Program-made: the position numbers and the translations under genes
Shown here: positions 1 through 64,000 of the stretch, piece after piece
Layout of the letters: each line of letters begins with the position of its first letter
How positions within the stretch are numbered: position 1 is the first letter of the stretch
The notes under the pieces: generated by a model
Databases searched by the model: none
Told to the model about the DNA's origin: nothing
What the model saw: only the letters and a program-made list of their open reading frames with translations
Source: Tachypleus tridentatus
Lineage: Eukaryota; Arthropoda; Merostomata; Xiphosura; Limulidae
Direction of reading: 5' to 3'
Assembly (NCBI RefSeq): GCF_004210375.1
Contig: NC_134834.1
Coordinates: forward strand, 89,346,170 to 89,410,169
Length of the DNA: 64,000 nt

Positions 1-10307
<10,307 letters not shown>

Positions 10308-10560
10308 TGATCGAGCAATGGCAAGTAGAACAATAACGCTATAACAGTCTTACAAAGAAATGTTTTTAAACTTCAGCGCAAAACTTTCACCTCAAAAACA
10401 GTTTAAATATTTTTTACAAACTTCAATAATTCGATAAAACTCATCTGTGAAAATGACGTAAATCTTGTGTCCGCCTAGCGGAAATAGTTTCCAATGATTT
10501 GAAAATTCTCAAACTACGTCACTTATTTATGCTTTGTGTTTTCAATTTTACATCATTATA
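10308..10560 (-). promoter_or_regulatory. Candidate Rab4 promoter / 5' UTR with two CRE-like TGACGTA sites
   Basis: Immediately upstream of the Rab4 start lie two TGACGTA motifs in opposite orientation: 10454-10460 read on plus, and 10515-10521 read on minus. An inverted repeat TCCGCCTAGCGGA lies between them. ATF/CREB-type half-sites are common in housekeeping promoters. No TATA box is evident. The assignment rests on position and motifs only. Confidence 0.35.
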
Positions 10561-11294
10561 AATATCTAATACAATTAGTAAAATAGACCTAAATGTGAAA
10601 TTTTCGAAGTACATTGATACACTTTTATTAGTTCTATAACATCAACTTAAAATACATGTGCTCAATTTAAAGTATTGCGTTTTATTAAAAAGTCCATTCC
10701 TAAAATGAATTGCATAATAGGAATATTTAATTATTATTAATGAAATTAAACGCCACGCTTCCAGAAACATAACGTTTGCTGCTATACTGAAGGATGCAGA
10801 GGCTTATCGACATAAATATTTATACAAAGAAATGAAAATGTTTTTGTTACGAAAAAAGTGAAATAAAATATTTATCTTAGAACACAAAATTTTCTTTGAC
10901 AATTTTTTTCCATATTATAGCTCTCTTCAACAGCACCAAGAATCCCATGATTTGTTTGTTTGTTGTTAAACACAAAACTAAATAATGGGTTATTCGTGAT
11001 ATCTCCACCGATATTCACGTATAATATTAGTTATTCATAAAATTATTAAAATGGGAATCTTACGGTCAAGGAAGGGATGTTATTAAAAGTTAAACAGTTT
11101 TTTACTAATAATAAAATAGTATATTCTTAATCTGAGTTATATTTTTAGTCTAAAGAAGTACTTTTATTAAATTATATTGTGGTAGCGTAGTTCTTATTCT
11201 CGGGTTTCTCTTAGATTATCTGTGAAAATAATTCGCCGACAATTCTTTTACAGAAAATTAAATAAAATACTAAACTATCCATTTACCATGTCCA
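10561..11294. other. Region upstream of Rab4, no gene seen
   Basis: AT-rich sequence. The only recognisable item is a SINE-B tail fragment (about 10946-11010, reverse). Confidence 0.6.
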
Positions 11295-13640
11295 TTCGAC
11301 GGTTTTCTCTTCCGAGGCCCATGATATACGGATAGGATGGTGTCTTGTCTTTTGTTGTATCTGGTTATCATGTTGCGAGGGAGTTCTCTTTGGGTAACTT
11401 GGTGGTGTATCCACTGATAGCTCTAACCTTGATAATTTTCCGGACGTAGTCTAGGCGAGGAACTCTAGACTTTTTAACAGTTTAAGTTTCCACTGACCTA
11501 CTTTTTAGAGGTATTTATTTGGCCATTCCCATTAGTGCAACATATGACCAATCTCAATGTCTGCTTAACTGCTGAGAACAGCAGAGGTTAAATGTTAAGA
11601 CACTCGACTTACAAACCGAGGGATGCTGGATCGTATCATTCATCCCTAAAAGTATTCGCCCTTTCATCCGTAAGGGTGCTATAATTGATGGTCAATCACA
11701 CTATTCATCACTAAAGAATAGCCCAAGAGTAAGTTATAGGTGGCATTGATCAGTTGCCTTCCCTCTAGCATATCACAGAAAAGCTAATAAAAATAGCGCG
11801 AAGTTAAAAAACAAACAAAAAAATAAATAAATATGCTGTTACTCTGTAGCAAAAGACCAAGCAAATCAAGATAATCTTTTCCCAGTGGTGTTATAACATA
11901 ATATTACTGTAGTTGCTTTTGCTTCTTCTTTTTTAAACCTTTCTGCTCACAGCAGAATGAATATGTTTTACACCGTTCTCTTTACATAGAATTGCCAAGC
12001 AGTTAGAAGACTGTGGAGATGATAGAGTGCTTTAAAATGTAAATAGATAATTGGGAGGTATCAGATGTAATTGTTGTTTCTATCCGTTGGTATATTCCAG
12101 TTTTTTTTCACTTCCTTGATATAATGATCAATTACATGTTCGTTTCTATGTTATGCTAGTTACATCATTTCTCCCATTATAAAATCAATGTAACATGAAT
12201 GGATATTCCAGAGTAATATGTGTCAGTACAGTTTGTTGAATGCTTGATTACAATCAGCAATTCAACATAAGTTATTTGGCTTCTCAAGTTGTTCATGTAG
12301 AGGACGAATTACATAAGATAAATTTCACAAAATGACAATACTAAGAACACAGTCCAGAAACTTTACTTTTGTCATGCTGGTTCTTTGCAATTGGCCAATA
12401 CTGGACTGAATTAGCATTAGAAGAATCTATAAACAGTTTTTCTGTGAACTATGTGTCCCATGAAACTCACCTGTTGATGTAATAATTGACTCTTTTGAGC
12501 GCTATCTTAAGGTCCTTTTCCCTCAACTGATCCAAAATCTCCAGCTCTTTAAACTTCGTTTCATGCGCAGTTGTAGTATCCTAGTAGATTAGTATGATAT
12601 TCCATAGACTTCCCAGCCTAACATTTCAGCCATGTCTGCAAATGAAGTCAGTTCCCAATATTTACGTTTCTTTGATGTCAATTACCCACACACCATGAAG
12701 TACAGAGAAGCATTTTACGGTAAATGTAACTTTCAAATTTCCTTTTAGCGGAACCTTATATCTAATCGCTCTGCACGTTACTCCCTCTTCTTTCTTCGTA
12801 CCTGTAAGCAGTTTCTCACCCTTTGTGAACAAATCGGATTGAACTATTTTAACTGTAGAGTCCGTGTTAATTTGCATACTGCAAAGCTGCCCAGCAATAA
12901 TTTCGTAGACTTATGGACTAGTTTCTCTAAACAACGAATTTCTCATTTTATTTTTAGGCAGACAGGGTATTTTCAACTGAACTTTGCCCCATAGTTCCAG
13001 TTAAATTCTGTTTTCCAATGCCATTCAGTCTTCTGTTGTCTCTTATTTTATTAGACTTAAGACTGATCTTACTTCCATCAGCAAATTTTCTTAAAAGATA
13101 TACACCTACTCTACTTCGGCCTAATTCTCATTTACTTGTCTTTTACAGTATCTATAAGTTACTTACGTGTCAAGGATACATTCATTTTTCGAAAAGCATC
13201 TGAGTAAGATAACCGTGCACGCCCTTCCAAATATTCTGCAAGCTCAGCTACGGTATTTCCCTTCACTCTACCTTGTTATGGAACATTGATCTGGATACTT
13301 CTTTCTGATGCGACACTTAACATCTATTGGATTAGGTAGTTGCCAATGTCTGATAGTTATTAAGGCTTTCAGCTGGAAAGTTACATAATGTTTTCAAACT
13401 GGTCCTTGTAAATGGGAAGCACGATTCGTGACTTATTTCTTACCATTCCGTTCGTCTACCATAAAAATTATTTCAAAATAAGCTTAGTATGTCTCCTATG
13501 TTAGTTCCAACCATACTTCATTGATTTCATTTTGAACCGATGTTGAACTGGCAAGCTACACTGGAAGTGGATTTGGTATTGTTATTATTGGGTTGTCTAA
13601 GAAGATCTTTCAGTAACAGTTAGAACAACACTAGTGGTAA
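11295..13640 (-). pseudogene. Decayed LTR-retrotransposon gag-pol-like fragment, copy A
   Basis: This is the remains of a retroelement read on the minus strand, recognised mainly by its match to copy B at 25.2-27.4 kb. Shared blocks are 11300-11350 with 25465-25505 (TTTTCTCTTCC-RAG-CCCATRATAT), 12660-12720 with 26160-26220 (TTACCCACACA...CACAGAGAA), and 13545-13575 with 27275-27310. The minus-strand open frame 12662-12877 encodes 71 residues lying where copy B has sequence downstream of its zinc knuckle, which would suit a protease region. No catalytic motif is certain. Stops and frameshifts interrupt it throughout, and a SINE-A (11585-11820) and a SINE-B (13704-13838) lie in or beside it. 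No LTRs were identified. Confidence 0.45.
11585..11820 (+). mobile_element. SINE-A, degenerate
   Basis: A tRNA-like head (TTAAGACACTCGACTTACAA), the GCCCTTTCA core, a CACTATTC block and an AAAAACAAACAAA tail are recognisable with many substitutions. It appears older than the other copies and lies inside retroelement copy A. Confidence 0.75.
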
Positions 13641-13703
13641 TAGGTGTAAACCAAATAGATTCTTCTAGTCCATATTTTGTAGCATATGGCTTCTCAGGTT
13701 AGA

Positions 13704-13838
13704 TGTTGTTGTTGGTGTTTTGACTTAAGCACAAAGCTACACAATGGGCTATTTGTGCTCTGCCCACCACTGGTATCTAAACCCGGATTTTAGCATTGTA
13801 AGTCCGCAAACATACCGCTGAGCCACTGGGGGGCTCTA
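13704..13838 (-). mobile_element. SINE-B, full length, with TSD
   Basis: Second SINE family, reverse orientation. The 8-bp TSD AGGTTAGA is at 13696-13703 and 13839-13846. The tail ...AAGCACAAAGCTACACAATG and a head ending GCCACTGGGGGG are clear. Confidence 0.9.
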
Positions 13839-13846
13839 AGGTTAGA

Positions 13847-14540
13847 ACTCCTGAGCTGATGTAATATTTCCATTTAATCATTTGTTTTACAGATGCTTTA
13901 TTATGTAGCTGATGTTATTTTCTACCTCATTGGTGCTTTTTACTACTTCGTTAACATCTTTCTTTACTTTTAACTTACATCCTACTATATTTCTTCTGCA
14001 TTAAAAAAACACTTATATGTCTCGTAAAGTTTGATCGATCTTTCTTCAATCAAGTTTACTTGAGGTTGTCTTTAACTATTTAATATCTTTCTTTTAATTC
14101 TATCCTCAAAAACGTCTAATGAAATTTTATGAGAAACATTTGGAGTAAAATCCCAAAGAACAATTTTATTATATATGTTGCAACAATTCTCCGAAGACTT
14201 TCTACAGTTATTAAAGCAAAAGATGAACACACATATATTAACTGTTTGTTGAACTCAATCACTTCCACTGAGTTCTGTTGTACTAAATATAAAGATTAAT
14301 AAAATGTTGATGTTTCATCTGTGATTTATCTTCCACTGTTCTTTGAAAGTAGCCTGAAATCAAATTTTTGACTTTGTCCTAACACTTTTGCACAGTACTG
14401 TATATCGTGAATATCGGTAAGTCTTTGATAAGATATTGAACAATATTTTATTTGAAGTTGGATTCTTACGTACTTGTTGAAATAACTAAAAAGTGAATAG
14501 AAAGATTCATAGGTTGATACATTATTTTCTGTTTGCTTGT
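13847..14540. other. No gene recognised
   Basis: AT-rich sequence. The minus-strand open frame 14326-14553 (75 aa) shows no recognisable domain and reaches into the adjacent SINE, so it is probably fortuitous. Confidence 0.55.
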
Positions 14541-14776
14541 TTTTGAATTTCACGTAAAGCTATACGAATCCTATCTGCGCTAGTCGTCCCTAATTTAGCA
14601 TGGTAAGACAAAAGAGAAGGCAACTTCGTCATCATTACCCAGTTTTAGCGGGATTGACCGTCACATTGTAAGGTTCCTACGGCTAAAAGAGTGACCATAT
14701 ATGGTATAATATAGATAGGAACCCGTGATCCTTGGATGAGGAGTGGAGTGCCTCACCCACCTAGCTATGATACGGT
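14541..14776 (-). mobile_element. SINE-A, head half caught in a tandem duplication
   Basis: Tail GAATTTCACGTAAAGC is at the left and the tRNA head with GAACCCGTGATCC (degenerate B box) at the right. From 14670 on, this copy is repeated in the adjacent duplicate. Confidence 0.85.
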
Positions 14777-15094
14777 TTTCATTAAATAACAACAATGTGA
14801 CTATTGAGGTTTCTTAGAGATATATATTTTTAAAAGCACATCTTTTTGTGTTATTGAGTATTATTGATATAAAAATTGATATAAGAAGGTTCCTACGGCT
14901 AAAAGAGTGACCATATATGGTATGATATAGATAGGAACCCGTGATCCTTGGATGAGGAGTGGAGTGCCTCACCCACCTAGCCATGATACGGTTTTCATTA
15001 AATAACAACAATGTGACTATTAAGGTTTCTTAGAGATATATATTTTTTAAAAGCACATCTTTTTGTGTTATTGAGTATTATTGATATAAAAATT
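14670..15094. repeat. 216-bp tandem duplication
   Basis: Bases 14670-14885 are repeated at 14886-15094 with only a few differences: TATAATATAG against TATGATATAG, CTAGCTATG against CTAGCCATG, and one A-run length change. The unit starts within SINE-A and includes its tRNA head plus about 110 bp of flank, so the duplication is younger than the SINE insertion. Confidence 0.92.
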
Positions 15095-15702
15095 TTCTAA
15101 CTATCAAAACAGTGAGATTTCTTATCTTGATATATTAATTATAGAGAGATGCTGTGAAGGGTGGTACTTATAAAAGGATTTGAACAAATGCAGTAATTTA
15201 ACAAGAACATGGAAAAGTAATTTCTATGTTGTGACGTGTGAAGAGATGCACTGAGGATTATAGCAATTTTGAAATATATGACTTAATGGTGTGTGTTTCT
15301 TAATCACTGGTAGTGCATTAGTAACAGCATTAGCATTAGTACCAGCTTGAGCTCCCTATTAGTGACAGCTTGAACCTCCTATTAAGTTGAATTTAAGCTT
15401 CTGTTGAATTGATTTATGATAATATGGAATTGATGACATTTTTGTTTAGTCTTACTCTAATATTGATGGTTCGAGGTGTATTGTTTTACTAAGTAGAGCG
15501 GACTACAATTAAACCAATGATGTTGTCAGATATAAGTGTGCCGGTTTGAGGATCAAAAAGTTCATATGAGCTGAATGTTTTCAATTGGTGAACGTGCTGT
15601 AAGCTTCAATACTACTATTCTGTTAAGAGTATGGCGTAGGCGGAGGATTTGTTAAATACGGACCTTCGCCTTAGAAAATTGCTTAAAATCAGATTTCATT
15701 TG

Positions 15703-15897
15703 TTTTGAATTTCGCGCAAAGCTACACGAGGCGTATCTGCGTTATCTATTCCTACTTTTGCAGTATAAGGCTAGAGGGAAGCCTGCTAGTCATCATTACC
15801 CACCGCCAACTCCTGGGTTACTCTTTACCAACGAATAGAGTGATTGATCATCATATCATAACGCCCCCAAGACTGAAAGGGCGAGCATGTTTGTTAA
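15703..15897 (-). mobile_element. SINE-A, tRNA head missing
   Basis: Tail and core are complete (GAATTTCGCGCAAAGCTACA ... GAAAGGGCGAGCATGTTTG). The element stops before the tRNA-like head, as expected for 5' truncation. The plus open frame 15705-15926 is SINE sequence. Confidence 0.88.
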
Positions 15898-16044
15898 AAT
15901 CAGGACGGATTATATATACAACTTGAAATCTCTTACCCGATTGTTTAGGCCATGGGTTGTGAAAGATGTAGATCAGGGTGAATATCTCAAGTACACATTG
16001 GTATTTTGCTATTATAAAAACTTATATACGTAATAGTTTTGGTT

Positions 16045-16319
16045 TTGTTTGTTTTGGATTTCGTGCAAAGCTACATGAAGGTTATCTTCGCTAGCCGTCC
16101 CTAATTTAGCAATGTAAGACTAGAGGGAAGGCAGCTAGTCATCACCACCCACCGCCAAATCTTGGGCTACTCTTTTATCAACTAATAGTGGGATTGACCG
16201 TCACATTATAACGCCTCCACGGCTGAAAGGGCGAGTATGTTTTGGCGCGAAGGGGATGCGAACCCGCGACCCTCAGATTACGAGTCGCACGCCTTAACAC
16301 GCTTAGCCATGCCGGGCCT
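16045..16319 (-). mobile_element. SINE-A, full length
   Basis: Complete, from the TTTGTTTGTTTTGGATTTCG tail to a head ending GCCATGCCGGGCC. The B box complement (GGATGCGAACCCGCGACC) is intact. Confidence 0.93.
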
Positions 16320-16661
16320 GTTCATAATCTATAGACGTTACTGGTCAAATATCTGTAGTTTTCCGATTAATGAGCATTTATCACAATTCTAGCTTTCGAG
16401 GATTATAATATACACACTGTATATTATTATACAATTATTACAAAAGCAGTATCATTCTATTAATAATACAAATAAACATCTATAGTAAAACTTTGGCTCA
16501 CGACATTTATCCTTACACTGTTATTTTATAATCTGTGGAACACGCAGTGGTAACCCAAACATTTTTCTAACTGTCGTCGTTTCATGAAGATTGGGAAAAG
16601 CACGTGTTTTATGATGTATATTTTCTAGGAAGTATGTTTGTTCGAATCCTCTTTCTCTTAC

Positions 16662-16731
16662 ATGCAGGTATCGAAACTCGGTTTTTAGTGGTGTGAGTAG
16701 ACATGCCGGTGTGCCACTGGGGGGTGGTCCT
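16662..16731 (-). mobile_element. SINE-B head fragment
   Basis: Contains GGTATCGAAACTCGG and a head ending GCCACTGGGGGGTGG. The 3' tail is absent. Confidence 0.75.
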
Positions 16732-17149
16732 GTTAGTTAAATTCAAGAATTTAACTTGATAGAACAAATAGATATACATATATGTTAAAAATGCAAAAAC
16801 CAGATGAATTTCGTATAACAGTAAAATATATCTGTGTTCAAAGTAATAACAATAAACAATCAAAATTTACGAATGAGTGAAATAACAATTTTTTATGAAA
16901 AACAAATGATGAAAATTATTTTAAAAAAAGGAAAAAAAGATGTCTTAAGTGATATGTGTTGTTATCAAAATGTATTTTCTTTGAAACTAAATAACCCCAA
17001 GTATCCATGTTAAAAAAAATCTATTTTGCACCAATGAAAAAAAAAGAGTAAATTACCCCCTCTAGTGTTTATTTACCTATATTTTTCATATGCCTTAAGA
17101 GAGTTCCCCACTATTACTGCGGTAAGTTTACGAATTTACAACACTAAAA

Positions 17150-17216
17150 TCAACAGTTCGATTGGTGGGCTCAGAAGATAGCCCCATGTGGCTTTGTTAA
17201 AAGAAAACACACAACC
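17150..17216 (+). mobile_element. SINE-C 3' fragment
   Basis: GTTCGATTGGTGGGCTCAG followed by ATAGCCCCATGTGGCTTTGT and an AAGAAAACACACAA end. This is the tail of the third SINE family. Confidence 0.7.
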
Positions 17217-17473
17217 ATACTCAAAGAGATGTCACTGTCAGCTGCAGTCCATTTTACTAGATCACTGTTGTTATCTAAATGCTAGAAAAGGTGAATTTGA
17301 ATGCTATCGTTAGATTATATTTTTCGCAATCGCATTAAATAAGATTTTAGATACAATTTTGTCACCCGTCGTTAGAGTTCGTAAGAGAAGTAATACAAAA
17401 AAAATGTTTTAAAGTTCAGTATGATTTTCATCATAAATATTATACCTACTTGTTTCGTTATTTCACAAACTTT

Positions 17474-17540
17474 AGGTTTGTTTTTGAATTTCGCACAAAG
17501 CTACTCGAGGGCTATCTGCGCTAGCCGTCCGTAATTTAGA
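17474..17540 (-). mobile_element. SINE-A 3' fragment
   Basis: About the last 65 bp of SINE-A in reverse (GAATTTCGCACAAAGCTACT...), ending abruptly after CCGTAATTTAG. It is paired with an oppositely oriented fragment at 17788. Confidence 0.88.
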
Positions 17541-17765
17541 AAAGAAACATGAAAAAGGAAATTTTGTTGGGCTTTGGATTAAAGGACAATGAAGACAGTT
17601 GAGGATATAGTATACAGTTTATTGTTCAATATAACAAACAAAGTGAGTTTACTGTCGAGGTAACGTTACGCAAACCACGAACCTTCGGATTCACAGTCTG
17701 GCATGCTAAATAATAGGTACGTCAAGCTTCACGTCTCACTTGCGTGCATTTAGTTCAAATAGAAA

Positions 17766-17787
17766 GTGACAATATATATATTGTCAC
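17766..17787. repeat. Perfect 22-bp palindrome
   Basis: Half-site GTGACAATATA, self-complementary without spacer, directly abutting the SINE-A fragment at 17788. Confidence 0.9.
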
Positions 17788-17856
17788 TAGTCTTACACTG
17801 CTAAATTAGGGACGCCTAGCGCAGATAGCTCTCGAGTAGCTATGCGCGAAATTCTT
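17788..17856 (+). mobile_element. SINE-A 3' fragment
   Basis: CTAGTCTTACACTGCTAAAT through GCGCGAAATTC in plus orientation. It forms an inverted pair with 17474-17540 around a unique segment of about 250 bp. Confidence 0.88.
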
Positions 17857-18272
17857 GATTCTTCAGTGCTTAATGTCCGTTGAACATGAAGTCAAAAGGT
17901 ACGTGAGACTTAGTTTGCCATCAGAGAGGCAACTGAACTACGTCTGCAAAGTTACGAGTGACTTGAACTACAACTCTTAAAAAGAAGATTAACTAGGTAA
18001 CGTAATAAAATCTCAGAAAGACTTAGTTCACATGGATTGCGATTAATTATTTTTACGAGTATTAAGAATACCCCTGTGTTATTGTATTATTGATAACTCA
18101 TAATGGTGCTAAACTGCAAACGAACACTATGAATTTATTTTCAGATAACCCTTATACCTATATAAATATACAGCAAAAAATTTTAATGTTTTTCAGCAAA
18201 AACGAGTACTTCTATAAAAAGTGAAACAAAATGCTGATAAAAAGTAGTCAACGTACAATCACCTTGCAGTAT

Positions 18273-18550
18273 TGTTTGTTTGTTTTGAATTTCGCGCAAA
18301 GCTACTCGAGAGCTATCTGCGCTAGCCGTCCCTAATTTAACAGTGTAAGACTAGAGGGAAGACAGCTAGTCATCACCACCCACCGCCAACTCTAGGGCTA
18401 CTCTTTTACCAACGAATAGTGGGATTCACCGTCACATTATAACGCCTCCACGGCTGAAAGGGCGATCATGTTTGGCGCGACTGGGATGCGAACCCGTGAC
18501 CCTCAGATTGCAAGCCGCACGCCTTAACACGCTGGGCCATGCCGGGCCCT
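18273..18550 (-). mobile_element. SINE-A, full length
   Basis: Tail GAATTTCGCGCAAAGCTACT to head GCCATGCCGGGCCC, close to the consensus of the other copies and so probably young. No convincing TSD. Confidence 0.94.
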
Positions 18551-18676
18551 AAACTTTAGACATTTACCATCTAATAAAAATATTTCGTTGTCTGCAAAAA
18601 GTAAAGGACGCATTAAAATATGTTAATATATAAAGTAAAATAAGGAACAAAATGTGAGGCGTGAAGAATAATATCT

Positions 18677-18836
18677 TGGTTTGTTTTTGAATTTCGTTCA
18701 AAATTACACAACGGATATCTGCGCTACCGTTCCTAAGTTAGCAGTGTGAGACTAAATGGAAATTAACTATTCATCCCCACCTATCGCTAACTCTTGGGCT
18801 ACTCTTTTATCAACGAATAGTGGGAATGACCGTCAA
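18677..18836 (-). mobile_element. SINE-A, 5'-truncated
   Basis: Degenerate tail and core. It stops at GACCGTCA, where the inverted duplication with 48.6-49.1 kb begins. Confidence 0.85.
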
Positions 18837-19011
18837 TTAGCCGAGAACCTTCCATGGGACATGATATTACATATCTAACGTACTTCTCAGATTTACCAAA
18901 CCTTTATATTTTTATTGTCTATAGAATGTAGCTTTTATTTATTTAACAATAGAAATATACTAAAGCCATTCTTGGTTGCTTAGCTCATTATTAATTTTGC
19001 TGCCTCCCCAG

Positions 19012-19128
19012 TGATACAGTGGTATGTCAAAACATGGTTTTGATACTCTTGTTGGGCAAAGTACAGATAGCTGTTTGTGTAATTTTATGCTTGACAACAA
19101 ACAATACCAACAATATATATTTGTTATT
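19012..19128 (+). mobile_element. SINE-B, degenerate, in duplicated segment
   Basis: CCCCAGTGATACAGTGGTAT head and CAAAGTACAGATAGCTG tail. The same copy occurs reversed at 48818-48922. Confidence 0.8.
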
Positions 19129-19365
19129 GTTAAACGAGAAATTCACAATTAGGTGTCTATGCTATTCTATCGCAGGGATCGAATCTTAATTTCTAGAGTC
19201 ATAAGCCTTCACCTTACAAATAATCTATCAGGGAAAACACCCATTTAGAAACTTTGCATTTAGAAACTTTGTTTTTATTAATTCCTGTTGCTACTTTCAT
19301 CTGCCCCAGTTTATATCAAATTAATTACTGAACAGCCAGGATAGACACTTGATGATGTGTTGAAT

Positions 19366-19437
19366 TTGTTTTGGTTTGAATTTCGCGCAAAGCTACTCGA
19401 GGGCTATCTGCGCTAGTCGTCCCTAATTTAGCAGTGT
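19366..19437 (-). mobile_element. SINE-A 3' fragment at the edge of the duplication
   Basis: Tail through CTAATTTAGCAGTGT, then an abrupt end. The longer version of the same insertion is at 48331-48575 in the partner arm. Confidence 0.88.
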
Positions 19438-20399
19438 TTAACTGATGCATGAGTGCATTGGAAAAGAAATATGTGAAAGTGGAACATCGCGGTATCTGTT
19501 GGGTACAGCTAAATGAAAGGAAGAAATAAAAATAAAATATGACATGAAAATGAAGCAAAAAATAAGTATAAGCTAAAGTAATTTGGTTGGGGAGCTTCTG
19601 ATATCGAATAATAAAAACAGTGAAGACATTCATCAAGAAGAGAGTGCCGAAAATAATGAGGAAGTTTACACAGAGGCACCACATTGGACGAACGGACTGT
19701 ACACAGGTATGAGGACATCAGTCACAAAAATGTTTATCCTATATTCATTTCATATAAAAGCTTGTAGCGTAAAACTGCTGTTCAACAGTTAATTAGCATT
19801 GATTCAGAAACATGGAGACAGCTAACATGTACAAATATAGATTTAGTTGTATCGATTTGTTTGCTTGCTGTGAAGCAAAATGCTGTACAATGTGCTATCT
19901 GTGCTATGCTCACTGAAGCCTACCCAGTTATTGAATGGGGTGCCTATGAATTCACCTTTATTTCTTTGAATCCTTGTAGCATATGTAGCTGTTAGTGTTT
20001 GTTGTTGCACTTTGACTGAAAAATTTGGAGTAAAGGTTTAATAAAGTACAGACAAATTCATGGTGCTCTTCACAAACAGATTGAAGCAGAGACCTTAAGT
20101 CAGTCATCATTTTGAATTATATTTTGGGTATCAGATTATTGTTAGTTAAATGAAGTCTTTTATTTCATAGATCTACGTAGTTGGAAGGCAGAGAATCATA
20201 AGATAAACTTGGTTTTAGCAGTTTAAATACGTTAAGTCCGCACAACGGAGCTAAGTTTGTCTCTGAAGCTGTTTTTTCTAACCTTTGGTCAATGGAAGGG
20301 GTCCTTGGTTCCCCCCCCAGTCACATTGTGCTTTCCATTCTGAAAATTCTTGACCCACCATTGCAAATAAGTCTCAGAACTGCATCTTCAATAAGTTAG
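19438..20399. other. Unassigned segment with an overlapping ORF pair
   Basis: Contains a SINE-B relic (about 19861-19960, reverse). An acidic plus frame at 19583-19792 includes SNNKNSEDIHQEESAENNEE. Minus-strand frames (19325-19684, 19509-19718) overlap it and the SINE. No domain is recognised; the acidic frame could be a remnant of the transposon downstream. Confidence 0.4.
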
Positions 20400-20830
20400 A
20401 AAAATATCAGAATCAGGAGAGACATACTAAACTCCTTATATTATGAAAATTTAGTCCTGAATGCTGTAATTAAAGAAGGCAGAAAGCATTCTATTATTGT
20501 ACTATTGTTTTTCTGGGTAGAGCACGTTGTGTAGCTTTGGAATAGCAATACTATTGTTGACGAAACGTCTGATGCTTACAATGAAGAAGAAACTACTTTA
20601 GTTTTGTGATATGCTCATCGAAATCGAGACCATGTAAGGAAAGTTAAAGATTGCTTTTTTAAGTGTAAGAAGTGGGAGAAAAAGGGCACGATATCACAGA
20701 TTTAATATATGGATTAGGGATCTGTTTCAAAGTACAAAATTATAGAAACAAAGGAAACGGTAATCAATTGATGATGGCTTGGATTTAACAAGGAATGCAA
20801 ACTGTAATTTTATGGAATAATCCTCGAGCT
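20400..20830 (+). pseudogene. hAT-like (DUF4371-type) transposase fragment
   Basis: The plus strand from 20550 reads TIVDETSDAYNEEETTLVL, a stop, then YAHRNRDHVRKVKDCFFKCK. The pattern (I-x-DE-[ST]-x-D-x-x-x-x-[EQ]-x-x-x-x-x-[LV]-R/x-Y) is the start of the DUF4371 / hAT RNase-H-like core in ZMYM- and SCAND3-like domesticated and selfish elements, with the first catalytic Asp in the DE pair. An in-frame stop and missing flanks show that it is dead. A SINE-A at 20881 is inserted just downstream. No TIRs or 8-bp TSD were found. Confidence 0.5.
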
Positions 20831-20880
20831 GTTTGTTCATGAGTAATGCATACAGAGTGCTTCAGAGTTTAACGTGGAGG

Positions 20881-21144
20881 TGGGTTTATTTGTTTTGAAT
20901 TTCGCGCAAAGCTACTCGAGGGCTATCTGCACTAACCGTCCCTAATTTAGAAGTGTAAGACTAGAGGGAAGGCAGCTAGTCATCATCACCCACCGCCAAC
21001 TCTTGGGCTACTCTTTTACCAACAAATAGTTGGATTCACCGTCATATTATAACGCCACCACAGCTGAAAGGGTGAGCATGTTTCGAATCCGCGACCCTCG
21101 GATTACGAGTCGAACGTCTTAACACCCTTGGCCACGCCGGGCCA
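20881..21144 (-). mobile_element. SINE-A, full length, with TSD
   Basis: TSD TAACGTGGARG at 20870-20880 and 21145-21155, differing at one base. Tail GAATTTCGCGCAAAGC, head GGCCACGCCGGGCC. Confidence 0.93.
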
Positions 21145-21662
21145 TAACGTGGAAGTAAAAAGTTTCTTTAAAGACATTCAAAACACCATAACTTGTTCAG
21201 TCCTGCTTGATGGTAAGTTTTACAGAAAACTGTAAAGATCCTGTTGCATAACATGTAAGAAACTCAGTAAAACGCAAGAACAAAAGCAGTAAAACTAGTA
21301 ATGATGGGACCAAGGGAAATTTTACAAAGCTTTGATTACATTAAAAAAAAAAACTCGACTTGCCTGTGTAAATATGCTATGCAACAAAATTTTTGCCTAA
21401 ATTGTTAAAATATTTCACATTCATTTTACTGTACATTTTTTTATTCAAAACTCTATATGCCATCGATCTACTGGCCACTTTCTTTATCAAAACTTTAATT
21501 TTTATTGGTTTATTGACCACTTTCTGGTTCAAAATTCCACATACCATCGATGATTTAAATCATTTACTTCAAGACTGAGCTTATACTTGGTGAATAATCA
21601 AGGTTGGTCTCCGATTCTAAACGAGTCACAACTTTTAACAGCTAACAAAGTCAGAAAAAGAT

Positions 21663-21924
21663 AGGCCTGGTATGGCTAAATGGTTATGGCACTAGATTCG
21701 TAAGCTGAGGGTCGCAAGTTCGAATCACCATTACATCAAACATGCTCACTCTTTAAGGCGTGGAGGCGTTACAATGTAACGGTCAATCTAAGTATTCGTT
21801 AGTAAAAAAGTAGTTCAAGATTTGGCCGTGGGGATGATGACTAGCTGCCTTCCCTGTGCAAAATTAGGGATGGCTAACGCAGATAACCCTCATGTATATT
21901 TGAGAGAAATTAAAAAAAAACAAG
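21663..21924 (+). mobile_element. SINE-A, full length, with TSD
   Basis: Perfect 11-bp TSD CAGAAAAAGAT at 21652-21662 and 21925-21935. Head GGCCTGGTATGGCTAAATGG, B box GTTCGAATCACC, tail AAATTAAAAAAAAACAAG. Confidence 0.94.
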
Positions 21925-21935
21925 CAGAAAAAGAT

Positions 21936-24558
21936 TTCCGGAAGAAAGAAGACAAATCCTTTTATGTTTAATATAGAACCACTACATAGAAATACGAAAC
22001 TTAAGAAACCAATTTCAAGGGAAACGTTTTGTTACATAGTTCGCGACATGCTTATCCGCTAAATTACATGATTTGAAACATTTGACAAATTAATTGATTT
22101 GAAACCCAACAACATATAATGCTTATTTTTGCGTCGTTAAAATTGAAGAAATATTCAAAGTTTTATCTGAGAGATTTTATGGAAGAGGATTTTGTTGAAG
22201 AAAGTTAAGAGAGACTTTTATTGTAAAAAGTGAATTATATTAAACTTTAAACAAGATTTATGAAGAAGGATTGCAGAACCATTTCTCGCATACTGTACCG
22301 TTCTGGGGATGCTTACTTACATTGATAGTGATTTGTTTTCAAAAGGCAAGTGCTGCTTTATAAAATTAGCCTTGATAAGAAACTAATTGCAATCTACTGT
22401 GGGCCAAGACATTCTATCAGTCTTAGTGACGCTGTCACCAAAACATGACCTTACATGGAGTCTAAATTATAGCAGGGCTAATTTAACAAGACATGAAGAA
22501 ATATAAATAAGTCCTGTGATGTCATGCGTGTTTTCATCAATCTCTAACTTTCCCTCTTACAAATTATTGAAACAAAATACATTATATCTTTCGTTATCAT
22601 AATCGTTTTCTTCTGACATGTGTGTCAATCTTATTATTTTAACATTAAACCTCAGAGGTTTTGACTTATATAAATTAAGTAATAATGCTGATGTTAAAAA
22701 CTGGTCTAAATGCCCTTCTAGTCAATTTGTTGATGTATTTTCAGTTTTGATACATTACACAATTTAGAAATTTTGGCTTTTACGACAATATTAATTTGCA
22801 CAAACCTTTAATTAACATAACGACAACATGAAGTTTGTATTCTAATGTATGATAACACCATTTTCATGTTAGCTGCTTAGATGTAGAGTTCAATGTGATT
22901 TACGAAAAACAACAAGAAAATTACGTAGGTTCTGAAGGTGTTCACTGATGATAGTTGTGGTACACCCCATTCATTCCTTTTTTGAACATTATTAACTCCT
23001 CGGCTAAATTCTAAAATATTTGATGTTGTTTGTTTGAAATTAAGGACAAAGATACTGGATGGGCTATCTGTTTTTTGTATGGAAACCCGGTTTCCAGCAT
23101 TGTAAGTCCGCAGATGTACCCGATGTGCCGTTAGGGGCTATTTGATGTACGTAGCCACTGTGCCACTAGGAGCTATTTGATGTTGATAAAATAAAGTACT
23201 TAAATTATCATTTCTGGGTATTCTTGGGATAACTGAGGGTAATAGGAGAAATAAAACCAAGCCTGCTTGTTTAAATGTTGTAAATAGTAGAAAAAAAATA
23301 AGAAATCATATATCATACGCAAAATAACTTTATATAAATAATGTAAGTTATATAGATGTAGATCAATGTGTATAAAAATAGTTATATGTTATCAAGCTCA
23401 TTAAATAAATATTAAACGTTTCATTTGAAGTCTAACAATTTATTGATTTACTGTTAAGTTGTTTTTTACGTTGTTTAGGTCTGTCCTGGGTCTAGTATAA
23501 GCATGACGGGCTGCAGATCGAAAGATGCAAGGTTTAAATTGTGATGTTTTTTTTATTACACTCAGCTCTTTCAGTCCTGTTATTCTGTTTTGAACGCAGA
23601 GCTCTGCAGAGCGGTAGATATTAATGATGGTCTGACCTCGTGGTCAAAAGTTGAAAAAACTAGAGGCTGCTATACTTGAAACAAGGTTTCTGATATGGCT
23701 GTTTAACTAATGTGTCGTATAATTATGTAGTCGATACCTTTCAGGTTTAAAAACTATAAACAACTTTCTTAACACACTTGAAATACGTTGAACAAATGCT
23801 TAGTTAAATTCAATTAATAAAAACTTCGTTTTCTCAGACTTCAGGCTGCTAAAAACATTTATATACATTTAAGTAAAATATTTGGTATTATATAACTCAT
23901 CAGTTTTGTTTCATTAATTTTTCCATCTTCTTCAAATGATATTTATTACTTATACTTCACTTCAGAATGACATCAGAGAAAAAAAATTAAACAACAATAT
24001 TTTACCAGGTTTTCCTCAGCATAATCGATGCACCTCTTTGTTTTTGATGTTAGGTTAATCTGGTGAATGTAAAGTGAATAAACGTCGTATTTGTCATGTC
24101 TTGTTCTTTGTCGATGTCCCTGGAGTATCGATTGTTTCCGGAGATATCAAGGTAAACGGAGAGAGAAGTACTTCTGTTCTTGTCATGAAACGAACACACT
24201 AACTTCTTAATCAATATAATACAAAGAACAGCTTGAAGTATGTTGACTTTTGAGATACGAAAGGACTCGTTCTATTCTAGAAGCATATTTCGTAGTTAAG
24301 TTGTCCTAAGTATTTAATTCTAGAAAAAAAATTCGATATTATTGATCACGTTAAATTTTATTTCATATTTGACAGCTTGGTTGAAGTGATACACACTCAG
24401 AAAGAAACGTGTTTCTAGGAGTTTCAGGGTATAAATCGCATTATTACTCCTTATTAAATTTTGTACTCCCTTATTAAAATAGTAAAATTACTGATAATTC
24501 TTGTTTTACACTTTTATTCATCTTTATTTACTTTAACATAATGTGTTTTCCAGTTTTA
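21936..24558. other. Unique AT-rich stretch with one SINE-B
   Basis: Apart from a SINE-B (23026-23145), no gene or mobile element is recognised. Confidence 0.5.
23026..23145 (-). mobile_element. SINE-B
   Basis: Tail AATTAAGGACAAAGATACTG, then GGGCTATCTG, GGAAACCCGGTTTCCAGCAT, and a head ending GTGCCGTTAGGGGC. A second small copy of the head end (TGTGCCACTAGGAGC) follows at about 23158-23172. Confidence 0.82.
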
Positions 24559-24560
24559 TT

Positions 24561-24829
24561 GGCCTGGAATGGCCTGAAGATTAGAGTGCTCGGCTCACAA
24601 CCTACAGATCGCGAGTTCGAACTTCCATCCAGAACATTCTAAACCTTTCAACCATGGAAGCGTTATAATGTAACAGTCAATGCTAATATTTGTTGTTAAA
24701 AGTGTAGCCCAAGAGCTGATTGTGGATGGTGTTGACTAGCTCTCTTCCCTCTATTCTATCACTATTAAAATTAGGGACAGCGAATACAAATAGCACTCAA
24801 GTTACTTTGTGCGAAATTCAAAACAAATG
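24561..24829 (+). mobile_element. SINE-A, full length
   Basis: Head GGCCTGGAATGGCCTGAAGA, B box GAGTTCGAACTTCC, tail GTGCGAAATTCAAAACAAAT. Moderately diverged. Confidence 0.9.
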
Positions 24830-25154
24830 CAATTTTCCTTATAGTTTTGTCTCTCTGAAAATTATCTAGAGATTACCAATAAAGATGTGAGAAGTTTTTA
24901 CTTTCCAGTAGTTTCCTATATTTTGCATGCATCATAACTGTGATTATAAGTGTATTTCATATAACAAGATCTTGAAATGCAAAAATACTTGTATGTTAAA
25001 AGCAGTTAATATTCAGTTGGAAATCCGAAATCTTCTCCATCTAAGTACGTTTCAAATAACGTGTCAGAGATTCAGAAATTTATATAAAGTATAATCAGTT
25101 ACTATTACAAATAATGCTCATGGGAATAAATACAAATACTGTAACACCACATAT

Positions 25155-25241
25155 GATAATTAAATTGCTAATAGCTATCTTAACGATAATTAAATTGCTA
25201 GTAGCTATCTTAATGATAATTAAATTGCTAATAGCTATCTT
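25155..25241. repeat. 30-bp tandem repeat, about 2.9 units
   Basis: Three units of GATAATTAAATTGCTARTAG plus CTATCTTAAY, nearly identical, placed just outside the end of retroelement copy B. Confidence 0.92.
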
Positions 25242-27506
25242 TATTTCCAGCTAGAAAACTTTCATATATTTGTGAATGTTTTTGAGCATTTCTGCACTCT
25301 ACACTTGATACTAAAATTCGATTCTTGGCTGTACGGAAAGAGAATGTTATGCAGGATGGTCTTGAGAGTAAAATTACGCAAAATATACAGAAATGATTGA
25401 ACTTTATTATCCTGCGTAAAACCGTTTTCAGCAAGTTCATGAGCTAAATAAAACGATAGTAGTTTTCTCTTCCAAGACCCATAATATTGGAATGAGACTG
25501 TGTCTTGACTCATCCTGATTCTGGGAAAAATTTTATTAGTTGGGACTTCAACCAATATGGTTTTCTGAAAGTAATCTTTACAGGAACTTCTGGCTCCTCT
25601 GTAACATGAGGATTCATTAAGGTTCTCTATTGAGTCTTTTCTAACCAACGTATATACAAAACTTCGAAAGATAATTTTGATGGATGATGACCCATGGCTT
25701 GAATAACCTCTTCTTTGAACATCTAATTAGCTTTGAAATTTGTTGTTGTTTTTTGTGAAGAAAACTGTTCATCTCTACAATGTCATTTGATGGAACCAAA
25801 TTTGATCAGCGTTTACAGTATAGCTACTTTTCACTTACTTACAAGCTGATTTAAACCTTTCTTAGGTGAAACCATGTACACATTATTCTTCACATTAAGG
25901 AGAGTTATATCAACAATCAATACCTCCTGACGTGCTGGAGTATTTGATTCCACTATGTCCCGCCCACTAGATGTATAATTATCGCTATTAATTCCTGATA
26001 TGGGTATTTCACTTATTGGTGGTACAATGAACACCATTTCTTTCTTCGCTGGATGTTCAACAATTAGTGTACTAATTGTTATGTAGTGCAAAGAGACTTT
26101 ATCGTTTTAGAATATGAATCATTTTGAAGCTAGCTAACGCCTACACGAAGATAGTTTCCAAAATGCCTTCTTCTTCAATATAAGTTACCCACACATTATG
26201 GGGCACAGAGAAACTTCATTTTGCTAGAACTTTATGTCAACCAATAGTTCCAATCAATATTTCTTCGTTTTTCATTTCTGGAGACAATTTTGCATCTTTC
26301 CTTAATACGTTGGAATGAACAAATATAGGTGTGGACTAACGTCAATATATTTCAAGGTTTTTCTACAAAAATCCGTGGACTCGTGGATGAATTTCTTCAA
26401 ATAATGAACAACATTTCTCAATCATGAGAGATGAAGTATTTCAGTTGAATATCTTTCTATAACTCAAATTAATTCATATTTTTTTATTTTTCCTTACCTC
26501 TGTGTTTCTCCTTTGATTTTGGAGGGGTGTGATCGTTTGGCTTAGTAACATTTGGTAACTTCTGACAGTCTCGGCTATAATGGATAGATATGCCACATCT
26601 GTAACAATTATCTCTTTCTTTTACCCTTTGAGAAGAGCATTTATTCTGTACAGACATACGTTTGAAGTTCCTTACAATATGACCTTTCAAGTTACACTTA
26701 AAACATCCATTGTATTGTTATTTATTCCCTCTGTACTCCTTAACTAGTTGTCTAGCTAATTCTTGTAGTTATTCTTGATTATTTTTAGGGGGAGTGGATA
26801 TTTTAATACTTCAGGATCTGGTACTCTCATAACTTAAAGATATACCCCAACTTTACTTCAGCCTGATTATCATATACTTGTCTGTTGTGGTATCTATAAG
26901 TTGAACTCATACCAAAGAATCCAATATTTCACGTAGAGCATCCAGGTAAAATTATTGGCCAAGTTCTTCCAAATTTTCTTCAAGTTAGACTAAGGTTGAT
27001 TATTTTCTCTATACCCTATGCATGAAATTTTTCTTAATACTTCTTTTTCTTGTGACACTCTGAATATGTTAGATAATATTTGATCATTTTTAGGAGTCTC
27101 AGTCAGCTGTAAGGTTACTTAATATTGTCAAAACTGGTACTTTTAGATGATCAGCTAGATGGATGGATTATCGTTTATTGTTCTCCACTTTTGTTCTGGA
27201 AATGATTTTAAACTGAGCCTTATATGACCTTTGAAGTACCTATCCATCATAGTCAATTGGCTTCTTGATTAACCAATGTTGAACTTGCCAACTAACTTCT
27301 AGAACTGGAGTTCGTAGAGCCCTTAAAAGACAAAGGGCACAGCAGTAATGATAATATGTGTATACCAAATAAATTATCCAATTCAATATATCATAATACG
27401 TGGTGGTTTTAGTGAGCACTCTTGATGAACTCACAAACTGATGTTGTTCGTTCACCCTTTGCACGCAATAATTTGTTTTAAGGATTTTTTCTTCAACAAC
27501 CAACAT
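25228..27506 (-). pseudogene. Decayed LTR-retrotransposon gag-pol-like region, copy B
   Basis: Minus-strand relic of a retroelement. The clearest landmark is a CCHC zinc knuckle in the open frame 26484-26690: CYRCGISIHYSRDC, spacing C-x2-C-x4-H-x4-C, followed by a Lys/Arg-rich tail, as in Gag nucleocapsid regions of Ty3/gypsy-like elements. Sequence left of it (26150-26400) corresponds to the candidate protease region of copy A. Open frames 25831-26091 (86 aa) and 25262-25648 (128 aa) lie further downstream and are not assigned. Sequence right of the knuckle (26880-27330) aligns with copy A and would be gag. Frames are broken by stops. No LTRs, primer-binding site or reverse transcriptase were found, so this is a fragment. 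Confidence 0.55.
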
Positions 27507-28839
27507 TCTTTTCTACGTGAATGGTGTGCTTTTCATTCTCAGTGGCATATTCTTTACATCACTATTGAGTTCAGTTAATTATATTATTACTGTCTAACAA
27601 TATTTCTTCAATTTTGTTATTACAGCCTTTCTGTATTTCAATTTTATTGACGTAATTTTTCTGTATATTTATGATAGTGTCAGGCTTTTATTGGGTTGAA
27701 ACCGAATTCTTTTAAAGTAGGTGTCTGTGATTTGTTGGCGATAAATTTAAATAATAAAAGTATGGCATACAATTCATCTGCTTAAAGTAATATATTCAAA
27801 ACAAATCAAAAGCACGTAAAAATCTTTGTTACATTGTTGGTTATCACAGCTCTATTGAGTACTTTAAATAAATGTCTCATTTTTGCAAAAATCCTTACAC
27901 ATATTGGTTCAGTTACTTTAGAATATCCTCTGATAATACGAGTTATTCTCCTCTGTTTGTGTTATCAAAGTAAATCTGTGATATGTTTACATTATAAATA
28001 ACAACTATATACTCTTTATGGCTAAACTCACAATCCCATAGTCTAACTTCACTGTGTGTATGTGTGTTTTCTCATAGCAAAGCCACATTGGGTTATATGC
28101 TGAGTCCACCAAAAGAAATTTAACCCCTGATTTTAGCTTTGTAAACCCGTATACTTACCGTTGTACCAACGGGGTACTAACTTTACTGTAAAAATATTAT
28201 AAAAGTTATTCGAAACAGAATTAACTGCGGTAAAATTATATTATTATTTAAAGCTAGTAGTTCATTTATAATAAATAAACTTTCTTTCATTAAAAGTTCA
28301 ATATTGGTTGGTCCAGATCAGATGAGTTTTTAAATTTTGAATGAAGATAAGGTGGTTGCTAGTTCCACTATATATGTGAAAGCAGAGATTGTTTACTAGT
28401 TTTTTTTAACAGTCTCATTGTTTGCAGGCGTAGTTGTAATATAATTTTGCTAATATTAGTGTCATTATAACCACTATAAGAGTAGTTAGCGGTGCTCTCT
28501 GGATGCGTGTACTAATTGGCTGCCTCATGTAGTAGGGTGAGAGGAGGGGTAGAGGTATTTACAAGGTGCCACCAGAGGGTAAGTAAAGATGATGAGGTAT
28601 TCACGTTGAGTACACATATAGTTTGCAAGAAAATCACCAGAAGATACTGTAGATTAGCTGGGATCAACATGTCATCAGATTTGTAGTAACAACCAATGTT
28701 TTCAAATAATTTATCCAATTTGCATAACATTCTTCCATGTAATTATCTATGTCAAAACTTCTTACTCTTTATCGCAATTACAGTTTTAACAATAAAACTT
28801 ACTATAAACCTGCCATTTTAATCTCTAGTTCTTATCATT
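27507..28839. other. AT-rich stretch with one SINE-C
   Basis: Holds a SINE-C (28063-28182). The minus open frame 28512-28730 shows no recognised domain. Confidence 0.5.
28063..28182 (-). mobile_element. SINE-C
   Basis: Tail GTGTGTTTTCTCATAGCAAA, then GGGTTATATGCTGAGTCCACC, AACCCCTGATTTTAGC and a head ending CCAACGGGGT. This is the third tRNA-like family, distinguished by its tail and its CCACCRAGNGAAAT core. A better copy is at 44930. Confidence 0.75.
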
Positions 28840-29030
28840 ATGGTTTTCACTTGTATGTTTAATTGCATTACACGCATTTTACAAAGGCAGATGATGATAA
28901 GCAGATGGTTGAACTATACTTTTAATAGAAATGCATACTTGTCTCAAATTATATTTAGAGTTTTCATTTATATATCTAGTTGTATTATGTACGTTTTACA
29001 AAATTTTGATAAAATATTTTAATTTTTTGT
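28840..29030 (+). repeat. Third copy of the 30/38-kb repeat segment
   Basis: CATTTTACAAAGGCAGATGA and AATGCATACTTGTCTCAAAT align with 30590-30760 and, reversed, with 38400-38600. Diverged and short. Confidence 0.55.
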
Positions 29031-29464
29031 TTCTTGCGATAAAAGATGTGGTCTATAAGTAAAGATGACTTTTTCACATCTTATAAATCTACCACATTTG
29101 CTGATTACCATTACATAATGTACTTTACAATTAACATAAACTGTCTGTAAGTCTATCATTTGAGAACGAGTTTTGCATATCACTGAACTTGACAATCGGT
29201 AAAAATCGAACTTATCAATACTTTCCCTTTATGTAACGATATACGAAACTAAATGTACGTTCATGACATTCTTAAGATTTGAGGATACATTGGTATATTA
29301 CGTTCTGTCCTCAGTGTAGAACTCACATATTTGTTGTTTAAAACTACTATTATTCACAAATATAACTAACTAAGTTCTATGTATAGTATTGACTTCTTCA
29401 GGGTGTAATTATTTACACATGTATAGATATATCAGTATTGCACATCTATCAGATTGGGTCGCGT
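29031..29464. other. No feature recognised
   Basis: AT-rich, non-coding in appearance. Confidence 0.5.
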
Positions 29465-29720
29465 TTGTGAAATTTATATGACGGACAAATTCCGCTAACA
29501 TCTCGATAACTTTTGACATTTAGGAATGACATAAACTGAAGTTGCAGTTTGAAGTTAAACACAAAGCTACATAATGTGATATATGTGCTTTTCCCATCAT
29601 GGGTGTCAAAATCCAGTTTCTGACAATATAAATATGCAGACATACTGCTACACCAATGGAGTGACAAACCAAAACACGCATGAATTATAAAATAGTGGAT
29701 TGCCTAAACTAAATTATTTT
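29465..29720. repeat. Direct repeat, copy 1 (partner 34225-34370), interrupted by SINE-B
   Basis: AACATCTCGATAACTTTTGA and ATTATAAAATAGTGG also occur, in the same order, at 34225-34370. Here a SINE-B (29548-29662) separates the two blocks; the partner lacks it. Confidence 0.65.
29548..29662 (-). mobile_element. SINE-B
   Basis: Tail AAGTTAAACACAAAGCTACA, head ending CTACACCAATGGAG. Absent from the paralogous site near 34.3 kb. Confidence 0.8.
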
Positions 29721-29820
29721 TATGCAAGTCTAGTACATTTCAATCAGTATACAATTATTGTATACTTTCTACTCATTTAGACTCTCCTACTGACCTCAAA
29801 TTGTGTGTCAACCTGTTCTA

Positions 29821-30084
29821 TTTGTTTGTTTCTGAATTTCGCGCAAAGCTACTCGAGGTCTATCTGCGCTAGCCCTCCCTAATTTTGCAGGGAAGGCAGC
29901 TAGTCCTCACCACTCACCGCCAACTCTTGGGCTACTTTTTTACTAACGCATAGTGGGATTGACCGTAACATTATAACACCCCCCACGTCTGAAAGGTCGA
30001 GCATGTTTGGCTTAACGGAGATTCGAAACCCCGACCCTCAGATTACGAGTCGCACGCCTTAACCTAGACGGCCATGCCGGGCCT
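29821..30084 (-). mobile_element. SINE-A, full length
   Basis: Tail TTTCTGAATTTCGCGCAAAG to head GGCCATGCCGGGCC, with a short internal deletion after CTAATTTTGCAG. Confidence 0.93.
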
Positions 30085-30321
30085 AACTTATCTGTTTTTC
30101 CTTCTTAGCTTTGCGCTGTTTACATAGCAGTTAGTTTTACTATTCTTGGCACAATATTTTGTTTTACACAAATTACTTTATAGTTAAACTTTCATAAGTT
30201 TTACAAAGGCGGGTGGTGTTTCTGTAAGAGGATAGTTCTACAAGGTGGATTATGGCACTACAACTCTGTGGTTGGATAGTCTTACTAGGCATAACATTGA
30301 TTTTCAATTTCACTTTGAAGT

Positions 30322-30551
30322 TTATTTGTTTGTTTGTTTTTGAATTTCGCACAAAGCTACTCGAGGGCTATCTGTGCTAGCCGTCCCTAATTTAGCAGTG
30401 TAAGACTAGAGGGAAGGCAGCTAGTCATCACCACCCACTACCAACTCTTGGGCTACTCTTTTACCAACGAATAGTGGGATTGACCGTCACATTATAACGC
30501 CCCCACGGCTGAAAGGGCGAGCATGTTTTGTGTAACTGGGATTCGAACTCG
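30322..30551 (-). mobile_element. SINE-A, 5'-truncated, with TSD
   Basis: Perfect 12-bp TSD TCACTTTGAAGT at 30310-30321 and 30552-30563. The element stops within the B-box region (GGGATTCGAACTCG), so most of the tRNA head is missing through truncation at integration. Confidence 0.95.
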
Positions 30552-31203
30552 TCACTTTGAAGTAAAAGAGTAAATATGTTTTTTGGTATGTACGTTTTAC
30601 AAAGGTGGACTGTGTTTGTATAGATGGATTATGTCACTAAAATTTGTATAGAAGGATTGTGTTGTTACAAATTAGAATGGTGTTTAACAGGACTGCATAC
30701 AGATCTCAGTTTATATTTAATTACAAACATTTTAAAAATGTGTTTCTATTGTTTCATATGACAGCATGCAGTTTTCAACATATCTTATATTAATTTTCAT
30801 TTACTTGTACTTGTGTAGGACAATAGTGTTACTAACATGTTTAAGTTATTGCCGAGTTTGAGTTATTGCAAATGTTTTTTATTCATATTGAACAAGACAA
30901 CCAACTTTTTTTCTAATATACTGATTATAATTTTAGTTTCTACATTTAAGCGTACTTTTTACAGTTATTGTCCGGAGATAAAACATTTATTTGAATGCTG
31001 TGCGATAATTTAACATATTAGTTTGTTCGAAAATTAATGGCGAATTTTTATATCAAAGTTTTAGTCATTTATAGAGATGAGATACCTTTCTATTTTACGA
31101 CTTCATATACATCATTGTAAAACTAAATCTTTCTTTTATTCGTTAGCATTTTTATTCTTTTCTAAAACATTATTTCCAATATATCATACTCTTACAATTC
31201 ATG

Positions 31204-32068
31204 ATGGGAAAAAAAAAGTTGCTCATAATTATTTTGCATGAATTCAAACTTGATCATAATACATCACAAACAGCTCGCAATATCAACCAGGCATGTGGCG
31301 AAGGAATCACCTACGAATGTACAGTGCAGAGTTGATTCCAAAAGTTCGTAATAGAAATGTCAGTCTTGGAGATAAGGAGGGCAGTTCTTGTGTTGTTGAA
31401 AACGTCCAATTTAAAGCATTAGTAGAAATAAACCTGTATCAAACTGTTCCAGAAATGGCACAAGAATTGGGTGTTGGTGTTTCCACAATTTCGGACCATC
31501 TCGAGGAAATTGGAAAAAATGAAACGCTCTACAAGTGGGTTGTTTCCACACGAACTGAGTGAAAAATCAGAAAAATCGCCGTTTTGAACTATGCTATATA
31601 GAAATTTTGTGCAACAGAAATGATCCATTTCTTGATCTAATTGTCAATTGTGATGAAACGCGGATACAAAAACAACAAAAAGTTGTCTACGCAATGGCTC
31701 AATCGCGACAAGACTCCAAAACACATCCCAAAGGTAAAGTTGTACCAACATAAGATTATGGTCACTGTATGGTGTTTTGTGGCAAGTGTTGTCCATTACA
31801 ACTTCCTCAATCTGAGCCAGAATATCACTGCGTAGGTTTACTGTCAAAACTTGGAAGAAAAGCATTAATCAATCGCAGAGGACCAATCTTTCTTCATGAT
31901 AATGCTCGGTCACACCTTGCTCATAAGACGCTCCAGAAGCTCAAAGAATTGGGCTACGAAACATTGCCTCATCTTCCTTACTCCCCAGACTTGTCGTCCC
32001 CTGACTACCACGTCTTCAAGCATTTGGACAATATTTTCATGACAGAATATTCAACAATAGAGCAGTAA
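31204..32068 (+). pseudogene. Mariner transposase pseudogene (DD34D type)
   Basis: Mariner transposase cuts and pastes its element at TA sites. The N-terminal helix-turn-helix is recognisable in pieces (about 31240-31345, then the open frame 31293-31562 with MAQELGVGVSTISDHLEEIG), followed by TRTE*KNQKNRRFE. The first catalytic Asp is in VNCDETR (about 31645), where DEKW is usual. The second is in LHDNARSHLA (about 31895) and the third in SPDYHVF; exactly 34 residues separate the latter two. At least three frameshifts or stops break the frame, and the C-terminus is interrupted by a SINE after 32068. Subfamily is inferred from NQKNRRFE and FKHLDNIF. Confidence 0.93.
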
Positions 32069-32078
32069 CATAGAATGG

Positions 32079-32357
32079 TTTGGTTTGTTTGTTTTGAATT
32101 TTGCGTACAGCTACGCGAGGGCTGTCTGCGCTAGCCTTCTCTAATTTAGCAGTGTAAGACTAGAGAGAAGGAAACTAGTCATCACCACCCACCACCAACT
32201 CTTAGGCTACTCTTTTATCAATGAATAGTGGGATTGACCGTCACATTATAACGCTCCCACCGCTGAAAGAGCGAGCATGTTTGGTGTGATGAGGATTTGA
32301 ACCCGCAACCCTCGGATTACGAGTGGAGTGCTTTAACCACCTGGCTATGCCTAGCCA
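32079..32357 (-). mobile_element. SINE-A, full length, nested in mariner
   Basis: Tail GAATTTTGCGTACAGCTACG to head GGCTATGCCTAGCC. It interrupts the 3' part of the transposase, so it inserted after the mariner. Confidence 0.93.
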
Positions 32358-34224
32358 GCACAGAATAAGACTTTCACTTTACAAGTAAAAGTGTAAATAT
32401 GTTTTTGAAAAGCGGACAAAGTCACTGAATGACTTTAAATAATTTATTTTTTTTCTAAAACTTTAGTTTTATCGTCATGTCATAAATAATGTTGTTTCTT
32501 ATTGGCCATAGTGTGTAAATTCACTAGGTTCCTATTTTGATTAATAAAGTTGCTTTTGAATGTGTTTATATTTCTTATGAAAGTTAAAATTTAAAATCCG
32601 CCATTGATTTTCGAACAAACTAATAAAAGTTTGCACTTTCACTTCTTTTTCTTTAGTCCATCCATATAATTATGATTTTTATAGTTTTTAACATATGTTC
32701 ATTTCACACATATATCTTATGGCAATTTTAACTTACGTACTTCTTACAATGTTTCCATGAGCCAAAGTTGTTATTTTTACAAGTTATCACTAAGGATAGT
32801 GTTACTTTAGGCAGAAAGTATGTCTGTAGTTCCACTGGAGTTTAACACACCTGCTGTTTTGCTTTCCTAAGTAAAACCTTTATTTCTGTGAGACAACTAT
32901 TATAATATATATCAATTCATACCTGTTATCTAATATTTGAAAAAGGTAGTTGATTGAACCAGTAATCTACTTTACCTACTTTTATCACCATTAAAAGGAT
33001 GCTTACTTATTTCTCTGTATAATTAATTAAACATATACAAACTTACTGTTTCGTTTCATAAATATATATTCACATATAATGCATATTTCAATAGTTCTAA
33101 TATCTGGCATAATCATATCCTTATGTTAATCCTTTGTTTATGATTTTATTTATATCATTTGTTTCAGTTAGATATAATAAGTACCAGAGTTCACTATGTC
33201 AATTTAGTATATATCAAAAAATCGGTAGAAACACTATATCACTCATTAATGTTACACCAGTTGCAATGGAATTTAACTTTAAGTGTTGCATTTTCCAGCT
33301 GATCCACGATTTGTAGTATAGAGCGAAATGTTTCCTTGACAGTGGCGTACACTTATATTTAGAAACTGATTACAACAGTGACTGTCTACGTTTTACAGAC
33401 ACTTGTTCTTGTGCACTGAAATTGTCTCGGCATCAAAGGACCTCAAAGCTGCCATCAAGTAAAGTCCTTGGGACATTCTCATAACTCTAGAAAATCACAA
33501 TTCATTTAGTCTACACTAAACGTATGTTTTATCTTGGGACTCTGTACACTATACAAGTGCAGCCACCTCACCTGTTAATGGAGTACCAATCAATACTTTA
33601 CGAATCCTTGTCTTTGTGCACTGAAAATCTTGGCACGAAACCTTGAGGTCATTATTCAACACTAGTCTTTTCTTTTTGCCTACGATATTATTATGTTACA
33701 CGGTAGGCATAACTCTAACTTAATCATAATATGCATAGTTATTAAATAATGGTCTCTAGAGATAAATCTAATTACGTTGATGAATGCCTGACATGGTTTT
33801 TGTGAATTTTTATGAACACTCATTATAAACTGATTTCATCGAAAGGATAGATATATCTTTTGTTTTAGTTCATACATTTTGTTACGAGGTCACAAAACTT
33901 GAAGCATATCACCGTATTGCAAAATGTCCAATTTAATATTCACGATACTTTTTGTTCTACTGATAAAGTAAATGTAACAAAGTTTTAAAACATTCTCTAT
34001 TCTTTATATCACAACAAAACCACAATCTGAGTTCTGTATTGTTATACATCAGATGAAATGTATTCATTTATGGTTTTATTATATTAAAGAGAATTGTTTC
34101 TCAAGTTGCAGAGATTGACATACATGTGACTAATTAACAAAAGTCAGTAAGAGAGTAGTTTAATAGAAAGTACATAAGGATTGTACATTAACTGAAATAT
34201 ATCAGTTTTTATCATCTTTCTTAC

Positions 34225-34370
34225 AGGATAGACTGTGTTCTTCAAATTTATATTATAAGCAAATTCCTGTGACAAGCTGACATCTCGATAACCTTTGATA
34301 TTTACAAACAACGCAAACTCTAACATGTGTGGATTATAAAATACTGGTATATTTCAGTTAATGTACAAGT
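34225..34370. repeat. Direct repeat, copy 2 (partner 29465-29720)
   Basis: Shares CTGACATCTCGATAACCTTTG and GATTATAAAATACTGG with copy 1 and lacks the SINE-B insertion. Confidence 0.65.
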
Positions 34371-34743
34371 CTTGTGAGTGCTAAGTTCAACAAAATGCAA
34401 AATCTGTTCTTTGTTGACAGAATCAAAGCATAACAAACATACAACTTGTTTTGGTTATCAAGTACATTCGTTGTACAATTATAACATTGTACAGTAGGCA
34501 TGATGGATTTATAAAATGTCAAAGAAAAAATATCTATGTCCTTGTAGACAATATCTTCTATCTTAAAAACCACAAATTGATATATTTTGTCAAGAAGTGT
34601 TTATTGTTATCATAATTAGTGTAGAGAATTTATTTGTTCTTAAATTTTTCAAAGGTTATATGCACATAATATTTGATAAATATCGAATAAAGTGGTCTTC
34701 ATTTAAGGTATCCCAGAGAGTTACGTTGATAGAACCTCATTAA

Positions 34744-35043
34744 TTAAACTCTTTGATTACACATAGACAGAACAATAAATTTATTTACTCTTGTAAATGC
34801 TGATCTCAAATATAACCATTCATCAAGATCTAACAAGTTACAAGCTTCACACTCATCTTTCTTCAGTTCTTGTAAAATAAGCCATATCTGTTCAGAATAT
34901 ATATTAATAGAAACTGATTTAATATAATTATTTAATTTCTTTTTTGTTATGAAGTACAGTGTTTTAGGTAAGTATGAAAATGATAACTCTTTGCAGTAAT
35001 TTCTGTTATTATGGATTTCATAAAATAAAGAGAACCTTATCAA
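34744..35043 (-). other. Unassigned 99-codon open frame
   Basis: Starts MIRFSLFYEIHNN and ends VLSMCNQRV, with a charged middle (LQELKKDECEACNLLDLDEW). No domain, signal peptide or splice logic is recognised. It could be chance or a relic of an unidentified element. Confidence 0.2.
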
Positions 35044-35417
35044 ATGTCATGTCAATAACTTGATAATCAAATCGATATGTAAACAACATAGAGGCGATAT
35101 TGTTAACACATGCAACATGAATTACTTGATTCTGTCCTAATTAGTATAATGTAGCAATGCTATTTATTAATATAACAAATATGTCTTAAACCAAACGTTA
35201 TTGTGCCAAAAGAAAACCATAAACAGAAATTAGATTTATAAGCAAAGAAACATATATTACGATATATTGACATTTAGAAGTTGATCCACCATATTTTCTT
35301 CCATATAGTAGACCTGCATCAATCTTATTGTTAGTAATGAAAAGGACAGTGTGTTGATAATTGGAAAGTAAGCCAGACTTGATAGAACTTTAGATTGTTT
35401 TTTGTAGTCTGATTTCA

Positions 35418-36230
35418 AACATTAGTAAATGTCTATCACCATTCGAGTGCATGTAAACATAACTGTATTGTTTAATACCAAACATTAGTATATTTCTATC
35501 ACCATTCGAGTGCATGTAAACATAACTGTATTGTTTAATACCAAACATTAGTATATTTTATCACCATTCGAGTGCATGTAAACATAACTGTATTGTTTAA
35601 TACCAAACATTAGTATATTTCTATCACCATTCGAGTGCATGTAAACATAACTGTATTGTTTAATACCAAACATTAGTATATTTCTATCACCATTCGAGTG
35701 CATGTAAACATAACTGTATTGTTTAATACCAAACATTAGTATATTTCTATCACCATTCGAGTGCATGTAAACATAACTGTATTGTTTAATACCAAACATT
35801 AGTATATTTCTATCACCATTCGAGTGCATGTAAACATAACTGTATTGTTTAATACCAAACATTAGTATATTTTTATCACCATTCGAGTGCATGTAAACAT
35901 AACTGTATTGTTTAATACCAAACATTAGTATATTTCTATCACCATTCGAGTGCATGTAAACATAACTGTATTGTTTAATACCAAACATTAGTATATTTCT
36001 ATCACCATTCGAGTGCATGTAAACATAACTGTATTGTTTAATACCAAACATTAGTATATTTTTATCACCATTCGAGTGCATGTAAACATAACTGTATTGT
36101 TTAATACCAAACATTAGTATATTTCTATCACCATTCGAGTGCATGTAAACATAACTGTATTGTTTAATACCAAACATTAGTATATTTCTATCACCATTCG
36201 AGTGCATGTAAACATAACTGTATTGTTTAA
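35418..36230. repeat. 63-bp minisatellite, about 13 units
   Basis: Tandem units containing CACCATTCGAGTGCATGTAA and ACATAACTGTATTGTTTAAT, nearly identical. The main variant is C or T in TATATTTYTATCACC. One unit (near 35558) is 62 bp. Because 63 is 3 x 21, the minus strand stays open for 234 codons (35548-36252) as repeats of IKQYSYVYMHSNGDRNILMFG, with R or K at one position. The frame ends at the 62-bp unit. I regard the ORF as a by-product of the period unless transcription is shown. Confidence 0.97.
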
Positions 36231-36252
36231 TGAGCTCGTAAATTTCACACAT

Positions 36253-37429
36253 TTCACATATTGATTATTTACTGACTATTAAATTCGGTGGCAGTTAATT
36301 TATTTAAGAAGTACATGTTTTGTAGAATTTGAACGATTTATTTTCATTATTGAATATATTATAAATATATAAGTAGCGATAATGTATTGTAATAGACTTG
36401 GTAAACTCAAAACCGACCTGTATTGCATGCCTGGTCAATGACCTGAGTTCATTCTACTGCTATGCAATATGTCGCTTCATACAAAGAAGCACTGAATACT
36501 CAGTGGTACTGTAGCGTTGTTTGAAGACTTGTATCTTTTAATTATATTTTCTGAAGTTGATACACTGATGAAAAGTATAACATGAGATGATTACAATAAC
36601 AATGAATCTGAAGTCTGGAACAACTGTTGTAAAGAACAAGAACTATTAATTATAATTTATAAATTATATAAACTCTTACGTAATGAGTTGGAATTGATGT
36701 AGAGTATGAAAAGTAATCCAATAAAATTATAATGATTATAATGTATTAGTGTATCTGAGGTTTTGTCAAGTATGTATGATGCTTGTTAAATTTATTTAAA
36801 GATAGTATATTGGGCTATGACAAGTTTTATATAAGAACATCACAGAGCTCAAAATTGTATAATACACTTTACTGAAACATTGTTTCAAATATTTTGAGAA
36901 TAAAATAACAAATAGTCAGTCAATTTACAATTAAATATTTTTTTTTTATGATTTACCCAAGTGGCACAGCGGAATATCTGGGGACTTTCAACGTTAGAAA
37001 CAGGGATTTAAGTCTCGTGGTGGGTAGAGCACAGATAGATCATTGTGCAGTTTTGTGCTTAACTACAAATAAACAAATATGTTTTTTGAGTTATGTTTAT
37101 TTGTGAAAAATGTACATTTAAAATTAATAAGTTCAAATGCATATAAAGTTTATAAAGATACGGAAATATATTTTTCCTTTTGTATAAATGAAAATTTTAA
37201 TTGGTTTAATCTTAAGTGAACACGCAGTCAAAAATTGTCATCAATTGTTATAATGAAATAGCCCACACAATTTATATGTGTGGCTACGTGATGGCCTTTG
37301 TATTGCCTAACAAACATCGGGCTTGATGGGAAATAAAGGTTTACCTCAAAGCTTTATGAATTCTAATTGCGTAGAACAATAAGTGAATGGTGAGTGTTAC
37401 TGTTATATATATATATATGTTGTAATAGT
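36253..37429. other. AT-rich stretch with one SINE-B
   Basis: Holds a SINE-B (36957-37078) and a TA microsatellite near 37405. No gene seen. Confidence 0.55.
36957..37078 (+). mobile_element. SINE-B
   Basis: Head CCCAAGTGGCACAGCGGAAT, tail GCACAGATAGATCATTGTGC, then AACTACAAATAAACAAAT. Confidence 0.85.
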
Positions 37430-38880
37430 AAAGTGATTGGATAAACAGTAAATAATTCATTTATTATATTTAGTTGTAGCAAATTGATATGAATGAAATC
37501 ACACATAGAGAATTAACATAAGGATATGACTTACACAAGACATATGTAGTGATATGTACATTATATGTGAATGTGTATTTATAAAGTGAAACAGTAGGTT
37601 CTTATGTTCAATTATATAGAGAACTAAATAAGCAACTTTTTCGGGACATTAAAAGCACATAAAATAAGTTAATGTGTATAATAACTGTCTTATTCAAATA
37701 ATGGATAATATAGTTGAACAGATATATGTTGTATAGCCAATAGCACAGTAGTATGTCTATGGACTTATACCACTAGAAACTGGTTATCAATAGCCGTGGT
37801 GTAGTTGCCTGCTTAATAGCAATAGTCATATATGTTATAATAGGTGTATTATTGAAATAACGGTTTCATTTGATAAAGCGAAACAGCAGATGTGTAAAAT
37901 TCTGTTGAACTAAAGATACATTGTCTGCTTAAAGTAGAACTATCGTTAGTGAGAACTTGTAATTATAACATCTTCGGTACATAGAACACTGTAAAAGAAA
38001 CATAAGTAAAATATTATAGGATACATTTGTAAAATAACGTTTTTTCAAGAAACATAACAAATCATAGTGATATGGATAGAATGAAGACAAACTAGTGGAA
38101 GTGCAAACTTCTATGTCAAATTATTGCAAAGCATGTAAATAAGTATTTTTTTCAGGACAATAACTGTAAAAAAGTAAGTTTAATATAGAAACTAAAACTA
38201 TAATCAGCACGTTAGAAAAAAATTTGCTGTTTTATTCAATATCAATAAAATGTTACGTATGATAAAAGTTTTTAGCAGGAAGTTGAATGTGCGAGTAACA
38301 CCATCTTCTTATAAGAACACAAGTAAATGAATCATAAGATGAGAACATGCTTGTATGAAGTATAGAAACACCTTTTTAAAATGCATGCAATTAAATGTAA
38401 GTTGAGACATATATGCAATTCTTTTAAATACTACTTGCTTTGTAAGACTTTCATCATGTAACAACATCGCATATTGAACCTATATAACATAATTCGCTGA
38501 GCAACACCATCCATCTTTACAAACGTGCTTTTAAGTAAAACAATCTACATATAGAGACATAGTCTAGCTTTCTAAAACATATTTAACGTATTACTTATAA
38601 AGTAAAACTGAAAATGAATTTTACGCCTAGCCAAAAAATACACCTATAGAAACATATTAACACCTGCCTAGTAACGTCATCCACCTGTAGTAACTCTATC
38701 TGCCTACAGAAATGCCATCTACCTTTGTAAAACGTATGACAGTTAAAAGTATAAAGCAGCGTGTGTAAAATGAAATATATGACCAAGTATAATAAAACAA
38801 TCATCCTTATACGGGTAGAGTCAATCTGGCAAAACTTTGGCGTTAAAATAATGGTTTTACTTGTAACATAATTAAATCTA
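37430..38880 (-). repeat. Inverted duplication, right arm (partner 30090-33290)
   Basis: Aligns with the left arm as reverse complement. It lacks the mariner: the site reads ACATAGAAGTTTGCACTTCC on minus (about 38100), with a single TA. It carries its own SINE-B relic (37733-37826). Confidence 0.85.
37733..37826 (+). mobile_element. SINE-B relic
   Basis: AGCCAATAGCACAGTAGTAT head and ATCAATAGCCGTGGT core; the tail is decayed. Confidence 0.6.
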
Positions 38881-40140
38881 GACATTGATGAGATGTTGAG
38901 ACACTCTAGAGTAAGATCATAACATGGCTGCCTATTTGATGCCTCTTTGTGGCTCTAGCAACACAATTTTTGGATAAGTTTTGTTATTATAACAACGTCA
39001 GCTTTTCAAGTTATTCTCACATTTCTTCTCAGTTTGTTCATTGTGGATTCAAGATCAGAAGCATGTGAAAATAACATTTCAAATCTATCTTTTGTCTCCA
39101 ACAAGTCATCGTCCAACTGTAGTTTGTACTTTACACCTATCTTATGTCCCCAACATACCATTTCCTGACACTAGTTTAGCAGTAATGCTCATGTTTTCGT
39201 GCATTGTTGTGACACTAATTTTTCGCTGGTGAGTTCTTTTATATTAACTGATTGAGGATAACTCAACTTCCACTCCACTTAACGATAGCAACGTAATTCT
39301 CCCTTTAAAGTTTCTATAAGCTTGAACATTTGCACACAGCCGGAAATTGCTGCACGCTTACGTTGTAAAATACTTTAATTAACGTAAAAAAAATGGCTAT
39401 AGTTAACTTTGACTGATTTCAATCTCTATCTTGAAAAATTCATATTTTACAAATAAATGAGTATTTATAACTTAGCTTAGAATATACTACAAAAAGTCAC
39501 AATTTAGAAGTTTTTAAGCATTATAGCTTACTACAGTAGGAACAATCACTCAAAATATTTTATTAGTCAGTTTCATTGACACAAATGTTAGAGAATCTAC
39601 TGACTTCGCTAGATCTACTTGATTGAAACTTGTTTTACGACAAGATGATATTCAAGTAGTCAAAGAAAGTTTACTATTTTTTTCCATAAACGCTATTAAA
39701 CTGTTATCTTTAAGCCTATTCTTAGCATTAATGTACTATTAATGAAAAAATATAATTTGTTGTTCTTTGTTATTACAAAGTTACACAAAGAGCTATATAT
39801 ACTCTGCCCACCACGGTTATTGAAATCTGATTTCTATTAGTACAAGTCTGCAGAAATACTACTGGATGTAGATGAAAACTATAACATACGTCCACGTGTT
39901 ACTTATAAATGTTGCGTAGTGTAGACATCTTCTTTTATTGTTTATGACATGGATGAGGTAATTGTAAAGCTTTGACAGAGGACTACGCATTGTCAATGAA
40001 ATTAAGTGTAACATTTTTAACATGTTTTTATAAGAAAGCTCCAGTGAGTTTATTTTTTCCGGTTGCGACAATAGTTAAAAATAGAACTGATTTCCGTTTG
40101 AACAGTAAGAGCAAGTTTTGTAAAACCTATTACTGAAGTA
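38881..40140. other. No gene; one SINE-B
   Basis: Contains a SINE-B at about 39763-39866 (reverse; AGTTACACAAAGAGCTATAT ... CCACCACGGTTATTGAAAT). Otherwise AT-rich unique sequence. Confidence 0.5.
39763..39866 (-). mobile_element. SINE-B
   Basis: Tail TTATTACAAAGTTACACAAA, core CTGCCCACCACGG, and a degenerate head. Confidence 0.75.
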
Positions 40141-41306
40141 TACTCTTCAAAACAAAAAACGCAAAAGAGATATTTTTGTTATTTTAAAGAGAAATATATG
40201 TAATAACGTTACAAGCTCAGAGTATGTGATGTTACACGTGTTAAGGCACTGATTGTCAGACTAAAATGACAATAAAAGTTATGCACTTTGAAAACGGAGG
40301 AAAACATCGGATTTTTCGCCAAAACGCATGCGTGTCCAATAAATTTGTTTGAGAGATCTGCATGTTCTGCAAGTGCAACATGTGCAAAATCCCTATAAAA
40401 GTGACGGGTTCTCGGTTTCCATAGCTCAGTGTTAAACCACCGACACGCAATACAGTTACGCCAAGACTGACTAAAGCACAACGCAACAACGCCATTGGTC
40501 ACTTGGAAGCAGGCGAATCTCGATCAGATATTGCCAGAGCTTTGAATGTCCACCAAAGCACCATCACGAGGCTATGAAATCGTCACTAACAACATGGATC
40601 AACTCGTGACCGTCCACGATCTGGCAGACCTTGTGTGACCACGCCCGCACAAGATCGCTACATCCGGTTAGGTCACCTTCGGGATAGGACCACCACTGCA
40701 ACGTCTACTGCCTCAACCATACCAGGGCTGCGTAGGATTTCCGATCGGACCGTACGCAACTGTCGACGAGATTCTTAGGCCCCATGTGCAACCCATCATG
40801 GTGAACGTCAACGACGTTTTTCAACATGACAACGCCCGTCCTCACACAGCCCGACTCACCACTGTCTTCTTGAGACACCACAACATCAACGTTCTTCCCT
40901 GGCCCTCCAGATTACCAGATTTAAACCCCATCGAACATCTTTGGGACGAGTTGGACCGACGTCTACGACAGCGACAACTTCAACCGCAGACTCTACCTCA
41001 GCTTGCAGCAGCTTTGCAGGCTGAGTGGACAGCCATTCCACAGGATATGATTCGTCATCTCATCGCTTCCATGGGCAGGAGATTCCAAGCAGTTATTGAT
41101 GCTCACGGGGGGGCATACTCGTTATTGACGTTGAGTGACGTTAAACTTCAACTAGTGAGCGTGGACTTCGCCTTTGCAGACTTTGGATGTTCAGCAGTGA
41201 ATGTGCAAAGTTTTACAGATGTCATACAGAACTACCCGGAATAAACTTGTAAACAATTTGTCTCATATTTTGCCTTTTGCGTTTTTTTTTTTTTTTTTGA
41301 AGAGTA
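40141..41306 (+). mobile_element. Tc1-like transposon with TIRs, internally deleted
   Basis: Inverted ends start TACTCTTCAAAA and continue to AAAAAACGCAAAAG; the right copy has an expanded poly-T run (41282-41298). TA target duplications lie at 40139-40140 and 41307-41308. The 1166-bp length is less than expected for an intact DD34E Tc1 element of this type because the middle of the transposase is gone. Confidence 0.94.
40458..41244 (+). pseudogene. Tc1-like transposase pseudogene (DD34E)
   Basis: The N-terminal half reads PRLTKAQRNNAIGHLEAGES, then RSDIARALNVHQSTITRL and, after stops, a GRP-type linker (RPRSGRP); this is the paired-like HTH DNA-binding region. The usual start codon is ACG at 40458. 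At about 40757 the frame jumps from the end of the HTH linker (RTVRN) to VDEILRPHV, just before the second catalytic Asp. The segment with the first catalytic Asp is therefore deleted. The C-terminal open frame (40786-41244) keeps FQHDNARPHTARL ... LPDLNPIEHLWDEL, with 34 residues between Asp and Glu. A TATAAAAG box precedes the gene at 40392. The element is non-autonomous but could be mobilised in trans. Confidence 0.95.
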
Positions 41307-41308
41307 TA

Positions 41309-42104
41309 TTTCATATATCAAATAATGAGATGTTGATAACTAATTATGAATATACTGATTTTCAGACTTGCTTAGCGTATAAAGAAACATTTTAGGCCTT
41401 AGAAATTATGTGTTTCTTTCCCCCGCCTCTCGAGGCACTTCACTGAAAATACGGATTAAAACAATTAAAACAATTTGAAAGTAACAACGAAAGTTATCTA
41501 ACAGAAGTCACACAAGCTACTGTTAACAAGCGAGGAATGCAGTAAAACGTTTATTTAATTAACGTTTCTGAATCACTTAGGACTTTTTAAAATAAATGTA
41601 GTAACTTTGAGTGAAAGTTAAAAAAATGATCATTCTAAGAGTTGAAAAAAATATTTTGCTACACTTAAATTAAATTCGTTATAATGAATCAATAGAGGTG
41701 ATTAAACCGAAGAAAGTTAAATCCATTTTTATTTTTTGTCTGTTAACTGCGTTAAGATCTATATATGTACTTGTCATTTTGCCAAATAATACGTGAGTCG
41801 CTTATTTATGTATATCATAAAAATCGAGCCGTTTAAACTTATGTTTTGACTTGAAACATTGTGATCTTTTTAGTTTAGATATAGTTCTGTAAATAAAATC
41901 TTCACATATCAGTCAGTTTTCTGCTTTTTTTTATAATATCAAGATTTTTCTAGGATCTGCATCACTTTTTATTGTCGATAACATAATTAAAGAAAAGTTG
42001 TAACAATGGAATGATTCTACTTGAAAACATAAATGCTGAAACCTACGTGGTGTCTAATATTTCTGTACAAAAAATCTTACACTTAAATAATAATTATACT
42101 ACTT
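41309..42104. other. No feature recognised
   Basis: AT-rich, with no gene or repeat seen. Confidence 0.5.
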
Positions 42105-42346
42105 GTAATTCGAGGATCGCGGGTTCGAATCCCTGTCACACCAAACATGCTCGCCCTTTCAGCAATGGGGGCGTTATTATGTGAAGGTCAATCCCACTAT
42201 TTGTTGGTAAAAGAGTAGCCCAAGTGTTGGCAGTGGGGGGTGATGACTAGCTGCCTTCCCTCTAGTCTTACTCTGCAAAATTAGGAACAGCTGGCGCAGA
42301 TAGCCCTCGTGTAGCTTTACGTGAAATTCAAAACAAACCAAACCAA
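42105..42346 (+). mobile_element. SINE-A, part of the head missing
   Basis: Begins within the tRNA anticodon arm (GTAATTCGAGGATC), has an intact B box GGTTCGAATCCC, and the core and tail through AAACAAACCAAACCAAG. Confidence 0.92.
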
Positions 42347-42611
42347 GGACTGAAAATTATAGATCAGTTTTAAGGGAAACTGCGCCATCTAGAGGAAAAT
42401 AAGATTTTTTTTAATGGCAGATATTTATTTGAATATCCCAATCCCTCAAAAAGCGAATCTAAGCATTTAACAAACATCTTATTAAATATTTTCTCACAAA
42501 ATAAAAAATAGATAAAATCAATACATGTCCTTAATTTCCTCAGTTCAAAAGCCTACTTACGTTGAAAGTTGTTGTTTTTAACAACAAGTAACGTATTATA
42601 CTTTACCCCAT

Positions 42612-42705
42612 CAGCATGAAGTCTTACATCTTATAACGCTAAAAATCGGGTTTCGATATTGTGGTGAGTAAACCATGGATATCGCACAGTGTAGTTTTAT
42701 ATATA
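42612..42705 (+). mobile_element. SINE-B relic
   Basis: ACGCTAAAAATCGGGTTTCG core and a degenerate tail CACAGTGTAGTTTT. Confidence 0.55.
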
Positions 42706-44135
42706 ATAAGGTAGAAACAAAAAAAGTTATATCTCTAAATAACAGAAAATACTGAAAGTATTGAAAAATGATAGTCGTAATATTTACGGCTTGAGAGAAG
42801 TATCGAAATTGTGAGTATTTTCTGAACAGGATTTTGATCATGAGCTGGTGTTACTTTGTAACTTTAAATTACGAATTCCATCAGTTTGTGTTTCTTAGGA
42901 ATTATACAGCATGATGTTACCATCTTATTACCTTTTATTGTTTTGTATATTTCGATAACGTAGCGGTGAAACAGATTTAGCCGTTGTCAGCACAATACTT
43001 TATATTTCCGTATATATCTTGTTGTATGTGTTCTGGCTTTCCCAAAGGTATATTAGAGTTAAGCTTCATATATTAGGGTCAAAGACCTCTAACAATTTTC
43101 TTTCACATTTCTGTACCGAACAAAATTTCCTGATAGTCTATCGTTATGAGAATTTTAGAATCAATGTTAATATATACGCAGTAAAAACATGTTTAATTTA
43201 ACTATTCCAATGAAATAATTAATATTTTCTTTCGTAGGTGAAGCACTAAATTTAGTTGTTTTTTCATGTTCTTTTGAGTAAAAAATGTTATTTATTTAGT
43301 GAATCCACTTTGGCATTACATTTTAAGAGTTGTAATAATTGCTTAAAAACCCATTACATTCGAAGTTGAGGACTTTGCTTTTAGGCCATTGAGCTGAAGT
43401 TTACCGTAGGTACATATATTTTTTAAAGATCACCACATAAAGTGCAAGGGTTGATTCGTTCTCAGAGTGAATGCCGGTGCATTGTGCTTTAAATGGGGTT
43501 ATGTAGTGTACGTACGCCAAAGACAGCGAGCCATAAGTCTTGTTGAAACTTCATATTCGACCTCACGGTAAGGAGAATTTGGAGCTCTAACAATAGGTAA
43601 CATTCAGCTGGAGAGCCTAAGAATGCTCTTTTATTTCACGAAAACCGAGAAGAAAACGCTTCAACTATATCTTGAAATAAAATAAACCGTTTGGATTCTC
43701 AAGGAATTAAAAACTACGACAAGGGTGGAAAACTACATTACTTTTAAAGAAGATCGCAATCTCTTGCCAGAAGTAAACTTGAAACTTCCTTTCATTTTTG
43801 ATGATAACTTGAAAATTACAGGAGAGTAGAAACGTTAGAAATGTTTCCAAGAGTAAACTCGATTTTAAAATAAGTCACTTCTTCGTTGAATGGTTATTTG
43901 ACCTCTTGAATTTCAAGTATATGTCTCTTACCATCATTTGTTTTATTATATTTTTATTAAAAAGGCTTTTAAAAGGTGTACAACTCCTGGAAAGTGCAAA
44001 CAATGTAGAGATCGATTGTTTCTCGCTTTCAATGTAATAAATATATCTCTATCGTTAAATATTATTACAATTGCGTGAAGGTGATCATTTTATAAATAAA
44101 TAAGCTATTCAAGTTATGTCTCATAAATAATTCCG
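42706..44135. other. No gene recognised
   Basis: The stretch at 43480-43640 is somewhat less AT-rich, but all frames are interrupted by stops. Nothing is assigned. Confidence 0.45.
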
Positions 44136-44262
44136 TCCCCTCCTCTATGGCACAGCGGCATGTCTGCGACTTAGAACACTAGAAACCGAATATCGAAACC
44201 CGTGATGGGCAGATCACAGATAGCCATTATGTAGATTTGTGCTTAATTACAAACAAACATAA
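44136..44262 (+). mobile_element. SINE-B, tail to tail with an inverted copy
   Basis: Head TATGGCACAGCGGCATGTCT, B-box-like TATCGAAACCCGTG, tail GTGCTTAATTACAAACAAAC. It is followed at once by a reverse partial copy. Confidence 0.88.
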
Positions 44263-44269
44263 ACAATAA

Positions 44270-44345
44270 TTTTGTTTTTGTTTCCGAACACAAATCTACA
44301 CAACGGGCTATCTGTTGTTGCCTATCACGGGAATCGATATGAAGT
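44270..44345 (-). mobile_element. SINE-B 3' part, inverted neighbour
   Basis: TTCCGAACACAAATCTACAC, then GGGCTATCTG and ATCACGGGAATCGATA. The head is missing. Confidence 0.75.
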
Positions 44346-44929
44346 TTTTAACGTTTTACGCTTTCAGATTTGCCGCTGAGTTTTGTATGTTTGTTTCTAG
44401 AGTTGCAAATCCGCAGCCTTACTTCTGTGACACTGGTGAACAAAGTTGACGCTCTACAAGTTACAAAATATTTAAAAGTTTTGTAACTGTAGTTGATAGA
44501 GCAGATATATGTAAAGTACATTGTAAACTTCATTCTCAATCAATCTATTATATATATTTTTATGAAAACCACCATATGATACAACAGTTTGTATAATCTG
44601 CTAAAAACTAGCAGGCATAATTATAGGCTAGCACACACGGATTAACATTATATGTTTATTACGTTTTCTATTGTTAGGTGAGGTTTTTTTCAGGTGAATT
44701 TGAATACAATAAAAACAAAACACGCAAAGTCTGAAAAGGAAGCATTTTATTTTTTGAACTTCAAGTCGTACAAGTTAGCTTTACTAATGTTCACTGATAC
44801 GCTTTAGTATAGACGCTTCTACAACAATTTCACCTACTTGTTTAACTCCTGCCTTTTATATTACATTTTCTCACATGTATCTCTTCGTGAAAACACAAGC
44901 GCAATATTCTCGGAACTGGACAAAGAATG

Positions 44930-45048
44930 TGTTTGTGTTTTTCTTACAGCAAAGCCACGTCGGGCTATATGCTGAACCCACCGAGTGAAATCGAATACCT
45001 GATTCTAGCATTGTAAATCCGTAGACTTACCGCTGTAATAGCGGGGTT
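44930..45048 (-). mobile_element. SINE-C
   Basis: Tail GTGTTTTTCTTACAGCAAAG, then CGGGCTATATGCTGAACCCA, AATCGAATACCTGATTC, and a head ending ATAGCGGGGTTTG. Confidence 0.8.
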
Positions 45049-45145
45049 TGGACAGAGAAAGAAAAATACCAAAACTCACTAACTCAATAACGAATAATCT
45101 ACAGTAATAAATCTATAAATCAATACTAATTACGCTGTTTCATAT

Positions 45146-45360
45146 TATCGAGTCGCAGGTTCGAATTCCCGTCACACCAAACATGCTCGCCCTCTCAGTC
45201 TTGGGAGCGTTATAATGTGACGATCAATCCCACTATTCGTTAGTAAAAGAGTAGTCCAAGAGTTGGTGGTGGGTGGTGATTACTACCTGCTTTTCCTCTT
45301 GTCTTACACTGCTAAATTAGGGACGGCTGGTGCAAATAGCCCTCATGTATCTTTGCACGA
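45146..45360 (+). mobile_element. SINE-A without head, joined to an inverted copy
   Basis: From TCGAGTCGCAGGTTCGAATT to GTATCTTTGCACGA; the final AAATTC tail is missing because it fuses into a reverse SINE-A. Confidence 0.9.
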
Positions 45361-45494
45361 ATAGTGGGATTGACCGTCACATTATAACGTCCCAACAGTT
45401 GGAAGAGGCCAGCATGTTTGATGTGACGGGGATTCGAACTCGCAAAACTCGGATTACGAGTCGAGCACCATAACCACGTGGCCATGTTGGGCCC
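45358..45494 (-). mobile_element. SINE-A head half, inverted
   Basis: CGAATAGTGGGATTGACCGT through GCCATGTTGGGCCC; it lacks the 3' half. The junction uses the short shared motif CGAATA/CGA. Confidence 0.9.
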
Positions 45495-46249
45495 GTAAAG
45501 GTTTTGATTTTGTGATTTTTATTTTTGTTAAAACACGTGTAAAAATAGATTTAGAAGTCATTGAAGCTATGAATCATGTAATTTGTAATGTAGACTAAGA
45601 ACATATAACCAAGTACATTTTACTTTGTAACAAAACTTTTAGAACATCAAATCAAGCAAACTTGCTCTAATTTAAGTCTTCTCCTTGAAATGAATAAATT
45701 TTTTCTAGCTTTCTAAAGAATTTATTTGTGTATAACAATTAAACTAACTCTAAATTTTTAAATTAGTGCAGTGCTTCCTTTAAAAGAAAATTTTCAACCG
45801 ATATTACCATGGCAACTGCTATTTTACAAGATATTTTACTGGTTTTGTGGTTTTGTTTACGATGAAGCATTATTTTACCTCATAAGAAATACTTTTTAGT
45901 CGTACATAATAACCAATTTATCATGATGCCAAAGGCTGCACGACATTTTGTTTCAGAATACGTAAGAGAGCGTATTAAAAAATAAGAAATTTTCTTTTAT
46001 CAATACGTTTCTCATTCAAAGCACAGCTGATCTCTGCTTTTATGACATTTGACATTAAAAAGAAGAAAAATGCTCCAGAACGAAATAGAATTAAAGATTT
46101 TGTTACATCAATGAAACTTCGTATTGTAGTATGAAGTAGTATGTTATTCCCAGGAGCACTGAATACTTTAAGGGTAATATCTAAATAAATTGAGGAACGT
46201 CAAGGAATGTATCATTGAGTTGAATGTGAATTCTTACTGAGTTTGAAGA
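45495..46249. other. No feature recognised
   Basis: AT-rich; no gene or repeat seen. Confidence 0.5.
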
Positions 46250-46530
46250 GGTCCGGCATGGCCAGGTGGGTTAAGGCGCTCGACTCGTAATCTGAGCGTC
46301 GCAGGTTTGAATCCAGTCGCACCAAATATTGCCGACCTTTTAGACGTGGGGGCGTTATAGTATTACGATCAATTCCACTATTTGTTCGTAAAAGGTAACC
46401 GAAGAGTTGGCGGTGGGTGGTGGTGACTAGGTGCCTTCCTTCTAGTCTTACACTGCTAAATTAGGGACGGCTAGCGCAGATAGCTCTCCAGTAGCTTTGT
46501 GCGAAATTCAAAAACAAAAAAAAGAGAAAT
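46250..46530 (+). mobile_element. SINE-A, full length, with TSD
   Basis: Perfect 10-bp TSD AGTTTGAAGA at 46240-46249 and 46531-46540. Head GTCCGGCATGGCCAGGTGGG, B box GGTTTGAATCC, tail GTGCGAAATTCAAAAACAAA. Confidence 0.95.
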
Positions 46531-47254
46531 AGTTTGAAGAACGAGACGAAACGTTAAGGTAAAACTTGATTAATAACCAATCAAAGAAATGAGTGGCTCA
46601 ATCAAGTTGTTTTTCTGCAACGAAGTTTTAGCCCTACATTTTATTTTAAAATACGAGAATATAGCATTTTATGTGTATGGGATTAGAAAATGCTGTCAGT
46701 ATGAAAGCGCATACGCTACTCACATCACTGACGGTTATTACAAAAGTAAAATACAGGAGGACTTAGTTAGCCTCAAGGTATCGCCTGCCCTGTCAACTGA
46801 AGATATCATTGTCCTATTTTGTACGGTGTGCTCTGCTATATAGCAATATTTCTCACAAGAAAGTTTACACAACACCATACGGCGAGGATTCAGAACGAAG
46901 GAAGCTGGAACGAAAGGAAATAAGACACATTTCTTGAGTTACATTATTTCGTCAAAACTGATTTAAACGTACCTAGAAAAGGTGGATGTATGAAAAAAAT
47001 ATGGAATATTCTAGGCGAAACTAAATAAGTTAGGAAACAGGGAATTCGTTTAGTGTACTGTAATCGTATATGTTAATTTTTCTTCAATTTGAGGTAGACG
47101 TTTAAACTCTAATTTTAAGATTTCATGGAAAAATTGAAAAGCGTAAGATTCGACGTGAATTTTCTATAAACTTAAAATTAAATTGGTGGTAATTTTTAAA
47201 TATTATTCTTATTTTTCGTGACTAACTAAGTTATAAATGAAAAATATGAAAGTG
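46531..47254. other. Unassigned, one 84-codon open frame
   Basis: The plus frame 46589-46843 (MSGSIKLFFCNEVLALHF...) has no recognised domain or splice signals. Otherwise AT-rich. Confidence 0.35.
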
Positions 47255-47530
47255 GTTTGGTTTGTTTATTTTGAATTTCGCGCAAAGTTGCACGAGGGTT
47301 ATCTGCGCTATCCCTCCCTGACTTAGCAGTGTAAGACTAGAGGGAAGGCAACTAGTCTTCTCCACCCACCTCCAACTCTTGGGCTACTCGTGTACCAGCG
47401 AACAGTGTGATTGACCGTCACATTATAACGCTCCCACGGCTGAAAGGGCGAACATGTTTGGTGTGACAGGGATTTGAACCCGCAAAATACGAGTTGAGTG
47501 TCTTAGCCATCTGGCCATGCAAGGCCTATT
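47255..47530 (-). mobile_element. SINE-A, full length, with short TSD
   Basis: 6-bp TSD AAAGTG at 47249-47254 and 47531-47536. Tail GAATTTCGCGCAAAGTTGCA, head GGCCATGCAAGGCC. Confidence 0.9.
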
Positions 47531-47536
47531 AAAGTG

Positions 47537-48330
47537 TGAATATAGTTAATATATCGGATATGAAAAATATTTCTAAATGTTAAATTACAAATGTTGCAAT
47601 TTATGAAGAAATTTCATTGATTATTTTTTACGTCATTAGATGTTACTTCCAAATATATGTATCTGAAATTCTAAAATACTGAAAAACTCAGATGCCATAA
47701 TTTTTTTCGTAGAAATTAGTTACATTAGACAGTTAGTCTTACACATTGTTTGATATGAACTATCCGGAGTTCTCAGTAAGTAAAAAAGACGTGATGAGTT
47801 AGGAATTCACTGATTCAGTAATTTGTTTTTCCTATGTGCTGTGCTAGAATGTCACGGTAATATTTATAGTTGGCAGTTATGAAAAATTTATCGATAGTTT
47901 TATCCCGATATCGAAAACAGCAATAAAAAAGAAGACAGAGGCTATCAAACTATTATACCTCATTCATCAAATAAACTTTTAACCAACAAATAAAAATACT
48001 TTCTTGGCATAAAATATATTAAATTCTGATATAACTCAAACCTGATGTGAAAGGAAAGTATGGCCAAGTAAGGAAAAACTAAGTGATAATGTTGTCAGGC
48101 TTAACTTGAGTAAACGAGAACGCACTAGCACCTTATATGTGTGGTAAAAACTTTCTATTAACTGTGAATGTAGTTATTTTGTTCTGTAGAATTGTGCTAG
48201 AAGAACTGCGTAACTTGATGTCATTAAGGTGCTACTTATGAGTTTCAGACCAGTAGATGGATTTTAGAAGTAGGAGAAAAACAAATCCTAAAATAGGACT
48301 TATCTCAAACAAGTTTTAAATAGTGTTTTG
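47537..48330. other. No feature recognised
   Basis: AT-rich; nothing assigned. Confidence 0.5.
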
Positions 48331-48575
48331 GTCTGGTATGGCCAGGTGGTTAAGGCACTCGACTCATAATCCGAGTTCAAATCCCCCTGACACCAAACAT
48401 CCTGGCTCTTTCAGCCGTGGGTGCTTTATAATGTGACGGTCAATCCCACTATTTGTTGGCGGTGGGTGATGATGATTAGCTACCTTCCTTCTAGTCTTAC
48501 ACTGCTAAATTAGAAACGGCTAGCGCAGATAGCTCTGGAGTAGCTTTGCGCGAAATTCAAGCCAAAACAAATTCA
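48331..48575 (+). mobile_element. SINE-A at the flank of inverted duplication arm 2
   Basis: Head GTCTGGTATGGCCAGGTGGT; the region around the B box and the core are shortened; tail TGCGCGAAATTCAAGCCAAA. It is the same insertion as the truncated SINE at 19366-19437, sharing the flank AACACATCATCAAGTG. Confidence 0.92.
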
Positions 48576-49095
48576 ACACATCATCAAGTGTGATCCTGGC
48601 TGCACAGTAATTAATTTGATATGAACTGGGGCAGATAAAAGTAGCAACAGGAAATAATAAAAACAAAGTTTCTAAATGGGTGTTTTCCCTGATAGATCAT
48701 TTGTAAAATCAAGGCTTATGGCTCTAGAAATTAGGATTTGATCCCTGCGATAGAATAGCATATACACCTTATTGTGAATTTCTTGTTTTACAAAACAAAT
48801 ATATAATGTTGTTATTGTTTGTTATCAAGCATAAAATTACACAAACAGCTATCTGTACTTTGCCCAACAAGAGTATCAAAACCATGTTTTGACATACCAG
48901 TGTATCACTGGGGAGGCAGCAAAATTAATAGTGAGCTTAGCAACCAAGAATGGCTTTAATATATTTCTATTGTTAAATAAATAAAAGCTACATCCTATAG
49001 ACAATAAAAATATAAGGTTTGATAAATCTGAGAAGTACGCCAGATATGTAATATCATGTCGTATGGTAGGTTCTTGGCTAATCGGTGTAAATTAA
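48553..49095. repeat. Inverted duplication, arm 2 (partner 18836-19437)
   Basis: Reverse complement of arm 1, running from the SINE-A tail through TGATCCTGGCTG, GGTGTTTTCCCTGATAGATC, and a SINE-B (48818-48922), to GGTTCTTGGCTAATCGG. Confidence 0.92.
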
Positions 49096-50616
49096 GCAAT
49101 CTTAACTTCTAGTGTTTATCTTTATTTCTCTGGTATTATTTTACTAACATGTTTAATACATCTGCAGGAAAATAATTTCCGTTCTCTCTAATTTTGTTTT
49201 AGTGGTGTTCATGTACTTAGTGGCGTATAAAACAAAACATTTGTTTTTGATATGGTTATGGTTATATAGACAATAATTTTATTACTTTTCAGGTAAAGCA
49301 TTATCCCCTTATAGTTCACTTCAAAATTATTTATTTACAAAGAATTAACCATATCTGAATATTCTACAGAAAAAAAAGCAGTTATGGATAAGACTTAAAT
49401 TCGTGAATGATATATATATATATGTGTGTGTATATACCAAATTTCTCTTACACTAGAAAACACGTATTTTAACAATAGTGAAATAAATAATCAGTTGGAT
49501 TATTGATATTGTTAAACTTATTACTCAAACTAATCTACAATTTTTTTACAACTTCAGTTATAGCATCACCTGCGCTAGTTAACCTTTTTAGTATGGATAT
49601 TTTAAAAGTTAATTAGCACATATTAACCTCACTAGTGATTATGAGGATTGTGTGCTCGTGTTCTATTACTGTCAGAAGATCCTCTGTAATTTAGAGATGT
49701 GGCAGCGCGTTAAGAATGATATTAAATCCAAATATTTGATCAGGAAAAAGTAATTTTATGGTGGTTGCTTTTATTCATTGTTTCTTTTTGTTTTTGAATG
49801 AGTAGAAAATTACTAACGTCTACACGCAGATAACCCTCGCGTAGCTAGCTGGCTGTGCGCGAATATTCTAAGTAATAACAATCTAAAGTAAATTAAAACT
49901 GTTTTTTCTTTGTTCATTACTTCCATTCTCCATGTAACGCTTAATAAATAGTTGCTTTCTCTGTTCCACGATACCAGGGTATTTTAAAATAATTATTTGT
50001 TATCCTTAAGCCTAATATTTCAGGCTTATTTACATAGATAGCAAAATATACATATAACATATAAATAATAATAGTAACAATTACATTCTAAGTCATATTT
50101 TCATCGGGAAGCTAAGACCTCCAATTAATACCACGTTTTTCAAAGTAAAAATATAATTATAAGTTATTCCAGATTTTGCACGAGTATAATGAAGTACCAC
50201 AGCTCAACCATTTTATATTTGCTAGCATTTATAAATAATTTCAATAAAACATAGATTTTAAATTTATTTTTATCAGTAGTCATGTACATAACATAAACTA
50301 ACAATTAAAGAAAAATCATATTTACTTCAAGAGAAAATGTGCTGTGGGAAATGTTGTTGACTTTATTTTAAGAAAAACCTTCACAATGAAGTATCTGTTG
50401 CGAGGATCGAGCCCCAAATGTTTACCGTTATAATTACTGAGACAATAGGTGACAATTTAGAAGTTAAGATTAAAAGTTCAAACAGATAGACTGTTCCAAA
50501 GTGTTGAAAAAATTAAGTTTGCAAATGTAGAACATTGTTATCTAAACCAAAGTCGTTAAAGTTAATGAGCTAAGAAGGAAATCCTTCGAAACGTTGTTCT
50601 CTTCTTATCACTAAAA
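49096..50616. other. No gene; one SINE-A relic
   Basis: A SINE-A 3' relic lies at about 49803-49866 (CAGATAACCCTCGCGTAGCT ... GTGCGCGAA). A TA/TG microsatellite is at 49410-49435. Otherwise AT-rich. Confidence 0.5.
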
Positions 50617-51124
50617 GTGTTAATATCCATACCAGTCGTTCTGAGATACGTTAACAAGGAAATCGTTATAACAAAGAACAAGGTCCAAATATTGTTCTCT
50701 TCATCTTATTACTGGCCCGGCATGGCCAAGCGTGTTAAGGCGTGCGATTCGTAATCCGAGGGTCGCGGGTTCGCATCCCCGTCGCGCCAAACATGCTCGC
50801 CCTTTCAGCCGTGGGGGCGTTATAATGTTAGGTCAATCCCACTATTCGTTGGTAAAAGAGTAGCCCAAGAGTTGGCGGTGGGTGGTGATGACGAGCTGCC
50901 TTCCTTTACACTGCTAAATTAGGGATGGCTAGCACAAACAGCCCTCGAGTAGCTTTGTGCGAAATTCAAAAAACAAACAATCATCTTATTACCTTTGCTT
51001 CTATTTTCTAAGTGTTAATATCCATACCAGTCGTTCTGAGATACGTTAACAAGGAAATAGTTATAACAAAGAACAAGGTCCAAATATTGTTCTCTTCATC
51101 TTATTACCTTTGCTTCTATTTTGA
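50617..51124. repeat. Tandem duplication of about 114 bp, first unit split by a SINE
   Basis: GTGTTAATATCCATACCAGT through CTTTGCTTCTATTTT occurs twice: 50617-50712 plus 50993-51010, and 51011-51124. The first unit is interrupted by SINE-A at 50713-50980; the second is uninterrupted and so is the empty site. Confidence 0.95.
50713..50980 (+). mobile_element. SINE-A, reference full-length copy with perfect TSD
   Basis: 268 bp between 12-bp TSDs TCATCTTATTAC (50701-50712, 50981-50992). The head TGGCCCGGCATGGCCAAGCG, an anticodon-arm GATTCGTAATCCGAG and B box GGTTCGCATCCC resemble tRNA-Thr(CGU). Then come a GTGGGGGCGTTATAATG core, GCCCAAGAGTTGGCGGTGGG, CTGCTAAATTAGGGATGGCT, and the tail GTGCGAAATTCAAAAAACAA. 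Confidence 0.97.
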
Positions 51125-51179
51125 TGGGTATTTTTTGAGTGATATAAACATAAAATTTATAATAAATTGAGTATTAATG

Positions 51180-51282
51180 CTTGTTTGTAGTTTAATTACA
51201 AAGCTACACAAAGGGTTATCTCTGTTTTGCCAAGTACGAGCGTTGAAGTCCGCAGACATGTCATTCAGCCGCATTACATCCA
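51180..51282 (-). mobile_element. SINE-B
   Basis: Tail TTTAATTACAAAGCTACACA, GGGTTATCTCTGTTTTGCC, GTCCGCAGACATGTC and a degenerate head. Confidence 0.78.
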
Positions 51283-51302
51283 ACATCTCTCATATTAATG
51301 AT

Positions 51303-51536
51303 CTGAGGGCCGCGGATTCGAATACCTGTCGCACCAAACATGCTCGCTCTCTCAGCCGTGGAGGTGTTATAATGTGACGATCAATCCTACTATTCGTTAG
51401 TAAAAGAATAGCCCAAGAGAGGGTGGTGGGTGGTGATGACTAGTTGTCTTCTCTCTAGTCTTACACTGCTAAATTAGGAACGATTAGCACAGATAGCCCT
51501 CGTGTAGCTTTGCGCGAAATTAAAAAACAAACGAAT
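51303..51536 (+). mobile_element. SINE-A, 5'-truncated, with TSD
   Basis: Perfect 11-bp TSD ATATTAATGAT at 51292-51302 and 51537-51547. It begins in the tRNA anticodon arm (CTGAGGGCCGCGGATTCGAA) and ends AAATTAAAAAACAAACGA. Confidence 0.95.
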
Positions 51537-51547
51537 ATATTAATGAT

Positions 51548-52477
51548 GATTTTTGAACTTTTTTAGAGTAAATTTCAAGTAAAAAAATCGCTAATAGATA
51601 TTTAATATAAATACGGTATTAAACAGAGTAATTGTTTTAAAACTCTATTAAAACGACAATGAACGATAAAACTACAAGTCTTAACAAATATTTAATTAAA
51701 ATTAAAGAAATATCACTTCGCAGTATACGTTTGTAATTTCTTTCTCTTTTATGAATAACACATTTTTCATATTGAATTACTTTATACAAGACAGAATTTA
51801 AAACACTTGTTAACTAGAGAATCTAAACTTTCTCTCGCAAATAAAGTAATTTTCATTTCACACATGAGTCTTGTGATTTGTCTATAGATGTAGCATCTGA
51901 AAGACTGCATATTTATATCTTTCTTCAGGCAAGAAAAACAGGCATTATTGAGATAACAGCTATTCATCTTAAACTACGAAATAATATGAAAGAATGATGC
52001 GCGAAAGTGATTTGAAAATTGATCCGTTTTGTAAAGTTTTGAAAAGAAATAAAATTTTGAAATAGAATCCCTTTGTTTAGTAAAACTACGTATATGGATT
52101 TTTATGGAATAAATACTTCTGGTTTTCATCTGAGACTCAATAAATCTTATTTGTCAAAACGTCTAGAATATAATGTGTATGAAAACATGAATCATAAAGA
52201 GAAATGAGGTATGATATAAAAGAATTCAGTACAGCCGACATCGAAATTTAAATAAAATTAACTTTTTAGAACAGCGATGTCGGAATTACTTTCATCAGTT
52301 GTGTTATAAATCATTGGCTTTCAATTAATATCAAAAATGTTGTCATTACGGTTTGCTTGGACGAAAGTTATCATATAAAACATTATGTGGCAGGACACAT
52401 CAATTGAGAAACTATCTTAAATCACGGACAGTTTTCATCTCTTATAACTGAAGTGTGGTATCTACACTGACGATTAA
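51548..52477. other. No feature recognised
   Basis: AT-rich; the minus open frame 51782-51967 has no recognised domain. Confidence 0.5.
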
Positions 52478-52714
52478 TCACACTTTATCAAATGATGCTC
52501 TCGGCCGTGTGGCATAATTGGAACTATTTTCTGCGTCGCCAATTGTGTTCAGTCTGACCGTCATAAATAAGCACTGTTGCCTGACACCATAATTTCCATT
52601 ATAACAGGTTTCTTGATTATCTTTCCACAGACATTTATAATCAAAATCATGACCAAAACATCCAAAAGAAAAATCTCTTTCCAGAATTTTGAGGTCCTGG
52701 TTTTTATAATGCAA
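52478..52714 (-). CDS. Candidate Cys-rich exon or ORF, function unknown
   Basis: A 78-codon minus frame containing FGCFGHDFDYKCLWKDNQET followed by CYNGNYGVRQQC: four cysteines at spacing C-x8-C-x8-C-x10-C, with many aromatic residues and Gly/Asn. This looks more like an extracellular disulphide-rich segment than random AT-rich translation. A potential donor G|GTCAG lies at 52559/52558 just after the cysteine block. An upstream acceptor AAACCAG near 52703 is weak (no pyrimidine tract). Downstream residues in the frame (VRLNTIGDAENSS...) would be intron if the donor is used. I do not recognise the family. Chance or an old pseudogene exon is possible. Confidence 0.3.
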   Translation of the reverse strand: MHYKNQDLKILERDFSFGCFGHDFDYKCLWKDNQETCYNGNYGVRQQCLFMTVRLNTIGDAENSSNYATRPRASFDKV

Positions 52715-53380
52715 TGATTTCTAAGCTTCTCGCTGCTCTGATACATCTAACCAATCTATGTTGCTGTCTCAAAACTTTATTGGAATTGGATTAGAGAACT
52801 TGAGGAGCACGTGGGCGAATGGGATTGCAGTGATTACTGTTGGTGTGGCAGTTTTTTATCTTGGAAGCACAATTTGATTTAAAGGCGTGATTTTAAGTTT
52901 GTGAACACTTTGGTTTTTTAATTATTTTGTTAGTACTAAATATATTTTAAAGTTGGAGCATTCTCGTTTTAACTCTAACTTTTACCTTATGAATTAAAAC
53001 ATTGTCTTATGATTTCTGAATACGTTGTTATCCTCAACACTATGGAACGTGTTTTGTCGTTTCCAATGAGAACACAAAAGATTTCATTCTTCGTAATATT
53101 GTAGCCCTTGGGTGTACTTGGATTACGTTTCACTCCGTGGAAAACACTTAAACATATTCCCTGATGATGTTGCCCATTAAATATTCTGAAATTCGCCTTG
53201 AACTAAACACACAACTTCTAAACATGTTGTCCCGCAGTGTCACAGCTTGCATCTATGGTGATACCCTCATTGTATTAGCAAATGAAAGCCGTTCTTGTAA
53301 AATGCAACTAATATACCAAGTCGGTGTCAAACGATATCTATTATTGTTGTCGAAAAAAACACAAGATGTTTAAATTCTGA
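52715..53380. other. No certain feature
   Basis: The plus frame 53164-53373 (69 aa) has no recognised domain. Otherwise nothing seen. Confidence 0.4.
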
Positions 53381-53642
53381 GTTTGTTTGCTTGTTTGTTT
53401 TTGAATTTCGGCAAAGCTACACGAGGACTATCTGCGCTATCCGTCTCTAATTAAGCAGTGTAAGACTAAAGGGAAAGCAGCTAGTTATCACCACCCACCG
53501 CCAACACTTGGGCTACACTTTTACCAACGAAGAGCGGGATTGACCGTAACATTACAACACCCTGACGGGTGAAAGGGTGACTTGAACCCGCGACCCTCAG
53601 ATTACAAGTCGAGTGCCTTAAACACCTGGCCATGCTAGATCC
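53381..53642 (-). mobile_element. SINE-A, full length
   Basis: Tail TTTTTGAATTTCGGCAAAGC to head GGCCATGCTAGATCC; a short deletion removes part of the CATGTTTGG core. Confidence 0.92.
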
Positions 53643-54365
53643 TTAATCTGGCGAAAAGCAAACTTAAATCATTAGGTTGATGATGATATAGATTCGCCTT
53701 CATTTCTTTTATTGTTGTTAAGCTTTACCTTTTTAGCTTAAACTGCTTTATTTTAGGGTTAACTATCACATCCGTAGTACTAAGCGATATAATATTGCAG
53801 AACTTCTTAGTGGTCTTCAAATACTTGTTGCTATTTTTGTTCTCTTCTAAATCTCAATGTTTACTGTTTTGCCAAATGTTATTCTACAATTCTCCAACAC
53901 GGATAATATTTTCCATGATTTCTTTAGTCTTAAAAAATAGAATATATACCAAATTCGTTCTTCAACAATTCAGTCTTCTCTTGCAGAACGAATGCGTTCT
54001 TCTCATATTTTAAATTAAATTTTGGTTTGCATCTTCACACGTTATAGTGACCACGTGGAAAGATAAAGAGTTTCATGTATTAGCGTCTGTGATTTCCACC
54101 AGAAATCTGTAGTTTTAATTAACAACAACGAATTGTTATAAAAACATAATTAAGTATTTTTCTAATCTTCACAGGGAAGATGTAACATATTTACCCGCAA
54201 AATAAAACAACTTATATTCACAGGAATTCCAATGAACTGGCAGATTCATATTTTCCTTGTTAAATCTCTTTATATTATTCAATGTCTTCCTGATCTGTAG
54301 GAAAAACTGACCATAATATTTTATTATAAAGATCTAAATGAAAAAAAATGTTTAGTTTGTACTGA
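53643..54365. other. No feature recognised
   Basis: AT-rich; the plus frame 53795-54013 is hydrophobic low-complexity sequence without a recognised domain. Confidence 0.5.
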
Positions 54366-54492
54366 ACGCCCCCAGTGGCACAGCGGTATATCTGCAGACT
54401 TACAACGCTAGAATCCAAGTTTCGATACCCTTGGTGGGCAATGCACAGATAGCCCATTGCATTACTTTGTGCTTCATAACAAATAAACAAAC
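54366..54492 (+). mobile_element. SINE-B, full length
   Basis: Head CGCCCCCAGTGGCACAGCGG, ACGCTAGAATCCAAGTTTCG, tail CACAGATAGCCCATTGCATT and AACAAATAAACAAAC. Confidence 0.92.
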
Positions 54493-54777
54493 TTTAAATG
54501 ACTTTCAAAAAATTTGAAACAATAAATATAAGAAAAGTTTCACATATAGTGAAAAATTGTTACTGCTGAGAAGGGCATATATCAAATAATTATAGATTTA
54601 TGTTAAAAGTTATCTTCATTCTTTTCTTATAAACTCCCGGTGTTATTCATATTTAACTGCATTTATGGTCCTTGGAATTATAAGAAATCAATAATCAGGT
54701 GTATCGAAAGATAGAAAAATGAGACAAATGTGTCAAGTCTTTTAATCTCTTCCACAAAATCCACTTGCATCAACCAT

Positions 54778-54900
54778 TCCTCTCAATAGCAAAACAATAA
54801 ATCTGTAGGCATACAATGCTAAAGATGGGATTTCCAAACCCATTATGAGTAGAGTACAGATAGCGTTTTGTGACCTTAACAAGAATGAAACAAACAACAA
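54778..54900 (+). mobile_element. SINE-B, degenerate
   Basis: CTCAATAGCAAAACAATAAA head, ATGCTAAAGATGGGATTTCC core, TACAGATAGCGTTTTGTGAC tail. Confidence 0.7.
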
Positions 54901-54933
54901 AAACAAAACATGATAGTTATTAGTTAGGAATGT

Positions 54934-55209
54934 TTATTTGTTATTGAATTTCGCCCAAAGCTACACGTGGGCTATCTACGCTAGTCGTCCCTAACTTAAC
55001 GTTGTAAGACTATAGGGAAGGCAACTAGTCATCACCATCCACCGACAACTCGTGGGCTACTCTTATACCAACGAACAGTGGGATTGACCATAACTTATAA
55101 CGCCCCCATGACTGAAAAGGTGATCGATCACGTTTGATGTGTCAATGATTCGAGCCCATAACTCTCAGAGTACAAGTCGAGCGCCCTAACCACTTGGCCA
55201 TGCAGGGCC
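54934..55209 (-). mobile_element. SINE-A, full length
   Basis: Tail TTGAATTTCGCCCAAAGCTA to head GGCCATGCAGGGCC. Confidence 0.93.
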
Positions 55210-55357
55210 ATTACTTACGATTATAAAATGATCGTAACTGTGTATTCGAAGTAAGTATAAAAAGATCTGAACTACAAATAAAATGAATAATCCCAGGTCG
55301 GTGTAACTAGCGTGATAAAACGGTTGTACTCTAAAAAAAACGATTTTAAGCATTTTT

Positions 55358-55450
55358 CGTGATTGTTGTTATGCGCTAAGCCATAACAGAATTGGTTATC
55401 TGAGTTCTGTCCACCTCAGGTTTTGAAACCAAATTTTTGATATTGTTTAA
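55358..55450 (-). mobile_element. SINE-B relic
   Basis: TGCGCTAAGCCATAACAGAA tail and GTTCTGTCCACCTCAGG core; the head is decayed. Confidence 0.6.
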
Positions 55451-55847
55451 AACACATTAGTGAGACATGTATCAACTATTTTGCTGTTCAACGCTGTACA
55501 GTTTTTTTTTTTTTGTACTTGCAGTTGTTTGTTTTCGTAAAAGTTGTAAGGTCATTTGAGTACCTAATTCTCCAAACTTACACGCAACACTAGTTTCGGC
55601 TTTATTTTTGCCACTATAAACTACTTGTGGTATTTCTATGTGAATCTATGGTTTTCTTTTCAGGAGTTATTAAGTATCAGTGAGAAAAATAATATTTTTA
55701 AAGCTTCTTAAATATTTCTATGCATTTTGAGTCAACAATGCTCCATCTAAATTAAAAGAGAAAAAAACTCCACAGCCCTGAGAGGTGGACTACAATAACT
55801 TAGAATATTTAGTTAAAAGCATGAATAATTCGTGATTTTGTTTGTTT

Positions 55848-56222
55848 GTTCGTAATTAAACACAAAGTTAAGCAATAGACTATCTGCGTTCTGCAGCCCG
55901 GCATGGCCAGGTGGTTAAGGAACTTGACTCTCAGTCCGAAGATCGTGGGTTCAAGTCCCCCTCAAACCAAACATGCTCGCCCTTTCAGCCGTAGGGCGTT
56001 ATAATCCCACTATTCGTTGGTAAAAGAGTAGCCCAAGAGTTGCTGGTGGGTGGTGATGACTAGTTGCCTCCCTCTAGTCTTACACTGCTAAATTAGGGAC
56101 GGCTAGCGCAGATAGCCTTTGTGTAGCTTTGCGCAAAATTCATAAATAAACAAAATCTACGTACTGCCCGCTACGGATATCGAAACCCTGATTTTAGCGG
56201 TGTGAATCCACAGGCATACAAT
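55848..56222 (-). mobile_element. SINE-B split by a nested SINE-A
   Basis: The left part 55848-55894 (TAATTAAACACAAAGTTAAG ... CTATCTGCGTTCTGC) and right part 56157-56222 (CTGCCCGCTACGGATATCGA ... GTGAATCCACAGGCATA) form one SINE-B interrupted by SINE-A 55895-56156. Confidence 0.93.
55895..56156 (+). mobile_element. SINE-A, full length, nested in SINE-B, with TSD
   Basis: TSD CTGCGTTCTGC (55884-55894) against CTACGTACTGC (56157-56167), two mismatches. Head AGCCCGGCATGGCCAGGTGG, B box GGTTCAAGTCCC. Confidence 0.94.
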
Positions 56223-57772
56223 AATTTGATTGTTCGTGTTGTGGAAAAAAAATTATTGTTTTATTGAGCTCGTCTGCTTCATTTCGCACAAGGAATTAGT
56301 GAACCTATAATTTGTGTGCTGATTTATGCTTTCATGGTTTGACGAAGATTGATGAGAAGCGACAGAAACGCTTTCTTCATTAAAGTAACATTTTTAAACA
56401 TTCAATAGCTCACGGATCTAACAAATACTTATCTTCGGAGATTATATACATTACAACTTACTTCTTTACAAGTATATACTAAGAAATCTATTTGTGAGCT
56501 AGTAAGCACTGTAACAAGGTGTCGTAAGTCAGCCAAATTAGATTATTGTTTGACTCATTTTTGAAAATAACTTAAAGAAGAAAGCAATGACCAATAATTT
56601 GATTACGCCGCAAAAGAAAGTACTGCAGTTTCTCTAGTTTGATGGTTTGCTTAAATGTTACTGTTTTTCTAGATAATTAAATAAAACGGAACTTCGATGG
56701 TGTATTACTACAACAGAAACTAGTTTTTCTTGTTTCTCAACCAAAGATTAACAAATTCTTTATTAGGTTAGATCAACAAAGTAATAGTAGATAAATTAGT
56801 TCACAAGTACGTATGCAAATAATACTACAATTACTAAAACATTACCAGTTATTGATGTACTCATTAAATCATTTGTTAGTCTTGGATCAAATCTCAAACT
56901 AAAATAACAGCTTATTGTTTTTCAGGTGTATTTATTTAAATGTGCGATTTTGTTCTGATTATGTTAGATAAATAACTTTATTTTGTACCTATTTTATAAG
57001 TATTTCTTTTGTATTGTGATATGTAACTATTTTTTATCATATTACTTAGATGTTCCTTTTAGTCAATTAACACGAGACGCTGGTTTACCCTAAGGTAGAA
57101 GTCTGGATTTCGAAGCTAACAAACTGTGGGTTCGTTACAAGTAATAGTCAGTGCATAAATATGTGTGATGGGTGATATGGTGTTGGTAACTGGTTGCCTT
57201 ACATCCAGTTAACTATTCAATATTGGTGACGTGGTCAGATAACTATAGTAGTTTTGTTATAAATACAAACACAATTAATTAACATTATTTACTGGAATGC
57301 CTTATGCATTTCGTATCCTAGATAACATAGTCGTTGTCAATCGGGGAGGTAAAGGTTTGTTGATTATAAAATGTCCAAAGCGAAATAAATATAGTTGGAA
57401 TCATCGACTTGGTGCCCACAATTCAGTTTATTATTATTACTTAGCAATGAACATATTTGTTTAGGGCCAAGTTTTATAAAGATGGCTGTTTTTCTATTAA
57501 TTTAAAAGTCGAATATTTGTTCATGATGTTCTTTGTAGTCTATTTTCGAGCAATTACAATGAATTGTAGAAACTACAACAACAATGGACTTAGCTGATCT
57601 TATGGACTTAGTTGATCTTATATCAGTTTCGAATACTGTCAATTAAATATAAATTTTAATGTAAATGTTTTACTGAAAGACAAACAAACTAAGGTTGTAT
57701 ATGATTTACTTTCTACTAAAAAAAATTCACACTTTTTTATCGTTATTACCTTTATAGGCGAGTGTTGCATGA
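56223..57772. other. No gene; possible SINE relic
   Basis: A heavily decayed SINE-A-like stretch lies at about 57075-57230 (CTGTGGGTTCGTTACAAG, then GTGTGATGGGTGATATGG). Otherwise AT-rich. Confidence 0.45.
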
Positions 57773-58048
57773 CGGTTCAGCATGGCCAGGTGGTTAGGGC
57801 GCTTGACACGTAATCTGAGGGTCGCTGGTTCGAATACCCTTCGCACGCAAACGTGTTTCCCCTTTCAGTCGTGGGGACGTTATAAGGTTGTGATCAATCC
57901 CACTATTCTTCAGTAAAAGAATATCCCCAAGAGTTGGTAGTGAGTAGTGATAACTATCTGCCTTTTTTCTAGTCTTACGCTGTTAAATTAGTGGCAGGTA
58001 GTCCGTGTGTAGCTTTGCACGAAATTAAAAAACATACTAACAAATAAG
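57773..58048 (+). mobile_element. SINE-A, full length
   Basis: Head GGTTCAGCATGGCCAGGTGG, B box GGTTCGAATACC, a core with substitutions, tail CACGAAATTAAAAAACATAC. Confidence 0.92.
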
Positions 58049-58297
58049 CTTTTATTTGACGAGGGTTAATCTACAAAGATTTGTACAGTCAGTTTCAGTT
58101 TGTGTTTTAATGAACACCCCTAAAGATGTTGTAAAGTGAAATTTTGAGTGGAGATTTTGTTTTTTATGTGGTGGATACGGCATAACATTTATTAGTTCAT
58201 GATAATTTGTGTTATTTATTCTGGTGATCTATGTTGGGTTATTGTATCTTTAACAGTGCTATAAAAGAAAGAAATATTGGGTAAATCAGTCCTTTAA

Positions 58298-58520
58298 ACC
58301 ACGCGGGTTTGAATCCCCATCACACCAAACATGCTCGTCCTTTCAGCCGTGGCGACATTATAAAGTGACGATCAATCCCACTATTCGTTTGTAAAAGAGT
58401 TGGCGACGGGTGGTGATGATTAGCTGCCTTTCCTCTAGTCTTACACTACTAAATTAGGGACGTCTAGCGCAGATAACTCTCGAGTAGCTTTGCGCGAAAT
58501 TCGAAATAAATCAAACGAAA
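58298..58520 (+). mobile_element. SINE-A, 5'-truncated
   Basis: Begins ACGCGGGTTTGAATCCCCAT at the B box and ends GCGCGAAATTCGAAATAAAT. Confidence 0.92.
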
Positions 58521-58647
58521 CCCTTAAATTATCTGAGCAGCGTGATATTGCTGATGATAGGATTTTAAGATATCGTATCCTAGCAGGTACCTGACGGCCT
58601 ATGGCTCGCATGCCGTTGTCGTAATAACGCGTTTGCAGTTTGGAAGC

Positions 58648-58922
58648 TTGTTTGTTTGTTTTAGAATTTCGCGCAAAGCTACTCGAGGGCTATCTGTGCT
58701 AGCCGTCCCTAATTTAGCAGTGTAAGACTAGAGGGAAGGCAGCTAGTCATCACCATCCACCGCCAACTCTTGGGCTACTCTTTTACCAACAAATAGTGGG
58801 ATTGACCGTCACATTATAACGCCCTCACGGGTGAAAGGGCGAGCATGTTTGTCGGGGATGCGAACCCGCGACCCTCAGATTACGAGTCGCACGCCTTAAC
58901 ACGCTTGGCCATACAGAGCCAT
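58648..58922 (-). mobile_element. SINE-A, full length, with TSD
   Basis: TSD TTTGGAARC at 58639-58647 and 58923-58931. Tail AGAATTTCGCGCAAAGCTAC, head GGCCATACAGAGCC. Confidence 0.93.
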
Positions 58923-58987
58923 TTTGGAAACGTGAGTACGTTGTAAGAGTGATAGTCAAACTTCGTTTTTTGATTAGAGAAGTCCAT

Positions 58988-59070
58988 TATTTAACGGTGG
59001 GTGGTACTGACCAGTCTTTCAGTTAAATATTAGGGACACTCAGCGCATATAACGAACTCTAAGTGACCCC
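58988..59070 (+). mobile_element. SINE-A relic
   Basis: ACGGTGGGTGGTACTGACCA, ATTAGGGACACTCAGCGCAT; decayed tail. Confidence 0.5.
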
Positions 59071-59245
59071 ATGCATATAAAAGTGTCTCAATCCAAATTG
59101 CCTTCTATTAGACTAAAGCTCATGAAGTAATTTAACATTTGATTATGCACAAGGACAGTGTAAACTATTTATGGGAATAAAATTGTGTATGTGTTATGTT
59201 TATAAAAATGATCTTTTATTCACCGACAAACACACTCTAAGAATA

Positions 59246-59443
59246 AACGGCACAGTTCAGTGCATGTATACTAACGTAGTAAAGGTCTGAGTGCACAAAT
59301 ACACCAACGCGGTAAGGGTTTACATGAATAAATACACCAATGTGGTAATAGTCCAAGTAAATAAATACACATGCGAGGTAAGCGTCAAGCTGATCAAATA
59401 TATTACGGTTGTAAGGAGTTAAGTGAACCTAACACATGCAAAA
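59246..59443. repeat. Diverged 33-bp tandem repeat, about 5-6 units
   Basis: Units start GTAA at 59279, 59312, 59345, 59378 and 59411, exactly 33 bp apart, and share AAATACACCAAYG-like middles. Diverged, so probably old. Confidence 0.75.
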
Positions 59444-59911
59444 ATGTATAAGTAGGGTGTTAATGTGTAGGTTTCGGGTGTTATAAATATGATTTATTTC
59501 ATTAAATACCACCACACACACTCACACAAACGTATATGTGTTTTTGGTGTAATGTGGGTCTCGAATATAGTAGAAATATAAGTTAATACAATAAGTTTGT
59601 TTAGCTCTTGTAGCCCAAATTATAACGTAAACAACTCATTGTGTAACATCTAATAGAATGATCGTTTGAAACAAAACAAAACGTTTGATTACTAATATCA
59701 AATTGAAAGATTTAGTTTATGTTTTAAAATCATAAATAAACAGTATTATTGGTTAAGGAAATCTAAATAGGTAAATTATTTCAAAAACAAATTTCAAGTG
59801 AAATCAAAAAGTCGATTTATAAGTTTAACTTTAAACTTACAGGAAACATAAAAAAAAAATGAAAGACGATAGTGTTCTCGTCGTATCGAGACCTTCTTCC
59901 GCCCTTGTCAG
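59444..59911. other. No feature recognised
   Basis: AT-rich with a short CACACA run near 59510. Confidence 0.5.
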
Positions 59912-60100
59912 CATGAGTGGACTGTTCCGATGCTGAGCTCAGCAAGAATTCATCCAGTTATATCCCGTTCTTCTTCACACGACTTTCGAATGTGTCACAA
60001 CATCATTCAAGACATGTCGTCGAGGGAATTCCATCAGATAAACCTCACACACCCAGCTCTGAGCTCATTGCGTTGTTTGGTGTTTGATAATGTGGCGCGG
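59912..60100 (+). CDS. Candidate internal exon of an unidentified gene
   Basis: A 189-bp segment, visibly GC-richer than its surroundings, follows a good acceptor (CTTCTTCCGCCCTTGTCAG) and ends at donor CGG|GTAAAC. It is open in one frame throughout and is a multiple of three (phase 0 at both ends), encoding 63 residues starting HEWTVPMLSSARIHPVISRS and ending ALSSLRCLVFDNVAR. The family is not recognised. The LTHPALSSLRCLVF stretch faintly recalls a helix in nuclear-receptor ligand domains, too weak to name. A downstream acceptor/donor pair at 60187-60207 could frame a 16-nt microexon, but this is speculative. No further exons were recognised nearby. Confidence 0.35.
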
Positions 60101-60207
60101 GTAAACTAAATAATTCTCGAAGGAACATGTTGTTCCAAGAAAGAAACTCTACAGTAGATCCATTGACGTCTTTATCTCATTATTTACAGGTCTCAGGAGA
60201 GAAAGGT

Positions 60208-60985
60208 AACGTGTGCTAAATTAGATGAAGATTTATAACACTTAAAATGTGACACGAACATTTAAATATGTATTTGTAGTTTTATTTCAAAGTTTTTTTC
60301 CTTAAGCGATTATCGTTTATAAATTTGTGAATAACTTAAATAAATAAAATACTATAAATTAAAATCTAAATTAATTATCATCCTCTTACATATAATAGTA
60401 TTAAAGCGAGATGTGTTGAATTTAACAGTTTTGGAATGATTAATTTGGTTACTAAACTATTTTTCAGTCATTTGTAAATAATCGATTTCTATATTGCACA
60501 TTACAACTAAGAAAAGCAAAATCCTGTACAACTTAAACAAGACTGAAAATTACGAACAATCAGAGACGTAGAGAAGTAAGTATTTTCTGTCTAGTTTTTC
60601 ATTAGTGTTGGAGCAGTTCCATTGAATCATTGATTTCAAGTAGCTGATTTCTTAAAAAGAAAACAACAACAAAAAATACCTTTCTCATGTGGCACTCGTG
60701 ACAGTTTTCCGATAAACCTTATAAATGAACCAACCAGTTTTTAATCTTGACTATAACCTTAAAGATTTAAGGATATTCGATCTTCAAATTTAATGGCTTG
60801 ATGTTTTTCTTCTATCGCTAAAGACTCCGAAACTACACGTTGTAAAGATGATGATGTCTTTCATCAAAAGTATTTCTCCTTTCATCGAAGCTTTACTGAA
60901 GCACATACTAAGTGTATGCTTGTACATGTTGAGGAAGTTATTTTCTTGTTACACTTTTTTTAATGTAGTTTTTGAATTCATTGAA
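60208..60985. other. No feature recognised
   Basis: AT-rich. The plus frame starting at 60848 runs into the SINE-B at 60986 and is not a gene. Confidence 0.5.
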
Positions 60986-61114
60986 GCTCCCTCCAGTGGC
61001 TCAGAGGTATGTCTACGGACTTACAACGCTAAAATCCGGGTTTTGATACCCGTGGTGGGCAGAGCACAGATAGCCCATTGCGTAGCTTTGTGCTTAATTC
61101 AAAACAACAACAGC
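60986..61114 (+). mobile_element. SINE-B, full length, with TSD
   Basis: TSD ATTCAWTGAA at 60976-60985 and 61115-61124. Head GCTCCCTCCAGTGGCTCAGA, ACGCTAAAATCCGGGTTTTG, CCCGTGGTGGGCAGAGCACA, tail GTGCTTAATTC plus AAAACAACAACAG. A good reference copy of the family. Confidence 0.94.
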
Positions 61115-61211
61115 ATTCAATGAAAATTTATATTCAAAACCAGTTTTAAAAACATCGACTAAAGTGCCACCCAGTGTTGATGTTATATCGCGCTACTCTA
61201 TTTTCGTTCTT

Positions 61212-61289
61212 CAGGGTGTTCGGAAAGTCACTGTGCACTTATATATTTATTGACAGACAAATTTGCGCAGTGACTTTCCGAACACCCTG
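61212..61289. mobile_element. 78-bp hairpin MITE (Tc1/mariner type)
   Basis: Ends CAGGGTGTTCGGAAAGTCAC (61212) and the reverse complement at 61289 pair over 26 bp with one mismatch, leaving a loop of about 26 bp. This TIR sequence is widespread among arthropod mariner-derived MITEs (from memory). A TA follows the right end; the left flank is TT, so the TSD is imperfect. Confidence 0.88.
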
Positions 61290-62135
61290 TATTTGAAATG
61301 CTTGAATTACCAAGTCTTACTTTTGATTAGCAGTAATAGGAGCTTGATATTATGCTGTAAGTAATATTTTCGAAATCCTAGTAAGGAAGAAAATCACTAA
61401 CAAAATGATAATAAATCGTGCTTGATATTTTGAGATGGACGTAATCGTAAAAATGTCGTTTTGATTTCTGATCAGCATTGGTAAAAGGCATCAAAATCAT
61501 AGAAGTTGTCAAAGAATAAAACTAAAAACAATGAGTTTACATTGTTTTGTGTTTATCACGTGTTAAGACAAGATGTTTAATCCGTTTGTAACAACGTCGG
61601 TAAACGAGGGCTGAAAGAGTTGGTATTAATATCAGAATTGGATTTCTCAGAAAATATTTTTCTACTGATCAAAATTTTTTTCTCATATGTCAAATGGTAC
61701 GTAATAGCTGTAAAATGTAATAAAATAATTTTTCTGTGGGTGGTGGTGTGTATTTACACTAGATTTTTGTTGGTGCTGTTGTTTCTATGTTATATTTACT
61801 AAAACCCACTCTTTTAGTCATTGACATGTACGCGTAACTTTGACCGTTGCACGCCAAAAATAACTATTTTTTTGTCTGAAAAAGTCATTAATTGGGCCTG
61901 AATGGAATTGAACGTCAGAAAAACTTCTTATTTTTTAATCAACGCTTCTGGTGTGCAGAAAATAGGAATGAATGTTCTAGAAAACAAATAATCTAATTTA
62001 GAAGAAATAACTGTAACTTTCCTTAGTATTTTATAAATAAGCTGAACAGGAATTAACTAGTCGTTGTTTTGTAATGGGAAAAAGTTTCGAGGGTGGCAAC
62101 GGTATATTTTAGGAAATAAATATTTCTTAAACAAT
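61290..62135. other. No feature recognised
   Basis: AT-rich; the hydrophobic plus frame 61620-61802 shows no recognised domain. Confidence 0.5.
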
Positions 62136-62416
62136 GGCATGGCATGGCCAGGTGGTTAGGGTCCTTGTCTCGAAATCTAAGAGTCGCGGGTTCATATCTC
62201 TGTGGCACCAAACATGCTCACCTTCTTAACCGTAGATGCGTTATAATGTAACGGTGAATCCCACTATTCGTTGGTAAAAGAGTAGTCCAAGAGTTGGAGG
62301 TGGATAGTAATGACTAGCTGCCTTCTCTCTAGTCTTACACTACTAAATCAGGGACGGCTAGCGCATATAACCCTTGTTGTGTAACTTTACGCGAAATTCA
62401 GGACAAAGAAACAAAA
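62136..62416 (+). mobile_element. SINE-A, full length
   Basis: Head GGCATGGCATGGCCAGGTGG, a degenerate B box GGTTCATATCTC, tail ACGCGAAATTCAGGACAAAG. Confidence 0.92.
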
Positions 62417-62471
62417 TTAAACACTACCACTATAGTCGTCACAACGTCATGAATGGTATAGTGTACAATGT

Positions 62472-62922
62472 TTAAAAGAATGAATTAACGAACTTATATT
62501 TAATTTGTCGGGAATTAGTGATACAGGAAAATACTGAGTTATTCATCTCACTATAAACTGGTCGAGTGATTGTAATTCTTGAATTTATAAGACAACTTGT
62601 ACGAAACAATAATGTGTTAGCGACACTGAGGGTGTTTCTAGGCCTCTTTGTGAGGGGAAGCATAAAGGGGGTAGATAGTTTAGGAGTCAGACAAAAAATC
62701 AACACTTTCATGTCCATTAGAAAAAAAAAAATACAAATATTAAGACTATATCTTAGATGGGGTAGAGTTCTCCAAAATAGGTTCTGCCCCAAACCAAACC
62801 CCCGTGTAAATACGGCGGACATGTTTCTGACTAGAAACCTATTTCAAAGTAAAACTAAGTTATACGTTTTCCTATCTAAATTAACAAGGAATCAGCTAAA
62901 TTTCAGTGTTATTAAACTGTAA
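62472..62922. other. Overlapping open frames on both strands, unassigned
   Basis: A plus frame (62566-62922, 118 aa) and a minus frame (62472-62822, 116 aa) are open over the same less AT-rich DNA. Neither shows a domain I recognise. One may be a fragment of an old mobile element, or both may be chance. Confidence 0.25.
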
Positions 62923-63449
62923 TTTCGTGTCGTGAATATTAGTTACTAGCATAACTAGCTGAGCTTGAAGTATAGACATTAAGATATTTTCATTATTTCG
63001 TCGTTTTATGCTAAGATAATTATTTTTAAGTTTGGAGAACTTTATCAAATTTCAGTGTTTTTGTGAATTGCGTTAGCTTTTAAATAAAAACAAACAATGA
63101 AAACGTTGCACGAATTCTATAAGCTGGGAATGTTAGATAAGAAAGTATGCCTTCAGTATATTGTCGTTAAATGTGTTTATTACCACATTTCTTCCTAGCT
63201 TCTAGGTAATAAGCATATTTATGTAGCAATAGTTATAATCGCCAACACTTTACGATACTTCACTCTGTCATTATCTGCTTACGATAAGGGAAGTAGATGC
63301 TTTAATTGTTCATTGTTCCTACTGCTTTTAATCGCCTTGAACACAACAGGGATGCACCTTTTGAAACTTGACATTGTAGCAGTTTTTATTGTTGGGCAGA
63401 TTCCTTTGGATGCTTTAGATACTTCGGATACTTTGTAAAAGGAAGAAAG
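62923..63449. other. No feature recognised
   Basis: AT-rich; nothing assigned. Confidence 0.5.
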
Positions 63450-63732
63450 GTTTGTTTTTGTTTGTTTTGGAATTTCGCACAAAGCTACTCGAGGGCTATC
63501 TGTGCTAGCCGTCCCTAATTTAGCAGTGTAAGACTAGAGGGAAGGCAGCTAGTCATCACCACCCATCGCCAACTCTTGGGCTACTCTTTTACAAACGAAT
63601 AGTGGGATTGACCGTCACATTATAACGCTCCCACGACTGAAAGGGCGAGCATGTTTGGCGCGATGGGGTGCGAACCCTCGACCCTCAGATTACGAGTTGC
63701 ACGCCTTAATGAGCTTGGCCATGCCGGGCCAT
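63450..63732 (-). mobile_element. SINE-A, full length, with TSD
   Basis: TSD AGGAAGAAAG at 63440-63449 and 63733-63742. Tail GGAATTTCGCACAAAGCTAC, head GGCCATGCCGGGCC; close to the consensus. Confidence 0.95.
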
Positions 63733-63834
63733 AGGAAGAAAGAAAAGTCGAATCCACTTAATGACTTTTATTTTTTCGACTACGAATCACATTATTTTTT
63801 TATTCCAAAAGCAATTTTTGAAATATCTCCACAA

Positions 63835-63964
63835 AAGTCCCCTCCCAGCGACACAGCGGAATGTTTATAGGTTTATACTGCCGGAAACCAGGTTTTGATA
63901 CCCAGGGTGGGCAGACGAAAGATAGCCCTTTGTGTTGCTTTGTACTTAACAACAAACAAGAACA
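63835..63964 (+). mobile_element. SINE-B, full length, with TSD
   Basis: TSD ATCTYCACAA at 63825-63834 and 63965-63974. Head CCCCTCCCAGCGACACAGCG, GGTTTTGATACCC, tail GATAGCCCTTTGTGTTGC and AACAACAAACAAG. Confidence 0.92.
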
Positions 63965-64000
63965 ATCTTCACAAGCAAGGTTAATTCAAAGTTTCACATT

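Follow-up and report, generated by a model that had tools for sequence, protein, structure and literature searches.

The locus in the middle of the window (the whole 64,000-nucleotide stretch of Tachypleus tridentatus DNA that was analysed) is very probably a nest of insertions in an old, dispersed element with two arms, the left of which carries a mariner. The best reading of the host is a single, old element of foldback-like type that has long terminal inverted repeats and was struck by the mariner in its left arm. The arms, the mariner and its target site are located as follows:

30093-31015, plus strand: left arm, outer part, with SINE1 inside and its left end truncated or decayed (nhmmer, blastn, global alignment)
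31016-31017, no strand assigned: TA target-site duplication, left copy (junction sequence)
31018-32623, plus strand: degenerate mariner with terminal inverted repeats (TIRs) at 31018-31048 and 32593-32623 and broken pieces of a transposase frame, split by SINE2
32624-32625, no strand assigned: TA target-site duplication, right copy (junction sequence)
32626-33220, plus strand: left arm, inner part, inner limit approximate (blastn matches of 32623-32912 and 32901-33180 to the right arm; global alignment)
37430-38952, start approximate, minus strand: right arm, with the empty mariner site at 38112-38113 and the empty SINE1 site near 38594-38607 (blastn, nhmmer, global alignment)

The mariner is 1606 bp long and its borders, 31018 and 32623, are exact. 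The filled site reads TGCGATAATTTAACA-TA-[TTAGTTTGTTCG...CGAACAAACTAA]-TA-AAAGTTTGCACTTTCAC. The reverse complement of the right arm reads TTTGCAATAATTTGACATAGAAGTTTGCACTTCCA at the same site, having one TA only (38112-38113) and no extra bases. Both flanks of the mariner match one unbroken stretch of the right arm in blastn: on the left side 30665-31025 matches 38445-38104 with 72% identity, and on the right side 32623-32912 matches 38114-37828 with 76% identity. This agrees with the preliminary description, which had deduced the TA duplication and the mariner borders from the empty right arm and had expected the flanks in the region 30900-32700 to align with the reverse-complemented right arm on both sides.

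The site is also empty elsewhere in the genome. A query made of the joined flanks matched 21 distinct family places, with the right arm counted and the window itself excluded. Ten of these, the right arm and nine others, span the mariner junction without an insert, at least 10 bp being aligned on both sides; in the other 11 the match stops short of 10 bp past the junction and the state of the site is not readable there. A match that spans the junction necessarily lacks the insert, and the weight of the comparison therefore rests on there being no locus with a split match around a mariner. When the mariner was used as a query against the family loci examined, none was found to have it at this site. 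These results support an arrival of the mariner at a time when the two arms were already separate sequences, and the emptiness of this site elsewhere in the family gives stronger support than a single paralogue would. The preliminary description had likewise placed the mariner later than both arms, but the preceding event, which it took to be the duplication of a segment, is better worded as the host element having had its two arms. It is extremely improbable that both arms once carried the mariner and that the right copy was lost through precise excision or gene conversion. No point supporting such a loss was found, the nine family places outside the window align straight through the site, and the lack of extra bases in the right arm also speaks against it; mariner excision usually leaves a footprint.

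The left arm is 71.5% identical to the reverse-complemented right arm over the 1223 columns of a global alignment. Further matches pair 32901-33180 with 37733-37461 and 30134-30250 with 38798-38679. The best local score between the arms, with the mariner and SINE1 taken out of the left one, is 339 bits. Block shuffling of the right arm (60 times) gave at most 38.3 bits, and 60 random pieces of the window at most 31.9 bits. The stretch 30093-30223 matches the terminal-arm model with an E value of 3.7e-12 (nhmmer). The right arm can be traced to about 38952, and the right limit of 38250 given previously was too short. At both ends of the window copy the terminal model is matched in its inner portions only.

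The arm belongs to a dispersed family of repeats. An arm query gave 40 scored matches out of 50 candidates, on 12 contigs and with itself included. As the family search missed the right arm of the window itself, the family counts are lower bounds. Searching the genome for a 24-base pattern from the arm, at a tolerance of two mismatches, gave 11 hits, and the reversed control gave 2. Sixteen places were read at length, comprising the first 12 loci (L009, L011, L012 and L017 paired) and four more (L056 paired); inward-facing inverted arms were found in the five that are named. L009, which lies on another contig and carries its own inverted arms, is collinear with 30.67-38.34 kb of the window, with gaps and with the interior included.

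Seen in the window alone, the arms resemble an inverted duplicate pair, which could be read as a local inverted segmental duplication of a once-unique sequence, one copy of which then received the mariner. This is very unlikely, given that the arm is dispersed, that the layout recurs at L009 with matching interior parts, and that inverted arms also occur at L011, L012, L017 and L056. The "paralogous segment" of the preliminary description, if taken as a local or segmental duplication, finds no support in the spread of the matches over 12 contigs and the inverted arms at 5 of the 16 places. A remnant of a segmental or whole-genome duplication was considered as well and rejected, since many places have copies of the arms and of portions of the interior, while their flanks are not collinear. 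Comparison of the window flanks (10000-30000 and 39001-59000) with 12 loci, at E 1e-10 and with the best eight matches per locus, gave, among the matches listed, repeat-like ones with lengths of 64-132 bp; a single longer match, 317 bp at 70% identity, links L012 and the window at about 27705-28018. An "empty paralogue" beside a transposon should be treated with caution, because what looks like a segmental duplicate may be the second arm of an element with long arms.

No clear inward-facing pair was seen at 11 of the 16 loci within the 7.5-10 kb examined (L010 partial), and L057, L058 and L059 have a single arm in about 7.5 kb. These loci favor the single arm as the repeat unit, two opposite copies having come close by chance or having been paired by later recombination. 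Such an origin is nevertheless unlikely, in view of the matching order of the L009 interior and the repeated occurrence of inward-facing pairs, this being the orientation that was counted. Over the same stretches the two window arms are 72-76% alike and the arms of different copies 65-73% alike, which is little difference.

The host element has long terminal inverted repeats in the window, L009, L011, L012, L017 and L056. Its terminal block, aligned at 16 arm ends of which 8 were used in building the model, resembles AGTAGTTAA...GCC.CCAGAGGGCGACACAA.TGT.TCGACCTCA. The outer arms of several copies contain repeated, degenerate GACGTCATAGTTCC/ACCAGAGGGCG modules, and no match to the 36-base motif turned up in the window. 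The arm-end alignments, among them those of 16 and 15 ends, and four longer stretches gave no clear target-site duplication of the host element; L017, the only copy in which both terminal blocks were found, has flanks without a clear duplication by eye. After removal of the recognised later inserts the host element is about 6.1 kb long. We infer that the family spread by DNA transposition, and the original length of the element and the way in which the mariner inserted are reconstructed in the same manner.

The interior of the host element contains the following features:

33221-37429, limits approximate, no strand assigned: interior, large parts of which match L009 in order
35416-36231, plus strand: minisatellite with 13 units of 63 bp and 98% match (TRF)

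With the minisatellite left out, the longest stop-free frame of this interior is 100 codons, and six interior stretches from five copies have longest frames of 65-104 codons. A Polinton/Maverick, which would carry polymerase and integrase genes, or another coding element was rejected for lack of a long open frame in the interiors. The ORFs at 34744-35040 and 33134-33313 have no Pfam match at E 0.01. An ORF of 234 amino acids on the minus strand (35548-36252) runs along the minisatellite and is open because each 63-bp unit supplies 21 stop-free codons in this frame. Its Pfam match to DUF4116 (36.6 bits with a cut-off of 24.9 bits) was taken as an artifact, as no single stretch passes. An array like this minisatellite is absent from the corresponding places of L014 and L019.

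In architecture the host element can be likened to foldback-type elements, of which Galileo is one (excerpted text of PMC4168063) and Tetris of Drosophila virilis, described as apparently nonautonomous (excerpted text of PMC4079207), is another. As far as the excerpts describe them, these share the non-coding body, the long inverted arms, the variable copy length, the growth of tandem arrays inside the element and perhaps the repeat modules in the outer arms of several copies. However, the same excerpts of PMC4079207 place the tandem repeats of Tetris in its TIRs, whereas in the present element the array occupies part of the interior. No description of the host family was found among titles and beginnings of abstracts in the literature on horseshoe crab repeats, mariner, foldback or long-TIR elements, and paralogous empty sites. 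We suggest, tentatively and with more doubt than conviction, that the host repeat represents a family of foldback transposons, non-coding and with long arms, which is new to description and in which the paired arms act as a mutual built-in control. If this were true, each later insertion in one arm would have its pre-insertion site in the other, and the order and borders of younger elements could be read in a single genome, without related species.

Judging from its sequence, the inserted element is a member of the mariner family of the Tc1/mariner superfamily and is probably Hsmar1-like. Its TIRs are 31 bp long and match in 29 of 31 positions. The main coding piece is:

31769-32065 (ORF to 32068), plus strand: open piece of transposase with the motifs HDN...SPDYH (ORF; phmmer against PDB, E 1.8e-24)

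There are 34 residues between the two D of HDN and SPDYH, as in the DD34D type, and the first D (NCDETR) is situated in a separate frame piece, 31559-31753. In PDB the top phmmer hit is to the Hsmar1-derived domain of SETMAR (E 1.8e-24), followed by Mos1 (E 4.7e-11), while the three transposase pieces have no Pfam match at E 0.01. The TA duplication, TIRs of about 30 bp, a body that measures about 1.3 kb once the SINE is left out and the 34-residue spacing are all as in Tc1/mariner elements; unlike an active member, this mariner is dead, its frame being in pieces and split by a SINE. Copies are dispersed, with at least 40 places scored out of 546 candidates, its own copy counted. The remaining 39 align with most of the 1058-base query (31018-32075), at identities of 72-79%. 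One copy of a many-copy mariner family now has exact borders and a known target site.

Three further inserts were recognised:

30321-30551, minus strand: SINE1, 5'-truncated, with a tRNA-like head by eye (SINE scan; flanks compared with the right arm)
32076-32357, left limit approximate, minus strand: SINE2, within the mariner (comparison with the window SINE and with mariner copies)
37731-37827, plus strand: second SINE-like insert, in the right arm, tRNA-like by eye (alignment gap; flanks; dispersed matches in the window)

The stretch 30326-30551 matches positions 1-221 of a 275-bp SINE copy within the window. SINE1 is flanked by the 11-bp duplication TCACTTTGAAG (30310-30320 and 30552-30562) and is absent from the right arm. 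The second SINE-like insert is flanked by the 9-bp duplication ATATATGTT (37722-37730 and 37828-37836) and is absent from the left arm. These two inserts, one per arm, repeat the contrast between filled and empty sites seen for the mariner. The tRNA-like part, recognised by eye, and the exact short target-site duplications of two inserts are like those of tRNA-derived SINEs.

The insertion order is clear for several of these repeats. An old non-coding element with two long inverted arms would have spread in the genome, leaving one copy at about 30093-38952. The mariner would then have entered one TA of the left arm by the usual cut-and-paste mechanism, duplicating the TA, with the right arm and other family members preserving the site as it was before. 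Later, a SINE would have inserted into the mariner, and another SINE into the left arm outside the mariner, while the right arm would have received a SINE-like insert from a second family. Finally, part of the interior may have expanded to form the 63-bp minisatellite. The locus preserves a clean natural record of nested insertions, but such events are ordinary and no general idea is altered by them.

The Jukes-Cantor distance between the arms is 0.358 in the global alignment, whereas the two best local arm matches give about 0.26 when their ungapped columns (222/284 and 262/338) are counted. The mean distance among mariner copies is 0.254, measured on five copies that are among the best-scoring, two of which (L052 and L053) are partly poorly aligned. 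The global figure would place the origin of the arms before the mariner burst (0.358 against 0.254), but the local figure removes this contrast. As the local arm distance is no larger than the mariner mean, divergence gives no order of the steps. The confidence in the nest is independent of divergence, because it is not built on dates.

Beside SINE2 there is a stretch of about 70 bp (32358 to about 32426) that is missing from five other mariner copies. It matches a 33-bp piece of the left arm next to SINE1 at 91% and a 39-bp piece of the right arm at 82%. A genome search with the end of SINE2 and these 70 bp listed the query itself as the one candidate, in a search that skips very common words and does not imply rarity. 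The extension is possibly a read-through of a SINE within an arm copy, or a product of gene conversion.

The mariner lies in the left of two inverted arms that most likely belong to one old dispersed repeat, here called the host element. One end of the mariner is TTAGTTTGTTCGAAAATTAATGGCGAATTTT; the opposite end, taken in the inward direction, is TTAGTTTGTTCGAAAATCAATGGCGGATTTT, and the two match at 29 of 31 positions. The features concerned are as follows.

about 30093-33220, forward strand: left arm of the host element
30321-30551, left arm: SINE1, a short retroposed repeat copy, flanked twice by TCACTTTGAAG; absent from the right arm
31018-32623, left arm: mariner, bordered by TA on each side
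about 32076-32357: SINE2, a second such copy, within the mariner
about 37430-38952, reverse strand: right arm of the host element
37731-37827, right arm: SINE-like insert, flanked twice by ATATATGTT; absent from the left arm

The left flank of the mariner aligns with 38445-38104 of the other strand (72% identity) and the right flank with 38114-37828 (76% identity), both joining at one TA in the right arm (...AATTTGACA-TA-GAAGTTTGCACTTCCA). The preliminary description, which proposed a mariner whose empty site is kept in a paralogous segment, is thus borne out by a match on both sides, and the empty site demonstrates the TA duplication and the borders of the mariner.

After removal of the mariner and all but a few bases of SINE1 from the left arm, a global alignment gave 71.5% identity between the arms over 1223 columns, with 369 gap columns. 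Locally, the arms scored 339 bits at best, compared to maxima of 38.3 bits for 60 block-shuffled right arms and 31.9 bits for 60 random pieces of the window. The Jukes-Cantor distance between the arms is 0.358 in the global alignment but falls to about 0.26 when it is taken from the two best local matches, ungapped columns alone (222/284 and 262/338). Six mariner copies, including that of the window, have a mean distance of 0.254 (15 pairs, range 0.216-0.313), so that divergence does not order arms and mariner.

It is the empty site that shows the mariner to be later than the arms. The left-arm sequence with the mariner removed matched 21 distinct places of the family, counting the right arm and excluding the window itself. 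Ten of these align across the junction, the single TA where the mariner entered, with 10 bp or more matched on either side, and are hence mariner-free: the right arm, the left arm of L017, and L009, L011, L014, L015, L016, L019, L034 and L047, all loci from the same genome. A match crossing the junction is empty by construction, as a filled site would split it in two. The remaining 11 fall short on at least one side of the junction; in L039 two pieces abut there. A mariner query found no mariner at the site in loci L001-L055; the window and five mariner loci aside, its one hit was a weak one of 103 bp in L047, some 400 bp from the site. The sequence of events is therefore host element, mariner, SINE2; SINE1 and the right-arm insert are independent of the latter two and later than the arms. 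The case is tidy, ordinary biology.

A search of the 2.17 Gb genome with 301 bases of the left arm gave at least 40 scored matches from 50 candidates, the query itself included, on 12 contigs; the other 39 have 66-81% identity. The figure is a rough minimum, since the search missed the right arm of the window itself and counted both arms of one copy. A 24-base arm pattern, allowing two mismatches, matched 11 times, against 2 for the reversed control. Outside the element, the first 12 loci shared with the window, among the matches listed at an E threshold of 1e-10, no more than stretches of 64-132 bp and a single 317-bp match at 70%.

The arm layout was read at the best-matching places, in 12 segments of roughly 10 kb, and in four further copies at about 7.5 kb. 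On another contig, L009 is collinear with the window over 30.67-38.34 kb, interrupted by gaps. This match takes in parts of the interior, its pieces are 60-75% identical, and the arms of L009 are inverted as well. L017 is a shorter, largely palindromic copy with 4.1 kb between terminal blocks. Inward-facing ends are present in L011 and L012, a partial pair in L010 and inverted arms in L056, while L057, L058 and L059 each have one arm. A clear inverted pair was found in five of the 16 loci, the remainder having one arm or fragments within the stretch read. These 11 fit old broken copies, though a unit consisting of one arm would give much the same picture. A local or segmental duplication of the arms was rejected on these sequence comparisons, given the dispersal over 12 contigs and the same layout in L009. 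The earlier claim that the mariner arrived after a segment had duplicated therefore holds as to the order. Its "paralogous segment", however, most probably represents the second arm of a single long-armed element that is old and dispersed. L014 also contains an inverted pair of 90-91% identity (2946-3877 and 6405-7399), one member lying inside the part aligned with the host element and the other immediately beyond it; this is a separate, younger repeat.

To the extent tested, the host element is non-coding: six stretches of interior, taken without the minisatellite, have longest stop-free frames of 65-104 codons. Repeated modules, GACGTCATAGTTCCACGAAGT...ACCAGAGGGCG, occur in the outer arms of other copies; a search of the window found none. 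With long inverted arms, modular ends in several copies, variable size and no genes, the element is like foldback elements such as Tetris (PMC4079207). No target-site duplication could be shown at the 16 ends where the terminal block was aligned (eight had served in model building). A profile from 12 ends matched the right arm at 38952-38709 (E 9.6e-18) from model position 169 of 509, and the left arm at 30093-30223 (E 3.7e-12) from position 307, indicating that the window copy is truncated or decayed at both ends. A SINE copy (29821-30083) directly adjoins the recognizable left arm, the outermost part of which may thus be lost or unrecognized beyond it.

The interior stretch 33672-34400 recurs very often in the genome, with 182 candidates at first look, at least 40 of them scored and at least 52 matches listed, and contains a short inverted pair, 34173-34216/34376-34332. 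This may be a separate nested repeat or the best conserved part of the host. The minisatellite at 35416-36231 (13 units of 63 bp, 98% match) is far more uniform than the surrounding element; the corresponding sites, about 137 bp in L014 and about 109 bp in L019, lack the array, which thus probably grew inside the window copy.

The mariner transposase is in broken frame pieces, one of which matches the Hsmar1-derived domain of SETMAR (E 1.8e-24) and Mos1 (E 4.7e-11); Pfam gave no match for three pieces at E 0.01. The family is large in the genome, with at least 40 places scored from 546 candidates. Besides the window copy these comprise 39, which share 72-79% identity with it over most of the 1058-base query. 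About 70 bp beside SINE2 (32358-32426) are missing in five other mariner copies and resemble the arm DNA that immediately adjoins SINE1 (33 bp, 91%) and the matching part of the right arm (39 bp, 82%). Read-through from a SINE located in an arm copy could explain them, as could gene conversion.

Elsewhere in the window, 18836-19437 and 48499-49082 form a 600-bp pair in opposite orientation, partly overlapping SINE matches; at about 91% identity, its members resemble each other much more closely than the arms do. At 14670-15094 a 216-bp unit, SINE-like by eye, is present in two tandem copies (98% match).
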